This document shows positions 1 through 64,000 of a DNA stretch of 64,000 bases, in pieces. The DNA is from Archangium violaceum. GTDB taxonomy: Bacteria > Myxococcota > Myxococcia > Myxococcales > Myxococcaceae. The number at the start of each line of letters is the position of its first letter. Position 1 is the stretch's first letter. The stretch covers positions 7,174,001 to 7,238,000 of the forward strand of contig NZ_CP069396.1 of assembly GCF_016887565.1 (NCBI RefSeq), given 5' to 3'. Under the pieces are notes generated by a model. That model saw only the letters and a program-made list of their open reading frames with translations, was not told where the DNA came from and ran no database searches. The position numbers were made by a program, and so were the translations under genes.

Positions 1-3000
1 TTCAGGAAGCGGAGCAACTGTCGGGCGAGCATCTGAAGCTGGGGGGCCTTCCGGGTCGAGAGCACGATGACCTGCTCCGCCGCTCCGGCCGGCGTCTGCG
101 CGGGCCGCCCCGCGTCGACATACTCCTCCAGGATGGCGTGGGCGTTCATGCCGCCGAAGCCATAGTTGTGGATTCCGACACGCCGCGGGACGCGCTGACC
201 GCCCTGGTACTTCGCGGGCCATGCCTCGGTCCTGTCCAGCACTCGCACCGGAAGCTCGCCGTCCGCCTCGTCCCAGTTCAGCTCCTGGAGGTTCAGGATC
301 CGGGTGAGCGTGTTGTTCCTGAGCGACAGGACGGACTTGATGAGTCCGACGACGCCCGACGCGGCGCCCAGGTGCCCCAGGTTGCCCTTGATCGTTCCCA
401 ACCCGATGGCGCCGGACGGACGCGCCGAGAACACGTGCTGATAGGTCTTCAGCTCCATGACGTCGGTGAGCTGATTGCCCGTGCCCTGCGCCTCGATGTA
501 GTCGATGTCTCCCGGCTGGAGACGCGCATCGCGGAGGGCTTCCCGGATGACCTCCTGGTGGGAGGTGGCGTTCGGCGCCATCAGGTACACGCCCTTGCCG
601 CCGTGCTCGACCGCGACGCCCTTGATGACGCCGTAGATCGTGTCGTTGTCCCGGATGGCGGAGGAGAGCCGCTTGAGCAGGACCAGGCCCATACCTTCGC
701 CATTCAGATGGCCGGAGGCCCCGCGGTCGAAGGGCCGGGTGACTGGCTCGTTCGTGAGCATCCCCAGCTTCCTGTTGAGGATGAACAGGCTGGGGGTCAG
801 CAGGACGTTGACGCCGCCGACGAAGGCCAGCTCGATGCTCCCGTGCCGGAGCTGCTCGACGGCGAGACTCAGCGCCGTGAACGAGCCGGAGCAGGCCGTG
901 TCGAGCACCATGCTGGGGCCCCGCCACGAGAAGTAGCGGGAGACCCTGTTGGCCAGCATCGAGTGGGCATTTCCGGTGTTCATGTAGCCGTCGAGGGCAT
1001 GCCCGGAGTCCTTGAGCAGCTCCACGTAGTCCTGCTTCTCGACGCCGACGAACAGGCCGACGCGCTTGTTCTGCAAGCGGGCGCGCGTGTAGCCCGCGTT
1101 CTCCATCGTCTCCCAGGTGACCTCCAACAGCATCCGGTGCTGGGGGTCCATGAAGGTCGCTTCGCGCGGCGAGATGTCGAAGTGCAACGGATCGAAGCGA
1201 TCGATGCCCTCCAGGAACGCGCCATGGGTGCAATCCGTCTTGTTCTCCTCCTTCTGCGGATCGCCCCAGTAGTCCTGCCAGCGCCAGCGCGAGTCCGGCA
1301 CCTCCGAGATGGAAGACCGCTCGTCGACGAGGTTGCGCCAGAACTCGCTCACGCTCGCGGCGCCCGGAAACCGGCCTCCGATGCCGATGATGGCGATGGC
1401 CTCGTCGCTCTCCGGGCTCTCCGTGCCCGAGCTGACGGAGTACGTGGGCGCACGAGCCTCGCTCCGGGCTTCCGTGGCCACGACCTCGACCTTCGCCACC
1501 ACCGGCTGCGCGGTCGTCTCCACCTCGTTCAGCCCGAAGTGCTCGCGCAGCTCCTTCCCGTACTTCCTGGCGAGGAAGCCCACCAACGCGCCGAGCGTCG
1601 GATGCTCCAGGAAGGTGGAAGGCGCCAGCTTGATGAACCGGAACTGGCGCGAGAGCTCGTTGGAGAAGCCGGTCAGGGTGATCGAATCGAACCCGTACTC
1701 ACTCAGGTTCTTCTCCGGCTCGATCTCACCCGGCTCGACCCTCAGGACCTCGGCGGTCATGGCCGCCAGCGTCCTGGCCAACGACTCCTCGACCTTCCTC
1801 GCCGCCCCGGGGCCGGTCACGGCCTCGGGCTTCGCGGCCGCCGCCAGCAACCCAGGCCCGGCCTCGTCGCGGGACTTCTTCTTGATGTACTGAGCCTCCC
1901 AATCCAGGACGAGGGGGTTCGCGCGCTGCTCGAGGGCGCCGTCGTACTCGGCGGAGGTGATCTCGCCCCGGCGCAGGAGGGACTCGAGGTTCTCCCGGCC
2001 CAGCCCCGCCAGGATGCGGTGCTTCAAGAGCTTGAGCGCGGGATCCGACTGGTCCGTCTTGACGAACGACTTCTGCCGGAAGACCTCCAGCTGCTTCCTG
2101 GCGTCCTCGTTGGCGTGAGAGCCGCGCAGCCGGTGGATCATCGGGAAGGCGGGGTAGTTCAGCAGCCGCCAGAACTCGCGGAACTCCTGCTCCGGCCTGG
2201 GGAACAAGCCCAGCTTCAGCCCGAAGAGCACGCTCGAGACGGGCGCCATGATGAGGTAGTAGTCGTCGGTGATCCGGTGTGAGAGCTCCTCGTCACTGAG
2301 CACGTACTTGCCGGACATGATCTGCGCGTACCAGCGCGCCACCATCTCCATGAAGTAGAACGAGCCGGTGAACGCGATGGGCAGCACCGACGTATTCACG
2401 AGGCTGGGGTTCTTTCCGTAGAAGATCCCCATCGCGAACTCCTTCGCGACCGAGATGTTCTGGAGGTAGCCGTAGCGGACGTCCTCCGAGCCGAAGTTCT
2501 TGTAGCCCGTGGCGAAGACGACGACATCCACCTCGACTTCCGACGAAGCGGCGTCCGAGAAGACACAGCCCTTCTCGTAGAAGCGCTCCAGATCGCCGCG
2601 AGGCTGGACCTTTCCTTCCGCGACCAGCTTCACGATCCCATCGTTGATGTGGACGATGGGGTTGCGGCGGAACTCCTGCTCACTCGGGAGGATGCCGCTG
2701 CGCTGATACAGCTCGAAATACTCCGGCATCGACTGCCGGAGACGCTCGATGATGTTGTAGCGGTTCTCGGGGATCAGGAGGCTCGCGGGCGACTGGCAGT
2801 CATTGGGGACGAAGCCCACCATTCGCGGCAGGATGAGCTTCTTGGAGCGGCGGCTCCAATAGACCTCCGCCGCGACCTCCGCGGCCTCCTCGGCGATGTC
2901 CATCGCGCTGACACCGCTGCCGATGACCAGGACCCGCTTCCCCCGGAAGCTCGAGTTGTCGAAATACTGCCCCGAGTGGAGGATCTCGCCCTTGAAGTGC

Positions 3001-5402
3001 TCCAGGCCCTTCTTCTTGGGGAAGTAGGGCTGCCAGAAGCTCCCCTGGCACAGGGCAACGCCATCGAACTCCTCCTGGCGCTCCTCGCCGTTCCTCCGGA
3101 TCGTGACGGTCCACCTGTCTCCCACCTGGGAGACGGAGACGACCTCGCTCTCGTATTGGATGAGCTCGGTGAGGTGGAACGCCTCGGCGTACCTGCGAAG
3201 GTACGCCATCACCTCATCGACACTGTAGAACGTGCTCTTGATGTCCTGAGGGAGGAAGTCCGAGAAGATGCTCGTGAACATCGAGCTCTGGAAGCGCGTC
3301 TTCTTGTACGCGCCGGCCGTCTTCTCCTTGTTGAGGACCCACAGCCCGCCCATCGTCCGTTGCTTCTCGAAGATGACCGGCTGATGCCCCTCCTCCAGGA
3401 GGGACTTGGCCATCACGAGGCCAGAGGGGCCGGCGCCGACCACGCAGATCCGCTTCGGGCGCTTCTCCCCCGTGGAGCGGGGAGCCTTGCTCTCGACGAT
3501 CTCGACCCTGGGTGCGCTCGCCGGCTCTGACTGCTGCTGGCGGGGCGCGCTGGCCCAGCAGGGGACCTTCTTGAAGGCGTACGCCGGCAGGGTGACCTTC
3601 TCGACGTCCGTGCCCTCGTGCAGGGTCGCCCAGTCCACCGGCGCGCCGCTGACCCAGGCCGCGGCGGTTCCGTCGAGCTCCTTCGTGTCCAGGCCTCGAC
3701 CTGGGCTCACCGGATCCTTCACGACGCCGGTATGGACACCGGGCAGTTCCTTCGACGCCCCCAGGAACGCGCCCGCCTTCTCGACGAACTCGGCCACGGA
3801 GCCGACGACGAACGCGGCCCGGTGCGCCAGCGCATCACGACCGGTCTGAAGCGTGAAGGCGACGTTGGCGAGCGGAACACCGGGTTCCCGCTCCAGGTGG
3901 TCACGCAGGGCCGCGACATGCTCGCGCAGTTGGAGCTGCGTCTTCCCCGAGACGACGAGCAGTTGCCGCCTCGCCGGAGGGCTGACCACCGGCCGGGACG
4001 AAGGCACGTACTCCTCGAGCAACAGGTGCGCGTTGTTTCCCCCGGACCCGTAGGAATGGAGACCCGCCAACCGAGGCCGCTGTCCCCGCGTCCACGGCTC
4101 GGTGCTCGTCATCAACCGGCAGGGCCGCCCTTCCAGGTCGAGATAGGGATTGACTCGCTCCAGGCCGAGGATCTTATGGACCTTCTGGGTCTGGAAGGTC
4201 CGGACGATCTTGAGCACCGCGCCCAGCGCCGAGGCACACTCCATGTGCCCGAGCATCGGCTTGAGCGTGCTGATGCGGCAGGAGCCCGGCTCGATGACGT
4301 TGCCCTGGGCCGATGCCAGCTGCTCCAGGGCCCTGTTGCAAGCCTCCCACTCTGAGATGTCGCCGACCTGGTTCCCCATCCCCTGGGCTTCGATGTACCC
4401 GATGTCACGAGCATCGACGCCGGCCTGCTCGTAGCACCGCTTGATGACCTCGGTATGCGCCTCGACGTTGGGAGCCGCGATCGACATGCCCCCCTGGCCG
4501 TTGTAGTTGACGGCGCTGCTCCGGATCAGGGCGTGGATGCGATCGTGGTCCCGCTGCGCCTTCGACAGCGGCTTGAGCACGAGACTGATGACACCTTCGG
4601 CACGGATGTAACCCTCGGCGTCCTCACCGAAAGACTTCACGGAGTCCTTCGAGCTGAGGACCTTCATCCGAGAGAGGCCGATCAGCGGCTCGGGCCGGAG
4701 GATGATGCGTGCGGCCCCGACGATGGCGAGGTCGATCTCCCGGTTGTGGATGGCGGTCATGGCCCGGTGGATCGCCACCGCGCCGCTGGCACACATCGTG
4801 TTGACGATCTCGCTCGGCCCACGCAGGTCGAAGAAGTACGAGAGCCGGTTGGCCACCATGCTGGGGTGGTGGTTGAACCCATTGACGCCCAGGTCCACCC
4901 GCGCGGCCCTGAGGTGATGCAGGTACTCGTTGTCCTCGAGGGCGACATACACACCCGTGCGGCTCTTCTTCAGACCCGACGGGGCGCAGCCGGCGTTCTC
5001 GAGCGACTGATACACGGACATCAGCAGCAGGCGGAGCTGTGGATCCAGGAGGTCCGCCTCGTTGGGCAGGAAGCCGAAGAAGGCCGGATCGAAGCTCTTG
5101 ATGTCGGGAATGAACGCGCCCCACCGGGTGCGCATCTTCGAGGCATCCTCGCCCGTCGCATCGTAGAACTCCCGCCAATCGAACCGATCGGCGGGGATCT
5201 CCGTGATGACGGAGCGATCCTCGTCCAGGTAGCGCCAGAAGTCCTGAACGCCCATGGCCTGCGGGAGATACCCATGCAGGCCGACGATGGCGATCGGCTC
5301 GGGCCGCGCCTCCTCGTGGACGCTCTTCCTGGACAGCGCGAGCTGCTTCTGCAGCAGCTTCAGCTTCTCCCGCTCCACGCCAACAGTCGTCATCTGGCTC
5401 AT
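1..5402 (-). CDS. Trans-AT polyketide synthase, partial (KS - flavin monooxygenase - ACP - KS...)
   Basis: About 1,800 N-terminal residues are visible; the C-terminus lies beyond the window edge. The start is fixed by an ATGA overlap with the stop of the preceding monooxygenase gene. Domains: a charged N-terminal helix (1-25, possible docking element); KS (about 28-450) with Cys in NTMCASG near 203, Gln in place of the first catalytic His (EAQGMGN, near 340) and His kept in LGHME; a linker ending LPAYAFKKVPCW; a flavin monooxygenase (about 640-1105); an ACP with Ser in YGFDSIT near 1237; a second KS from about 1335 with LDTACSGS and again Gln in EAQGTGN. There is no acyltransferase. The KS-monooxygenase-ACP layout matches the Baeyer-Villiger type oxygen-inserting modules (OocK-like) known from trans-AT pathways. 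Both KSs are predicted to pass the chain on without elongation. It is the last PKS of the operon in view. Confidence 0.93.
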   Translation of the reverse strand, partial: MSQMTTVGVEREKLKLLQKQLALSRKSVHEEARPEPIAIVGLHGYLPQAMGVQDFWRYLDEDRSVITEIPADRFDWREFYDATGEDASKMRTRWGAFIPDIKSFDPAFFGFLPNEADLLDPQLRLLLMSVYQSLENAGCAPSGLKKSRTGVYVALEDNEYLHHLRAARVDLGVNGFNHHPSMVANRLSYFFDLRGPSEIVNTMCASGAVAIHRAMTAIHNREIDLAIVGAARIILRPEPLIGLSRMKVLSSKDSVKSFGEDAEGYIRAEGVISLVLKPLSKAQRDHDRIHALIRSSAVNYNGQGGMSIAAPNVEAHTEVIKRCYEQAGVDARDIGYIEAQGMGNQVGDISEWEACNRALEQLASAQGNVIEPGSCRISTLKPMLGHMECASALGAVLKIVRTFQTQKVHKILGLERVNPYLDLEGRPCRLMTSTEPWTRGQRPRLAGLHSYGSGGNNAHLLLEEYVPSSRPVVSPPARRQLLVVSGKTQLQLREHVAALRDHLEREPGVPLANVAFTLQTGRDALAHRAAFVVGSVAEFVEKAGAFLGASKELPGVHTGVVKDPVSPGRGLDTKELDGTAAAWVSGAPVDWATLHEGTDVEKVTLPAYAFKKVPCWASAPRQQQSEPASAPRVEIVESKAPRSTGEKRPKRICVVGAGPSGLVMAKSLLEEGHQPVIFEKQRTMGGLWVLNKEKTAGAYKKTRFQSSMFTSIFSDFLPQDIKSTFYSVDEVMAYLRRYAEAFHLTELIQYESEVVSVSQVGDRWTVTIRRNGEERQEEFDGVALCQGSFWQPYFPKKKGLEHFKGEILHSGQYFDNSSFRGKRVLVIGSGVSAMDIAEEAAEVAAEVYWSRRSKKLILPRMVGFVPNDCQSPASLLIPENRYNIIERLRQSMPEYFELYQRSGILPSEQEFRRNPIVHINDGIVKLVAEGKVQPRGDLERFYEKGCVFSDAASSEVEVDVVVFATGYKNFGSEDVRYGYLQNISVAKEFAMGIFYGKNPSLVNTSVLPIAFTGSFYFMEMVARWYAQIMSGKYVLSDEELSHRITDDYYLIMAPVSSVLFGLKLGLFPRPEQEFREFWRLLNYPAFPMIHRLRGSHANEDARKQLEVFRQKSFVKTDQSDPALKLLKHRILAGLGRENLESLLRRGEITSAEYDGALEQRANPLVLDWEAQYIKKKSRDEAGPGLLAAAAKPEAVTGPGAARKVEESLARTLAAMTAEVLRVEPGEIEPEKNLSEYGFDSITLTGFSNELSRQFRFIKLAPSTFLEHPTLGALVGFLARKYGKELREHFGLNEVETTAQPVVAKVEVVATEARSEARAPTYSVSSGTESPESDEAIAIIGIGGRFPGAASVSEFWRNLVDERSSISEVPDSRWRWQDYWGDPQKEENKTDCTHGAFLEGIDRFDPLHFDISPREATFMDPQHRMLLEVTWETMENAGYTRARLQNKRVGLFVGVEKQDYVELLKDSGHALDGYMNTGNAHSMLANRVSRYFSWRGPSMVLDTACSGSFTALSLAVEQLRHGSIELAFVGGVNVLLTPSLFILNRKLGMLTNEPVTRPFDRGASGHLNGEGMGLVLLKRLSSAIRDNDTIYGVIKGVAVEHGGKGVYLMAPNATSHQEVIREALRDARLQPGDIDYIEAQGTGNQLTDVMELKTYQHVFSARPSGAIGLGTIKGNLGHLGAASGVVGLIKSVLSLRNNTLTRILNLQELNWDEADGELPVRVLDRTEAWPAKYQGGQRVPRRVGIHNYGFGGMNAHAILEEYVDAGRPAQTPAGAAEQVIVLSTRKAPQLQMLARQLLRFL
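2090..3485 (-). other. Flavin-dependent monooxygenase domain inside the PKS
   Basis: This is a domain of the PKS at 1-5402, about residues 640-1105. It shows an FAD Rossmann motif (VVGAGPSGL), the FMO/Baeyer-Villiger fingerprint FKGEILHSGQYF, a second NADPH Rossmann site (VIGSGVSAMD) and the late FATGYK motif. Free FMO-type enzymes oxidise soft nucleophiles or insert oxygen next to ketones. Placed between a KS and an ACP, the domain should act on the ACP-bound beta-keto chain, giving an internal ester. That role is inferred from position and from known OocK-type modules. Confidence 0.85.
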
Positions 5403-6541
5403 TCCAGGCCCCCCATCCGGGCCAGCCCTTCGCGCGCCAGGGCCGTCTTCAGCCGATGGAGAAACGGCAGGGACTCCATGACCAGTGAGTAATCGATGCC
5501 GAAGTCCATCAGACACGCAATCTCCGTCACGCCAACCGAGGCCGCCTTCTTGACCACACTCATCACGTCATCCACCGACCCGAACATGGCGCCTGTCTTG
5601 AAATAGCGCTCGTACGAGTATTCGACGATCTTGTTCAGTTCCCTCTCGGAAGGCCGCTCGGACTCCGGAAGGCTCTGGATGTGCCCCGTCAACGCGCTCT
5701 TGATGTAGTTGAAGAAGGGCTCCCGGACGGCGGCCTCGACCCGCTTCAGGTTCTCGTGCACCAGGGTGTGGAGCATGAGGGTGACCTTGCCGCCCTCGGG
5801 CGGAAGCCCCGCCTCCTGGCGCGCCGTCTTGTAGAGCCGGATCTTCCTGCCGAGCTCATCCAGATCAATCCCTTGCAGCATCGTCAGGACGTTGTAGCCC
5901 TCGTGGCCGGCGTACGTGTACGTCTCATCGAGCTTGGTGATGGCCAGCCAGACGTTCAGCTCCTTCTGGATGGGTTGGGGGTACACGCGGATCTCGGTGT
6001 CCTTGCCCTTCCCGTTCGGGAAGGACATGGGCTCCCCACGCCACAAGCGGCGGACGGTGCCGAGCCGCTCCTTCCAGACCTCCTTGAGGTTCGCGAACGT
6101 GCCGGGCGACAGGATGAAGTCGTTCGGATTCCAGCCACTGGCGAACCCCAGGTCGACGCGTCCGTTGGACAGATGGTCGACCATGGCCCAGGACTCGACG
6201 ACCTCGGCGGGATGATGCAGCGGCAGCACGACCGAGCCCGAGCGCAGACGGATGTGCTTCGTCCTGACCGCCAGCGCCGACGCGAGCACCGCGGGGTTCG
6301 GGTAGATGCCGCCGAAGGGATGGAAATGGCGCTCGGGCATCCACACCGCCTCGAAGCCATGCCGGTCCGCGAAGTCCGCGATGTCGAAGATGAGCTTGTA
6401 CCGATTGTCGAGCCCCTGATTCGCATCGGAGAAGAAGATGAAGCTCAGCTCGATCGGAGACGGATGCTGGCTCTGGGGCCGTGCCGGAAATGACAGGATT
6501 TCCGCCAGACGCTCGTTGATACGTGTGTCGTTCGAAGCCAT
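5399..6541 (-). CDS. Luciferase-like FMN-dependent monooxygenase (MupA type)
   Basis: A 380-residue free-standing flavin monooxygenase of the bacterial-luciferase TIM-barrel superfamily, in the subgroup attached to PKS/NRPS pathways (MupA/Atu3671-like). The body carries the family-typical stretches FSDANQGLDNRYKLI, AVWMPERHFHPFGG, LRSGSVVLPLHHPAEVVE and DLGFASGWNPNDF, and ends in a helical tail. It lies 6 bp after the stop of PKS B, and its own stop overlaps the ATG of PKS C, so the three genes are translationally coupled. It should hydroxylate or otherwise oxidise the PKS-bound intermediate using FMNH2 and O2. Relatives often alpha-hydroxylate ACP-bound chains, but the position cannot be read from sequence. 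The flavin reductase it needs is not seen nearby. Confidence 0.9.
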   Translation of the reverse strand: MASNDTRINERLAEILSFPARPQSQHPSPIELSFIFFSDANQGLDNRYKLIFDIADFADRHGFEAVWMPERHFHPFGGIYPNPAVLASALAVRTKHIRLRSGSVVLPLHHPAEVVESWAMVDHLSNGRVDLGFASGWNPNDFILSPGTFANLKEVWKERLGTVRRLWRGEPMSFPNGKGKDTEIRVYPQPIQKELNVWLAITKLDETYTYAGHEGYNVLTMLQGIDLDELGRKIRLYKTARQEAGLPPEGGKVTLMLHTLVHENLKRVEAAVREPFFNYIKSALTGHIQSLPESERPSERELNKIVEYSYERYFKTGAMFGSVDDVMSVVKKAASVGVTEIACLMDFGIDYSLVMESLPFLHRLKTALAREGLARMGGLE

Positions 6542-6547
6542 GTCAGT

Positions 6548-9500
6548 TCACCCCTGCCCCTGATTCTGCTTCTCCAGCAGGATCTTCTTCGCGAGCGCCT
6601 CGATGGTCGAAAACTCGATCAGCCAGGCGGGAGAGATCTCAATGCCGACCACCTTTTCCATGCGGGTGGCGAGCTGGGTACCCGTGATGGAGTCCAGGCC
6701 GTAGTCCTGGAAGCTCTCGTTCTCGTCGATGGAGCTCCGGTCGATCTTCAAGACCTTGGCGAGCTCGGTCATCACCAACGACTTGAGGTCTGCGTCGCCC
6801 TGTGGGGCCCGTAGTGGCTCCTGCCGAGTCCGTGGCGGCTCCTGCTGGACGCGCGGACTCTCGGAACGGACGGGCGGAGGAGCCGTTTCCGGGCGCGGGG
6901 CCACAGGCCCGACGTAGCGGTCCACCGGCGCTCCGAACAGCAGCGCGGACAGCTGTTGGACCTGACCGTCCTCCAACGCGTCGACATCGAGCTCCAGGAG
7001 GAGCTCGTCCGCGGCCTGCCGACCCTCCCTGGCGAGCCGCTCGAGCAACCTGTTGAACGCCACGTGGTTACGGGCATGTCCGTTCGAACCGTGCTCGCTC
7101 CGCTGCTCCATCCGGATCATGGGGGCATGCGAGGGAGCCTTGGCCTGGTCCTCGGCTCGAACGGGCAGCGCGGACAGGACGGTCGCCGCCGCTCCCACGC
7201 TCCGCACGAGGGCGTGGACTCCGCCCTCCGTGCTCGAGGCCCGCGCCGAGGCCGTTGTGACCTCGCCCTGAAGCCCCAGGGTGACATGCAGGGTCTTCCC
7301 CTGCCGCGTCCCCTCCTGCACGGAGGCCGTCCGCCACCGGGCGAACGCGCTCTGGAACGAGTCCGGAGTGGGGGTCGCCAGGACGAAGAACGCCAGAGGC
7401 TCACGCCGCAGGACCTCGTCGAGGTTGACGATGCGCTCCGCCGCCCCGAGAGCCTGGCGTGCACGGGACCTCAGCTCGCCCATGGCCGAGAGGGCCTTCT
7501 GGGTACCGCGCCCGTCAGGCTCGGACCTGGCGAAGAGGAGCTGCTCCTTCTTCGCCTCGAACGTCCCCGGGTCCATGACACACGGCAGCAGGCTGCTGGC
7601 GCTCGCGGTGTCCACGAGCAGGCCCCGCTCGAACAGGTCGAGCCCCTCGGAGGTGTCATTGAAGAGCAGCCCCTGTTGCCGGGCATTCGCCTCCGGGATG
7701 CCGTGCGCGCTCGAGTCACGGGAGTGGCTGCCGGTGTCCGCCCAGCCCACCCAGGCCATCGACCGGAAGCAGGGCTTCCCGCCATGGGCCTGGAACTCGG
7801 TGAAGGAGTCGACGTACGCATTGGCGATGCCGTAGTCGCTCATCCCGCGCATGAAGCCCGGAAGCTGACCGGCGGTGGAGGAGAAGCTGACGAAGAAGTC
7901 CAGGTCGTCCGCGCTCAACAACGAGCTCAGGGTGTCGAGCCCGGCGATCTTCGGCGCGAACACCTCTTCCATCCGCTTCAACGACTTGCGCACGAACGCG
8001 AACTCATCGCCCTTCGCGGCCTGCATCGCTCCGGCGCTGTGGACGACACCTCGGATGGCGCCGAGCTCCCGCCGGATGTCACCGAAGAACGCGCCCAGCC
8101 GCGCGCGGTCGTCCAGCGGGCCGGTGTAGAGCGTCACCGAGACACCGCGTCCCTCCAGCTCCAGGAACGCCTCGAGCTTCCGGCGGACGTACTCTGGAGT
8201 CGAGGAGTCGTGGACCAGGTGGGTCCAGCGCTCCTTCGGGGGCAGGGGCGTCACGCCCATCAGGACCAGCTTCGAGGCCCCACGCCTCGCGAGGAGCTTC
8301 GCGACCTCGAGGCCGATGCCGTTCGTGCCACCGGTCACCACGTAGACGCCATCTCGCCGCACCGTGAAGGCAGCCTCCGTGGCACGGCCGCCGCTGGCGT
8401 CGGGCAGCTCACGGGCCTGGAGATGGGGCGCGAACCGCTCGCCGCGCCGGTAGACGATCTCCGTCTCCTCCAACGGGACCGAGAGCTCCCGCTCGGCGAT
8501 CTCCCGGAGCTTCGACCCGTCGTAGGCGTGCGCGTCGATGTCGACGCACTTCGCGGTCACATGCTTGTACTCGGAGCTGAGCATCTTGACGAGGCCCGAG
8601 AACTTCGCCCCAGCCAGGCTCATCGTCTGGCTACCGAACCGCTGCAAGCCCTTCGTGAAGTGCAGGATCGAGATGTCGGAGAACGCCCCCACCAGCTTCT
8701 GGAAGAGGTGGAGCTTGCCCAGCTTGTCGTCGTCGGCCGAACGGTCCTCCGCGTAGAGGTCCGAGAGGTCGATGACGGAGGAGATCTCCGGATGGGTCCG
8801 CAGGAGCTCCGCGACCGGCTCCTGGGCCAGCGCTCCGTTCCGGAAGTCGAAGTACCGGGCTCGCGCGTCGTCGAGTCGTTCCGACGAGACGAGGACCACC
8901 TCTCCCGTGCTCCAGGAGGAGAGCGCATCCGTGACCAGCTTCGCGCTCTGGGCATTGACGAGCACCAGGACCGTCCCCGTCGCGGGGGACCTCGAGTGGC
9001 TCACGATGGCCTTGGGCCGCCACGCCTTGTTCAGGACGCGGTACGCCCGCGACTCTTCGTCTCCAGCATGGCTGTCGGCTCCCAGGTGGAAGACGCCGTG
9101 GATCGGTCCCGTGCGCGCCCTCACCTCTTCCATGACACGCGCGAGCGCGGTCCTGTCGGACAGGTCCACCTGCTCGTAGATGACTCTTCCAGGAGCCGTC
9201 TCGCGAGCCAGACGCGCCAGCGCGCCGTCCGCGGAGGCATCACCGCCCTCGCCGAGGACGATGAGGGTCGCCTGGAAGCGGTCCAGCAGGTACTTCTCCA
9301 GGGACAACCCGAGCGCGCTCGTGCCGTGGGTGACGAGGTAGGTCCCACCCTTCTCGAGGCCGTGCCCCTCTTCCAGCGGAGGCACGTCGATCTTCTCGGA
9401 GACAGCGCGCCAGCGCTTCCCGTCCTGGTAGCGGATGGAGCGGGAGGCCCCTGCCTCGTCGTCCGACCCGCCCCCGTCCGCCAGGAGCCACTCATTCAGG

Positions 9501-12500
9501 ACCAGCGACACCTTGTCGCCTTCGCCCATCACGCCGTCGATGGCAATGGTCGTGTAGACATGCCTCGGGTTCTCGGTGGAGACGGCTCGGGCCAGACCTG
9601 GAATGGATTCGAATTCCTGGCGCGGGTCGGAGGGCATGGTCGCGTGGACGAGATACCCGCGGACGTCCCGGTCCCAGGCAACGCGCAGGAGGCTCGTGGC
9701 GAGGGAGACGAACGAACGGACGCTCTCTTCGGCGCAGAAGAACAGCACGAGGTCGGGCAGCGCATCGTTGTCACGGAGGACGCGGAACACGTCCCCGAGC
9801 TCGCTGTCCGGGCTGAAACCGGGGCTCGAGCCCTCCGCGCTCCACTCGACGACCCGCCCGTTCCTGAGTGCCAGGGACGCCACGGAGAACGGCGTTGCGC
9901 AGTCGCTCCCTTGCAGCGCTTCGTCGATCTGGCGGAAGACGCGCCGCGCCGCGCGGTAGTCGTCCCGCGCGTCGTGCACGATCAGCACCCGCTTTCCCTT
10001 CTGGTGACGAATCCTCTCGAGCCAGTCGACGCCCTGCGTGGGCAGGGGGCTGAGCAGCCAGCCCTCCGCCAGGAACAGCGCTGGCTGCTCCTCGGCGATC
10101 GGGAGCCGCTCGGGCACTGGCACCTGCACGGGCACGGGCACGGAGACCGTCGGTTGGGCGTCCTCTCGCGAGACCGGGACCCAGTAACGGTCCTGGGCGA
10201 AGGGATAGGTCGGCAGGGAGACCCGTCGGCGCACGTGCTCCTGGTGGAGCTGGTCCCAGTCGATGACCAGTCCCCGGACCCAGAGCTCGGCCAGCTTCTC
10301 GAGCTTGCCCTTCTCGATCCACCGCTGGATGCCTTGCTTCAGGTCCGCATCCGAGCTCAGCAGGTCGATGCTGCCCTTTTCATCGCCCGTCTGCCCCAGG
10401 TAGCAGTTCTCGATCTCGGTCTCGCCCGCGACGAATGCGGCCAGCCGCTCCTTCAACTGGCGCATGTCGTGCACGACCATCGCGAGGCGATGCTTGAGAG
10501 CCTCCCTGCCTGTCTGGAGGGTGTAGGCGACGTCTCCCAGCTCGAGAGCAGCGCCCTCGTCAGACGCCTCACTCCGCCTCAGGAAGTCCAGCACCTTCCG
10601 CGCGTAGGCACGCAGGCGCTCCTCGTTGCGCGCCGAGAGCACCACCAGCTGCGGCCTCCCGTCCTCCTCCTCCGCCCTCTCCGGCCTCTGCTCGATGTAC
10701 TCCTCGATGATGACGTGCGCGTTGGAGCCTCCCGCTCCGAACGAGCTGATTCCCGCCACCCTCGGCCTCTCCCTTCCCTCCACCACCGGCCTCTTCCACT
10801 CCCCCAGCTCCCTCTGCACACGGAACGGCGTCTTCGTGAAGTCGATGTTCGGGTTGAGCTCCTGCGAGTGGATGGACGGCACCAGCTGCCCGTACTTGAG
10901 TTGCAGCAGCACCTTCGTCACTCCCGCCACTCCCGCCGCCGACTCGCAGTGCCCTATGTTCGACTTCACAGACCCTATGGCGCACAGCGGCCCTCCCTCT
11001 CCCCTGCCCTCGTACGCCTTCGTCAGCCCGCTTATCTCTATCGGGTCTCCCAGGCTCGTCCCCGTCCCGTGCGCCTCCACGTAGCTGAGCGTCCTCACGT
11101 CCACCTGCGCCTGCTCCAGCGCCTGGCGGATGACCGCCGTCTGCGCCTGCGGGTTGGGCACCGTGTACCCGTTCGTCTTCCCTCCGTGGTTGATGGCCGT
11201 CGCCTTGATGACCCCGTAGATGTGGTCTCCGTCCCTCACCGCGTCTTCCAGCGGCTTGAGCACGACGCACCCCACTCCCTCTCCGGGCACGTACCCGTCC
11301 CCTCCCCGCCCGAAGCTCTCGCACTTGCCGTGCGTCGAGATGAACTTGCCCTGGCTGAGCAGGATGTACTTGTTGGGGTGGATGCTCACGTTCACCCCTC
11401 CGGCGATGGCCATGCGGCACTGTCCCTGCCGCAGGCTCTGACACGCCAGGTGGATGGTCGTCAGCGACGAGGAGCACATCGTATCCACGGCCATGCTCGG
11501 GCCATGGAAGTTGCAGAAGTAGGAGACACGGTTGGCGATGCCCGAGGGGTTGCCCGTCAGTCCCAGCGGGTTGCCCTTGAGCAGCTCCTGCACTCCGTAG
11601 AACTGGTACTCCTCGTACATCACCCCCACGTACACGCCGACGTTCTTCTGCGGCGCGGAGGCGCTGTCCGCCAGACGCTCACGGGTGTAGCCAGCGTCCT
11701 CCATCGCCTCCCACGCGCACTGCAGGAACAGCCGCTCCTGCGGATCCATCACCTCCGCTTCACGTGGCGAGATGTTGAAGAACAGCGGGTCGAACTTGTC
11801 GACGTCGTCGATGAATCCTCCCCACTTGCCGTGGATCTTCCCTTCCTTGCTCTTGTCCAGGTCGAAGTAGGGGCGGTAGTCCCAGCGCTCCCGGGGAACC
11901 TCCGTGACGCAGTCGCGTCCGGCCTTCAGGTTGTCCCAGAAGGCCGCCAGGTCCCTGGCCTGGGGATAGCGCCCACTCACTCCGATGATGGCGATATCCA
12001 GCGCTCCTCCTCGCTGCACCTCCGGCGTCTTCGCCGCCAACCCACCGAGGCGGCGGCGCGGGCGACCCGCCTGACGCGACAGGCCCACGGGCTCACGCTT
12101 CTTCACCACTGGAGCGACGGGCTGTGCATTCGCGGTCGCGCCGATCCCCAGGAGCGACATCAACTTCTCCCGGTAGCTCTCGACGAAGTAGGAGCCCAGC
12201 TCGTCCAGGGTCTGGAACTCGAAGAACAGGGTCTTGGACAGGGGACCGAAGACCTTCTCGAGCTCGTTGCTCAGGCTCATCACCATCACGGAGTCGATGC
12301 CGTACTTCTCCAGCGGCGCCTTCTCATCGATCCGATGGCTCGGCAGCTTCAGCACCTGTGAGAGCTGCCGCTTGAGGTACTCGATGGTCTTTTCCTTCAG
12401 CATGTCTTCTGCCCCCGCGACTTCCGTCGTGGGCGGTGGAGTCACGGGAACGGGCTCCTCGATGCGGACGTCTTCAACGGCCGCGGCAGAGGAGGCAGAG

Positions 12501-15500
12501 GACAACAGGGTTTCCTGAAGACGGCTGAGCTCGCCTTGAACGGCGATGAGGTGGGGGTGAGGCAGGGCCATGGCCACGTCGAAGGCACGCAGTCCTATCT
12601 CCGTCTCCATCGGCACCATTCCGCTGGTGCGCTCCATCGCCTCCCTGGCCTGCTCCTCCATCCTCATTCCCCCCTCCCTCCACAGCGGCCAGCCCACCGA
12701 CACCGTCCTGCCCTTCCTCTTCCCCTCCCTCACCTGCCCCTGCCGGTACTCCGCGTACGCGTCCAGGAACGCATTGGCTCCCGCGTAGTCCGCCTGCCCC
12801 GCGCTCCCCATCGCCCCCGCCAACGACGAGAAGAGCACCACGAAGTCCAGCTCCTCCTCCCTCGTCGCTTCCTCCAGGTTCAGCAGCCCCTTCACCTTCG
12901 GCGCGAACACCGCCTCTATCTGCCCCTCTTCCTTCTTCACCACGTACGCGTCCTGAATCACACCCGCGCTGTGGATGACTCCCTTCACCCCTCCGTACTC
13001 CGCCCTCAACTTCTCCACCGCTCCCGCCACCGCCCCCCTGTCCCCCAGGTCCACCGCCACGTACGTGAACGTCGCGTGCGGCTGCTGCCTCCTCAGCTCC
13101 TCGAGCGCCGCCGTCTTCGTCTCGTCCAGCGCCGAGCGCCCGCTGAGCACCACCTTCACGCCCTTCGTCTGGCCCAGGTGCCGGGCGAAGTGCAGCCCCA
13201 GCCCTCCCATCCCTCCCGTAATCCAGTACACCCCTCCCGGCTTCACGTACTGCCCCAGTTCCTCCACCTGGGCTCCGGGGCCCACCTCCACCAGCTGCCG
13301 CTCCTCCCTCCTCCCGTCCTCCCCGTAGCGCACCTCCACCGCACCTGCCGCCGCCCCCAGCTCCTGCTCGATGAGCTGGCGCAGCCTTTCCGTGTCCGCC
13401 CTCTCCAGCCCCGCCACCGCCACCAGCCGCCCTTGCAGCTTCGGGTTCTCCCATCCCGCCGTCTTCAGCAACCCCGCCACGGGTGCGTAGCGGAACCACT
13501 GCTCGTCCCACGGCACCACCACCACCACCTTCTGCGTGCGCTTGGGCCGGCCCTGCAGCAGCTCCTTCACCCTCTGGAATACCCAGCGGAACGTGCCCTC
13601 CGTCTCCTCGCTCTGCTCGGCTCCCGCGAACCCAGGCACCGCCTCCACCCTCACGTCCAGTGCTGCTTCCAGCCCCGCCCTGACCCTCTCCTCCCCTCCC
13701 GCCAGCAGCACCACCGCCTCCGCCTCCCCAGAGGACGCAGCGCTCGCCTCCAGCCTGCTCTCCTTCCACTGGCTCGTGGCGTACAGCACCTCGTTCTTTC
13801 GCCCTCCCTCCGGCCTCGGCTCCGCCGCCTTGCGCAGCGTCAGCCCCTGGATCGCCACGCACACCTCTCCCGCCTCGCTCACCAGGTCGATGTCGTAGCG
13901 GGCAATCCCCCTCTCTCCCTTGCCGCTGCTCCTCCGCGCGTACGCATGACTCCTGGCCGGAGTCCGCTGGAACACCTCCACCGCCTCCACCGCGAACGGC
14001 AGCCAGGCCCCTCCCTCACCCATCCCCAGCCCCGCGGACGTCTGCAACGCCGCGTCCATCACGCTCGGGTGCAGCACGTACTGCTCCGCCTCCCCGCTGA
14101 TGTCCTCCGGCAACTGGATGCTCGCCAGCGCCTCCGTCCCATTGAAGCGAAGCTCCTGAATCGTCTGGAACGTCGCGCCGTACTCCAACCCCTGCTGCCT
14201 CAGCCCCCGGTAGAACTCCTCCTTCGCCAACACCGAGTCGCAGCGGCCCTTCACTCCCGTGAGGTCCACCCGCCTCGCCTGCCGGACTCCTTCACCCTCC
14301 GCCCCCTCGCCCAACACGAGCCGGCCCTGGCTGTGCAGCTGCTCCTCGAGCTGCGCGTCTCCTTCGCCCGAGGCACCACTCCGGACCTCGAAGCCGACCT
14401 CCGTGTCCGTCTCGGGATACAGACGGATGGTCACCTCCTGTGCCTTGCCGTTGACCACCACCGGTTGCGCCCACACGAGGTCCTTCAGGCTGAGCACCTG
14501 ACTCCTGCCTGCCACGGCTCCGGCCGCACGTGCCATCTCCAGGTATCCCACCGCCGGCAGCACCCGCTGCCCCCGCACCCGGTGGTCCTCCAGGAAGAAC
14601 TCCTCTCCCGTGAACACCGACGTGAACTGCTGATCCCACAGGTCGGAGGTGTTCTCGCCCAGGAGCGGATGCAGCTTCGACGGCCGCGCCGTCACCAGCG
14701 TCCCCGTGGTCTGCGGCACCCAGTACCGCTCCTCCGCGAACGGATAGGTCGGCAGCGACAGGCGGCGCGGCTTCTGCTCCCCGTACAGCAGGGTCCAATC
14801 GACCGCCATCCCGCGGGCCCAGAGCTCCGCGAGCTTCGCGAGCTTTCCCTTCGCCGCCCACGTGTTGATGAGCTCCTTGAAGTCTCCATCCGAGCCCAAG
14901 GACATCACGCCATCCTTGTTCTCGTTGACCCTGCCCTGGAAGCAGTCCTCGATATCCCTCTCACCCGAGGCGAACGCCGCCAACCTGGCCTCGAGCTCGA
15001 GCGGCTCCCGAACCAGGAACGCCACGCGATGCTCCATCGCCTCGCGCCCAACCTGGAGGGTGTAGGCCAGCTCCTCGAGCCGGTATTCGGCGCGCTTGAC
15101 GAAATCGAGCATCCTCCGCGCGTAGGCACGCAGGCGCTCCTCGTTGCGCGCCGAGAGCACCACCAGCTGCGGCCTCCCGTCCTCCTCCTCCTCCGCCCTC
15201 TCCGGCCTCTGCTCGATGTACTCCTCGATGATGACGTGCGCGTTGGAGCCTCCCGCTCCGAACGAGCTGATTCCCGCCACCCTCGGCCTCTCCCTTCCCT
15301 CCACCACCGGCCTCTTCCACTCCCCCAGCTCCCTCTGCACACGGAACGGCGTCTTCGTGAAGTCGATGTTCGGGTTGAGCTCCTGCGAGTGGATGGACGG
15401 CACCAGCTGCCCGTACTTGAGTTGCAGCAGCACCTTCGTCACTCCCGCCACTCCCGCCGCCGACTCGCAGTGCCCTATGTTCGACTTCACAGACCCTATG

Positions 15501-18500
15501 GCGCACAGCGGCCCTCCCTCTCCCCTGCCCTCGTACGCCTTCGTCAGCCCGCTTATCTCTATCGGGTCTCCCAGGCTCGTCCCCGTCCCGTGCGCCTCCA
15601 CGTAGCTGAGCGTCCTCACGTCCACCTGCGCCTGCTCCAGCGCCTGGCGGATGACCGCCGTCTGCGCCTGCGGGTTGGGCACCGTGTACCCGTTCGTCTT
15701 CCCTCCGTGGTTGATGGCCGTCGCCTTGATGACCCCGTAGATGTGGTCTCCGTCCCTCACCGCGTCTTCCAGCGGCTTGAGCACGACGCACCCCACTCCC
15801 TCTCCGGGCACGTACCCGTCCCCTCCCCGCCCGAAGCTCTCGCACTTGCCGTGCGTCGAGATGAACTTGCCCTGGCTGAGCAGGATGTACTTGTTGGGGT
15901 GGATGCTCACGTTCACCCCTCCGGCGATGGCCATGCGGCACTGTCCCTGCCGCAGGCTCTGACACGCCAGGTGGATGGTCGTCAGCGACGAGGAGCACAT
16001 CGTATCCACGGCCATGCTCGGGCCATGGAAGTTGCAGAAGTAGGAGACACGGTTGGCGATGCCCGAGGGGTTGCCCGTCAGTCCCAGCGGGTTGCCCTTG
16101 AGCAGCTCCTGCACTCCGTAGAACTGGTACTCCTCGTACATCACCCCCACGTACACGCCGACGTTCTTCTGCGGCGCGGAGGCGCTGTCCGCCAGACGCT
16201 CACGGGTGTAGCCAGCGTCCTCCATCGCCTCCCACGCGCACTGCAGGAACAGCCGCTCCTGCGGATCCATCACCTCCGCTTCACGTGGCGAGATGTTGAA
16301 GAACAGCGGGTCGAACTTGTCGACGTCGTCGATGAATCCTCCCCACTTGCCGTGAATCTTGCCGCTCTTGCTCTTGTCCAGGTCGAAGTAGGGACGGTAG
16401 TCCCAGCGCTCCCGGGGAACCTCCGTGACGCAGTCGCGTCCGGCCTTCAAGTTGTCCCAGAAGGCCGCCAGGTCCCTGGCCTGGGGGTAACGCCCGCTCA
16501 CGCCGATGATGGCGATATCCAGTGCTCCTCCTCGCTGGACCGCTGGCGCCTTCGTCTCCGGCTCACTGAAGCGACGCGGACGCGACAGACCCGCCGCCTC
16601 GCTCTTCACCGGTGGCGGAACGGGCTGCGCATTCACGGTCGCGCTGATCCCCAGGAGCGACACCAGCTTCTCCCGGTGGTTCTCGACGAAGTACGACCCC
16701 AGTTGCTCCAGGGTCTGGAACTCGAAGAACAGGGTCTTGGACAGGGGGCCGAAGACCTTCTCGAGCTCGTTGCTCAGGTTCATCACCATCAAGGAATCGA
16801 TGCCGTACTTCTCCAACGGCGCCTTCTCATCGATTCGATGGCTCGGCAGCTTCAGCACCTGTGAGAGTTGCTTCTTGAGGTGCTCGAGGGTCTTCTCCTT
16901 CAACGTTTCCTCGAACCCCGCGCCTACCGTCACGCGGGATGGATTCGCCGGGAGAGACTCCTCGGAGCGGATGTCTTCCGTGACGGCCTCGGCCGCGATG
17001 GAGGCCTGAGGGCGGACGTCATCCACGGCGGCATCAGCGGCCCCAGAGACGAGGATGGGCCTCACTCGTCCGATATCGCCTTGAACGACGACGAGGTGGG
17101 AGTACGGCAGGCCCATGGCCACGTCGAAGGCACGCAGTCCTATCTCCGTCTCCATCGGCACCATTCCGCTGGTGCGCTCCATCGCCTCCCTGGCCTGCTC
17201 CTCCATCCTCATTCCCCCCTCCTTCCACAGTGGCCAGCCCACCGACACCGTCCTGCCCTTCCTCTTCCCCTCCTTCACCTGCCCCTGCCGGTACTCCGCG
17301 TACGCGTCCAGGAACGCATTGGCTCCCGCGTAGTCCGCCTGCCCCGCGCTCCCCATCGCCCCCGCCAACGACGAGAAGAGCACCACGAAGTCCAGCTCCT
17401 CCTCCCTCGTCGCTTCCTCCAGGTTCAGCAGCCCCTTCACCTTCGGCGCGAACACCGCCTCTATCTGCCCCTCTTCCTTCTTCACCACGTACGCGTCCTG
17501 AATCACACCCGCGCTGTGGATGACTCCCTTCACCCCTCCGTACTCCGCCCTCAACTTCTCCACCGCTCCCGCCACCGCCCCCCTGTCCCCCAGGTCCACC
17601 GCCACGTACGTGAACGTCGCGTGCGGCTGCTGCCTCCTCAGCTCCTCGAGCGCCGCCGTCTTCGTCTCGTCCAGCGCCGAGCGCCCGCTGAGCACCACCT
17701 TCACGCCCTTCGTCTGGCCCAGGTGCCGGGCGAAGTGCAGCCCCAGCCCTCCCATCCCTCCCGTAATCCAGTACACCCCTCCCGGCTTCACGTACTGCCC
17801 CAGTTCCTCCACCTGGGCTCCGGGGCCCACCTCCACCAGCTGCCGCTCCTCCCTCCTCCCGTCCTCCCCGTAGCGCACCTCCACCGCACCTGCCGCCGCC
17901 CCCAGCTCCTGCTCGATGAGCTGGCGCAGCCTTTCCGTGTCCGCCCTCTCCAGCCCCGCCACCGCCACCAGCCGCCCTTGCAGCTTCGGGTTCTCCCATC
18001 CCGCCGTCTTCAGCAACCCCGCCACGGGTGCGTAGCGGAACCACTGCTCGTCCCACGGCACCACCACCACCACCTTCTGCGTGCGCTTGGGCCGGCCCTG
18101 CAGCAGCTCCTTCACCCTCTGGAATACCCAGCGGAACGTGCCCTCCGTCTCCTCGCTCTGCTCGGCTCCCGCGAACCCAGGCACCGCCTCCACCCTCACG
18201 TCCAGTGCTGCTTCCAGCCCCGCCCTGACCCTCTCCTCCCCTCCCGCCAGCAGCACCACCGCCTCCGCCTCCCCAGAGGACGCAGCGCTCGCCTCCAGCC
18301 TGCTCTCCTTCCACTGGCTCGTGGCGTACAGCACCTCGTTCTTTCGCCCTCCCTCCGGCCTCGGCTCCGCCGCCTTGCGCAGCGTCAGCCCCTGGATCGC
18401 CACGCACACCTCTCCCGCCTCGCTCACCAGGTCGATGTCGTAGCGGGCAATCCCCCTCTCTCCCTTGCCGCTGCTCCTCCGCGCGTACGCATGACTCCTG

Positions 18501-21500
18501 GCCGGAGTCCGCTGGAACACCTCCACCGCCTCCACCGCGAACGGCAGCCAGGCCCCTCCCTCACCCATCCCCAGCCCCGCGGACGTCTGCAACGCCGCGT
18601 CCATCACGCTCGGGTGCAGCACGTACTGCTCCGCCTCCCCGCTGATGTCCTCCGGCAACTGGATGCTCGCCAGCGCCTCCGTCCCATTGAAGCGAAGCTC
18701 CTGAATCGTCTGGAACGTCGCGCCGTACTCCAACCCCTGCTGCCTCAGCCCCCGGTAGAGCTCCTCCTTCGCCAACACCGAGTCGCAGCGGCCCTTCACT
18801 CCAGTGAGGTCCACCCGCCTCGCCTGCCGTGCTCCTTGACCGTCCGCGCCATTCAGCACGAGCCGGCCCTGGCTGTGCAGTTGCTCTTCCGATCCGCTCC
18901 GGACCTCGAAGCCAACCGCCGTGTCCGTCTCGGGACGCAGGCGGATGGTCACCGACCGTGACTGGCCATTGACCACCACCGGTTGCGCCCACACGACGTC
19001 CTTCAGGCTGGCCACCTGGCTCCCGCCCGCCACGGCTCCGGCCGCGCGCGCCATCTCCAGGTACCCCACCGCGGGCAATACCCTCTGCCCCCGCACCTGG
19101 TGGTCCTCCAGAAAGAACTCCTCTCCCGTGAACACCGACGTGAACTGCTGTGCGCGCAGATCGGACGTGTTCTCGCCCAGGAGTGGGTGCAGCTTCGACG
19201 GCCGCGCCGTCACCACCACGCCCGTGGCCTCCGGCACCCAGTACCGCTCCTCCGCGAACGGGTAGGTCGGCAGCGACAGGCGGCGCGGCTTCTCCTCCCC
19301 GTACAGCACGGCCCAATCGACCGCCCCACCTCGGACCCAGTGCTCCGCGAGCTTCCTGGCGTCCTTCTGCTCCATCCACGGCGCCGCGGAGGACTTCGGC
19401 ACCTCCGTCACGTGCCCGGAGTACCAGTTCTCCATGGCCCTGCCGGACACGAAGCCGGCCAGCGCGTCCCTCAGCTCGCGCAGTTCCCCGGCCTGGATCG
19501 CCAACCGATATTCCATCGGCTCACGTCCCACCTGCAGGGTGTAGGCGAGCTCCTCGAGCGAGCACCCGGCCTTCTCGACGAAGGCCAGAAGCTCCTGGGC
19601 ATAGACCCGCAGCCGCTCCTCGCTCTTCGCCGACAGCGGAACCACCGCGGGCCAGCTCTCGTCATGGAGACGGCGCGTGTGCTGATGGCCTGCCTCCTCG
19701 ACGTACTCCTCGAGAACGACGTGCGCGTTCACACCACCAAAACCGAAGCTGCTGACACCCGCCCGTCGCGGCAGGGTCGAGCCGTCCTCGTCCGTGAGCC
19801 GCTCCCACGGCTGTCGCTTCTGGACCAGGTAGAACGGGCTGTCGTCCAGCTTGATGTAGGGATTGACGTCGTCGCAGTGGAGGCTCCGCGGCAGCTCGCC
19901 ATGCTTCATCGCCAGGAGGACCTTCATGACGCCGGCGATTCCCGCGGCCAGCTCCAGGTGCCCGATGTTGCTCTTCACGCTGCCGAGCCCGCAGTGCTTC
20001 CCCGTCGGCTGGACGCCCCACTCCTCGTACAGGGCCTGGAAGGATTTCTTGAGTCCGTTGATCTCGACCGGATCACCCAGAGGCGTCCCGGTGCCGTGCG
20101 TCTCGATGTAGGTGACGGTCCTCGGGTCGATGCCCGCCTTGCGATAGGCGTCCTTGATCAGCTCCGCCTGGGCATTGGCGTTGGGGGCGGTGAGTGACTG
20201 TCCACGCCCGCCATGATTCTCGGAGGTCGCCTTGATGACCGCGTAGATGTGGTCATTGTCCCGCTTCGCATCCCTCAGCCGCTTCAGGAAGACGATGCCG
20301 GCACCTTCGCCCCGGACATAACCGTTCGCCGATTTCGAGAACGTCTTGCACCGGCCGTCCTCGCACAGCATCCCGGCCTTGTTGAAGCTGATGTGCACTT
20401 CCGGAGACAGCAGCGTATTGACGCCGCCCGCGAGCACCTGATCGCACTCGCCGTTCTTGAGGGCCTGGACGCCCCGGTGGATCGCGACGAGCGAGCTCGA
20501 GCAGGCGGTCTCGATCGGCTCGCTCGGCCCATGGAGGTTCAGGAGGTACGAGAGCCTGTTCGGCCCCACCGACGCCACGACGGCCGTGGCGGTGTGGCCC
20601 TCGATGGAGACGCTCGTATCCATCACGCGCTGCTGATAGCCCGTACTGGCGGTGCCAACGAAGAGCCCCGTCGCCGAACCGGACAACGCCTTGGGGGAAT
20701 AGCCCGCGTCCTCGATGGCCAGCCACACATGCTGCATCAAGAGGCGCTGCTGCGGATCCATCACCTCCGCTTCGCGCGGAGAGATGCCGAAGAAGAGGGG
20801 GTCGAAGCGATCGATGCCATCGATGAACCCACCCCACTTCACGTTCGACTTGTTCCGCTCCTTGCTCGGGTCGCCGTGGATCGCCTTCCAGTCCCAGCGA
20901 TCGCGGGGGATCTCCGAGATGCAGTCCCGGCCGTCCCGAAGGTTCGCCCAGAACGCATCCAGGTTCTTCGCCATCGGGAAGCGCCCGCTCACGCCGATGA
21001 TCGCGATGTCATCGTCCTCGCGGCTCGATGAAGCGAAGCGTTCGACGCCCGAGTGCCGGGGAGTGACGACTCCAGTCACCTCTCGCGGCGCCTCGTCCAC
21101 CACGAGCCGCTGTTCCGGCCGGCCGCCACCGCCAGGTCCGCCCGAGCCGGGGCCGCCGCCGGAGTCGTCCGGTCCCTCGTCGGGATCCCCGAACCGGGCC
21201 GCCACTTCCCGCTCGTGGGTCTCGAGCAGGAAGTCCCTGAACGACGCCAGCGTCGGATGCTCGAAGAAAATCGTGGGCGCCAGCTCGATATCGAGCTCTC
21301 TGCTGGTCCTGTTGGCCAGCTCCGTCAGCGTGATCGAATCCAGGCCATAGGCGCTCATCTCCTCGTCGGGGGAGATGTCTTCCGCCTTGAGCTTCAGGAT
21401 GTCACAGACACACCCCACCAGGAACCGCTCGGTGGCCTCGCCCAGGCGCTGCTTGTCGAGCGTCTTGCGCCCCGCTCCATCACGAGTCCGGGCTTCCGCC

Positions 21501-24500
21501 ACGGACACGTTTCGCGCCGCGAGCTCACCCCGAGACGGTGGCTCCGGGGTCACGGGCCGCTTCGCCTCGGCCTGCTCCCTGGGCACCTCCAATGCCCTCG
21601 TGACGAATCCCTTGATCGCCACGCACACGTTGCCGTCCGCGTCGACGACATCGATGTCGTGCTTCTGCACGCTGTCGCCCGGCTTCGTGCCGGGGCTGTA
21701 ACGGACGTAGGCGTACCCGCTCTTCGGCGTGGGGCCATGGAGCTCCACCGAGCCGATGGCGAATGGGAGTTGCGGACGCGAGGGCGAGTCGAACAACCCG
21801 CGGCTCATCGTCAGGCCGATCGTGGCCTGCAGCGCGGCATCCATGATGCTCGGATCGAGACCGAACCCGGCCACGTCCGAGCTCCTGCTCGCCGGCAGGC
21901 GCACGGTGGCGAGCGCCTCGTCACGCCCGATGGAGATCTTCGCGACGGCCTGGAAGGCCGCTCCATAGTTCAGGCCCTGCTCCCGGAACTTCTCGTAGAT
22001 CCGCGCGGCCTCGATGGTGAACAGGCAGCGGTTCTCGATGGCGGAGATCTCGATCCGGCGCTTCTCCGTCGCGGGACGGGTGCCGGTCACGATCTTGCCC
22101 TGGCTGTGCACGGCACGCTCCGCGTCCCGGGCTCCCGCTCCGGGCGCGGAGCTGATCTCGTACCGGAGCTCACGGCCCTGAGGAGTCAGCCGGATCGTGA
22201 CCTCCTTCGGCGTATCACCCACCTCGATCGGGCGAGACCACACGACGTTCTCGATCGCCAGGATGTCCTTCCTGCCAGCGATCGAGGCCGCGGCTCTCGC
22301 CATCTCCAGGTAGGCGACTCCAGGGAGCACCCGCCCCTGCTGGACCCGGTGATCGCTCAGGAAGAACTCCTGACCATCGAACACCGACCGGAACCGTGGT
22401 TGCTCGGAATCGGAGACGTCCTCCTGGACGAGCGGATGCCGGGGTGCCCTGGCAGGTGCCGGCTCGCGAACCACACCAGGATCCTGGAGAGCGACGGCTG
22501 GAGCCGAGAACCAGTACCGCTCCTTCGAGAAGGGATACGTCGGCAGCGAGATCTTCCTCGGCTCGAGGCCGGCATGGAGCAGCCGCCAGTCGATATCGAG
22601 TCCCTTGATCCAGAGCTCCGCGATCTTCTCGAGCTGACCGGCCTTCACCCAGCGGGTCACCGACTCCACGAACTCCGACTCGGAGGGGAAGAACTCCGTG
22701 CTCTCCACCTCGTCCCGGGCGCGCCCCTGGAAGCAGGAGTCCGGGGTTGCCTCGCCCCGAGCGAGTCGAGCGAGCTTCGCCTTCAGCTCCGCCACATCAC
22801 GCACCACGAAGGCGGCGCGCTGAGACATCGCCTGACGGCCAACCTGGAGCGTGTAGGACACATCCGTGAGGTTCAGCCCCTGGCTCGACTCCACGAAGGC
22901 CAGCAACTTCTGGGCATACGCCCTGAGCCGATCCTCGTTCTTGGCGGACAGGGTGATCAGCACCGGGGAGTTGGAGAGCTCGAGCGTCCTGCGCCGGGCC
23001 TCGGTCTCCGGTGCGACATACTCCTCGAGCACGACGTGGCTGTTGTTGCCCGTCATGCCGAAGGAGCTGACACCAGCCAGTCGCGGCTTGCCGTCGCGCC
23101 GCTCCCAGTCCATGAGCTCGGTGTTGATGAAGAACGGCGAATCATCGAGCCGGATATAGGGATTCAACGCCTCGAAGTTCGGCATCCGGGGAATCTTGCG
23201 ATTCTTCAGCATCAGGACGACCTTGATCAGGGACGCCAGACCCGCCGCCCCCTCCAGATGTCCGATGTGGGCCTTGGTCGAGCCGATCGCGCAGAAACCG
23301 GTCTTCGACGTGTACGGCTTCATGGCCGCCTTGAGGGCGTTGATCTCGATCGGATCGCCCAGCGGGGTTCCCGTGCCGTGAGCCTCGATGTAGCTGAGGT
23401 CCTCGGGGTTGATGCCCGCGTTCTTCCAGGCCTCCCGGAGCAGCTTCGTCTGGAGCTCGGGCCTGGGAGCGTAGGGATTGTTGGACCGTCCGACGTGGTT
23501 GATCGCCGTTCCCTTGATGACGGCGTGGATGCGGTCCCCGTCCCGGATCGCTGCGGCCAGGGGCTTGAGCAGCACCGAGACGACGCCCTCACCGGGCACG
23601 TATCCATCCGCCTTCTTGTCGAACGAGTGGCAGTGGCCGGTGGGCGACAGGGCCTGAAGCCGCGAGAAGTACACGTAGTGCAGGGGGCTGAGCAGCGCGT
23701 TCACGCCGGCCACGAGCGCCTGGTCGCACTCTCCGTTCCTGAGCGCCTGGCAGGCCAGGTGCAGCGCGGTCAGTGACGATGCACAGGCGTTGTCGAGTGG
23801 GATCGATCCGCCCTGCAGATCGAACATGTACGAGACGGTGCCCGACAGCGAGGACATCGCCGAGCTGTGGGCCTGATAATCCACCATGGAGACATGGGAC
23901 CGGACGATCTCGTCCCAGTACTCCTGGAAGCAGCAGCCGACATACACGCCCGTCTTGCTGCCGATGATGCTCCGGATGGCGCCCGCGTCCTCCATCGTCT
24001 CCTGGACGGACTGCAGCAGCATCCGCAGCTGCGGATCCATCCACTCGGCGAGCCGCGGCGAGATGCCGAAGAAGACGGGATCGAACTTGTCGACGTCCTT
24101 GAGGAAGCTGCCCCACTTCGAATACGTCTTGTTGACCGCGTTCCGCTCCGTGTCGAACCACGGCCGGTGGTCCCAGTGCGACGCGGGGATCTCCTCGATC
24201 AGATCATCCGCCCGCTCCAGGTGGTGCCAGAACTCGGACAGGTTCTCGGACTGGGCGAGATACCCGCTCATGCCGATGATGGCGATCTCGTTCGAGGCCG
24301 GGAGCACCTCGTTCCGCGACGGAGCGGGCGGCTCGGTCACGGAGACCGTGTGCGAGCGCACCCCGTCCGAGCTCCTGGCCGGTGCAGCGCTGGCGACGCC
24401 GCGCCCGGAGGCCTGGAAGTAGCTCTTGAACCGGGCACCACCCGACTCGGCGAAGTGCTTCGCCAGCGCGGTGATGTTCTGATGCTCGAAGAGCAGGGTC

Positions 24501-26011
24501 GGGTACAGCTCGATTCCGACCTCCTTCTCGATCTCCTGGACGGTGCCGATCATGCTGCTGGATTCGACGCCCAGGTCCATGAAGTTGGTCGTCAGCGGCA
24601 CCTCGTGCTTCGGCTTCCCGAGCACACGCGCCAGCTTCTCGCGCAGGTACGTCTGGATGGCCTTCTCCAGGGACGCATCGTCCCAGGCGCCCGGCGCTTC
24701 GGCGGATTCCTTCTTCGCCGAAGGCGCGGAGGCCCAGAGCCGCGAGAAGGCCTCCGCGTTCTCCGTGGCGAAGTGCTTCGACAGCGCGGCGATGTTCTGA
24801 TGCTCGAAGAAGAGCGTCGGGTACAGCTCGATCCCGACCTCCTTCTCGATCTCCCGCACCGCGCCGATCATGCTGCTCGAGTCCACGCCCATGTCCATGA
24901 AGTTCAGCTGGACGGGGATCTCGTTCCTCGGCTTGTTGATGACGCGCCCGATCTTCTCCCGGAGATAGTCCTGGATGGACTTCTCCAGGGACGCGGCGTT
25001 GACCTCGCGGCGCCCCTCCACCTCCACGGCGGGACTCCGGGCCACGACCGCATCCGTGCTTCGCGGTTCCTTCGACTCGCCCCCACCCGAGAAGAGCGCC
25101 TCGCGGCTGGGCACCTTCTTCGTCGTGAAGCCCTCGAGCGCGAAGAGCAGCTCACCGTCGCGGTCGAAGAGCTTGACGTGCATCTCCGCGATCTGCTCGT
25201 TCTTCATCACGCGCTTGACGTGGCAGTAGCTCGTGCTCAGCGCGTCGGCGGTGATCTGGTTCGAGACCCTGACCCGCTTGATCATCAACGGCACGCGGTG
25301 GTCGTCGATCGGCTCGTTCCCCAGGGAGAACGTCGAGACGACGTGGCACGCGTCGAAGACACAGGGATGGATGTAGTACTCGGGCAGGCGCGCGCGCATC
25401 TGCTCGGTGATGGAGAGCTCGCCGAGAACGGCTCCATCCGCCAGACGATGGACGGTGCGGACATTGGCCAGGCTGGGGCCGTAGCTCTCCTGCCGGGAGT
25501 GCTTGTAGAAGATGTCCCCCGAGGTGCGCTCCCGGGCGGAAGCGATCGTGGCCTGGATGTCGAGCCGCTCCCCGGCCCACTCGCTGGCCGCGCCCAGCAC
25601 GAAGGTGGCGGCCTGCTTCTCCCCCGCGTCGGACGGATAGCGGGTGGTGAGTGAGACCTTGTCGCCGGCACGCTCCTCCTTGACGGTCACGATGCTCGAC
25701 TGCCCCGGCTTCACCACGAGCGCGTTGGAGAACATGCCGCGCTCGAGCACGACCGCGCCGCGCCCCAGGAACTGGCGCGCATGGTCGATGGCCAGGCTCA
25801 GATGGGCCACGCCCATCAACACCTGCTCGCCGAAGATCTTGTGATCCCTCAGCAGCGGCTCATCGAACACGTACTCGCGTTGGACGACACCGTCTTCTTG
25901 GGAACGCCCACCGAGCGCCTCCCTGCCGGGACCCGCGTCCAGGGGGTTGACGGCCTCTCCGAGCCAATAGCTCTTCTTCTTGAAAGCAGTGCGCGTGATT
26001 GGCTTTCGCAT
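6548..26011 (-). CDS. Trans-AT polyketide synthase B (DH-ACP-ACP and four further modules)
   Basis: About 6,487 residues. I chose the ATG at 26011: it lies one base after the PKS A stop and has GAGGAAG upstream. A TTG 21 bp earlier would overlap PKS A. Domains in order: DH (about 40-290; HxxxGxxxxM in place of HxxxGxxxxP, HPCVFDACH); ACPs near 380 and 480 (GVDSSS, GVESSS); KS (575-1000, Cys 740); DH (near 1220); ACP (1558); KS (1670; Cys 1837); DH (2305); KR (2745); ACP (3070); KS (3167; Cys 3338); DH (3805); KR (4260); ACP (4570); KS (4675; Cys 4846); a two-lobed KR region (5200-6200); ACP (6440). All four KSs keep Cys-His-His. No AT is present, and linkers end in LPTYPF. The DH-KR modules should give double bonds. 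KRs near 2745 and 4260 carry the Asp of B-type KRs (HSAGVIQD); the last one lacks it (HSAGAMQA). Modules at 15.1-18.8 and 10.6-14.3 kb are near-identical repeats. Confidence 0.95.
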   Translation of the reverse strand: MRKPITRTAFKKKSYWLGEAVNPLDAGPGREALGGRSQEDGVVQREYVFDEPLLRDHKIFGEQVLMGVAHLSLAIDHARQFLGRGAVVLERGMFSNALVVKPGQSSIVTVKEERAGDKVSLTTRYPSDAGEKQAATFVLGAASEWAGERLDIQATIASARERTSGDIFYKHSRQESYGPSLANVRTVHRLADGAVLGELSITEQMRARLPEYYIHPCVFDACHVVSTFSLGNEPIDDHRVPLMIKRVRVSNQITADALSTSYCHVKRVMKNEQIAEMHVKLFDRDGELLFALEGFTTKKVPSREALFSGGGESKEPRSTDAVVARSPAVEVEGRREVNAASLEKSIQDYLREKIGRVINKPRNEIPVQLNFMDMGVDSSSMIGAVREIEKEVGIELYPTLFFEHQNIAALSKHFATENAEAFSRLWASAPSAKKESAEAPGAWDDASLEKAIQTYLREKLARVLGKPKHEVPLTTNFMDLGVESSSMIGTVQEIEKEVGIELYPTLLFEHQNITALAKHFAESGGARFKSYFQASGRGVASAAPARSSDGVRSHTVSVTEPPAPSRNEVLPASNEIAIIGMSGYLAQSENLSEFWHHLERADDLIEEIPASHWDHRPWFDTERNAVNKTYSKWGSFLKDVDKFDPVFFGISPRLAEWMDPQLRMLLQSVQETMEDAGAIRSIIGSKTGVYVGCCFQEYWDEIVRSHVSMVDYQAHSSAMSSLSGTVSYMFDLQGGSIPLDNACASSLTALHLACQALRNGECDQALVAGVNALLSPLHYVYFSRLQALSPTGHCHSFDKKADGYVPGEGVVSVLLKPLAAAIRDGDRIHAVIKGTAINHVGRSNNPYAPRPELQTKLLREAWKNAGINPEDLSYIEAHGTGTPLGDPIEINALKAAMKPYTSKTGFCAIGSTKAHIGHLEGAAGLASLIKVVLMLKNRKIPRMPNFEALNPYIRLDDSPFFINTELMDWERRDGKPRLAGVSSFGMTGNNSHVVLEEYVAPETEARRRTLELSNSPVLITLSAKNEDRLRAYAQKLLAFVESSQGLNLTDVSYTLQVGRQAMSQRAAFVVRDVAELKAKLARLARGEATPDSCFQGRARDEVESTEFFPSESEFVESVTRWVKAGQLEKIAELWIKGLDIDWRLLHAGLEPRKISLPTYPFSKERYWFSAPAVALQDPGVVREPAPARAPRHPLVQEDVSDSEQPRFRSVFDGQEFFLSDHRVQQGRVLPGVAYLEMARAAASIAGRKDILAIENVVWSRPIEVGDTPKEVTIRLTPQGRELRYEISSAPGAGARDAERAVHSQGKIVTGTRPATEKRRIEISAIENRCLFTIEAARIYEKFREQGLNYGAAFQAVAKISIGRDEALATVRLPASRSSDVAGFGLDPSIMDAALQATIGLTMSRGLFDSPSRPQLPFAIGSVELHGPTPKSGYAYVRYSPGTKPGDSVQKHDIDVVDADGNVCVAIKGFVTRALEVPREQAEAKRPVTPEPPSRGELAARNVSVAEARTRDGAGRKTLDKQRLGEATERFLVGCVCDILKLKAEDISPDEEMSAYGLDSITLTELANRTSRELDIELAPTIFFEHPTLASFRDFLLETHEREVAARFGDPDEGPDDSGGGPGSGGPGGGGRPEQRLVVDEAPREVTGVVTPRHSGVERFASSSREDDDIAIIGVSGRFPMAKNLDAFWANLRDGRDCISEIPRDRWDWKAIHGDPSKERNKSNVKWGGFIDGIDRFDPLFFGISPREAEVMDPQQRLLMQHVWLAIEDAGYSPKALSGSATGLFVGTASTGYQQRVMDTSVSIEGHTATAVVASVGPNRLSYLLNLHGPSEPIETACSSSLVAIHRGVQALKNGECDQVLAGGVNTLLSPEVHISFNKAGMLCEDGRCKTFSKSANGYVRGEGAGIVFLKRLRDAKRDNDHIYAVIKATSENHGGRGQSLTAPNANAQAELIKDAYRKAGIDPRTVTYIETHGTGTPLGDPVEINGLKKSFQALYEEWGVQPTGKHCGLGSVKSNIGHLELAAGIAGVMKVLLAMKHGELPRSLHCDDVNPYIKLDDSPFYLVQKRQPWERLTDEDGSTLPRRAGVSSFGFGGVNAHVVLEEYVEEAGHQHTRRLHDESWPAVVPLSAKSEERLRVYAQELLAFVEKAGCSLEELAYTLQVGREPMEYRLAIQAGELRELRDALAGFVSGRAMENWYSGHVTEVPKSSAAPWMEQKDARKLAEHWVRGGAVDWAVLYGEEKPRRLSLPTYPFAEERYWVPEATGVVVTARPSKLHPLLGENTSDLRAQQFTSVFTGEEFFLEDHQVRGQRVLPAVGYLEMARAAGAVAGGSQVASLKDVVWAQPVVVNGQSRSVTIRLRPETDTAVGFEVRSGSEEQLHSQGRLVLNGADGQGARQARRVDLTGVKGRCDSVLAKEELYRGLRQQGLEYGATFQTIQELRFNGTEALASIQLPEDISGEAEQYVLHPSVMDAALQTSAGLGMGEGGAWLPFAVEAVEVFQRTPARSHAYARRSSGKGERGIARYDIDLVSEAGEVCVAIQGLTLRKAAEPRPEGGRKNEVLYATSQWKESRLEASAASSGEAEAVVLLAGGEERVRAGLEAALDVRVEAVPGFAGAEQSEETEGTFRWVFQRVKELLQGRPKRTQKVVVVVPWDEQWFRYAPVAGLLKTAGWENPKLQGRLVAVAGLERADTERLRQLIEQELGAAAGAVEVRYGEDGRREERQLVEVGPGAQVEELGQYVKPGGVYWITGGMGGLGLHFARHLGQTKGVKVVLSGRSALDETKTAALEELRRQQPHATFTYVAVDLGDRGAVAGAVEKLRAEYGGVKGVIHSAGVIQDAYVVKKEEGQIEAVFAPKVKGLLNLEEATREEELDFVVLFSSLAGAMGSAGQADYAGANAFLDAYAEYRQGQVKEGKRKGRTVSVGWPLWKEGGMRMEEQAREAMERTSGMVPMETEIGLRAFDVAMGLPYSHLVVVQGDIGRVRPILVSGAADAAVDDVRPQASIAAEAVTEDIRSEESLPANPSRVTVGAGFEETLKEKTLEHLKKQLSQVLKLPSHRIDEKAPLEKYGIDSLMVMNLSNELEKVFGPLSKTLFFEFQTLEQLGSYFVENHREKLVSLLGISATVNAQPVPPPVKSEAAGLSRPRRFSEPETKAPAVQRGGALDIAIIGVSGRYPQARDLAAFWDNLKAGRDCVTEVPRERWDYRPYFDLDKSKSGKIHGKWGGFIDDVDKFDPLFFNISPREAEVMDPQERLFLQCAWEAMEDAGYTRERLADSASAPQKNVGVYVGVMYEEYQFYGVQELLKGNPLGLTGNPSGIANRVSYFCNFHGPSMAVDTMCSSSLTTIHLACQSLRQGQCRMAIAGGVNVSIHPNKYILLSQGKFISTHGKCESFGRGGDGYVPGEGVGCVVLKPLEDAVRDGDHIYGVIKATAINHGGKTNGYTVPNPQAQTAVIRQALEQAQVDVRTLSYVEAHGTGTSLGDPIEISGLTKAYEGRGEGGPLCAIGSVKSNIGHCESAAGVAGVTKVLLQLKYGQLVPSIHSQELNPNIDFTKTPFRVQRELGEWKRPVVEGRERPRVAGISSFGAGGSNAHVIIEEYIEQRPERAEEEEDGRPQLVVLSARNEERLRAYARRMLDFVKRAEYRLEELAYTLQVGREAMEHRVAFLVREPLELEARLAAFASGERDIEDCFQGRVNENKDGVMSLGSDGDFKELINTWAAKGKLAKLAELWARGMAVDWTLLYGEQKPRRLSLPTYPFAEERYWVPQTTGTLVTARPSKLHPLLGENTSDLWDQQFTSVFTGEEFFLEDHRVRGQRVLPAVGYLEMARAAGAVAGRSQVLSLKDLVWAQPVVVNGKAQEVTIRLYPETDTEVGFEVRSGASGEGDAQLEEQLHSQGRLVLGEGAEGEGVRQARRVDLTGVKGRCDSVLAKEEFYRGLRQQGLEYGATFQTIQELRFNGTEALASIQLPEDISGEAEQYVLHPSVMDAALQTSAGLGMGEGGAWLPFAVEAVEVFQRTPARSHAYARRSSGKGERGIARYDIDLVSEAGEVCVAIQGLTLRKAAEPRPEGGRKNEVLYATSQWKESRLEASAASSGEAEAVVLLAGGEERVRAGLEAALDVRVEAVPGFAGAEQSEETEGTFRWVFQRVKELLQGRPKRTQKVVVVVPWDEQWFRYAPVAGLLKTAGWENPKLQGRLVAVAGLERADTERLRQLIEQELGAAAGAVEVRYGEDGRREERQLVEVGPGAQVEELGQYVKPGGVYWITGGMGGLGLHFARHLGQTKGVKVVLSGRSALDETKTAALEELRRQQPHATFTYVAVDLGDRGAVAGAVEKLRAEYGGVKGVIHSAGVIQDAYVVKKEEGQIEAVFAPKVKGLLNLEEATREEELDFVVLFSSLAGAMGSAGQADYAGANAFLDAYAEYRQGQVREGKRKGRTVSVGWPLWREGGMRMEEQAREAMERTSGMVPMETEIGLRAFDVAMALPHPHLIAVQGELSRLQETLLSSASSAAAVEDVRIEEPVPVTPPPTTEVAGAEDMLKEKTIEYLKRQLSQVLKLPSHRIDEKAPLEKYGIDSVMVMSLSNELEKVFGPLSKTLFFEFQTLDELGSYFVESYREKLMSLLGIGATANAQPVAPVVKKREPVGLSRQAGRPRRRLGGLAAKTPEVQRGGALDIAIIGVSGRYPQARDLAAFWDNLKAGRDCVTEVPRERWDYRPYFDLDKSKEGKIHGKWGGFIDDVDKFDPLFFNISPREAEVMDPQERLFLQCAWEAMEDAGYTRERLADSASAPQKNVGVYVGVMYEEYQFYGVQELLKGNPLGLTGNPSGIANRVSYFCNFHGPSMAVDTMCSSSLTTIHLACQSLRQGQCRMAIAGGVNVSIHPNKYILLSQGKFISTHGKCESFGRGGDGYVPGEGVGCVVLKPLEDAVRDGDHIYGVIKATAINHGGKTNGYTVPNPQAQTAVIRQALEQAQVDVRTLSYVEAHGTGTSLGDPIEISGLTKAYEGRGEGGPLCAIGSVKSNIGHCESAAGVAGVTKVLLQLKYGQLVPSIHSQELNPNIDFTKTPFRVQRELGEWKRPVVEGRERPRVAGISSFGAGGSNAHVIIEEYIEQRPERAEEEDGRPQLVVLSARNEERLRAYARKVLDFLRRSEASDEGAALELGDVAYTLQTGREALKHRLAMVVHDMRQLKERLAAFVAGETEIENCYLGQTGDEKGSIDLLSSDADLKQGIQRWIEKGKLEKLAELWVRGLVIDWDQLHQEHVRRRVSLPTYPFAQDRYWVPVSREDAQPTVSVPVPVQVPVPERLPIAEEQPALFLAEGWLLSPLPTQGVDWLERIRHQKGKRVLIVHDARDDYRAARRVFRQIDEALQGSDCATPFSVASLALRNGRVVEWSAEGSSPGFSPDSELGDVFRVLRDNDALPDLVLFFCAEESVRSFVSLATSLLRVAWDRDVRGYLVHATMPSDPRQEFESIPGLARAVSTENPRHVYTTIAIDGVMGEGDKVSLVLNEWLLADGGGSDDEAGASRSIRYQDGKRWRAVSEKIDVPPLEEGHGLEKGGTYLVTHGTSALGLSLEKYLLDRFQATLIVLGEGGDASADGALARLARETAPGRVIYEQVDLSDRTALARVMEEVRARTGPIHGVFHLGADSHAGDEESRAYRVLNKAWRPKAIVSHSRSPATGTVLVLVNAQSAKLVTDALSSWSTGEVVLVSSERLDDARARYFDFRNGALAQEPVAELLRTHPEISSVIDLSDLYAEDRSADDDKLGKLHLFQKLVGAFSDISILHFTKGLQRFGSQTMSLAGAKFSGLVKMLSSEYKHVTAKCVDIDAHAYDGSKLREIAERELSVPLEETEIVYRRGERFAPHLQARELPDASGGRATEAAFTVRRDGVYVVTGGTNGIGLEVAKLLARRGASKLVLMGVTPLPPKERWTHLVHDSSTPEYVRRKLEAFLELEGRGVSVTLYTGPLDDRARLGAFFGDIRRELGAIRGVVHSAGAMQAAKGDEFAFVRKSLKRMEEVFAPKIAGLDTLSSLLSADDLDFFVSFSSTAGQLPGFMRGMSDYGIANAYVDSFTEFQAHGGKPCFRSMAWVGWADTGSHSRDSSAHGIPEANARQQGLLFNDTSEGLDLFERGLLVDTASASSLLPCVMDPGTFEAKKEQLLFARSEPDGRGTQKALSAMGELRSRARQALGAAERIVNLDEVLRREPLAFFVLATPTPDSFQSAFARWRTASVQEGTRQGKTLHVTLGLQGEVTTASARASSTEGGVHALVRSVGAAATVLSALPVRAEDQAKAPSHAPMIRMEQRSEHGSNGHARNHVAFNRLLERLAREGRQAADELLLELDVDALEDGQVQQLSALLFGAPVDRYVGPVAPRPETAPPPVRSESPRVQQEPPRTRQEPLRAPQGDADLKSLVMTELAKVLKIDRSSIDENESFQDYGLDSITGTQLATRMEKVVGIEISPAWLIEFSTIEALAKKILLEKQNQGQG
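8300..10260 (-). other. Duplicated ketoreductase region with a degenerate first SDR fold
   Basis: This is a region of PKS B after its last KS, about residues 5250-5900. A structural KR lobe (with GLARAVSTENP) is followed by a Rossmann-like segment (GGTYLVTHGTSALGLS) that runs to FHLGADSH and then loses the Ser/Tyr catalytic part. A second structural lobe (FSGLVKMLSSEY) and a complete catalytic KR follow (VVTGGTNGIG, HSAGAMQ, FSSTAGQL and the Tyr of MSDYGIAN). The first fold therefore looks like an inactive, truncated KR copy. Confidence 0.6.
10599..12010 (-). repeat. KS repeat, copy 1 (of 2)
   Basis: It encodes the last KS of PKS B. It matches 15117-16531 in the same orientation, offset 4,518-4,521 bp, with one 3-bp difference (one fewer Glu codon). 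The match looks base-identical up to about 11830 and is slightly diverged beyond that. Together with the DH-KR copy next to it, it forms a tandem DH-KR-ACP-KS unit. Confidence 0.9.
12566..14283 (-). repeat. DH-KR repeat, copy 1 (of 2)
   Basis: It covers the C-terminal part of the DH and the whole KR of the second repeated module. It matches 17111-18828 at an offset of 4,545 bp with only a few single-base differences by eye. The ACP and linkers between this block and the KS block are clearly more diverged than either block. Confidence 0.9.
15117..16531 (-). repeat. KS repeat, copy 2
   Basis: Direct-repeat partner of 10599-12010. It encodes the KS of the second DH-KR module. Codon use is unusual for a GC-rich genome (ATA for Ile in GDPIEI and in AIGSVKSNIG, plus many AGG and GGA codons), and both copies share it. 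Confidence 0.9.
17111..18828 (-). repeat. DH-KR repeat, copy 2
   Basis: Direct-repeat partner of 12566-14283. It encodes the DH C-terminus and KR of the first DH-KR-ACP module of PKS B. The coding strand is strongly purine-rich, with runs of GAG, GGA, GGG and AGG codons. Confidence 0.9.
24390..25000 (-). other. Tandem ACP pair in PKS B
   Basis: Two carrier domains about 100 residues apart follow the N-terminal DH of PKS B. Phosphopantetheine Ser lies in MGVDSSSMIG (near residue 380) and LGVESSSMIG (near 480). The second has Glu for the usual Asp before Ser. The two domains are very alike, which points to a local duplication. They complete the module whose KS is at the end of PKS A. Confidence 0.9.
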
Positions 26012-26012
26012 G

Positions 26013-29000
26013 TCAGACCGCTTCCTCAACAATCATGTGGCAGTTGGTGCCGCCAAAACCAAACGAGGAGATCGCCGCGAGACGGGAACCCTTCTCCGGC
26101 GTCCAATCCCTGAGCCCGGTGTTCGGGAAGAAGGGCGACTCCTGGAACTTGAACCGCGGGTGCGGGCTGCTGCAGTTCAGCGTGGCAGGGATCTTCCGAT
26201 TCACCATGCTGAGAAGCACCTTGATGAGGCTCGTGATGCCCGCGGCCGTCATCGTGTGGCCGAGGTTCGACTTCACGGACCCCAGCGCGCAGTACTGACG
26301 CCTCTGGGTGTATTGCCGGTAGACCTGGGTGGCCGCCTTGATCTCGATGGGATCACCCAGCAGCGTCCCGGTGCCATGCGCCTCGTAATAGCTGATGAGG
26401 TCCGGGTTGACCTGGCTGCGGCGCAGCGCGGCCTCGATGACGGCCTTCTGCCCCTCCTGGTTCGGAACGGTCAGTCCCATGGTCCTGCCATCGTTGTTGA
26501 CGGCGGAGCCCAGGATGGATCCCAGGATGTTGTCTCCATCCCTGACGGCGGCGTCGTAGTCCTTCAGCAGGATCAGTCCCGCGCCCTCTCCCAGCACGAA
26601 GCCCTTGGCGCGTTCATCGAAGACATAGGACTTCCCGTCATCGGACAGCACCTCGGCCCGGCTGAACCCGATGTGCGCGAAGGGGTCCACCAGCAGGAAG
26701 ATGCCGCCGGCCACCGCCATGTCGGATTCGCCGGTCAGGATGCTCTGGCACGCGTCGTGGACGGCCACCAGGGACGAAGAGCACGCCGTGTCGAGCGTCT
26801 TCGAGGTCCCCCGGAGGTCGTAGAAGTCCGAGACCCGGGCGGCCACCAGGTTGCCGATCGTATTCACGATCGCGCGCTTCAGCGTGGGGCGCGGCAGCAG
26901 GTGGTAGTTGTTCCGGACGTAGTTGTTCTCCTTCGCGCCCAGGATGATGCTGGTGTTGCTCCCCGCGAGTTCCTCTCGGGTGTAACCCGCTCGATCGAAG
27001 AGCTCCTGCGCCAGCTCGAGCGTGATCCGCTGCTGCGGATCCAACCCGACCGCGTCCTCCTCGCTGATCCCGAAGAACTCCGCGTCGAACGCCGCCAGAT
27101 CCTCCAGGAAGCCGGCCTTGTTCGTGTACGTCTTGTCCCTCGCGCCCTTGTCAGCGCTGAAGACGGCCTTCGGGTCCCAGCGCCGTGGCGACACCTCGGT
27201 GATGAGCTCCCGCCCCGCCGCCAGGTTCTCCCAGAACTGCTCCGGGGTCGCCGACTGCGGCAACCGGCAGGAGACGCCGATGATCGCGACCTTCCCGCTC
27301 CTGGCTCCGTTGTGGCTCCTGGGCGCTGGCTTGGGCTCGGGCTCCGGCTCCGGCGACCGCGGCGCCTCCACGGTCCGTGTCTCCGCGGCCGCGGACTCGA
27401 CTCGCGGCTCGACGGCCGGAGCGGGCTCGCTCACGACGTTGACGGCGATGCCCTCCTCGACCAGGAACTTCGCCAAGCCCCCGACCGTGGGGTGATCGAC
27501 GATCGCGCTCGGCTCCACCGCGTTGTCGTACTTGCCCTCCAGCCGGTTCAGCACCTTCATCATCAGGATCGAATCGAGGCCGTACTCCTCGAAGTTCGTC
27601 TCGGCGTCGATGTCCTCTTTCCGGATCTTCAGCAGGTCGGAGAGGATCTCGAGCAGGTCCGCACGGACCTGTGCTTCGTCCGCGCCCTCGCGCCGAACCT
27701 CCCTGGGCTCGACCGGAGCGGAGGCCGCCACGCGAGAAGCCGGCTCCGCTTCCGCCTTCCCGATCCCGAAGAGCGAGACGATCTTCTCCCGCTCTCCAGA
27801 GAGCACGATGAGCTGGTCGGCGCCGTTCGCGGAGAGGGCGAAGTCGAACGCCTCGGTGCCCTGCTCGGTGCGCAGGCTGCGCAGGCCCTTGCTCTTCTCC
27901 AGCCACGCTTCGGCCTGGGCATCGATGCGCATCCCCCCGTCCCGCCACAGCGGCCAGTCGATGGAGACGGTCCTACCCCTCCGCTCACCCCGCGCGACCT
28001 GGCCGTTCCGGGCCCGAGCGAATGCATCCAGGAACGCGTTCGCGCCGCTGTAGTCGCCCTGGCCCACGTTGCCGAAGACGCCAGCGAAGGAGGCGAAGAG
28101 CACGAAGAAGTCCAGCGCCTCGTTCTTCGTAACCTCGTCCACGTTCAGGGCGCCATCGACCTTCGAGCCGAAGACCTGTGCCGCGTCGGCCCCACTCTTG
28201 TTGAGGAGCAGCGAGTCCCTGAGGATCCCCGCGCTGTGCACGATGCCATCGATACGCCCGTGCTCGCGCTTGATCTCCGAGAAGGCGCGACGCACCTGCT
28301 CCTTCTCTCCCACGTCGACCTGCACGTACTCGACCTGGAAGCCCTCCTGCCGCAGCTCCTCCAGCGCCTTCTGCCTGTCACCGGTCAGCGGCGACCGGCC
28401 GCTGAGGACCACGGTGACGCCTTCGGTGGCGCAGAGGTGCCGCACGAAGATGGTTCCAAGGCCTCCCAGTCCGCCCGTGATCCAATAGACGCTACCGGGT
28501 CGCACGGCCTGCGTTCCACGGCCTCCGAGCAAAGCGGAAGGCCCGAGCTCCACCAGCCGCTTGACTTCGCGGCTCCCGTCCGAGCCATACCGGACCTCGT
28601 CCTCGGACGAGGTGTCGGCGCTCTCGCGACGGATGAGCTCCTGCAGACGTCCCGGCTCGAGCGTCTCCAGCCGGTCGATGGTGACCACCTTCGGCTGGAG
28701 CTTCGAGTTCTCGAGCCTCGCCGTCTTCAGCAACCCGGCGAGGGGCGCATACAGGTGCTCTCCACTCCCGCCGGGAACGACGGCCAGGATCGGCTGCTTG
28801 TCCTTCGGCTTCCTCTGGAGGATGCCCTTGACGAGCTCGAGGCCGGCCGCGAAGCACTCGTAGACGCCTCCCCCTCGTGAGGTCGAGTCTGGCGGAGACA
28901 TCCGGTGCGTCTCGAAGCCGAGCCCCGCCTCGATAGCCCGAGCCACCCGCTCCTGGACGCCCCACAGGAGCAGCACGGGGGTCACACCGCGCTCCAGCCC

Positions 29001-32000
29001 GAGGTCCGAGGCGCCGGCCTCCTTCCGCTGCCACTGAGGCCGGGCGTAGACCACGTCCGCCCGAGCCTCCGCTCTCGCGCGCACCGGCTCTGGCTTCTGC
29101 TCGCGCCTTCCGGGCGACTTCAGCGTCACGGACTCGAAGCGAACACAGAGTCCACCGTTCGCATCGAGGATCTCGACATCGAACTTCAAGAGCTTCGGAT
29201 CGGCACTCCGCTCCGGCGCGCGCCGCACCCGGGCGTAGGCCTGCGCGGGAGTCGGCGCGTGGATCTCGACGGCCTTCGCGAAGAACGGCAGATGGGACGG
29301 GCCCGCGTCCAGGGTTCCATCCGCCCCCAGGGAAAAGCCAAGGGTGGCCTGGAGCGCGGCATCCATGATGCTCGGATGCAGCACGAAGTCCTTCCGACCG
29401 TCGTTCAAGAAGGCCGGCAGGGAGAGCTTCGCCAGCACCTCATCCGGGCCGTAGCTCAGCTCCTCCACGCAGCGGAAACCGGCGCCGTAATCGAGCCCCC
29501 GCTCCTTGAAGAGGCGGTAGAGCCGCTCGCTGGTGACCCTGGAGGCGTGGCGCTCGCGGAGACCCGCCAGGTCGACCCTGATCGCGTTCCGGCTCGGACT
29601 GTCGCCGAGCACCACCCGCCCCTGGCTGTGGACGATCGCTCCGCTCGGAGCTCCGTCCGGGCCACTGCGAACCTCATAGCTGACCTCCGACCCCTCGGAG
29701 CGCAGGGACACCACGACCCGGGAGCGGGTGTTGCCCACGACGATCGGCTCGGCCCACACGACGTGCTCGAACCCGAGCGGCTTCCTCCCGCCCGAGTACT
29801 CCACCGCGGCCCTGACCATCTCCAGGTAGGCGACGCCCGGAAGGACGCGCTCCTGGCCGACACGGTGGTCCTTCAAGAAGAACTCATCGCCGCTGAAGAC
29901 GGTAGCGAACCGCTGCTCGCCGAAGACAGAGGTGTTCTCGTGAACGAGCGGGTGGAGGACCTTCGCCCGGCTGCTCGTCGCTTCCGCCGCCACCGCTTCC
30001 GCCGCCACCCAGTACCGCTCCTGCGCGAACGGATACGTCGGCAGGGGAATCCGTCTGGCCGGCTGGTCTTCGTACAAGACGGCCCAGTCCAGATCGCCGC
30101 CCCTGACCCAGAGCTCACCGAGCTGCTTGACCTTGCCCTTCAAGGCCCACTTCCGGATTCCCTCCCGGAGGTCCTCGTCCATGTACAGGTGGCGGATGCC
30201 ATCCCTGTCCTTCGAGGCCTGCCCGCGAAGGACGTTCTCGACCTCCGACCGTCCCGAGCCGAAGGCATCCAGTTGCTTGCACAGCTCGGCCACGTCACTG
30301 GCCAGGAACACCACGCGGTGGTCCATGGCCTGCCGCCCGAGCTGCAGCGTGTACGCGACATCCCGGAGGTCGAGCTGCTCCGAGGCCGACACCTTCTTCA
30401 GGTGCGCGCTCAGGCGCGCGGCCATGAGGGGGAGTCGGTCCTGCTTCCTGGCCGACAACGGGATGGCCACCCGCTGCCCGTCCTGTCGCGAGCGGTCCGG
30501 CATCCGCGAGCGCCTGGAGCCCGGCGTCTCCCGGTACTCCTCGATCACCATGTGGGCATTGGTCCCGCTGAAACCGAAGGAGCTGATCGCGGCCCGGCGA
30601 GGCTGGTCCCCCGTTCGCGTCCACTCCCGCAGCGTCGTATTGACGAAGAACGGGCTGTCCTCGAAGTCGATGTGCTCGTTGCCCTGCTGGAAGTTGATGC
30701 TCGGCGCGAGCTTGCCGTGCTTCAGCGACAACAACACCTTCTCCAGGCTGACCAGACCGGCGGCCGCGGCGGTGTGTCCCAGGTTGGTCTTCACCGAGCC
30801 GATCGCGCAGAACCGCTTCCGGTCGGTGTGCTCCCGGAAGACCGTCGTCAGCGCATCGAGCTCGATGGGATCGCCGAGCTTCGTGCCCGTGCCGTGGGCC
30901 TCCACGTAGCTGATGCTCTCGGGCGAAATGCCGAACCGCCGGTAGACGTTCCGCTGGAGCTCGCTCTGGGAGTTGGCACTGGGCGCGGTGATGCCGTTCG
31001 TCTTCCCGTCCTGGTTGATGCCCGACCCGGCGATCACCCCGTAGATGTGATCACCCGCCTCGACGGCGTCCTCCAGGCGCTTCAACACCACGGCCGTCAC
31101 GGCCTCGGCCGGCACGAACCCGTCCGCCCTGTTGTCGAACGTGAAGCAACGGCCCTGAGGCGACAGCATGCCCGCCTCACACATCTGCCTGTACACGTCG
31201 ACGCTGAGGTACAGCGTGACGCCTCCCACGAGCGCCATGTCGATCTCGTGGGACAGGAGGGCCTGAGCGCCCAGGTGCGCGGCCACGAGCGAGGACGAGC
31301 ACGCCGTGTCCAGCGAGATCGCGGGGCCCTTCAGGTTCAGGAAGTAGGCAATCCGCGCCGCCGAGATGGCATTCGAGGTGCCCAGCATCGTCTGGGCCAT
31401 GCCCATGTACTTCGGATTCCTCGCCAGCACCTGCCAATACTCGTTGGACATGATGCCGAGGTAGGTTCCACCTCGCACACCGTGCAGCGACTCCGGCGAG
31501 TAGCCAGCGTCCTCCAACGCCTTCCAGGCCTCCTGCAGGAAGAGCCGCTGCTGCGGATCCATGCACTCGGCTTCGACGGGAGACAGGTTGAAGAACAGCG
31601 GATCGAACTCGTCGATGTCATCGAGCGCACCGAGCCACTTCGAGTAGATCCCCCCGTTCCCCTTGTTCGCGGGGTTGAAGTGCTCATCGAGGTCCCAGCG
31701 GTTCTTTGGAACCTCGACGACACTGCACACACCGTCCGCGAGGTTGTTCCAGAACTCGTCGACGTTCTTCGCGCCCGGGAACCGGCCCGACATGCCGACG
31801 ATCGCGATCTTCCCCGTGGAAGCCGACACCTGAGGGCGAGGGCTCTCTCTCTCGCGAGGACGCTCATCCCGCACGGTCGTCACGGGCGAGACCGGAGGCT
31901 CGGCCCGCGCGGTCCGCGGAACCTCGGGCTCCCTGGCGACGATGGGCTCCCTGGCGACAACGGGCTCTGGCGCCCGCTCTTCCCGGGGACGCAACGGGGC

Positions 32001-35000
32001 GGAAGGGGCGGTCCTGGGTGCTGGCGCGTCGTCCCGGGACAGGTTGCGGTCGATGAACCGGGCCAGATCATCGAGGGTGGGATGGTCGTACAGCTTCGTC
32101 GCGGCGAGCTTCAATCCGAAGTGCTGGTTGATGCTCTTGATCCACTCGACGCCGATGATCGAGTCCATCCCCAGGTCGACGAACTTCTCGTCCTCCCGAA
32201 CCTCTCCCTCCTTGAGGAACAGCAGGGCGGTGAGCTGCTTCGCGAGGGTCTGCTTGATGGAGGCGGTCTGGTCCTGGGCGGGCCTGGCCACCTCTTCCTT
32301 CGGCTGTGCGGGGCGATTGCGCTCGGGGGCCGGTGCAACCGGAGCCGCCTGCCCCGCGAGCCTTCCGGCGATGAACGCCGACAGATCCACCAGTGTCGGG
32401 TGGTCGTACAGCTTCGTCGCGGGAAGCTTGAGGCCGAAGCGCTCGTTGATGAGCTTCACCCACTCGACGCCGATGATCGAGTCCAGGCCCAGGTCGACGA
32501 ACTTGTCACCATCCCGGAGTTCACCCTCCTTGAGGAACAGCAGTTGCGCCAGCTGCTTCTCCAGGGTGGACTTGATCTGCGCCACGTCCTGCTGGCTGGC
32601 GGTAGGCGCCTTCACCGGGGCCGGGTCCGCGGCGGGCACAGGGTCCTTCACCTCGGAGGCGCGATACGCCGGGCTCGCGGGGACCGTCCGCGTCCCCTGC
32701 TCTCTCGGGGACTCCTTCGGCGCGGTAGCCGGGGTGCGGGCGACCATGTCCCCGATGAACGCCGCGAGGTCCGAGATGGTCGGGTAGTCGTACAGCCGGG
32801 TGGCGGGAATCTTGAGGGAGAAGCGCTCACCGATGAGCCGCGTCCACTCCACTCCGACGATGGAATCCAGACCCAGCTCGGTGAACTTCAGCGCCTCGTC
32901 GATGTTGGTGCTGTCCAGGAACAGCAGGGTCTTGAGCTGCCGCTTCAGCTCCGCCTTGATCACATCGAGCCCCTCGCCACGAACGCTCGGCGCCGCGCGA
33001 GCCACGGGTGCCACCTGGGGCTCCGGTGCCGCACGGGTCTCCACCGCGGCGGGGCCACCCGGCGTGCCCAGGCGGATCCTGGGGCGACTCGCCTGAGACG
33101 GGGGGGACACGGGCTTCACTGGAACGTCATTCAAGTTCGCCAGCTTGATTCTTGGAGCCACTGCCGCGTCCGCCTTGTCGCTCGACCGCTGCCCGGTTGC
33201 TTCAGCGGTCCTGGTCCTGTCCAACTTCCCGTTGTCTTCCGAGTGCACGCCGCTCTCGTTTGAATCGCTCTTGCCCGAGGCCTCGAACCAGATCTTGCGT
33301 TTCATGAACGCGTAGGTCGGCAGCGAGAGTCTTCTCGGGCTCTTGTCGAGGTACAGCTGCTTCCAATCGATGCTTCCGCCCGTGCACCACAGGGCGGCCA
33401 ACTTCTCCAACTGCCCCTCACGCAGCCAGCGCTCGACGCTCCGCGTGTCCGCATCGGGAGAGGCACCGTTGCCCTTGCCCACGTGGCCCTGGAAGCAGTT
33501 CGCGATCGTCTGCCCGCCATCGACATACTCCTCCAGCCGCTGGCGAAGCTCCGAGGTGCCGTGGACGACGAACGCGGCCCGGTGCTCCATCGCCTCCCGG
33601 CCCACCATCAGCGTGTAGGCCAGGTCGACCAGGTCCACCGGGGACTGGCGGAGGAAAGCCAGCATCTTCCCGGCATAGGCCTTCAGGGACTCGGGCGTCT
33701 TCGCCGAGAAGATCACCAGGGCCGGCGCGTCATCGGAGGTGGCGTGCCTGACCGTCCTGGCCCGCTCGCCTGCGTATTCCTCGATGATGACATGCGCATT
33801 CGAGCCTCCGGCTCCGAACGAGCTGATGCCCGCCCGCCGCGGCCACTCCCGCCCGTCGATGACGGGGCGCTCCCAGTCCGACAAGGTCCGCTGCACCTTG
33901 AACGGGCTGAGCGCGAAGTTGATGTTCGGGTTCAGGCTCTCCGAGTGCAGCGACGGAACGAGCTTCCCGTGCGCGAGCTGGAGCAGGATCTTGGTGACCC
34001 CCGCGATGCCCGCCGCGGCCTCCAGGTGGCCGATGTTCGCCTTCACCGAGCCGATCGCGCAGAACTGTTTGTCCTCGCTGTGCTTCTTGAAGGCCTTGGA
34101 CAAGCCCGCGATCTCGATCGGATCGCCCAGCTCGGTGCCCGTGCCGTGCGCCTCGATGTAGCTGAGGGTCCTGGCATCGACCCTGGCGCGCTCCAGTGCG
34201 GCGCTGATCAGCTCTCCCTGCGCGTTGGGGTTCGGGACGGTGTAGCCGGAGGTCCGCCCCCCATGGTTGATGGCGCTTCCCCGGATCACCCCGTAGATGA
34301 GGTCGCCGTCCTTCTCGGCCTGATCGAGGCGCTTCAGCAGGATCGCTCCCGAGCCTTCACCAGGGACGAATCCATTTCCACCCTTGCCGAAGCTCCGGTT
34401 CTTGCCATCGTCGGACAGCATCCGCATCCGGCTCAGGTAGGCATAGCTCGACGGATGGACATACAGGTTGACGCCGCCGGCGATCGCGATGTCGCAGCTG
34501 CCGTTGCGGATGTGCTCACAGGCCAGATGGATGGCCGTCAGCGAGGCGGAGCACATCGTGTCCACGGGCAGGCTCGGGCCGTGGAAGTCGAAGGCGAAGG
34601 ACACCCGGTTCGCCAGCGAGCTGAAGGACGTCTGCGGATGGAAGCCCTTCTCCTGTCCCTCCGCCGAGCGGTACAGGTCGAAGCCGGTCTTGGTGATCCC
34701 CGCGTACACCCCCACCGTGAACCGGCCGAGCGACTCGCGCGTATATCCGGCGTCCTCGATGACTTCCCAGCACGACTCCAGGAACTTGCGCTCCTGGGGA
34801 TCGATGTTCAGCGCCTCGCGGGGCGAGACATTGAACAGGAGGCAGTCGAACTCGTTGAAGCCCTGGATGAAGCCGCCCCACTTGCTGTAGCTCTTCCCCT
34901 GCTTGCCCGCTTCATCCTTGTCCGGGCAGTAATGCCGTTCGACGTCCCAGCGCTCGCCCGGGATGACGCCGATGCTCTCCTTCGCGTCCCGGAGGTTGTT

Positions 35001-38000
35001 CCAGAACTGCCGGATGTCTTCCGCGCCGGGATACCGGCCCGACAGGCCGATGATGGCGATCGGCGTGTCGTCGTCCCTTGGAGGGACGCGTCCGGGCACG
35101 GGTTCAGTGCCCTCCTGACGAGCCATGGGAGCCGACTCGCCCTGGACTCGCGGTTCCGGGGCCTTCGGGCCGACCCATCGCGAGACGGCCTCCCGCTGCT
35201 CCTGGAGGAAATAGTCCGCGAGGTCGGCCAGCGTCCGGTACTCGTAGAACAGGGTCTTGGAGACGAGGTTGTCTCCCAGGACCTCATCGAGGATCCGGTT
35301 GATCTGCCCGATCATGATCGAATCGATTCCGTACATCTCGAACGACTCGGTCTCGTCGATCTTCGAGCTCGGAATCTTGATCACACCCGCCAGCAGTTCC
35401 TTGAGCGCGTCGAGGACGCCGCGCCTGAGCGCGCCATCGTCCAGCTCGGTGGGCCGGGCCGCCTCCCGCTTCTCCTCCACGGCTGAACGGAAGAGCCCGG
35501 CCTCGAGCACCTGGCGGCGCAGCCTCGGGACGTCACCTTCCAGGACCAGGAGGTGGTGGCACTCCGCTTCCAGGAGCCGGTCGAAGACGGCCAGTCCGGT
35601 CTCCGTGCGCATCGGAGACATCCCCAGCCTGCGCTGGAGCAGCTGGAGGCTCTCCTCGTCGACCCCCATCCCCCCTTCCTTCCACAGGGGCCAGCTCACG
35701 GAGAGGGTCTTTCCGGAGCGTTCCCCCTCCTGAACCAGCCGCTGCCGGTACTCCGCATACCCGTCCAGGAACGCGTTGGCGGCCGAGTAGTCAGCCTGAC
35801 CCACGTTCCCCAGGAGGCTGGTCATGGAAGAGAAGACGACGAAGAAGTCCAGGGGCTCTTCCCGCGTGGCCAGGTCGACGTTGACGACGCCCCCCACCTT
35901 GGGAGCCATCACCGTGGCGATCTCGGCCTCGGTCTTCTTGATGATGAACGCATCGCGGATGAGACCCGCGCTGTGGATGACACCGTTGAGACGTCCGTGG
36001 CGCCGTTTGATCTCCGCGACGATCCGCTGGACGTCCTCCCTCACGGCGATATCACCCTGGAGGTACTCGACCGTCGCACCCGAGGCCCGCAGGGCGTCGA
36101 GCTGCACCCGCTTCTCGTCGCTCAACGGCGAGCGCCCCGTGAGAACGAGCTTCGCCGAGCCCACCCGGCCGAGGTGCCTGGCGAAGATCAACCCCAGGCC
36201 GCCCAGGCCACCGGTGATCCAGTAGACGCCGCCATCCCTGAGACGTGCGGGCGTGCCCGTCCCCCGGAGCTCGACCGGAGAGAGCTCCTTCAGCGTCCGG
36301 ACCTGCCGCGTCCCGTCCTCGAGGTAGCGGACCTCTTCGGCCAGGGACTCGCCGGAGCCGCACTCCTTCTCGAGGATCGCCAGGATGCGCTCGGGGCTCA
36401 GCGTGCTGGGGACGGTGATGAGCTTGCCCCGAACGCTCGGATTCTCCTGGCAGGCCGTCTTGAGCAGGGCCATCAGGGGCGCGTAGGCCAGGCCCGAGAA
36501 GTCCAGCCGACGTGGCTCGGAGCGCTCCGCGGAGCTCAGCACCACGATGTTCTGAGACTCGGTCCCCCGGCCTTCCAGGCGCCTCCGGACCCGCCTGAAC
36601 ACGTCCAGGAAGTCACGCGAGAACCGCTCGCCGACGGACTCTTCCGCGTCGTCCCGTGCCGAGCTCAGGGACGCGATCTCCGTCGATGGGAAGAGCGAGG
36701 CGGCGCGGCTCTCGAGCTCCGTTCCCGCGTTGGCGAGAACGAGGAGGGACGCCGCGGGGCGCGAAGTGGAGGCTCCGGTCCCTGAGAGGGCCTTGTCCTC
36801 CCACCGGGGAACCGCCTGGAGAACGCCGTCCAGCGTGGCGTCCGGCCGCTGCTCACGAACCTCCACGGGCGCGGGCTCCGCCACCGGGAGGCTCGCGCTC
36901 ACCCAGTGACGATCCCGGGCAAAGGGATAGGTGGGGAGCCCCGCCTTGCGCGGCATGCTCTGGCCGTAGAGCCCGTGCCAGTCGACCTCGAGTCCCTCGA
37001 CCCAGTTCTGGGCGAGCTTCCGGAGGTCCTGTCCCTGGACCGCCCGACCGCTGGCGTCCACGCCGTTGCTCTCGAACGCGGGGCGCCGGGCCGCCGCCTT
37101 GACCTTCGCGACCCGTCCCCGGATGACGTTCCCGGCGTCGTTGCCAGTGGATGGATGGGCCTTCAGCGCGCGTAGCAGCTCGTCCGCGTCATTCACGAGG
37201 AACGCCACGCGCTCCCGCATCGGCTCCCGCCCGGTCTGCGAGGTGTACGCAAGGGACTCGAGCTGTTCCGGGGTGAGGGCCGGGTGGCGGAGCAACTGGT
37301 CACGGAAGCTCGCGATCATCTGCTCCAGCTGCTCCCCGGTCCTCGCGGAGAACACCACGAGCCGTGGCCCGGAAGAGGGCTGGCGCTGGGCTTCCACCTG
37401 GCCAACAGGCTCGACGTACTCCTCGATGACCGCGTGCGCGTTGGCGCCACCAAAGCCGAACGAGCTCACGCCCGCTCGCCGCGGCCAGTGTGCGCCCGCC
37501 CCGTCCACCAGCGGCTCCCAGGGCTGGAGCTTGTCGACGACGTAGAACGGGCTTCCCGTGAGGTGCAGATGCGGGTTCATCTGCTCGAAGTGCACCGTCG
37601 GCGGCAGCTGCTTGTTCCGCAGGCAGGCGAGGATCTTGATCAAGCCCGCCGCGCCCGCCGCCGACTCCAGGTGTCCGATGTTGGTCTTGATCGAACCCAG
37701 GGCGCAGCGGTGCCGCGACAGGTCCTCGCCCCGCTTCTGGCCCAGCTTCGCGAACGCGTTCTGCAGGGCCTCGACCTCGAGAGGATCCCCGAGTGGCGTC
37801 CCCGTACCGTGGGCCTCGACGTACCCGATGCTCTGGAGCGGAACGTTCGCGGCCTCGTACGCCGAGACGAGGAGCTCCGTCTGGGCGTTGGGATTCGGGG
37901 CCGTCAGCGAGTTGGCCCTGCCGCCGTGGTTCACCGCCGTGCTTCGCACCAGACCGTGGATCCGGTCCCCATCCGCCCGCGCGCGCGCGAGGGGCTTGAG

Positions 38001-38831
38001 CATCAGGACCGTGACGCCCTCCCCTCGCACGTAGCCATTGGCCCTCGCATCGAAGGTCCGGCACCGCCCATCCGGGCTCAGCATGCCGGCATCCGAGTAG
38101 GCCGCGAACAACCTGGGCGACAGCAGGAGATTCACCGCACCGACGAGCGCCTGCTCGCAGTCCCCCTGCCGCATCGCCTGCACCGCGTGGTGCAGCGCGA
38201 TCAGCGAGCTCGAGCAGGCCGTGTCGAGGGTCTCGCTCGGCCCGCGGAAGTCGAAGAGGAAGGAGATGCGATTGGCCAGCATCGACGGCGACGTCCCCAG
38301 GACGCAGTGCGCCGTCCGGGCCAGCGGCTGCTGCAACTGCAGGAGATCCCCGTAGTCGTAGCTGCAGATGCCCGCGTAGACGCCCGTCCGGGTTCCCGCC
38401 AGGTGCCCCGGCCGATAGCCCGCGTCCTCGATCGCATGCCAGGCCGTCTGCATGAACAGACGCTGCTGCGGATCGATCATCTCCGCTTCCTTGGGCGACA
38501 GCTTGAAGAACGCGGCGTCGAACTTGTCGACGTCCTGGAGGTAGCCGCCCCAGTACTCGCTCGTGGACCCCGGGGAGTGCCCGTCCAGGCCTCGCGGGAA
38601 GCGCTCCTTCCGGATCGCGTCCCCTCCGTCCTTCAGCAGGGACCAGAGGCCCTCGAGGTCGTTCACCTCCCCCGGAAGCCGGAACGCCAGGCCGATGATC
38701 GCGATCGGCTCCTGGGACGTCCCCGACGCGGGGCCTCCTTTCTGGGAAGCGTCGCGCCTGGCCGCCAGGCTGGCCTGAAGCTTTCGAAGCTGCTCTTCGG
38801 AGAGGTGCTTGATGCGCTCTCGGACATCCAT
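26013..38831 (-). CDS. Trans-AT polyketide synthase A (three modules plus a terminal KS)
   Basis: 4,272 residues, starting 26 bp after the E2-ACP gene and stopping one base before the chosen start of PKS B. An N-terminal helix (VRERIKHLSEEQLRKL) looks like a docking element. Domains: KS (42-465; Cys about 206); KR (about 870-1050; GGLGG, HSAGLIRD, FSSMTS...Y); ACP (1170); KS (1260-1690; Cys in DTMCSAS about 1427); three ACPs (Ser about 1990, 2118, 2223), each followed six residues later by Trp; KS (2340-2770; Cys about 2508); DH (2990; HRVGQERVLP, DPSIMDAALQ-like site at 3155); KR (3450; HSAGILRD); ACP (3750); KS (3850-4272; Cys about 4015). The KSs keep the Cys-His-His triad. There is no AT. 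The last KS works with the DH-ACP-ACP at the start of PKS B, a split module. KRs carry the B-type Asp. Module 2 is predicted to carry out beta-branching. Confidence 0.95.
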   Translation of the reverse strand: MDVRERIKHLSEEQLRKLQASLAARRDASQKGGPASGTSQEPIAIIGLAFRLPGEVNDLEGLWSLLKDGGDAIRKERFPRGLDGHSPGSTSEYWGGYLQDVDKFDAAFFKLSPKEAEMIDPQQRLFMQTAWHAIEDAGYRPGHLAGTRTGVYAGICSYDYGDLLQLQQPLARTAHCVLGTSPSMLANRISFLFDFRGPSETLDTACSSSLIALHHAVQAMRQGDCEQALVGAVNLLLSPRLFAAYSDAGMLSPDGRCRTFDARANGYVRGEGVTVLMLKPLARARADGDRIHGLVRSTAVNHGGRANSLTAPNPNAQTELLVSAYEAANVPLQSIGYVEAHGTGTPLGDPLEVEALQNAFAKLGQKRGEDLSRHRCALGSIKTNIGHLESAAGAAGLIKILACLRNKQLPPTVHFEQMNPHLHLTGSPFYVVDKLQPWEPLVDGAGAHWPRRAGVSSFGFGGANAHAVIEEYVEPVGQVEAQRQPSSGPRLVVFSARTGEQLEQMIASFRDQLLRHPALTPEQLESLAYTSQTGREPMRERVAFLVNDADELLRALKAHPSTGNDAGNVIRGRVAKVKAAARRPAFESNGVDASGRAVQGQDLRKLAQNWVEGLEVDWHGLYGQSMPRKAGLPTYPFARDRHWVSASLPVAEPAPVEVREQRPDATLDGVLQAVPRWEDKALSGTGASTSRPAASLLVLANAGTELESRAASLFPSTEIASLSSARDDAEESVGERFSRDFLDVFRRVRRRLEGRGTESQNIVVLSSAERSEPRRLDFSGLAYAPLMALLKTACQENPSVRGKLITVPSTLSPERILAILEKECGSGESLAEEVRYLEDGTRQVRTLKELSPVELRGTGTPARLRDGGVYWITGGLGGLGLIFARHLGRVGSAKLVLTGRSPLSDEKRVQLDALRASGATVEYLQGDIAVREDVQRIVAEIKRRHGRLNGVIHSAGLIRDAFIIKKTEAEIATVMAPKVGGVVNVDLATREEPLDFFVVFSSMTSLLGNVGQADYSAANAFLDGYAEYRQRLVQEGERSGKTLSVSWPLWKEGGMGVDEESLQLLQRRLGMSPMRTETGLAVFDRLLEAECHHLLVLEGDVPRLRRQVLEAGLFRSAVEEKREAARPTELDDGALRRGVLDALKELLAGVIKIPSSKIDETESFEMYGIDSIMIGQINRILDEVLGDNLVSKTLFYEYRTLADLADYFLQEQREAVSRWVGPKAPEPRVQGESAPMARQEGTEPVPGRVPPRDDDTPIAIIGLSGRYPGAEDIRQFWNNLRDAKESIGVIPGERWDVERHYCPDKDEAGKQGKSYSKWGGFIQGFNEFDCLLFNVSPREALNIDPQERKFLESCWEVIEDAGYTRESLGRFTVGVYAGITKTGFDLYRSAEGQEKGFHPQTSFSSLANRVSFAFDFHGPSLPVDTMCSASLTAIHLACEHIRNGSCDIAIAGGVNLYVHPSSYAYLSRMRMLSDDGKNRSFGKGGNGFVPGEGSGAILLKRLDQAEKDGDLIYGVIRGSAINHGGRTSGYTVPNPNAQGELISAALERARVDARTLSYIEAHGTGTELGDPIEIAGLSKAFKKHSEDKQFCAIGSVKANIGHLEAAAGIAGVTKILLQLAHGKLVPSLHSESLNPNINFALSPFKVQRTLSDWERPVIDGREWPRRAGISSFGAGGSNAHVIIEEYAGERARTVRHATSDDAPALVIFSAKTPESLKAYAGKMLAFLRQSPVDLVDLAYTLMVGREAMEHRAAFVVHGTSELRQRLEEYVDGGQTIANCFQGHVGKGNGASPDADTRSVERWLREGQLEKLAALWCTGGSIDWKQLYLDKSPRRLSLPTYAFMKRKIWFEASGKSDSNESGVHSEDNGKLDRTRTAEATGQRSSDKADAAVAPRIKLANLNDVPVKPVSPPSQASRPRIRLGTPGGPAAVETRAAPEPQVAPVARAAPSVRGEGLDVIKAELKRQLKTLLFLDSTNIDEALKFTELGLDSIVGVEWTRLIGERFSLKIPATRLYDYPTISDLAAFIGDMVARTPATAPKESPREQGTRTVPASPAYRASEVKDPVPAADPAPVKAPTASQQDVAQIKSTLEKQLAQLLFLKEGELRDGDKFVDLGLDSIIGVEWVKLINERFGLKLPATKLYDHPTLVDLSAFIAGRLAGQAAPVAPAPERNRPAQPKEEVARPAQDQTASIKQTLAKQLTALLFLKEGEVREDEKFVDLGMDSIIGVEWIKSINQHFGLKLAATKLYDHPTLDDLARFIDRNLSRDDAPAPRTAPSAPLRPREERAPEPVVAREPIVAREPEVPRTARAEPPVSPVTTVRDERPRERESPRPQVSASTGKIAIVGMSGRFPGAKNVDEFWNNLADGVCSVVEVPKNRWDLDEHFNPANKGNGGIYSKWLGALDDIDEFDPLFFNLSPVEAECMDPQQRLFLQEAWKALEDAGYSPESLHGVRGGTYLGIMSNEYWQVLARNPKYMGMAQTMLGTSNAISAARIAYFLNLKGPAISLDTACSSSLVAAHLGAQALLSHEIDMALVGGVTLYLSVDVYRQMCEAGMLSPQGRCFTFDNRADGFVPAEAVTAVVLKRLEDAVEAGDHIYGVIAGSGINQDGKTNGITAPSANSQSELQRNVYRRFGISPESISYVEAHGTGTKLGDPIELDALTTVFREHTDRKRFCAIGSVKTNLGHTAAAAGLVSLEKVLLSLKHGKLAPSINFQQGNEHIDFEDSPFFVNTTLREWTRTGDQPRRAAISSFGFSGTNAHMVIEEYRETPGSRRSRMPDRSRQDGQRVAIPLSARKQDRLPLMAARLSAHLKKVSASEQLDLRDVAYTLQLGRQAMDHRVVFLASDVAELCKQLDAFGSGRSEVENVLRGQASKDRDGIRHLYMDEDLREGIRKWALKGKVKQLGELWVRGGDLDWAVLYEDQPARRIPLPTYPFAQERYWVAAEAVAAEATSSRAKVLHPLVHENTSVFGEQRFATVFSGDEFFLKDHRVGQERVLPGVAYLEMVRAAVEYSGGRKPLGFEHVVWAEPIVVGNTRSRVVVSLRSEGSEVSYEVRSGPDGAPSGAIVHSQGRVVLGDSPSRNAIRVDLAGLRERHASRVTSERLYRLFKERGLDYGAGFRCVEELSYGPDEVLAKLSLPAFLNDGRKDFVLHPSIMDAALQATLGFSLGADGTLDAGPSHLPFFAKAVEIHAPTPAQAYARVRRAPERSADPKLLKFDVEILDANGGLCVRFESVTLKSPGRREQKPEPVRARAEARADVVYARPQWQRKEAGASDLGLERGVTPVLLLWGVQERVARAIEAGLGFETHRMSPPDSTSRGGGVYECFAAGLELVKGILQRKPKDKQPILAVVPGGSGEHLYAPLAGLLKTARLENSKLQPKVVTIDRLETLEPGRLQELIRRESADTSSEDEVRYGSDGSREVKRLVELGPSALLGGRGTQAVRPGSVYWITGGLGGLGTIFVRHLCATEGVTVVLSGRSPLTGDRQKALEELRQEGFQVEYVQVDVGEKEQVRRAFSEIKREHGRIDGIVHSAGILRDSLLLNKSGADAAQVFGSKVDGALNVDEVTKNEALDFFVLFASFAGVFGNVGQGDYSGANAFLDAFARARNGQVARGERRGRTVSIDWPLWRDGGMRIDAQAEAWLEKSKGLRSLRTEQGTEAFDFALSANGADQLIVLSGEREKIVSLFGIGKAEAEPASRVAASAPVEPREVRREGADEAQVRADLLEILSDLLKIRKEDIDAETNFEEYGLDSILMMKVLNRLEGKYDNAVEPSAIVDHPTVGGLAKFLVEEGIAVNVVSEPAPAVEPRVESAAAETRTVEAPRSPEPEPEPKPAPRSHNGARSGKVAIIGVSCRLPQSATPEQFWENLAAGRELITEVSPRRWDPKAVFSADKGARDKTYTNKAGFLEDLAAFDAEFFGISEEDAVGLDPQQRITLELAQELFDRAGYTREELAGSNTSIILGAKENNYVRNNYHLLPRPTLKRAIVNTIGNLVAARVSDFYDLRGTSKTLDTACSSSLVAVHDACQSILTGESDMAVAGGIFLLVDPFAHIGFSRAEVLSDDGKSYVFDERAKGFVLGEGAGLILLKDYDAAVRDGDNILGSILGSAVNNDGRTMGLTVPNQEGQKAVIEAALRRSQVNPDLISYYEAHGTGTLLGDPIEIKAATQVYRQYTQRRQYCALGSVKSNLGHTMTAAGITSLIKVLLSMVNRKIPATLNCSSPHPRFKFQESPFFPNTGLRDWTPEKGSRLAAISSFGFGGTNCHMIVEEAV
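32040..32970 (-). other. Triple ACP with beta-branching Trp flag
   Basis: Three consecutive carrier domains in PKS A have the cores LGLDSIVGVEW, LGLDSIIGVEW and LGMDSIIGVEW. The Trp six residues after the phosphopantetheine Ser is the known flag of ACPs served by HMG-synthase beta-branching cassettes (mupirocin, bryostatin and myxovirescin types). The module has no KR, so a beta-keto group remains for branching. Ala/Pro-rich linkers separate the three. The middle and last domains are especially alike. Confidence 0.88.
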
Positions 38832-38857
38832 GGACAGGCACTCCGGAACTACGAATC

Positions 38858-39964
38858 TCAGTGGTTGTTGGTCTCGAGCTCGTCGAGCAACGCGGCCAGT
38901 TGATCCCGCGGCAACTCGCTCAGGCTCCGCGTGAGCGCGTCCAGATCTACTGAAGACCCCTCATCCCGCGACCGTGGCGACTGCGTCACGTCCTCATCGG
39001 CGAGGGACAACTTGCCGGCACAGAAACGGAACAAGGCCTCCACGGACGGGTGATGCCACAGCAGGGTGCCCGGCAGAGAGGTGGATAGCAGCTCTTCCAG
39101 GAACGCCTTCAGCCTGAGCGCCTTGTGCGAATCGAGGCCCAGGACGCCGAGCGATTCGTGCTCGTCGATCTGGTCGGGAGCGACGCCCAGCATCTGGCCG
39201 ACGCAGCCCAGGAGCGCCTCTCGCAGCTCTCGCGCCGTCGTGACCTTCGTGGCGGGCCGCCGCTCGGTGACCGCGTCTCCACCGGCGGCCTCTCGAGCGA
39301 GCCGCTCACTCAAGCCCTCCAGGAAGCGCGCGATCGGCATCCCATTCAGGGCGCGGTGATCGAACCCCATCGACACATAGGCGAGAGGCTCCTTCTCGTC
39401 CTTCCGCGGGGCGGGAGTGAAGAAGAACAGGGTGGCCACCGCGGGCGACACCACCAGGGGTGAGCCAAACATGAGGCTCTGGCCGCCCATGTAGCTCAGG
39501 ACCACCGACATGTTCTGCTTCGCCTGGTCCTTGCCCTGCATCGCCAACCGGATGCGCTCCTGGAGCGTGTCGACGAAGGCATCGAAGGAGAGCGTGTCCG
39601 CGTCCTCCACCAGCGCCGTCACCAGGTCGCCCGCGTCCGTCTCCACGGCGATGCCCAGGTGCACGTGCTCGTACTGGCGCAGATACGACTCGTTCTCCAA
39701 CGTGCACCGCAGCTGCGGGAAGTCCGCGAGCGCGCGGGTCACCCAGTACGCGAAGAACTGGAAGTCCGTGAGGTAGCGAACCGGCTTGTTCTCCCCGGCT
39801 CCGGACAGCAGCCGCTTGCTGGCCGCGCGAAGATGGTTCAGCTCCAACCGGCTGACGATCGTCGTCGGAACCACCTCGCGCTGGCTGCGCTTGAACTGCG
39901 CCGTGAGCCACTTCTGCTGTGCCGAGAGAGGCTTCAGCTCATAGCCAGCATTGCCCTGGCTCAT
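38858..39964 (-). CDS. E2-type (2-oxoacid dehydrogenase) acyltransferase-ACP fusion
   Basis: 368 residues from the ATG at 39964, chosen because GGAAAGG lies about 8 bp upstream and homology-like sequence begins there; an in-frame ATG at 40078 adds 38 unlikely residues. Residues about 10-230 resemble the catalytic domain of dihydrolipoamide acyltransferases (CAT fold). The key element is FDHRALNGMPIARFLEGL near 199: the catalytic His is present, but Asn replaces Asp of the usual DHRxxDG. There is no lipoyl domain. An ACP follows (GLDSHKAL, Ser about 279), then an acidic helical tail (LSELPRDQLAALLDELE) resembling a docking peptide. It is the first gene of the PKS operon, so a role in choosing or loading the starter acyl group is likely but inferred. 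I know of no characterised homologue with this layout. Confidence 0.85.
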   Translation of the reverse strand: MSQGNAGYELKPLSAQQKWLTAQFKRSQREVVPTTIVSRLELNHLRAASKRLLSGAGENKPVRYLTDFQFFAYWVTRALADFPQLRCTLENESYLRQYEHVHLGIAVETDAGDLVTALVEDADTLSFDAFVDTLQERIRLAMQGKDQAKQNMSVVLSYMGGQSLMFGSPLVVSPAVATLFFFTPAPRKDEKEPLAYVSMGFDHRALNGMPIARFLEGLSERLAREAAGGDAVTERRPATKVTTARELREALLGCVGQMLGVAPDQIDEHESLGVLGLDSHKALRLKAFLEELLSTSLPGTLLWHHPSVEALFRFCAGKLSLADEDVTQSPRSRDEGSSVDLDALTRSLSELPRDQLAALLDELETNNH

Positions 39965-40537
39965 AACTCTTGCCTTTCCATCAAGAATCCACGTCCGGAT
40001 GCATGTGCCAACGGCAGTCCACGGGAAAGCCACACTCATGGGTCGTGCGGAGGGCCCGGCATGAAGAGACCAACCCAAGCGACGCTGGGATCAACTCTGG
40101 CCAGACCGGATAGCACTTGGTTCCGACATGCGGGAAAACGCCGCTCGCGCGGGCCACGTTCCCACCGCGCTCCTTCTCTCGGAACGCACGTCTAGTCTTG
40201 CCCGTTACTCGCGTTGTGGATCACTGCCCCCCTCATTTCATGCACTGATGCCGCATCACCCAGAGCTGTACGAGTTCTCCCGAGTTCCGGGCTCTTTTGT
40301 TGAAAACTGAGCTAACTAGCAGGATCCAGGCTCAGTGCAACGAAAGTTTGCACGTGAAAAGGTCGAGCGGGCTGGAGCCTGGCCACCAGTCGTCCCGCTG
40401 ATTTGCCCGTGCACCCCCCACCTCCTCGGCGGGTGCGAAACGCGCTCTCACCCTCCAAGAAGACGTTGGGCCTCGGCGGCGGGAATACGCATTTGTCGCT
40501 TGCTTGTATGCAGGGTAGCGAATATTCATGCACCTCC
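39965..40537. other. Intergenic region between the PKS operon and the arg operon
   Basis: A 573-bp gap between divergent operons, so both leftward (PKS) and rightward (argC) promoters should lie here. No credible gene is seen. An AT-richer patch at about 40290-40345 holds, on the minus strand, TTGCAC-16 bp-TAGTTA, a weak promoter candidate for the PKS operon. It would leave a leader of more than 300 nt. I see no clear operator repeat. This is probably the right-hand boundary of the PKS cluster. Confidence 0.5.
40500..40532 (+). promoter_or_regulatory. Possible argC promoter with ARG-box-like half-site
   Basis: TTGCTT (40500) and TATTCA (40523) are 17 bp apart and sit just before the argC ATG at 40538, so the transcript would be nearly leaderless. 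This fits the absence of a Shine-Dalgarno sequence there. The -10 overlaps GAATATTCATG, which resembles half of an ArgR operator (ATTCA arm). The second half-site is not visible. The argR gene is in the same operon. Confidence 0.28.
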
Positions 40538-41599
40538 ATGCATAAGACGGCGATCGGCATCATTGGCGCGTCCGGCTACTCCGGCGTCGAGGCGACCCAC
40601 ATCCTGGCGGCCCACGAGCAGGTGGATCTGCGACTGGTGACCAGCGACAGGTGGCAGGGCGAGACCGTGGGCCGCCGCCTGGGCATCGCGGGCCCCCTCG
40701 GGCAGCTGCGCTATGCGCCGCTGGACAAGAGCGCCGAGCTGGCCCGCGAGTGCGAGGTCGTCTTCCTCGCCACGCCGGCCGAGTCCTCGCTGCACCTGGT
40801 GCCGCAGTTGCTGGCCGCGGGCGTGCGGGTCATCGACCTGTCGGGCGCCTTCCGGCTGCAGGACACGGCCACCTACCCGGCCTTCTACAACTTCACCCAC
40901 TCGGCGCCGGAGCTGCTGGGACAGGCCGTCTATGGCCTGCCGGAGCTGTTCCGCGAGCGGATTCCGGGCGCCCGGCTGGTGTCCAACCCGGGCTGCTACG
41001 CCACCGCGTGCGCGCTCTCGGTGGCGCCGCTGCTGCGCGCCGGGCTGCTCGACGAGGGCTCGGTCATCTTCGACGCCGCCTCGGGCACCACGGGCGCCGG
41101 CCGCAAGGGCTCGGAGGACATGAGCTTCAGCGAGGTGGACGAGGACTTCCGCGCCTACCGCGTGCTGCGCCACCAGCACACGCCGGAGATCGCCCAGACG
41201 CTCGCCCTCACGGCTGGCCGGAAGGTGCCCCTCACCTTCACCGCGCACCTGCTGCCGCTCAAGCGCGGCATCCTCGTCACCGCCTACGCGCGCCTGCGCT
41301 CGGGCGCCACCCCCGCCGAGGCCCGCGCCGCCCTGGAGCAGGCCTATGCCTCCACCCCCTTCGTGACGGTGGAATCCTCGCCGGACGCGGTGGGCCTCAA
41401 GGCCGTGGTGGGCACCAACCGCTGCGTGGTGGCCCTGGCCGCCGACACCACCGGGTTCGATCCGGGCCGCGTGGTGGTGACGGCCGCCATCGACAACCTG
41501 GTGAAGGGGGCGGCCGGGCAAGCCGTCCAGAACCTCAATCTCATGATGGGGTGGGATGAGACCCGTGGCCTCTCCACCCTGCGGAGCTTCTGTCCGTGA
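40538..41599 (+). CDS. argC: N-acetyl-gamma-glutamyl-phosphate reductase
   Basis: 353 residues. It catalyses NADPH-dependent reduction of N-acetylglutamyl phosphate to the semialdehyde, the third step of arginine synthesis in the cytosol. The N-terminal Rossmann site (GIIGASGYSG) begins right after the chosen Met, as in the family. The catalytic Cys153 is in SNPGCYAT, and HLLPLKRGI carries the active-site His. Upstream in-frame ATGs (for example 40508) would add residues without family match and have no better ribosome site. The stop overlaps the argJB start (GTGA). First gene of an operon argC-argJB-argR-argH-argF. argA, argD, argG and carA are not in the window. Confidence 0.95.
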   Translation: MHKTAIGIIGASGYSGVEATHILAAHEQVDLRLVTSDRWQGETVGRRLGIAGPLGQLRYAPLDKSAELARECEVVFLATPAESSLHLVPQLLAAGVRVIDLSGAFRLQDTATYPAFYNFTHSAPELLGQAVYGLPELFRERIPGARLVSNPGCYATACALSVAPLLRAGLLDEGSVIFDAASGTTGAGRKGSEDMSFSEVDEDFRAYRVLRHQHTPEIAQTLALTAGRKVPLTFTAHLLPLKRGILVTAYARLRSGATPAEARAALEQAYASTPFVTVESSPDAVGLKAVVGTNRCVVALAADTTGFDPGRVVVTAAIDNLVKGAAGQAVQNLNLMMGWDETRGLSTLRSFCP

Positions 41600-43671
41600 A
41601 GGTGCCGCTCGGCTTCTCCTTCTCCGGCATGCATGCCGGCCTCAAGCCCCAGCGCAAGGACGTGGCGCTCGTCTACAGCGACACGCCCTGCTCCGCCGCG
41701 GGCTGCTTCACCGCCAACAAGGCCAGGGCCGCCCCGGTCCAGGACGCCGAGCACCGCCTGCCCGCCACGGGCATCCAGGCCGTCCTCATCAACTCCGGTA
41801 ACGCCAACGCCCTCACCGGCCCCGCCGGCCTGGAGGACGTGCGCACCCTGCTGACGGAGACGGCCCGCGTCCTCTCCGTGCCCGCCTCCGCCGTGCTGGC
41901 CGCCTCCACGGGGGTGATCGGCCATCCGCTGCCCGTGAACAAGGTGCTGGCGGTGCTGGGCCCGCTCAAGAACGCCCTGCGCGCCGAGCCCGATGCCGCC
42001 GCCGAGGCCATCATGACCACCGACACGCGCCCCAAGCAGGCGTGGCGCGAGGTGCGCATCGGCGGGCGGAACGTGACGGTGTCCGCCATCTTCAAGGGCT
42101 CGGGGATGATGCACCCGTCGCTGGCGACGGTGATCGCCGTCATCACCACGGACTGCGCCATCCAGCCCGGAGCGCTCGCGGCCGCCCTGCGCGAGGCGGT
42201 GTCCTCCACCTTCAACAGCCTGACGGTGGATGGGGACATGAGCCCCAACGACACCGTCTACGCCCTGGCCAATGGCCGGGCCGGCAACCCGACCATCACG
42301 GACCCGGGGCCGGAGCTGCTCGCCTTCACCGCCACGCTGTCGGACCTGTGCCTGGAGATGGCGCGGGAGATCGCCTCCGATGGCGAGGGCGCCACCAAGC
42401 TGCTCGAGGTGAAGGTGGCGGGAGCGCCCACCGGGGCCATCGCGCAGGATCTGGCGCGGGCCGTGGCCGGCTCCACCCTGGTGAAGGCCGCCGTCTTCGG
42501 GGCGGATCCCAACTGGGGCCGCGTGCTGGCCACCGTGGGAGCGCGCGCCGGCACGCAGGGCTACGACATCGACCCCTACTCGGCCCGGGTCTGCATCCAG
42601 GGCATCACCGTCTACCAGGGCCGGCCCCAGCCGCATGACCCCGGGCAGCTCAAGGCGCGCATGCGCGAGCCCGAGGTGCGCATCGAGGTGGACCTCACCG
42701 GCGGCGAGGCCTCGTCGGTGGCCTGGGGGTGCGATCTCTCGTACGACTACGTGAAGATCAACGCGGACTACACCTCGCTCATCATCCCGAGGCCGGACGG
42801 GGGCGTGGGCAAGGACGATCGGCTGGCCAACTACAGCCCCGCGTTCAAGACGACGCTGCTGGTCGAGGCGCTCTCGTACATCTCCCGCTTCAAGGGCAAG
42901 CGCTGCGTCATCCGCTACGGCGGCGCGGCCATGGTGAAGGAGAACCTCAAGCAGTCCTTCTGCCGGGACATCGAGCTGCTGCGCTCGGCGGGCCTGCAGC
43001 CCATCATCGTGCACGGCGGCGGGCCGGAGCTCACCCGCACGCTGGACAAGCTCGGTCTGCGGCAGGAGGGTGAGCTCATCACCGATGACTCGGGCCTCAA
43101 GGTGGTGGAGATGGTGATCTCCGGCTCCGTCAACTCGGAGCTCGTCACCATCCTCAACCAGCTGGGGGACCGGGCGGTGGGCCTGTCCGGCAAGGACGGG
43201 GCGCTGCTACGGGCGCGGCGGATTCCGGGCGACGACGGGCGCTCCAAGGAGCACGTGGGCGAGGTGACGCGCGTCAACCACGAGTTCCTGGAGATGCTCC
43301 TGGCGCAGGGCTACGTGCCGGTCATCTCCCCCATGGGGCTGGGCGAGGACGGGCAGACGTACGATCTCGGCTCGGACGCGGTGGCCTCCGAGCTGGCCAC
43401 CGCCCTCAAGGCCCACAAGCTCATCTACCTGCACGACGCGCCGGGCATCCTCCGGGGCGAGGAGCTCTTCTCGGAGCTCACCGCCGCGCAGTTGGAGGCG
43501 CACCTGACGGCCGGGGCCTTCAGCGGCAGCATGCAGACGCGCTCGAGGATGGCGCTGAAGGCGCTGAGCACCGGAGTGGAGCGCGTGCACGTCATCGACG
43601 GGCGGGTGCCGCACAGCCTCATCGCCGAGCTCTTCACCGACAAGGGCGTGGGAACGCTCGTCACCCGTTGA
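41596..43671 (+). CDS. argJ: ArgJ (glutamate/ornithine N-acetyltransferase) fused to an ArgB-like kinase domain
   Basis: 691 residues, GTG start overlapping the argC stop, GGAG 9 bp upstream. Residues 1 to about 400 are a complete ArgJ. It has NSGNANA, the self-cleavage region MHPSLATV with the would-be nucleophile Thr178, FNSLTVDGDMSPNDT, GADPNWGRV and the NADYTS end. It recycles acetyl groups from N-acetylornithine to glutamate. From about 415 to 691 there is an amino-acid-kinase domain very like acetylglutamate kinase, including the N-helix typical of arginine-sensitive forms, IIVHGGGPEL, AVGLSGKDG and VIDGRVPH. By my alignment the catalytic positions differ: Lys8 to Arg440, Arg66 to Leu494, Asn158 to Gly592 and Lys217 to Arg649 (E. 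coli numbering first). The second domain may be a weak or inactive kinase, perhaps a regulatory arginine sensor. No stop or frameshift separates the domains. Confidence 0.9.
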   Translation: MKVPLGFSFSGMHAGLKPQRKDVALVYSDTPCSAAGCFTANKARAAPVQDAEHRLPATGIQAVLINSGNANALTGPAGLEDVRTLLTETARVLSVPASAVLAASTGVIGHPLPVNKVLAVLGPLKNALRAEPDAAAEAIMTTDTRPKQAWREVRIGGRNVTVSAIFKGSGMMHPSLATVIAVITTDCAIQPGALAAALREAVSSTFNSLTVDGDMSPNDTVYALANGRAGNPTITDPGPELLAFTATLSDLCLEMAREIASDGEGATKLLEVKVAGAPTGAIAQDLARAVAGSTLVKAAVFGADPNWGRVLATVGARAGTQGYDIDPYSARVCIQGITVYQGRPQPHDPGQLKARMREPEVRIEVDLTGGEASSVAWGCDLSYDYVKINADYTSLIIPRPDGGVGKDDRLANYSPAFKTTLLVEALSYISRFKGKRCVIRYGGAAMVKENLKQSFCRDIELLRSAGLQPIIVHGGGPELTRTLDKLGLRQEGELITDDSGLKVVEMVISGSVNSELVTILNQLGDRAVGLSGKDGALLRARRIPGDDGRSKEHVGEVTRVNHEFLEMLLAQGYVPVISPMGLGEDGQTYDLGSDAVASELATALKAHKLIYLHDAPGILRGEELFSELTAAQLEAHLTAGAFSGSMQTRSRMALKALSTGVERVHVIDGRVPHSLIAELFTDKGVGTLVTR

Positions 43672-43695
43672 GCCGATGTCACGAGGGCCTCGAAC

Positions 43696-44181
43696 GTGAG
43701 TCCGATCCGGAACAATGGAGACAAGGCGGCGCGCCAGGACGCCATCCGCCGCCTCATCCGCGCGCACGCGGTGGCCACGCAGGAGGAGCTGGGGCAGCTC
43801 CTGGCCCGCGAGGGCTTCGACGTCACCCAGGCCACGCTGTCGAGGGACCTGGCCCAGCTGGGGGCCATGAGGGTGTCGAGACCCGAGGGGGGCACGGTCT
43901 ACGGACTGGATGAGGCCCCACCCCCTTCCGGCGAGGCACGGCTGCTGGAGCTGGGAGAGATGATCCTCACGGTGGATGACAACGAGATGTTGGTGGTGGT
44001 GCGCACGCGACCGGGCTCCGCGCCCCCGGTGGCGGCGGCCATCGATCATGCCCGACTGGCCGAGAGCCTGGGGACCATCGCCGGAGATGACACCATCTTC
44101 GTCGCCCCGGCCCGTGGGAAGTCGGCCCGCACGCTGTCCAGGAAGTTGAAGGCGCTCTTCGGAAAGGAAGAAACCCCGTGA
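43696..44181 (+). CDS. argR: Arginine repressor
   Basis: 161 residues, GTG start with GAGGG about 8 bp upstream. The N-terminal winged helix (about 10-75) carries TQEELGQLLAREG and the recognition element TQATLSRDLAQLG. The C-terminal domain (about 85-155) has the arginine-binding, hexamerising GTIAGDDTIFV motif. It senses arginine and represses arg genes. Being inside the operon it probably regulates itself. The ArgR family often has its gene elsewhere, so placement between argJB and argH is of note. Its end overlaps the argH start by 4 bp. Confidence 0.95.
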   Translation: MSPIRNNGDKAARQDAIRRLIRAHAVATQEELGQLLAREGFDVTQATLSRDLAQLGAMRVSRPEGGTVYGLDEAPPPSGEARLLELGEMILTVDDNEMLVVVRTRPGSAPPVAAAIDHARLAESLGTIAGDDTIFVAPARGKSARTLSRKLKALFGKEETP

Positions 44182-45623
44182 CGATTGCCAAGACGGCCGC
44201 CTCCGGCGGATCCGGCCTCCACCCGGAGGTGCTGGCATTCACCAGCTCGCTGTCGCTCGACAAGGCCCTCCTGCAGGAGGATCTGGTGGGCAGCCTCGCG
44301 CACCTCACCATGCTGTCGCGCACGCGCATCATCCCCTCGGAGGACGCGCGCGCCATCCGCGAGCAGCTCGTGGCCATCTGGAAGGCCTCCCAGGCCGGCA
44401 CGCTCGTGCTGGCCGACGAGGAGGACGTGCACATGGCCGTGGAGGCGGAGATCACCCGCGTCCTCGGGGAGCGGGCGGGCCTGCTGCACACCGCGCGCTC
44501 GCGCAACGACCAGGTGGCCTTGGATCTGCGCCTGCACGTGCGGGAGAAGGTGGCCGAGGCGCTCGGCGTGGTGGCGAAGCTGCTGGAGAGCCTGGCGGCC
44601 CGGGCGGAGGCGGAGCGCGGGACGATTCTTCCCTCGTACACGCACCGGCAGAGGGCGCAGCCGATCTCGCTGGCGTACCTGCTGTGCGGGTACGGGGCGA
44701 TGTTCGCGCGGGACGTGGACGGACTGGGCTTCGTGCTGGAGCAGGTGTCCTCGCTGCCGCTGGGCGTGGGGGCGATTGGTGGCACGTCGCTGCCCATCGA
44801 CCGCGAGGTGACGCGCGAGCTGCTGCGCTTCCCGCGCGTGACGATGAACGGGCTGGACACGGTGGGAGATCGCGACTTCGCGATGGACTTCGCGTACGCG
44901 GCGATGCGCTCGCTGCTGCACGCGAGCCGGGTGGCGACGGACTTCTACGACTTCGCCTCGCCGGAGTTCGGCTTCGTGAAGCTGGACGGGGAGATCGCCT
45001 GTGGCTCGAGCATGATGCCGCAGAAGCGCAACCCGGACGTGTTCGAGCTGATCCGCGGCAAGTCGGGACGGGCGGTGGGCAACCTCAACAACCTGGCGGT
45101 GCTGGTGAAGGGACTGCCGGGCGGGTACAGCAGGGATCTGCAGGAAGACCGGCAGGTGCTGTTGGAGACGGGTCCGCTGCTGACGAGCGTGCTGTCGATG
45201 CTGAACCTGGCGCTGGGGAAGGTGTACTTCGACAAGGAGCGGTGCCTGGCGGCGGTGGAGTCGGACTACACGCAGGCGACGGACGTGGCGGAGGCGCTGG
45301 CGATGAAGGGGATTCCCTTCCGGACGGCGTACAAGGCGACGGGGGCGCTGGTGAGGGCGTGCCAGGAGAAGGGCCTGCCGCTGGCGAAGGTGACGCTGGA
45401 GCTGGCCCAGTCGGTGGATCCGCGCTTCGACGCGGAGGTGTTGAAGAGCGCGGATCCGCGGCGAGCGGTGGAGCGCAAGGCCAACGCCGGAGGAACGGGA
45501 CCGGCGTCGGTGGAGAAGCAGATTGTCGAGTTGAAGTCCCACGCGGCACGGGCGAGGGCGATGGCGGATGCCGTTCCCCGGCTCGGGTCCCTCTTCGAGT
45601 CCTTGCAGGAGGCAGCACTGTGA
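44178..45623 (+). CDS. argH: Argininosuccinate lyase
   Basis: 481 residues, GTG start in a GTGA overlap with argR. It cleaves argininosuccinate to arginine and fumarate. The fumarase/aspartase superfamily signature GSSMMPQKRNPD begins near 276; HTARSRNDQV and the Thr-His region LPSYTHRQRAQP are also seen. Length is normal for the family. Its stop overlaps the argF start, indicating translational coupling. Argininosuccinate synthase (argG), its partner, is not in the window. Confidence 0.97.
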   Translation: MTIAKTAASGGSGLHPEVLAFTSSLSLDKALLQEDLVGSLAHLTMLSRTRIIPSEDARAIREQLVAIWKASQAGTLVLADEEDVHMAVEAEITRVLGERAGLLHTARSRNDQVALDLRLHVREKVAEALGVVAKLLESLAARAEAERGTILPSYTHRQRAQPISLAYLLCGYGAMFARDVDGLGFVLEQVSSLPLGVGAIGGTSLPIDREVTRELLRFPRVTMNGLDTVGDRDFAMDFAYAAMRSLLHASRVATDFYDFASPEFGFVKLDGEIACGSSMMPQKRNPDVFELIRGKSGRAVGNLNNLAVLVKGLPGGYSRDLQEDRQVLLETGPLLTSVLSMLNLALGKVYFDKERCLAAVESDYTQATDVAEALAMKGIPFRTAYKATGALVRACQEKGLPLAKVTLELAQSVDPRFDAEVLKSADPRRAVERKANAGGTGPASVEKQIVELKSHAARARAMADAVPRLGSLFESLQEAAL

Positions 45624-46525
45624 AGCGCGATTTCCTCACCCTGGCCGATCGTACCGAGGCCGAATACCGAGCCCTCTTCGACCGGGCGCACGCGCTGAAG
45701 GCGAGCCGCAAGCGCAAGGAAGTGGTGACGACGCTGGCGGGGCGGCACCTGGTGCTGGTGTTCGAGAAGGCGTCGACGCGCACGCACCTGTCGTTCGAGG
45801 CGGCGATGTACCAGCTGGGCGGCACGGTGACGACGATCACCGCGGGCACCAGTCAGATCGGCCGAGGGGAGACGATCGAGGACACGGCGCGGGTCATCTC
45901 CAGCTACGCGGACTGCATCATGTTCCGCACGTTCGGGGATGAGCGGCTGAACGCCCTGGCGAAGGCGTCGAGTGTGCCGGTGATCAACGGCCTGTCGGAG
46001 GGCGGGCACCCGGTGCAGGTGCTGACGGACCTGTTCACGGTGGAGGAGCGGCTGGGGAGCGTGAAGGGGAAGACGGTGGCGTTCGTGGGCGACTGCGCGA
46101 GCAACATGGGCCGGTCGTTCGTGGAGGCGACGCTCTTCTTCGGGTTCGATCTGCGGCTGGGGTGCCCCGAGGGTTACCGTCCGGCGGCGTCGCTGCTGGC
46201 CGAGGCGGGATCGCGCGTGCACGTGACGGCGGACGCCAGCGAGGCGGTGAAGGGCGCGGACGTGGTGGTGACGGACGTGTGGACGAGCATGGGCCAGGAG
46301 GCGGAGTCGGCGAAGCGCAAGAAGGACCTGCACGAGTACCAGGTCAACGAGGCGCTGATGGCGAAGGCGAAGCCCGGAGCCATCGTGCTGCACTGCCTGC
46401 CGGCGCACCGGGGCGAGGAGATCACCGACGGGGTGATCGACGGAGCCCAATCCGCGGTGTGGGACGAAGCGGAGAACCGGATGCACGTCCAGAAGGCGCT
46501 GCTGGAGCAGCTCATCCTGGGTTGA
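45620..46525 (+). CDS. argF: Ornithine carbamoyltransferase
   Basis: 301 residues, GTG start overlapping argH (GTGA). The same frame is open far upstream, but that part is only argH read in another frame. It transfers the carbamoyl group to ornithine to give citrulline. The carbamoyl-phosphate loop KASTRTHLSFE is near 50, with GHPVQVLTDL and the HCLPAHRGEE signature near 257. The carbamoyl-phosphate source fits carB nearby at 48379-51609. Last gene of the operon; a hairpin and a palindromic repeat follow. Confidence 0.97.
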   Translation: MKRDFLTLADRTEAEYRALFDRAHALKASRKRKEVVTTLAGRHLVLVFEKASTRTHLSFEAAMYQLGGTVTTITAGTSQIGRGETIEDTARVISSYADCIMFRTFGDERLNALAKASSVPVINGLSEGGHPVQVLTDLFTVEERLGSVKGKTVAFVGDCASNMGRSFVEATLFFGFDLRLGCPEGYRPAASLLAEAGSRVHVTADASEAVKGADVVVTDVWTSMGQEAESAKRKKDLHEYQVNEALMAKAKPGAIVLHCLPAHRGEEITDGVIDGAQSAVWDEAENRMHVQKALLEQLILG

Positions 46526-46533
46526 CCCCCCTC

Positions 46534-46566
46534 CCCTCTCCCTCTGGGAGAGGGACGGGGTGAGGG
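46534..46566 (+). repeat. Short palindromic repeat, copy 1
   Basis: A 33-bp GC-rich element, CCCTCTCCCTCTGGGAGAGGG followed by a GGGGTGAGGG tail, right after the argF stop. The same sequence, inverted, recurs at 48326 and 52526. The core folds into a strong hairpin with CTCTCCC/GGGAGAG arms. It may act as a transcription end or as a REP-like element. Confidence 0.85.
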
Positions 46567-46576
46567 TATAGGAAGC

Positions 46577-46601
46577 CCCGGGTTGCCCACTGGAACCCGG
46601 G
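46577..46601. terminator. Hairpin between argF and the convergent peptidase gene
   Basis: CCCGGGTT and AACCCGGG form an 8-bp stem with a 9-nt loop, midway between two converging genes. There is no U-tract, so a bidirectional terminator is plausible only by position. Confidence 0.5.
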
Positions 46602-46627
46602 ACGCCCCTCGAGTCCCGACAAGAGAC

Positions 46628-48136
46628 TCACCGCACGGGCAGGGAAACCATGGCCTCGGCGAAGCGCTCGAACACCTGGCTCGCGGTGAGCGCGGGCTGT
46701 TCGTCGATATTTCCCAGCATGAGGGCGAAGACGACGCGGGGATGCTCGGGATCACCGGGCCGCTCGGCGACGCCCACGTAGGCCTTCTGTCCCGAGAGCG
46801 TCCCGGTCTTGGCGCGGATACGCCCTCGGATGCCATCGGTGACGGCGCTGCCCGCGAGCGTGCCGTCCACACCGGCGACGGGCAGACTCTCCACGAGCGC
46901 GTTGGCGTACGACTCCTTCAGGCTGGTGTAGATGACCTCCACCAGGCCGCGCGCGGTGGCCACGTTGTAGCGCGAAAGCCCGCTGCCATCCGCCGGCCGC
47001 AGGAGCCGAGGGGAAATACCCCGGCGCACCAGTTCCTGGGCCATGGCGTCGCGCAGCGCGGGGTAGCTCTCGGTGCCGGTGCGCTCGCGGGTGAAGCGCA
47101 GGCCGAGCCGCTCGGCGTAGAGGTTGAGCGACTCCTTGTTCGTCACCTTCACCAGCTCGGCGAGCGAGGGGCTGACGAAGTCGAGGAGCGGCTCGCTCGA
47201 GGTGGCCGAGGGCACGGCGGCTACTCCGGGAGGAACGGGCGCGCGCCAGATGCCGCGCACGGCCAGCGCCTCCTCCAGGCACGAGGTGAACAGCGCCTGG
47301 GGCTCGTCGATGGCGACGCGCATCGAGGCCTTGCGCGGGCACTGCTCCGCGGTCGAGCGCCACACGCAGCGCATGCGCCCGGAGCCCCGCTCGCGCACAC
47401 AGCCGAGCCCGGCCCGCTGGGCGTTCGGGTCGAGGTACACGACGGTGGGGGGCGCGTTGAAGGCTGGGGAGTAGCGCACGGTGATGGGCCGCCGGGGCTG
47501 TGACGAGCAGTCCTGCCCCTCGGGGCGCTCCAGCGACAGATCCACCACGTTCTCGCGGAAGACGAAGGGCGTGGGAGCGGCGCTGTAGGCATAGGCCGCG
47601 TCGTCCCAGGCCCAACCGGGACCGAAGAGACCATAGGGGCCCTCGTCGGCGTTGCTCACCCGCACCGCGCCGATCCACTGCCGGATGCCACGCGCCTGGA
47701 TGGCCTCGGCGAGCTGCTCGCAGGCCATGGTGGTCTCGGGGAAGCGCCACGAGCCCAGGGACGGGTCTCCGGACGCCTCGACCACGAGGTCTCCCAGGTA
47801 GAGGTTGCCCAGCTGCGTGCCCTCGAGCCGCACGGGGGTGTGGAAGCGGAAGTCCGGGCCGAACGCGGAGAGCGCCGCGGAGGTGGACACCACCTTCATC
47901 GTCGACGCGGGCAGCAGGCGCACGTGCTCGTGGCGCGCGTAGAGCGGCGCCCCCGTCACCGCGTCCACCATGAAGACACTGGCCATCGTGCCCTCGCTCT
48001 CGACGGACTCGAAGAGCGCGTTGGCCACGGAGATCAGCGTGGGCGGAGGGGGCGGGGACGGACGCATCCCACGGGGCACACAGGCCGACAGCGCGAGGAC
48101 GGCGGACAGGAGCGTCGTGAGGGGGAGACGGCGCAT
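46628..48136 (-). CDS. dacB: D-alanyl-D-alanine carboxypeptidase/endopeptidase lipoprotein (PBP4 type)
   Basis: 502 residues. A lipoprotein signal peptide ends in LSAC (Cys19), followed by a short Pro-rich stalk, so the enzyme is membrane-anchored in the periplasm. Peptidase S13 motifs: Ser78-x-x-Lys81 (PASTMK), the SxN-type site SRYN within DGSGLSRYN, and AKTGTL. The insertion domain typical of PBP4 lies between the first and second motifs. It trims or opens peptidoglycan cross-links. It is transcribed in the same direction as carB, 242 bp downstream of it, with the palindromic repeat between them. A functional link to arginine synthesis is not expected. Confidence 0.92.
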   Translation of the reverse strand: MRRLPLTTLLSAVLALSACVPRGMRPSPPPPPTLISVANALFESVESEGTMASVFMVDAVTGAPLYARHEHVRLLPASTMKVVSTSAALSAFGPDFRFHTPVRLEGTQLGNLYLGDLVVEASGDPSLGSWRFPETTMACEQLAEAIQARGIRQWIGAVRVSNADEGPYGLFGPGWAWDDAAYAYSAAPTPFVFRENVVDLSLERPEGQDCSSQPRRPITVRYSPAFNAPPTVVYLDPNAQRAGLGCVRERGSGRMRCVWRSTAEQCPRKASMRVAIDEPQALFTSCLEEALAVRGIWRAPVPPGVAAVPSATSSEPLLDFVSPSLAELVKVTNKESLNLYAERLGLRFTRERTGTESYPALRDAMAQELVRRGISPRLLRPADGSGLSRYNVATARGLVEVIYTSLKESYANALVESLPVAGVDGTLAGSAVTDGIRGRIRAKTGTLSGQKAYVGVAERPGDPEHPRVVFALMLGNIDEQPALTASQVFERFAEAMVSLPVR

Positions 48137-48325
48137 GGCCCCAAGCTACCACCGCCCCTCGCAAGAGGGTCGACGCCGAGTGCCCTCACGGCTAGCCTCC
48201 CGCGCGAGTGTCCACTCAGGGGGCAAGGGAGCAGAGCGAAGGCGTCCCGTCCCTGCCGCGCGCGGGACGGGGAGAGGTGCACGCTGCGGATCCAGCTGTG
48301 AGGTTCTGAGCCTGGGGCCCGGATA

Positions 48326-48358
48326 CCCTCACCCCGACCCTCTCCCAGAGGGAGAGGG
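48326..48358 (-). repeat. Short palindromic repeat, copy 2
   Basis: Same 33-bp element as at 46534, opposite orientation, 20 bp beyond the carB stop. It may end carB transcription before the peptidase gene. The rest of 48137-48378 shows no gene. Confidence 0.85.
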
Positions 48359-48378
48359 AGAGGGAGGGAAGTGGGGAC

Positions 48379-51609
<3,231 letters not shown>

Positions 51610-51761
51610 CGCGGGGGGCCCATACCAACCTTCGCCCCCGCTTGCACGAATCGTGTGAACGGGGTAGCCCCCGGGGTGGGAAACCGTGCCCGGCCGGTGG
51701 CTGGGAGGACGATCCCGGGCGCCGGGCCGTCTGCTAGTCTGCGCTCGTCTCAGGAGGTCTC

Positions 51762-52493
51762 ATGCGCCGCTGGTCCCTGGTCCTGCTCCTCTCCACCGCG
51801 TCTCCGGCTCTCGGCCAGGAGGCCCAGGAAACCCCGACCGCCCCGGCAGCCCCGGAGCCATCGGCTCCCCAACAAAGCGAGCCGGCAGCCGACGCTCCCT
51901 CCGAGTCGGCCCCTGCCCCGGCCACCGAGAAGCCGGTGCGCCGCCGCCGCGCGAAGCAGGAGGCCACCGCGGACGCACCTGCCCCCACCCCCACGGCCGA
52001 GGCTCCAGCCCCGGCGGCCCAGCCCCCCGCCCCGGCGGTCCAGCCCGCTCCTCCTGCCGCTCCCCCTCCCGCCCAGGTGGCCGCGGCCCCAGCCCAGGCG
52101 CCCAAGCCGGGCAGCACCGAAGAGGAGGTCCGCGACGAGGCCCGCTACCTGCTCAGCGCCCTGCTGACGGGTGACGTTCGCGGGAGCGTGCCGATGCTGA
52201 CCTTCCCCTTCCAGCTCGAGGAGCGGAAGTTCGAGACGCCCGAGTCGCTCGTGGTGACGTGGGTCAAGCAACTCCGGAACAAGCGGACGGACCTCATCAC
52301 GCTCTACGACATCGAGGTCCTGCCCTACGCGGAGCTGGAGAAGAAGTACGGCAAGCCTCCCGCGCGTCTGGGCGCCATCGTCCCGCGCGGCAGCGAGGTG
52401 TACGCCGCGGTGGCCAACCTCTCGGGGCGCGCGGCGGTCGTCCTGTACCGGCAGACCGAGGACGGGTGGAAGGCGTTCGCCTACACGGATTGA
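51762..52493 (+). CDS. Secreted Ala/Pro-rich protein of unknown function
   Basis: 243 residues. A perfect AGGAGG lies 5 bp before the ATG. A signal peptide (hydrophobic LVLLLSTAS, likely cleavage after ALG) is followed by about 100 residues rich in Ala, Pro and Glu with a basic patch (RRRRAK), then a folded part (about 125-243; KPGSTEEEVRDEARYLLSAL... to GWKAFAYTD). The C-terminal part has alternating helix and strand and resembles small secreted NTF2-like folds, but I cannot assign a family. It is divergent from carB across 152 bp; TAGTCT at about 51735 may be its -10. No function is offered. Confidence 0.8.
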   Translation: MRRWSLVLLLSTASPALGQEAQETPTAPAAPEPSAPQQSEPAADAPSESAPAPATEKPVRRRRAKQEATADAPAPTPTAEAPAPAAQPPAPAVQPAPPAAPPPAQVAAAPAQAPKPGSTEEEVRDEARYLLSALLTGDVRGSVPMLTFPFQLEERKFETPESLVVTWVKQLRNKRTDLITLYDIEVLPYAELEKKYGKPPARLGAIVPRGSEVYAAVANLSGRAAVVLYRQTEDGWKAFAYTD

Positions 52494-52525
52494 GGCATGA
52501 GGGACGGGGTCCTCCCTCGGGAAGA

Positions 52526-52559
52526 CCCTCACCCCCTGCCCTCTCCCAGAGGGAGAGGG
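52526..52559 (-). repeat. Short palindromic repeat, copy 3
   Basis: Same element as at 46534 and 48326 with one extra base in the spacer, between the convergent 3' ends of the secreted protein gene and the aminotransferase gene, 3 bp from the latter's stop. Confidence 0.85.
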
Positions 52560-52562
52560 AGC

Positions 52563-53753
52563 TCAGCGCAAGGCGGTCGCGAGCTCGCGGAACCGCTCCA
52601 GGCCCTTGTTCAGCTGCTCGCGCGAGGTCGCGAAGCTCATGCGGATGTGGCCCTCCGCTCCGAAGGGGGCCCCCGGCACCGCCGCGACCCGGAAGTCGTT
52701 CAGGAGGATCTCCGAGAACTGCACCGAGCCCGTCACCGGCGTGCCCTTGTACGAGCGCCCGAACAGGCCGCTCACGTTGGGCAGCACGTAGAAGGCACCC
52801 TCGGGACGCCGGCAGCGCACGCCCTCGATCGCGTTCAGCGTGTCCACGACCAGGTCCCTCCGTCCCCGGTACTCCTCCACCATGGGCACGAAGATGTCCT
52901 GCGGGCCCTTGAGCGCCGCCAGCGCCGCCTTCTGCGCGAAGGACGCCGCGTTCGACGTGGACTGATCCTGGATCATCTGCATGCCCGAGATGAGCCACTT
53001 CGGGCCCGCCACGTACCCCATGCGCCAGCCCGTCATCGAGAAGGACTTGCTCATCCCGTTGATGACGACCAGCCGCGACAGCAGATCCGGCGCCACGTTG
53101 CCGATGTTCAGGAACTGCCCCTGGTAGAGCAGCTTCTCGTAGATGTCGTCGCTCAGGATGAGGCACTCGTGCCCGCGCACCGCCTGGGCGATGCCCTCCA
53201 GGGCGGCCCGCGAGAACACCGCCCCCGAGGGGTTGCTCGGGCTGTTGAGCACCAGCGCCTTCGTGCGCGGCGAGAGCGCCTTGCGGATGGCGTCCGGATC
53301 CGGCGCGAAGCCGTCCTCCTCGCGCGTCTCCACGAACACCGGCTTGCCTCCGGCCAGTTGCACCATGTCCGGGTAGCTCACCCAGTACGGGGCCACGATG
53401 ATGACCTCGTCGCCCTCGTTCAGCAGCGCCTGGAACGCATTGTAGAGCGCCTGCTTGGCGCCCACCGTCACCAGCACCTGGTCCGGCGCGAAGGTGAGGT
53501 GGTTGTCCCGCTCCAGCTTCGCGCAGATGGCCTCGCGCAGCTCCTGGATGCCCGACGTGGGCGTGTACTTGGTGAAGCCCTGCCGCAGGGCATCGACGGC
53601 CGCCTGCTTGATGAACTCCGGCGTATCGAAGTCAGGCTCGCCCGCCGCGAGACTCACCACGTCCACACCCTGGGCCACCAGCGCCTTCGCCTTCGCGTTG
53701 AGCGCGAGCGTGGGGGACGGTTTGATGGCCTTGAGCCGATTCGCGAGATTCAT
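52563..53753 (-). CDS. Pyridoxal-phosphate aminotransferase, aspartate type
   Basis: 396 residues from the ATG at 53753, chosen for GGAGG 8 bp upstream; an in-frame ATG at 53774 has no ribosome site. Class I/II aminotransferase of the Igamma aspartate aminotransferase group. It has the GEPDFDTPEFI and YTPTSGIQELREAI N-terminal motifs, SPSNPSG, the Schiff-base Lys near 236 in GMSKSFSMTGWRMGY and the substrate-carboxylate Arg in IRMSFATS. It interconverts aspartate/2-oxoglutarate and oxaloacetate/glutamate; related members also act on aromatic or prephenate substrates. It is last in a group with coaD and rsmD, 75 bp after coaD. Confidence 0.92.
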   Translation of the reverse strand: MNLANRLKAIKPSPTLALNAKAKALVAQGVDVVSLAAGEPDFDTPEFIKQAAVDALRQGFTKYTPTSGIQELREAICAKLERDNHLTFAPDQVLVTVGAKQALYNAFQALLNEGDEVIIVAPYWVSYPDMVQLAGGKPVFVETREEDGFAPDPDAIRKALSPRTKALVLNSPSNPSGAVFSRAALEGIAQAVRGHECLILSDDIYEKLLYQGQFLNIGNVAPDLLSRLVVINGMSKSFSMTGWRMGYVAGPKWLISGMQMIQDQSTSNAASFAQKAALAALKGPQDIFVPMVEEYRGRRDLVVDTLNAIEGVRCRRPEGAFYVLPNVSGLFGRSYKGTPVTGSVQFSEILLNDFRVAAVPGAPFGAEGHIRMSFATSREQLNKGLERFRELATALR

Positions 53754-53828
53754 TGCAGGTGCCTCCAGACGCACTCCCCGTAAGGTACCACCCGCACCTC
53801 ATCGCGTCATCGAGAAGCAGCGCGGCGC

Positions 53829-54311
53829 TCAGCCCTGCTTCCCGTACTTCGCCCGCAGCACCTTGAGCACGTTGGGCGGCACGAGCCCCTCCACGTTGCC
53901 GCCGAACGAGGCCACCTCCCGGACGAGCTGCGACGACACGTAGAAGTAGTCCTCGCCCGTCATCATGAAGACGGTCTCGATGCCAGGGGCCAGCTTGCGG
54001 TTCATGTTCGCCAGCTGGAACTCGTACTCGAAGTCGGAGACCGCCCGCAGGCCGCGCAGGATGACGTTCACCCCGCGCCCGTTCGCGTACTCCACCAGCA
54101 GGCCGTGGAAGGCGTCCACCTCCACCCGCGGATCCGGACAGGCCTGGCGGATGAGCTCCTTGCGCTCCTCCTCGGTGAAGAGCGGCACCTTCTTCGGGTT
54201 GACTGCCACAGCCACGATCACGCGATCGAACATCTGCAACGCGCGCTGGATGATGCTCAGGTGACCGTTGGTGAGCGGATCGAATGAACCCGGATAGATG
54301 GCGGTACGCAT
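53829..54311 (-). CDS. coaD: Phosphopantetheine adenylyltransferase
   Basis: 160 residues, standard length. It adds AMP to 4'-phosphopantetheine to give dephospho-CoA, the penultimate step of CoA synthesis. The nucleotidyltransferase T/HxGH motif is TNGH at residues 14-17, inside the family start [30 protein letters not shown] and the [14 protein letters not shown] end are typical. It lies 33 bp downstream of rsmD; rsmD-coaD pairing is common in bacteria. Confidence 0.97.
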
Positions 54312-54344
54312 GCCGGCGCAGTCTCGACGCCCACCGGCAAGCGG

Positions 54345-54902
54345 TCAAGGAATGCGGAAGAGACTCACCAGCGTGTCCCCGAACCGCCGCTGGTCCACCC
54401 GCTCGAAACCCGCGTGGGACTCGGGGGCCGTCTCGCGCTTGTCGTGCTCGATGACCACCGTGCCCCCGGGTGCCAGCACCCCGGCCCGGGCCACCCCCTC
54501 CAGCACCGTCTCCACCACCCGCGCCGCATACGGCGGGTCCGCGAAGACGAGCTCGAACCGATCTCCCCGGCGCCCGAGCGTCTCGAGCGCCCGCTCCACC
54601 GGCTGCGCGAGGATCTCCACCCGCGAGGCGAACCCCAGCGTGTCCGTGTTCGCCCGGCAGAGCGACAGCGCCTCCCGGTCCGAGTCCACCAGCACCGCCT
54701 TGGGAGCCCCTCGCGAGACGGACTCGAGGCCCAGCGCCCCCGTCCCCGCGTAGAGATCCAGCACCTTCCGCTCCTCCAGCCACTGACCGAGCACGTTGAA
54801 GATCGTCTCCCGCACCCGGTCCGCCGTGGGACGGATGTGCTTCGACGTCGTCTTGGGGCCCGCCAGCGCCCGCCCTTTCGCCGTACCTGCCACGATGCGC
54901 AT
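54345..54902 (-). CDS. rsmD: 16S rRNA (guanine-966-N2) methyltransferase
   Basis: 185 residues. SAM-dependent methyltransferase modifying G966 in the 30S subunit. The N-terminal MRIVAGTAKGRAL and IRPTADRVRETIFN, the SAM site LDLYAGTGALGLE and the catalytic FADPPY are all family hallmarks. Its ATG directly follows the TAG of the upstream gene without a gap. The next gene is coaD. Confidence 0.95.
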   Translation of the reverse strand: MRIVAGTAKGRALAGPKTTSKHIRPTADRVRETIFNVLGQWLEERKVLDLYAGTGALGLESVSRGAPKAVLVDSDREALSLCRANTDTLGFASRVEILAQPVERALETLGRRGDRFELVFADPPYAARVVETVLEGVARAGVLAPGGTVVIEHDKRETAPESHAGFERVDQRRFGDTLVSLFRIP

Positions 54903-55940
54903 CTAGTCGCCCCGGTTCTCCGCCAGGAACAGCATCGACTTCCACCCCGTCCGCGTCGCGCCCAGCCCCGCCAACACCTCGGAGGCCTCGGCGAACGTCA
55001 GCGCCTCCAGCCGCGCCGCATCCCGAGCCTCCAGCGGCGCGAGCTGCTCGCCCAGGACACCCAGCAACTCCCCCGACGTCAAGCCCGCCTTCTCCGCCTT
55101 CTGCTCGAGGCTCGTGCGTACCGCCTCCGGATACGAGGCCAGGGCGATGCGCTCGAAGGGCGCCACGCACTCCACCTTCCTCACGCCGGCCGCCACGTAC
55201 GTCGGCAGCGCCCGCACCGAGCGCCGCCCCGCCTCCCCCACCGAAACACCCGCCCCATGCTGGCCCGCCAGCTCCACCAGGTTCCGGAGGAACTGCACGT
55301 CCGGCTCCTCCTCGCCCAGCATCGCGGCGGACACCCGGAGGAAACGCGCGTTCACGCCCCGCTGGCGCAGCCCGTCCAGCAGCGCGCGGGCTCCCTCCAG
55401 CTCATCGCCCTCGGCACCCGCCGCCAGCGATACCTCCAGCGCCAGCTCGCGCTCCAACACCGCGCCGGACAGCCTCGGCACCACCTCCACCGCCACGTCC
55501 ACGGGCAGCCGCGTCACGTCCAGGGACACCAGCGAGAAACCCGCGTCCACCAGACGGAAGAGGCCCTCCTGCAGCTGCGCCATCGTCTCCGGGCCCACCT
55601 TGGAAACCCGCACCGGCCCGGCCTGCAGGAAGACGGGCCGCGCATGGCCATCCGCCTCGGCCACCTGCTGCACGGAGGCCATGAAGCGCTCGGCCGCCCC
55701 GCGATCCGCCAGGGGATGCGGGCAGAGCAGCCCGAGCACCGCGTCCTCGCCGCGTGCCGCCGCCAGCATCCCCGGCAACATGGGCCGGGTGGGCACGGGC
55801 AGGCAGGGCAACGCGGCGGGCACTCCCTCCAGTGCCTTGAGCAGATCGCGCGGGTTGAGGACGGGGAGCCTCGAGGCCGTCCCCAGTCGCGCCACCACGC
55901 TCGTCGGCCGCAGCGTCAACACCTTGTCGAGCACATTCAT
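54903..55940 (-). CDS. Conserved-looking protein of unknown function, TIM-barrel-like
   Basis: 345 residues, cytosolic, no signal or membrane segment. The pattern of strands followed by helices (FLQAGPVRVS, SLVSLDVTRLP, ALEVSLAAG, VNARFLRVSA, AGVSVGEAG, GVRKVECVAPF) suggests a (beta/alpha)8 barrel loosely like class II aldolase or radical-free TIM enzymes, but the metal-binding His residues of class II aldolases are not seen. It is first in a tight group with rsmD (zero spacing), coaD and the aminotransferase. I do not recognise the family. Confidence 0.8.
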   Translation of the reverse strand: MNVLDKVLTLRPTSVVARLGTASRLPVLNPRDLLKALEGVPAALPCLPVPTRPMLPGMLAAARGEDAVLGLLCPHPLADRGAAERFMASVQQVAEADGHARPVFLQAGPVRVSKVGPETMAQLQEGLFRLVDAGFSLVSLDVTRLPVDVAVEVVPRLSGAVLERELALEVSLAAGAEGDELEGARALLDGLRQRGVNARFLRVSAAMLGEEEPDVQFLRNLVELAGQHGAGVSVGEAGRRSVRALPTYVAAGVRKVECVAPFERIALASYPEAVRTSLEQKAEKAGLTSGELLGVLGEQLAPLEARDAARLEALTFAEASEVLAGLGATRTGWKSMLFLAENRGD

Positions 55941-56045
55941 CCGGGGGCCGAGAATCGTCCGCTCCAGAGGGGTGCCGCAAGCGACATGTGGGGGATCCGT
56001 TCAGCCCCTCACCTCCGAGGGGCTGACCAACACCCCCGGGGGGGC

Positions 56046-57377
56046 TCACCCCTCCATCGCGGGCTCGGCGCTGAGGGGAGCCTTCTCGGAGGCGCTGGCC
56101 TGAGCGGAAGGCACCTCGCGAGGCGCCGACGAGCCGTGGCCGTGGCCGCTGCCCAGCGACATGCCGGTGTGGTAGGCGCGCTCGCCATGGACGTGGGGAT
56201 CCAGCCCCTCGAACTCGGCCTCGTCGTCGACGCGCAGCCCCACCACCGCCTGCACCACCTTGAGGAGGACGAAGGTGAGGAGCGCGGAGAAGGCGGCCAC
56301 CGCCAGGATGCTCAGGGCCTGCTTGCCGAGCAGCGCCCAGTTGCCGGCGGCGAGGACGCCATCGGCACCCGCCGGGTTGACGGCCACGGTGGCGAACACG
56401 CCGGTGAGCAGGGCGCCGAGCGCACCGCCCACGCCGTGAACACCGACGACATCCAGGGCGTCGTCGTAGCGGAAGTGCTCCTTGAGGAGGACGCCGCCGT
56501 AGCAGACCGCGCCGGCCAGCAGGCCGATGGCCAGCGCGCCCATGGGGGCGACGAAGCCGGCGGCCGGGGTGATGCCCACCAGACCCGCCACGAGCCCGCT
56601 GGCGGCGCCCAGGGCGGTCACCTTCTTCAGGCGGATCAGATCCACGATGCCCCACGCCACCGCGCCGGCGGCGGCCGCCAGGTGGGTGTTGGTCGCGGCG
56701 ACGGCGGCAAGCTCGTTGGCCGCGAGCGCGCTGCCCGCGTTGAAGCCGAACCAGCCGAACCAGAGGAGCCCCGCGCCCAACAGGGTGAAGGCGAGGTTAT
56801 GCGGGGGCTGACGGGCGCCCTTGCGGCGGCCCACCACGAGCGCCACCACGAGCGCCGAGACACCGCTGGTCAGGTGCACCACGGCGCCACCGGCGAAGTC
56901 GAGCGCGCCCAGCTTCAGCAGCCAGCCGTCCGCGGCCCACACCCAGTGCGCCACGGGCGCGTACACGAACGTCGCCCAGAGCACCGTGAAGAGGAGGAAG
57001 GCGGAGAACTTGAGCCGCTCGGCGTACGCACCGCTGATGAGCGCGGGCGTGATGGCGGCGAAGGTGCCCTGGAAGAGGAAGAAGAGGATATGAGGCAGCG
57101 TGCCCTTGGCCTCCTGCCCGACCCCCTTCATGAACAGGTGCGTGGCGCCTCCGATGAGGCCGCCCTGGCTCTCCCCGAAAGCGAGCGAATAGCCCCACAG
57201 CGCCCACACCACGGTGACCACCGCCAGAGCGCCGAAGCTGTGCATGAGGGTGGAGAGCACGTTCTTGCCCTGCACCATGCCCCCGTAGAAGAGCGCCAGA
57301 CCCGGGACCATCAGCATCACCAGCGCACTCGCGACCAACACCCACGCCACATCGGCTCCGACGATTCCGCCTGACAT
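56046..57377 (-). CDS. amtB: Ammonium transporter
   Basis: 443 residues from the second of two adjacent ATGs (57377), which has GAGG at the better distance (57380 is possible; a longer start at 57479 adds 34 residues unlike the family). Amt/Mep/Rh channel with about 11 membrane helices. It shows VPGLALFYGGMVQGKN, the twin pore His residues (VVHLTSG about 167; VGVHGVGG about 313) and the DDALDVVGVHG signature. After the last helix comes a tail of about 70 residues, rich in His, Gly, Ser and Ala (HGERAYHTG, SGHGHGSS). It imports ammonium across the inner membrane. No glnK is next to it. A promoter-like site with paired palindromes lies upstream at 57545-57590. Confidence 0.95.
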   Translation of the reverse strand: MSGGIVGADVAWVLVASALVMLMVPGLALFYGGMVQGKNVLSTLMHSFGALAVVTVVWALWGYSLAFGESQGGLIGGATHLFMKGVGQEAKGTLPHILFFLFQGTFAAITPALISGAYAERLKFSAFLLFTVLWATFVYAPVAHWVWAADGWLLKLGALDFAGGAVVHLTSGVSALVVALVVGRRKGARQPPHNLAFTLLGAGLLWFGWFGFNAGSALAANELAAVAATNTHLAAAAGAVAWGIVDLIRLKKVTALGAASGLVAGLVGITPAAGFVAPMGALAIGLLAGAVCYGGVLLKEHFRYDDALDVVGVHGVGGALGALLTGVFATVAVNPAGADGVLAAGNWALLGKQALSILAVAAFSALLTFVLLKVVQAVVGLRVDDEAEFEGLDPHVHGERAYHTGMSLGSGHGHGSSAPREVPSAQASASEKAPLSAEPAMEG

Positions 57378-57380
57378 CAT

Positions 57381-57544
57381 CACCTCACAGTCGATGGGCC
57401 TCGTGGGCCCGCACGGCGCGGGAACAATGCAACGGGCGGGCCAGAGCGCACCCCGCCGGAGGGAGATGGCGTATCCCATTGAAATCCAATGGAATTCTGG
57501 AGCAGGAACTGTCCATCCTTCGGCCGCGAACGACGCCCACCGGA
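57381..57544. other. amtB leader region
   Basis: Gap between the leftward promoter and amtB. It is GC-rich near amtB and AT-richer around 57470-57500. No gene, clear riboswitch or terminator is seen. The stretch 57591-57675 between the two promoters holds no further palindrome. Confidence 0.5.
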
Positions 57545-57590
57545 CCTACAAGTTTGTAGGCTCCCTCTCGCGAACCGACAAATTCGTAGG
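57545..57590 (-). promoter_or_regulatory. Leftward (amtB) promoter inside paired 16-bp palindromes
   Basis: Two palindromes, CCTACAAGTTTGTAGG (57545-57560) and CCGACAAATTCGTAGG (57575-57590), start exactly 30 bp apart. On the minus strand the upstream one contains TTGTCG and the downstream one TACAAA, separated by exactly 17 bp, so the palindromes overlay a sigma-70-like promoter. Expected transcript start about 57546, giving a leader of about 170 nt before amtB. A dimeric repressor bound here would block RNA polymerase. Confidence 0.7.
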
Positions 57591-57675
57591 ATTCACTGAG
57601 AGTGGATCGCGCCCCTCGGGAGTGCTCACGGCACCGCCACACCTGACGGGCGAGGAGAGCCGCCCCCGCCTCCCT

Positions 57676-57721
57676 CCTACAATTTTGTCGCCCGCGTGGT
57701 TTGAAGCTACGAAATTGTAGG
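57676..57721 (+). promoter_or_regulatory. Rightward (LysE-type gene) promoter inside paired 16-bp palindromes
   Basis: Mirror image of 57545-57590. CCTACAATTTTGTCGC (57676) and GCTACGAAATTGTAGG (57706) start 30 bp apart, with TTGTCG-17 bp-TACGAA across them in plus direction. Transcript start expected near 57720, 90 nt before the LysE-type gene. The shared consensus CCTACAANNTTGTAGG suggests one regulator for both genes. Confidence 0.7.
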
Positions 57722-57809
57722 ATGCAGTGGAGCCCTCTCTCGGGGGAGAAGAAGACCAGGCGGCCAGACAGACAGACGCCCTCTCGTGGTGCTTCCGCTT
57801 CAGGAAACG

Positions 57810-58457
57810 ATGAACACCCTCCTCCTCTCTCTCGTGGCCTTCGCGTTCGGATTCATCGGCTCCATGCCCCTGGCCGGCCCGATCGCGTTGATGGTGTTCT
57901 CCACGAGCGTGCGGAAGCAGTACGGCGCGGCCCTCCGCATCGGCCTGGGAGCCGCGCTGGCGGTGGCGCTCTACGCCGCCGTGGCCTTCTGGGGGTTCTC
58001 CACCTTCCTCGCGAAGCACCCCATCATCCTCCCGCTGTCACACGGATTGAGCGCGCTCGTGTTGACCGTGCTCGGGGTGCATTTCACCCGGTGGAGCCCC
58101 AGGGACGAGGCACCCCCCAAGCAGGAGCGGCGCCTCGGAAGCTGGCTGCTCGGCTTCACCATCGCCGCGCTGAATCCCACCCTGCTGGCGACCTGGACCA
58201 CGGCGGTGGCGTTCCTCTACTCACGGCAGGTCGTCGTCTTCTCCGGGCTGCTCGCGCTTCCCTTCGGTGCCGCCGCGGGCGCGGGGGTGGCCTGCTGGGA
58301 GCTGCTGTTCGTCGGCCTGCTCCGGCGCCACGAGGGCCACTTCCCACGCCACGTGCTGACCTGGTTGGTGCGGGCCATGGGTCTGCTGCTCCTCGTGGGA
58401 GGACTCCTCACCGGGCTCGATTTCATCCGGGAGAGCTTCATCCCGCTGGAGCCGTGA
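57810..58457 (+). CDS. LysE-family amino-acid/metabolite exporter
   Basis: 215 residues from the ATG at 57810 (AGGA just upstream; a GTG at 57786 is less likely). It is an inner-membrane protein with about six hydrophobic segments. The N-terminal FGFIGSMPLAGPIALMVF and the conserved second-half LLGFTIAALNPTLLATW with its NP motif are LysE/RhtB family features. Such proteins export amino acids or related small molecules by proton exchange; the substrate cannot be told. It is divergent from amtB and shares the palindromic control region, which hints at a role tied to nitrogen status. Confidence 0.88.
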   Translation: MNTLLLSLVAFAFGFIGSMPLAGPIALMVFSTSVRKQYGAALRIGLGAALAVALYAAVAFWGFSTFLAKHPIILPLSHGLSALVLTVLGVHFTRWSPRDEAPPKQERRLGSWLLGFTIAALNPTLLATWTTAVAFLYSRQVVVFSGLLALPFGAAAGAGVACWELLFVGLLRRHEGHFPRHVLTWLVRAMGLLLLVGGLLTGLDFIRESFIPLEP

Positions 58458-58535
58458 GCCATGCCAACCACCATCGAGTCGGGCTCGAAAAGGTGCACCA
58501 CGGGTCGCACCGCTGAAGACCCGGACCCCGGGCGC

Positions 58536-60077
58536 TCACTCCAGCAGCCCGGACCCCTGATCCACGCCGATCACCTGCTGCCACACCTCGAGCTTCTCCT
58601 GCGAGGAGAGGGTGAGCCGGTCCCCGGGGAAATCCTCCAGGAAGCGAACGAGGTCTCCGTCGAGCCTGTCCGTCACGGCATCGGCCTTCAGGATGCCATC
58701 GGAGGCATAGAGGTTCTCCTGCATGAGGAGCCCCGGGCGGAAGGGCGCATCCCCCAGCCTGAGCAACAGCCGTTGCGAGCCGCTCCGCACGGTGTTGTTC
58801 CTGACGACGAGTCCGGTGATCACCCTCCCATCGGCGGCCAGCATCAGCCCGTAGCTGGCCGTGCCCTCGACGAGGTTGCCCTCCACCCTCGCGTTCCTGG
58901 CGCTCTCGATGCGGATGCCCTGGCCGTTGCCCTCGGGGATGTTGCGGATCTCCTGGAGGTGATTGTCCATCACCGACACGTTCTCGGGGGGCGAGTCGCC
59001 GCCCAGCACGGAGACGCCGCGGCCCGCGCGGGAGATGGAGTTGCCCTGGACGAGAATGTCGCGGGCGAACTGCTGGATGAGCACCGCCTCTCCCGCCGAG
59101 GAGCCGCTCGGGCGGATCGCCGTGTTGGGGAACCCGAAGAGGACGTTGTCGCGCACGGTGACGCGATGGCACTGCTTGATGTCCACCCCGTTCTCGCCCT
59201 CGTCGTGCAGCGTGTTGCCCTCGATGAGCACGCCCTCCGCGGGAGCACTGCCCGCCTGGCACTGGATGGAGTCTCCCGAGTTGTGATGGATGTCGTTGTC
59301 CCGGAGGGTGATGTTCCGTGACGGGCCCACCACCACCACGCCATGGGAGTCATCTCCAGGCTTGTTGAAGTGGTGGATGGTGTTGCGCAGGAGGGTGATA
59401 TCCCGCGCGCCGTCCACGAGCACGCCCGCGCTGGTCGTCCCGCTCTTCAGCTCGCTCCCGGACAGGACGGACTGGCTGGCGCCACTGTCGAAGATCACGG
59501 CGAACATCGGGGCGCCACCGACGTCGATCTGCAGGTTGTCCAGGGTCCAACGCCCTCGCACGCGGATGACCGTGCTCCGGGCCCTGTCGGCCGGGGCGAG
59601 GGTGGGACGGGGCGAGCCCTCTCCGCGCAAGGTGATGGGGGCGACCCCCGAGCCCCGGGACTCGAGGACGAGCTCCTCCGGGTACACCCCCGGGAGCACC
59701 CGGATGACCTCACCCGGGCTCGCGAGCGCCGCCGCCCGGCCAATGGTGCGGAGCGGTGCCTCACGGGTGCCTTTTGCCCCATCGGACCCCTTCGTGCTCA
59801 CGTACCAGCTCCGGCCCGAGGGCTCCGGCGGTGGCGGCTCCGCCGGGGGTGGATCCGACGGCGTGGGCTCATCCGGGGGAGGCGGCTGCACCGGAGGGGG
59901 CGGCTGCCCCGCCTGGGGTGGCGGTTGCCCATCCTGAAGGGGCGGCTGCTCCGCCTCGGGAGTCGGCGGCAACACCCGGGCCACGGGTATCTCCGGCTCA
60001 CAGGCGAGCAGGAGCAGACAGGTGAACACTCCGCATGCGCCCTTGAGGCTTCTCCCGCCACGCTCTCCTGGCTTCAC
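58536..60077 (-). CDS. Lipoprotein with right-handed parallel beta-helix
   Basis: 513 residues, GTG start with GGGAGGG 6 bp upstream. A lipoprotein signal (LLLLAC, Cys followed by Glu) leads into a stalk of about 60 residues very rich in Pro, Gln and Glu, then SWYVSTKGSDGAKGTREAPLRTI, the typical opening of surface beta-helix proteins (DUF1565-like). Many NNTI/GNTL/DNHL-type turns follow, each about 22 residues long, as in pectate-lyase-like folds. The C-terminus (DRLTLSSQEKLEVWQQVIG) caps the helix. It is probably an outer-surface or periplasmic polysaccharide-binding or -cleaving protein; no catalytic motif can be named. It is convergent with the LysE-type gene. Confidence 0.85.
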   Translation of the reverse strand: MKPGERGGRSLKGACGVFTCLLLLACEPEIPVARVLPPTPEAEQPPLQDGQPPPQAGQPPPPVQPPPPDEPTPSDPPPAEPPPPEPSGRSWYVSTKGSDGAKGTREAPLRTIGRAAALASPGEVIRVLPGVYPEELVLESRGSGVAPITLRGEGSPRPTLAPADRARSTVIRVRGRWTLDNLQIDVGGAPMFAVIFDSGASQSVLSGSELKSGTTSAGVLVDGARDITLLRNTIHHFNKPGDDSHGVVVVGPSRNITLRDNDIHHNSGDSIQCQAGSAPAEGVLIEGNTLHDEGENGVDIKQCHRVTVRDNVLFGFPNTAIRPSGSSAGEAVLIQQFARDILVQGNSISRAGRGVSVLGGDSPPENVSVMDNHLQEIRNIPEGNGQGIRIESARNARVEGNLVEGTASYGLMLAADGRVITGLVVRNNTVRSGSQRLLLRLGDAPFRPGLLMQENLYASDGILKADAVTDRLDGDLVRFLEDFPGDRLTLSSQEKLEVWQQVIGVDQGSGLLE

Positions 60078-60214
60078 CCGGTGCCCTCCCCCTCACAGAC
60101 CCTGTCGCGGCGCCGAAAGTCGCCACGAGCAAGGCAGGCAACAAGGGGGATGCCCTGAGGTGAAGTAGCACACTGGGCGACACGGGACGCCCTTCACACT
60201 CGCAAGGTCGGGCA

Positions 60215-60994
60215 TCACACAGTGGAGCCACTGGAGCCCCGCACGAGCGGAATCACTCCAGCGGCGAATCGCAGCCGAGGCGCCTGCCCGAGCGTCTTCA
60301 ACCGGTCATGGGCGATGACCATCAGGAGCGCGTAGAACCCACAGGACACGAGCACATGCCACCACGCGTGGAACTGCGGGTTGGGGATGCCATGTGCGGG
60401 GAGCGCCTCATTGAGCGTGGGACAGAACTGGATGTCACTCAGCCAGAGGACGATGGCGAGCGCATAGGCGCCGATGCCGAGCTGGAAGACACGCCTCGCG
60501 GCCACGTCCTGACTCCGGCGATGGATGAGGTAGACGCGTGCGAGCGCGAAGAACTCGAGTGACGCGAAGCTCGCCTGGAAGAGGAAGAACTGGAGGCGCC
60601 CCCGCGTGAAGGCGGAGAGATACGTCGAGAGCACCGCGTAGCCGAGCAACGCGAGGGGGAACCCCAACCCGAACCGACGCTCGGGGCGGTTCTCCACCAG
60701 GATGTAGACCATCACGAGGGCGAGGTAGAGCATCGGGAGCTCGTCCAGCATCTGGTACTGGAAGAGGAGCGTCGTGTGGAACGCGATGCTCCCGAGCCCC
60801 ACCACCGACACCATCGCGAACGCGAGCATGAACCGGCGCTCCAGCACGCGGTGGTGGAGCGCGATGCCAAGCACGCCCGCGAGCACCATGGCCAGACTGG
60901 AGACCGAGTTGAACAGCTCACAGACGTAGTGGAGGTGCTCGTAGTTTGTCTCGCACCAGTCCACCGTCGCCGTGTTCGGTCCCCAGAAGCCCAT
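60215..60994 (-). CDS. Alkaline ceramidase homologue
   Basis: 259 residues, about seven membrane helices. The alkaline ceramidase (ACER) active site can be traced in full: the Ca site Asp12-Trp13-x-Glu15-x-Asn17 and Glu26 (VDWCETNYEHLHYVCE), and the Zn/catalytic site Ser69, His73, Asp84 (GSIAFHTTLLFQYQMLDE) with His209 and His213 (FHAWWH). The spacings match human ACER3. It should hydrolyse ceramide to sphingoid base and fatty acid in a membrane. Myxobacteria make ceramides and sphingolipids, so a substrate is available. The ATG lies 14 bp after the ileS stop, so the two may be co-transcribed. Eukaryote-like origin by transfer is possible. Confidence 0.9.
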   Translation of the reverse strand: MGFWGPNTATVDWCETNYEHLHYVCELFNSVSSLAMVLAGVLGIALHHRVLERRFMLAFAMVSVVGLGSIAFHTTLLFQYQMLDELPMLYLALVMVYILVENRPERRFGLGFPLALLGYAVLSTYLSAFTRGRLQFFLFQASFASLEFFALARVYLIHRRSQDVAARRVFQLGIGAYALAIVLWLSDIQFCPTLNEALPAHGIPNPQFHAWWHVLVSCGFYALLMVIAHDRLKTLGQAPRLRFAAGVIPLVRGSSGSTV

Positions 60995-61008
60995 GGTGGG
61001 TGCCCGTG

Positions 61009-64000
61009 TCAGGCGCGCTCCACGCGCAGGCGCGCGGGCAGGCCGTTGAGGTTGAACTCCTCCTCCTTGCCGGTGAGGCCCTCGGGGCCCACGTGCAGCT
61101 CCGAAGCGAGCGTCTCGCGGGAGATGGACTCCTTCGCCTCCTGAGTCACCTTGCGCACCCGCGCGTCACCGTCCACCCAGAGGCGGATGCGGTCCGTGTA
61201 GCCGAGCGCCATGTCCTTGCGCGCCGCCTGCACCCGGGCGAGCAGCTCGCGCACCAGGCCCTCGTCCACGAGCGCCTCGGTCAGCTCGGTGTGGAGCACC
61301 ACCACGCCCACGCCCGCGCCAGCGGCGGCGTAGCCGGGGTTGGCCTCCACCAGCACCTCCAGCTCCTCGGAGGGGAACACCATCTGTTCACCCTCGACGG
61401 TGAGCACCACCCTGCCCTCCCGCGCCAGCTCGCGCTGGAGCGCCCGACTGTCGGCGGCGTCGAACGCCTTGCGCACCGGGGCCAGCTTGGGACCCAGGCG
61501 GCTGCCCATCGCGCGCAGGTTGGGCCTCACCTTGTAGCGCACCACGTCCGCCTCCTGACCCGCCTCCAGGAAGCGCACCTCGTGGACGTTCAGCTCGTCG
61601 GCGATGAGGTCCTTGTAGACGGCCACGCGCTCCTGCAGCTCCCGGCGCGACAGCATCACGTCCGCGTGGGACAGGGGCTGGCGCACCTTGAGCTTGTTGT
61701 CCGTGCGGACCTTGAGGCCCAGGGACACCAGCTCGCGCACCGCGCCCATCTCCGTGGAGAGCCCCTCGTCGATGAGGCGCGTGTCCGGCTCGGGGAAGCG
61801 GCCCAGGTGGACGCTCTCCGGCTGGGACGTGGGCCAGGGCCGGCGCACCAGGTTGCTCCACATCTCCTCGGCGAAGAAGGGAATGAAGGGCGCCGACAGC
61901 GCGGTGATGGTGGTGAGCGCCTCGTACAGGGTGAAGTAGGCGTCCAGCTTGTCCTGCTCCAGGCCCGGACCCCAGAAGCGCTCGCGGCTGCGGCGCAGGT
62001 ACCAGTTGGAGAGGGCGTCCACCAGCGCCACCAGCCGCTGGGCGGCCTCGTAGACCTGGTAGGTGTCCAGCGACCGGGTGACGTCGCGCAGGGCGAGCTG
62101 CACCTCGGAGAGGATCCACCGGTCCAGCACGGTGCGCTGCTTCGGCTCGCGCCAGCCGGTGCTCTTGCGGATGGCGAGCCAGGGCACCTCGGAGGAGTCC
62201 GGGTTGCCGCGGGCCGGCGAGAAGCCGTCGATGTTCGCGTAGATGGTGAAGAACGAGTAGACGTTGCGCAGCTTGACCTGGAAGTCCTTCTGCAGGAGCC
62301 GCACGTTGCTCAGCGAGTGGCGCGTGTTGGACCAGGTGGGGCTGGCGGCGAAGAAGAACCAGCGGAAGGCGTCCGCGCCCGGGGCCCGGCTGGCCGGATC
62401 CTTGAGCACCACGCGCTCGGTGAGAGCCAGCCGGGGCACCTCCACCGGCATGACGTCCGCGCCGCGCGCCGAGGGCGCCACGCCCAGCGCCTCCAGGTCC
62501 TTCTTCGCCAGCAGCACCACGCGCCGCTTGAGCTTCTTGTGCACCTTCACCGTGAGGGTGAGGGCCTTGTCCGCCGCGTTCGGACGGAAGATCTGCACCT
62601 TCGAGCCCTCCTGGATGTCCAGACCCTCTAGGTCCTCGCGGGCGATGAGCGCCTCGCCAGCCACACCGGGGACACCCGCCGCCTTGTCATCCAACACGGC
62701 GAAGTCCATCCGCACCTCGTCGAGGATGATCTCCGGCGGGGTGTAGTTGCCCTTGGACTTGGACTCCTTCTTGCCCTCCTTGTCGGAGACGTGGCCCAGG
62801 ACGATGCAGCTCTTGTACGGAATGGGCCAGCCGCGCTCGGGGGTGAGGCCCTCGCGCCGCTGCGTCTCCTCGTCGAAGACGAGCGTGCTGATCATCAGCA
62901 GCGAGTAGAACCAGCCACGCGTCTGGTCGATGGCCTCGGAGATGAAGTCGGCGGGGAAGGCCTGGGCGAACTTCTCGCGCGAGCCGGGCGCGTGGGGGTA
63001 GCCCCACTGGGCGAAGGGCATGCACCCCGAGTCGAACCACACGTCCACGACCTCGGGCACGCGCACGAAGCGGCCGGGGGTGCCGGGCTTCTCGTAGGTG
63101 ACCTTGTCGATCCACGGCTTGTGGACGATGAGGTGCTCGGCGCTGGTGGCACCGGGCTTGCGGGCGATGAAGGCCTTGAGCTCGGCCTCCACGGCGGCCA
63201 GGTTGCTGCCGGGCTTCTCGCGCAGGGCCTGGAGCGAGGAGATGGCCTCCACCTCGCCCGTCTCCGAGTGCACCCAGAGCGGCAGGGGCGTGCCCCAGTA
63301 GCGCTCGCGGGAGAGGGCCCAGTCCACGTTGTTGGCGAGGAAGTCGCCGAAGCGGCCCTCCTTGATGTGCTCGGGGACCCAGTTGACGGCGCGGTTGTTG
63401 GCGATGGCCCTGTCCTTCACGGACGTGGTGCGGATGTACCAGGCGGGCCGGGCGAACTGGATGAGCGGGTCGTCATCCGCGCGCCAGCAGAACGGGTACT
63501 CGTGGCGGTACTGCTCGACGAGGAGCATCCGGCCGCGCTCCTTGAGCTCGCGCTGGATCTCCTTGTCCGCGTCCTTGACGAAGCGGCCGGTGAGCTGGGG
63601 GAAGTCCTCGGAGAAGGTGCCGTCCGGGCGGATGGCGCAGAACATCTCCAGGGCCTCGGGCTTCGCGAAGCGGGTGCGCTCGTGGCGGAAGGCCTCGTAG
63701 TCGTCCTCGCCGAAGGCCGGAGCGACGTGGACGATGCCCGTGCCGCTGGAGAGGGTGACGAAGTCCGCGCCGATGACGCGCCAGGCGGGCGTGTCCGAGC
63801 CCCCGCCCGCGAGCGGCAGCTCCGTGTTGCCCACGCGCTGGAAGTACACGTCATAGGGAGGCGAGTAGCGCAGACCCACCAGCTCGCTGCCCTTGCGCGT
63901 CTGGAGGACGGGCAGGTCCTTCTTGAGCTTCTTGGCCAGCTCCTCGCGCAGGGCGGCGGCGATGATGAGCTTGCGGTCACCGGCGTCGACGGTGACGTAG
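61009..64000 (-). CDS. ileS: Isoleucyl-tRNA synthetase, type 2, partial (N-terminus missing)
   Basis: About 997 C-terminal residues are in the window; the HIGH motif is beyond the right edge. Visible: part of the CP1 editing domain, the AFGEDDYEAFRHE region, the tryptophan/zinc-free catalytic half with WVHSETGEVE, DVWFDSGCMPFAQW, the KMSKS loop written ESKSKGNYTPPEII, the anticodon-binding helices (YFTLYEALTTI) and a C-terminal extension with VEANPGYAAAG and RELLARVQAARKDM, as in eukaryote-like type-2 enzymes. Between the KMSKS loop and FRWFFFAASPTWSNTR there is an extra segment of about 105 residues (62390-62705) not found in standard enzymes. KMSKS reads KESKS. Type-2 enzymes are generally mupirocin-insensitive. 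Confidence 0.93.
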   Translation of the reverse strand, partial: YVTVDAGDRKLIIAAALREELAKKLKKDLPVLQTRKGSELVGLRYSPPYDVYFQRVGNTELPLAGGGSDTPAWRVIGADFVTLSSGTGIVHVAPAFGEDDYEAFRHERTRFAKPEALEMFCAIRPDGTFSEDFPQLTGRFVKDADKEIQRELKERGRMLLVEQYRHEYPFCWRADDDPLIQFARPAWYIRTTSVKDRAIANNRAVNWVPEHIKEGRFGDFLANNVDWALSRERYWGTPLPLWVHSETGEVEAISSLQALREKPGSNLAAVEAELKAFIARKPGATSAEHLIVHKPWIDKVTYEKPGTPGRFVRVPEVVDVWFDSGCMPFAQWGYPHAPGSREKFAQAFPADFISEAIDQTRGWFYSLLMISTLVFDEETQRREGLTPERGWPIPYKSCIVLGHVSDKEGKKESKSKGNYTPPEIILDEVRMDFAVLDDKAAGVPGVAGEALIAREDLEGLDIQEGSKVQIFRPNAADKALTLTVKVHKKLKRRVVLLAKKDLEALGVAPSARGADVMPVEVPRLALTERVVLKDPASRAPGADAFRWFFFAASPTWSNTRHSLSNVRLLQKDFQVKLRNVYSFFTIYANIDGFSPARGNPDSSEVPWLAIRKSTGWREPKQRTVLDRWILSEVQLALRDVTRSLDTYQVYEAAQRLVALVDALSNWYLRRSRERFWGPGLEQDKLDAYFTLYEALTTITALSAPFIPFFAEEMWSNLVRRPWPTSQPESVHLGRFPEPDTRLIDEGLSTEMGAVRELVSLGLKVRTDNKLKVRQPLSHADVMLSRRELQERVAVYKDLIADELNVHEVRFLEAGQEADVVRYKVRPNLRAMGSRLGPKLAPVRKAFDAADSRALQRELAREGRVVLTVEGEQMVFPSEELEVLVEANPGYAAAGAGVGVVVLHTELTEALVDEGLVRELLARVQAARKDMALGYTDRIRLWVDGDARVRKVTQEAKESISRETLASELHVGPEGLTGKEEEFNLNGLPARLRVERA

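Follow-up and report, generated by a model that had tools for sequence, protein, structure and literature searches.

Two adjacent DH-KR-ACP-KS units of the gene PKS B, in the 64,000-nucleotide stretch of Archangium violaceum DNA analysed here (the window), most probably (about 0.87) derive from an old shared duplication followed by later conversion of two GRINS tracts between the adjacent units. The duplication would be about 0.2 synonymous changes per site old, and two separate parts of one unit, its DH-KR didomain and most of its KS, would later have been overwritten with the other unit as template, too recently for any substitution to have arisen since.

According to Pfam, the domain order of PKS B is DH-ACP-ACP-KS-DH-ACP-KS1-[DH-KR-ACP-KS2]-[DH-KR-ACP-KS3]-KR-ACP, the terminal KR corresponding to two matched stretches. 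The AT model PF00698 had no match in PKS B, scanned in four pieces, nor in the in-window part of PKS C, and none of its 28 genome-wide matches lies inside the window. Two AT domains are present in one frame of 1118 aa about 6 kb outside the window (contig positions 7165935-7167722), which is taken to be part of the PKS B cluster. With modules lacking an AT and a stand-alone AT in the assumed cluster, the PKS B cluster is trans-AT. The features considered are the following:

26032-6548, minus strand: PKS B open frame, 6494 aa, without AT domain (Pfam)
18760..19324, minus strand: unit 1 start (LPTYPF region and DH N-part), skewed, not identical
17275..18759, minus strand: DH-KR identical tract of unit 1, 1485 bp
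16520..17101, minus strand: ACP of unit 1 with the linkers before it and towards the KS, unconverted, fourfold G:C 47:42
15115..16354, minus strand: KS2 identical tract, C-half skewed, N-half not
14807..15114, minus strand: linker behind KS2 (presumed flanking subdomain), not common to the other linkers
14215..14806, minus strand: unit 2 start (LPTYPF region and DH N-part), skewed, not identical
12730..14214, minus strand: DH-KR identical tract of unit 2, 1485 bp
11999..12556, minus strand: ACP of unit 2 with the linkers before it and towards the KS, unconverted, fourfold G:C 43:43
10597..11833, minus strand: KS3 identical tract, partner of the KS2 tract
10268..10596, minus strand: linker behind KS3 (presumed flanking subdomain), diverged

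The near-identical KS and DH-KR blocks described in the initial annotation were recovered at the same offsets (4521 bp for KS, 4545 bp for DH-KR), as was a repeated module-sized unit running from the processing domains to the next KS. Identity is exact over 1485 bp in the DH-KR (12730-14214 and 17275-18759) and over 1172 bp in the KS (10662-11833 and 15183-16354), where it continues past one 3-bp indel down to 10597/15115. The KS block as first delimited is near-identical but slightly wider than the identical tract, its first 75 codons being 95% identical between units. The ACP and linkers had been estimated at about 90%, which holds for the ACP (92.0% nucleotide identity) but not for the pre-ACP (67.8%) and ACP-KS (78.8%) linkers; the unit starts are about 89.5% identical (dS 0.22). 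The edges of the mosaic are sharp, and on their 3' side the tracts stop close to where KR and KS end and homology falls.

The 189 differences between the units (over 4185 aligned nt) were reshuffled 10000 times, gap columns being left out. The longest identity runs observed were 1485 and 1237 aligned bp; in the reshuffled data the longest run never exceeded 317 bp and the second-longest never exceeded 201 bp. Even divergence along the units, including the even identity across ACP and linkers that would have spoken against the mosaic, is excluded. All of the 61 synonymous changes fall in 357 of the 1269 comparable codons, and the two longest runs without any synonymous change cover 509 and 403 comparable codons, excluding protein constraint alone as the cause. 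The later gene conversion proposed in the initial annotation is supported by this alternation of identical and diverged parts. No sister cluster was found by DNA among 58 other relatives (best-scoring outside matches 68-70% over parts), in five further members of the genus (E 1e-60) or in 194 further genomes of the phylum (E 1e-120); in 146 further genomes of the class none was close, the best full-length one among the outside matches listed having 46% aa identity. The contig scan by exact peptide stretches gave five loci at only 35-55%, and the best place in 1073 plasmid records was below 60%. As no sister cluster was found, conversion in the window cluster is argued from the internal mosaic.

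The intense strand skew of the tracts had been missed by the initial annotation. On the coding strand, the DH-KR tract has a GC skew of +0.38 and a TA skew of -0.17; the values are 0.26-0.27 (GC) and 0.31 (TA) in the KS C-half, and 0.18 and 0.20 in the whole KS tract. Fourfold G:C is 214:39 for DH-KR, 85:21 for the C-half of the KS and near 1:1 across most of PKS B. The mean fourfold GC skew of the DH-KR regions including the DH flank is 0.62 (56 windows), and the individual KS-C windows lie at 0.52-0.68 (12 windows), compared with a maximum of 0.33 in 443 windows from the rest of PKS A, B and C, the two units excepted. The two features do not coincide fully: conversion without skew is seen in the KS tract's N-half, and skew in both copies without recent conversion in the DH N-part (61 G/G versus 21 C/C at shared fourfold sites of the diverged DH flank). 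No ongoing skew-making change stands out in the DH-flank differences; a C-to-G change as source of copy divergence was rejected, these differences being mostly C/T and A/G (33 of 60), with 14 C/G.

The intense GC skew leads to an element type already described, GRINS, and the best explanation of the overwritten places is that they are GRINS, i.e. G-over-C and A-over-T skewed coding-strand repeats inside a PKS gene. GRINS are delimited as stretches of 500 bp or more (about 1 kb) whose identity to another region of the same PKS exceeds 80-90%, and the window tracts fall within this length and identity. All four segments (1500, 1830, 1830 and 2220 bp, at 96-99% identity) were flagged by an adapted GRINS caller, using adapted published thresholds and self-blastn identity instead of the published all-pairs alignment, with |GC| of 0.16-0.38 and |TA| of 0.16-0.21, two values being barely above threshold. 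The DH-KR TA skew of 0.17 is above the 0.15 threshold and below the 25% wording of PMC10394414 (section 10), which its GC skew exceeds; against the same wording for GC and TA, the KS C-half is above and the whole KS tract below. Two further properties ascribed to GRINS are the diversification of closely related assembly lines and gene conversion; the latter is indicated in the window by the internal mosaic only, and in a related cluster by a site-by-site comparison of four sequences. In that cluster, an AT-less PKS compared between two congeneric species, conversion is directly visible: paralogues are grouped by 36 sites and orthologues by 2 within the skewed KR tract, as against 9 and 897 sites, respectively, outside it.

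Further loci were surveyed in 21 blocks (12 from the own genome, two of them background, and nine from relatives) and then in 12 more from relatives, all picked from KS or module hits rather than at random, cis- or trans-AT status being judged only where Pfam was run. High-identity regions were present in 4 of the 12 own blocks (window cluster's block included) and, among the 21 blocks from relatives, in two (G096 and G003); a pair in G090 was seen separately, its second copy lying outside the G090 survey blocks. A steady rise of skew along the gene, present in the window tracts, was rejected as a general feature, being absent in the G003 pair.

Recent duplication of one whole unit, with ACP and linkers then diverging fast or being replaced from elsewhere, would account for the exact identity of the tracts and for linkers that differ strongly, in protein too. 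It is nonetheless very improbable. The dS between units is 0.225 in the DH N-part, 0.212 in the ACP and 0.196 in the KS N-part, far above dN in the latter two (0.05 and 0.02), which argues for age under constraint and not for selection for change. Near-equal dS in three separate segments indicates that the duplication is older than the last exchange; judged from these sequences, only the overwriting of the two tracts would be recent and the duplication itself old, so that the recent tandem duplication assumed in the initial annotation is not supported. Each of the three pieces has its best match in the sister copy, the next-best among the fetched loci reaching at most 53% aa (DH N, ACP) or 70% aa (KS N), and no outside donor for the diverged pieces was found in the blocks of both surveys (the only database for donors and domain skew, L100 being left out). 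A clean one-step tandem duplication also found no support: the post-KS linker that separates the two units shares only 49% aa identity with the one after the second unit and 44% with the one before the first.

That the GC skew is an ordinary property of the domains or of codon usage, unrelated to conversion, is comparably unlikely, although 9 of the 16 strongly GC-skewed runs in the 21 first-survey blocks lack a near-identical partner (the run at 18631-19561 of block 8290001, for instance, has a mean best self-identity of 0.74), so that GC skew alone is no proof of conversion, and the unskewed N-half of the converted KS tract points the same way. The partnerless runs have |TA| skews of 0.01-0.13, versus 0.12-0.26 in the other seven. 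Against an ordinary property, fourfold skew averages only 0.07 in 58 DH-KR places and 0.01 in 193 KS C-half places of the fetched PKS loci, the window copies being highest (0.71 in DH-KR, both copies included; next 0.29), and |GC skew| is above 0.3 in 48% of the 300-bp windows whose self-identity is 97-100%, versus 0.2-7% in lower bins, these windows overlapping and the high-identity ones coming from few clusters. An assembly or polishing artefact, by which truly different tracts were made identical or the copy number is wrong, deserves mention since PMC7930024 warns of misassembly where module duplications are the sole difference; a third unit copy may have been collapsed. We regard an artefact as highly improbable: the copies differ in ACP, linkers and indels and hence at least two exist, the 3' tract edges fall near the drop in homology, similar skewed and homogenised patterns occur at other loci and in other genomes, and the assembly is a single contig.

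Old duplication with later conversion agrees with what is described in PMC10394414 and PMC9899208 for GRINS: near-identical regions of about 1-1.5 kb in a single PKS gene, intense skew in both GC and TA, and gene conversion as presumed mode of action. GRINS are reported to be less common in trans-AT PKSs and to be rare among proteobacteria; the window copies differ in belonging to a trans-AT PKS of Archangium violaceum, in lying on DH-KR and KS, and in a skew that extends 5' beyond the identical DH-KR tract and covers the KS tract incompletely. Skewed-composition conversion patches are known mainly from other assembly lines. Domains homogenised inside one cluster also characterise concerted evolution in the rapamycin family and mycolactone, and PMC4256081 gives no cluster-specific branching for two trans-AT clusters (pederin, psymberin); in the window, a trans-AT line shows recent homogenisation inside a single gene.

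The exchange would be RecA-type homologous recombination within the gene, the tracts stopping on their 3' side near the collapse of homology (linkers at 68-79%), and the ACP probably escaped because it is a short island between poorly matching linkers. The change may have been tolerated because both units perform the same chemistry (keto-reduction, then dehydration), so that swapping KS or DH-KR would leave the product unchanged. Section 10 of PMC10394414 argues that GRINS are poorly tolerated in trans-AT lines, KS domains being substrate-specific; the PKS B locus suggests a condition for tolerance, namely both KSs standing behind the same DH-KR chemistry. It also suggests an order of events, duplication and skew first and the last conversion later. 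A rather doubtful extension is that the intense coding-strand purine skew is an inherited mark, outliving single conversions, that causes particular PKS domains, also in trans-AT lines, to convert each other repeatedly wherever two modules share chemistry, leaving out ACPs and post-KS flanking subdomains, so that a KS can uncouple from its flanking subdomain.

PMC11260071 and PMC7930024 place the boundaries of trans-AT exchange units at LPTYPFx5W or behind the KS (NAHVILEE). Similarly, the window unit begins shortly before LPTYPF, and similarity falls some 30-40 residues behind the KS motif NAHVIIEE. Coevolution of KS and flanking subdomain is reported; the window differs in that the KS is identical over most of its length and the following linker only 49%, suggesting that the KS moved without the flanking subdomain. 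Nearly one KS with two different flanking subdomains constitutes a natural test of which exchange-unit parts need to stay together in engineering.

The genome is a single contig of 13.2 Mb, in which the window covers 7174001-7238000. In PKS B, the gene with the two tandem DH-KR-ACP-KS units, Pfam recognises KS, DH, KR and ACP but not a single AT, and the whole-genome AT search gave 28 matches, none of them inside the window. Since PKS B lacks an AT and a separate frame with two AT domains lies close by, we take the cluster to be trans-AT on its predicted domains.

Features in and beside the window (window positions unless the contig is named)
26032-6548, minus strand: PKS B, a frame of 6494 aa
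contig 7165935-7167722: separate frame carrying two AT domains, some 6 kb beyond the window edge (whole-genome AT search)
3-5516, minus strand: PKS C as far as it lies in the window, its flavin monooxygenase domain (PF00743) having a KS on either side (Pfam)
5399-6541, minus strand: separate luciferase-like monooxygenase gene, PF00296 (Pfam), between PKS B and PKS C
38858-40078, minus strand: frame adjoining the PKS A start, weakly similar to dihydrolipoamide acyltransferases and to the carrier part of PKS models

The 38858-40078 frame may encode a loading or starter protein, and the PKS C module with PF00743 is perhaps oxygen-inserting.

Aligned over 4185 nucleotides, the two units of PKS B show 189 differences, unevenly spread.

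Identity between unit 1 and unit 2, in reading order
DH N-part: 89.5% nt identity, dS 0.22
DH-KR tract: 100%
KR tail: 96.6%
pre-ACP linker: 67.8%
ACP: 92.0%, dS 0.21
ACP-KS linker: 78.8%
KS N-part: 95.1%, dS 0.20
KS tract: 100%

The exact tracts measure 1485 bp (DH-KR) and 1172 bp (KS, with identity resuming beyond a 3-bp indel); when the differences were reshuffled 10000 times, the longest identical run never exceeded 317 bp. The two longest runs without synonymous change span 509 and 403 comparable codons, all 61 synonymous changes falling in the other 357. The near-identical KS and DH-KR blocks with diverged ACP and linkers described in the initial annotation are borne out (tracts 100%, ACP 92.0%, linkers 67.8-78.8%).

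The interpretation attached to this confirmed observation, a recent tandem duplication followed by gene conversion, was partly right: the absence of any substitution in both tracts speaks for their overwriting after the duplication, and the recency of the duplication is not upheld, the same dS (0.20-0.22) in three segments speaking for one old duplication. In the loci searched, the DH N-parts, ACPs and KS N-parts of the two units are each other's closest relatives (83%, 88% and 99% aa identity; next 43-47%, 52-53% and 70%), and no outside donor was found for these conserved diverged pieces. The exception is the post-KS linker between the units, 49% identical to the linker after unit 2 and 44% to that before unit 1, so that the data do not establish a clean unequal crossing-over followed by even drift; this linker may have been replaced or be of other origin. 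Old duplication with later conversion of the two tracts is what we infer for the window cluster from the mosaic.

Conversion was tested directly in the relatives G096 and G090, which are different species within a single genus of the same family and have in common a KR-pair cluster at 92-96% DNA identity. In the skewed KR tract (five 150-column bins, 1500-2250), within-genome copies are 0.93-0.99 alike and orthologues 0.85-0.93; outside it orthologues are closer than paralogues, except in edge bin 1350. Site patterns grouping paralogues versus orthologues number 36 to 2 inside the tract, 9 to 897 in columns 0-1300 plus 2250-4477, and 2 to 5 at the edge (1300-1500). These patterns show that a skewed KR tract in an AT-less PKS underwent conversion after the two species had separated.

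The PKS B tracts are themselves skewed. Read on the coding strand, the DH-KR tracts have a GC skew of +0.38 and a TA skew of -0.17, and the KS tracts +0.18 and -0.20; in PKS A and in the PKS B flanks on either side, GC skew is +0.03 to +0.05. Fourfold-degenerate G:C counts are 214:39 (DH-KR), 85:21 (KS C-half), 48:35 (KS N-half), 47:42 (ACP region) and 515:489 (upstream part of PKS B), indicating that the skew is not due to protein composition alone (DH-KR versus upstream gene, Fisher test 1.6e-23, the codons being partly interdependent). Gly, Ala, Val, Glu and Gln are raised and Ser, Asp, Asn, His, Ile and Pro lowered in the DH-KR tract. The skew drops to zero in no more than about 300 bp past the KR and fades gradually on the DH side, where the DH N-part, diverged at dS 0.22, is skewed in both copies (fourfold G:C 66:28 and 66:29; both copies have G at 61 fourfold sites and C at 21). 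The skew of the DH N-part predates the last conversion. The KS N-half appears converted yet unskewed; skew and conversion are, on these sequences, linked and not identical.

HxxxGxxxxP is retained in both DH copies; each unit has likewise kept its KS cysteine and HGTGT, the glycine motif of the KR and the serine of the ACP, which we take to be the functional motifs of these domains. With these motifs intact, each unit should carry out reduction and dehydration, so that two double bonds would arise in succession; the KS domains, both placed behind this same chemistry, would meet similar chains, and copying of KS and DH-KR between units would thus be close to neutral. The aligned ACP core spans only 225 bp between linkers at 68-79% identity, and this short core and poor matching may have spared the ACP from conversion.

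The fetched PKS loci contain 58 DH-KR places, both window copies included; these copies have a fourfold skew of 0.71 and the next 0.29; for KS C-halves (n=193) the window copies have 0.62 and 0.62, followed by 0.55 and 0.44, both from another A. violaceum cluster. In overlapping 300-bp windows from 21 blocks, |GC skew| exceeded 0.3 in 48% of those at 97-100% self-identity, 7% at 90-97% and 0.2-3% at lower identity. Nine of the 16 strongly GC-skewed runs in these blocks lack a near-identical partner (|TA| skew 0.01-0.13; 0.12-0.26 in the other 7). A minus-strand stretch of an A. violaceum block (G000:C1 block 8290001, 18631-19561; GC skew 0.37, mean best self-identity only 0.74) overlaps a skewed KS C-half and may be a GRINS, a skewed and supposedly converting repeat, with decayed identity.

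GRINS thresholds were those of PMC9899208, with self-blastn replacing all-pairs alignment. One near-identical AT-domain pair occurs in cis-AT modules of the same genome (5.87 and 5.88 Mb; 97%, GC skew 0.46-0.47), and G003, of the same genus, has an AT pair as well (96-97%, 0.35-0.36). The G096 KR pair (95%, 0.24-0.25), in modules without AT in Pfam, has one segment passing both skew thresholds and one just short on TA (0.14). NRPS-type repeats (condensation and AMP-binding frames) in three A. violaceum blocks have 86-97% identity and a mean |GC| skew of 0.06-0.27, lower than in the DH-KR and AT pairs and overlapping the range of the window KS pair (0.16-0.19), with one short segment passing both thresholds; the 6.08 Mb block is an NRPS-PKS hybrid whose repeats were assigned to domains only in part. 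Tandem NRPS modules (condensation, AMP-binding, PP-binding and a second condensation-like match) were observed in fetched locus L040 (9751-17940, contig about 7.124-7.132 Mb), 86-93% identical, unevenly, each repeat following the last after about 4.57 kb.

PMC10394414 describes GRINS as less prevalent in trans-AT PKSs and rare in proteobacteria, and argues that trans-AT PKSs tolerate them badly owing to KS specificity; concerted evolution (PMC4256081) and recombination behind the KS and at the LPTYPFx5W boundary (PMC7930024, PMC11260071) have also been described. Among the papers listed in literature searches for GRINS, no title names a myxobacterial trans-AT case, and a search joining trans-AT PKS, myxobacteria and gene conversion gave no publication; these searches covered few subscription journals, and such cases may be in print. 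The PKS B tracts are a well-resolved further case of a known phenomenon, in a setting in which such repeats are reportedly uncommon.

Short direct repeats (76-82% identity) were also seen at 24449-24676 and 24767-24994, where PKS B has two ACPs in tandem, in a piece with three PP-binding matches (Pfam). Similar ones in PKS A (76-82%; 32051-32258, 32369-32576 and 32753-32888) may be further tandem ACPs.
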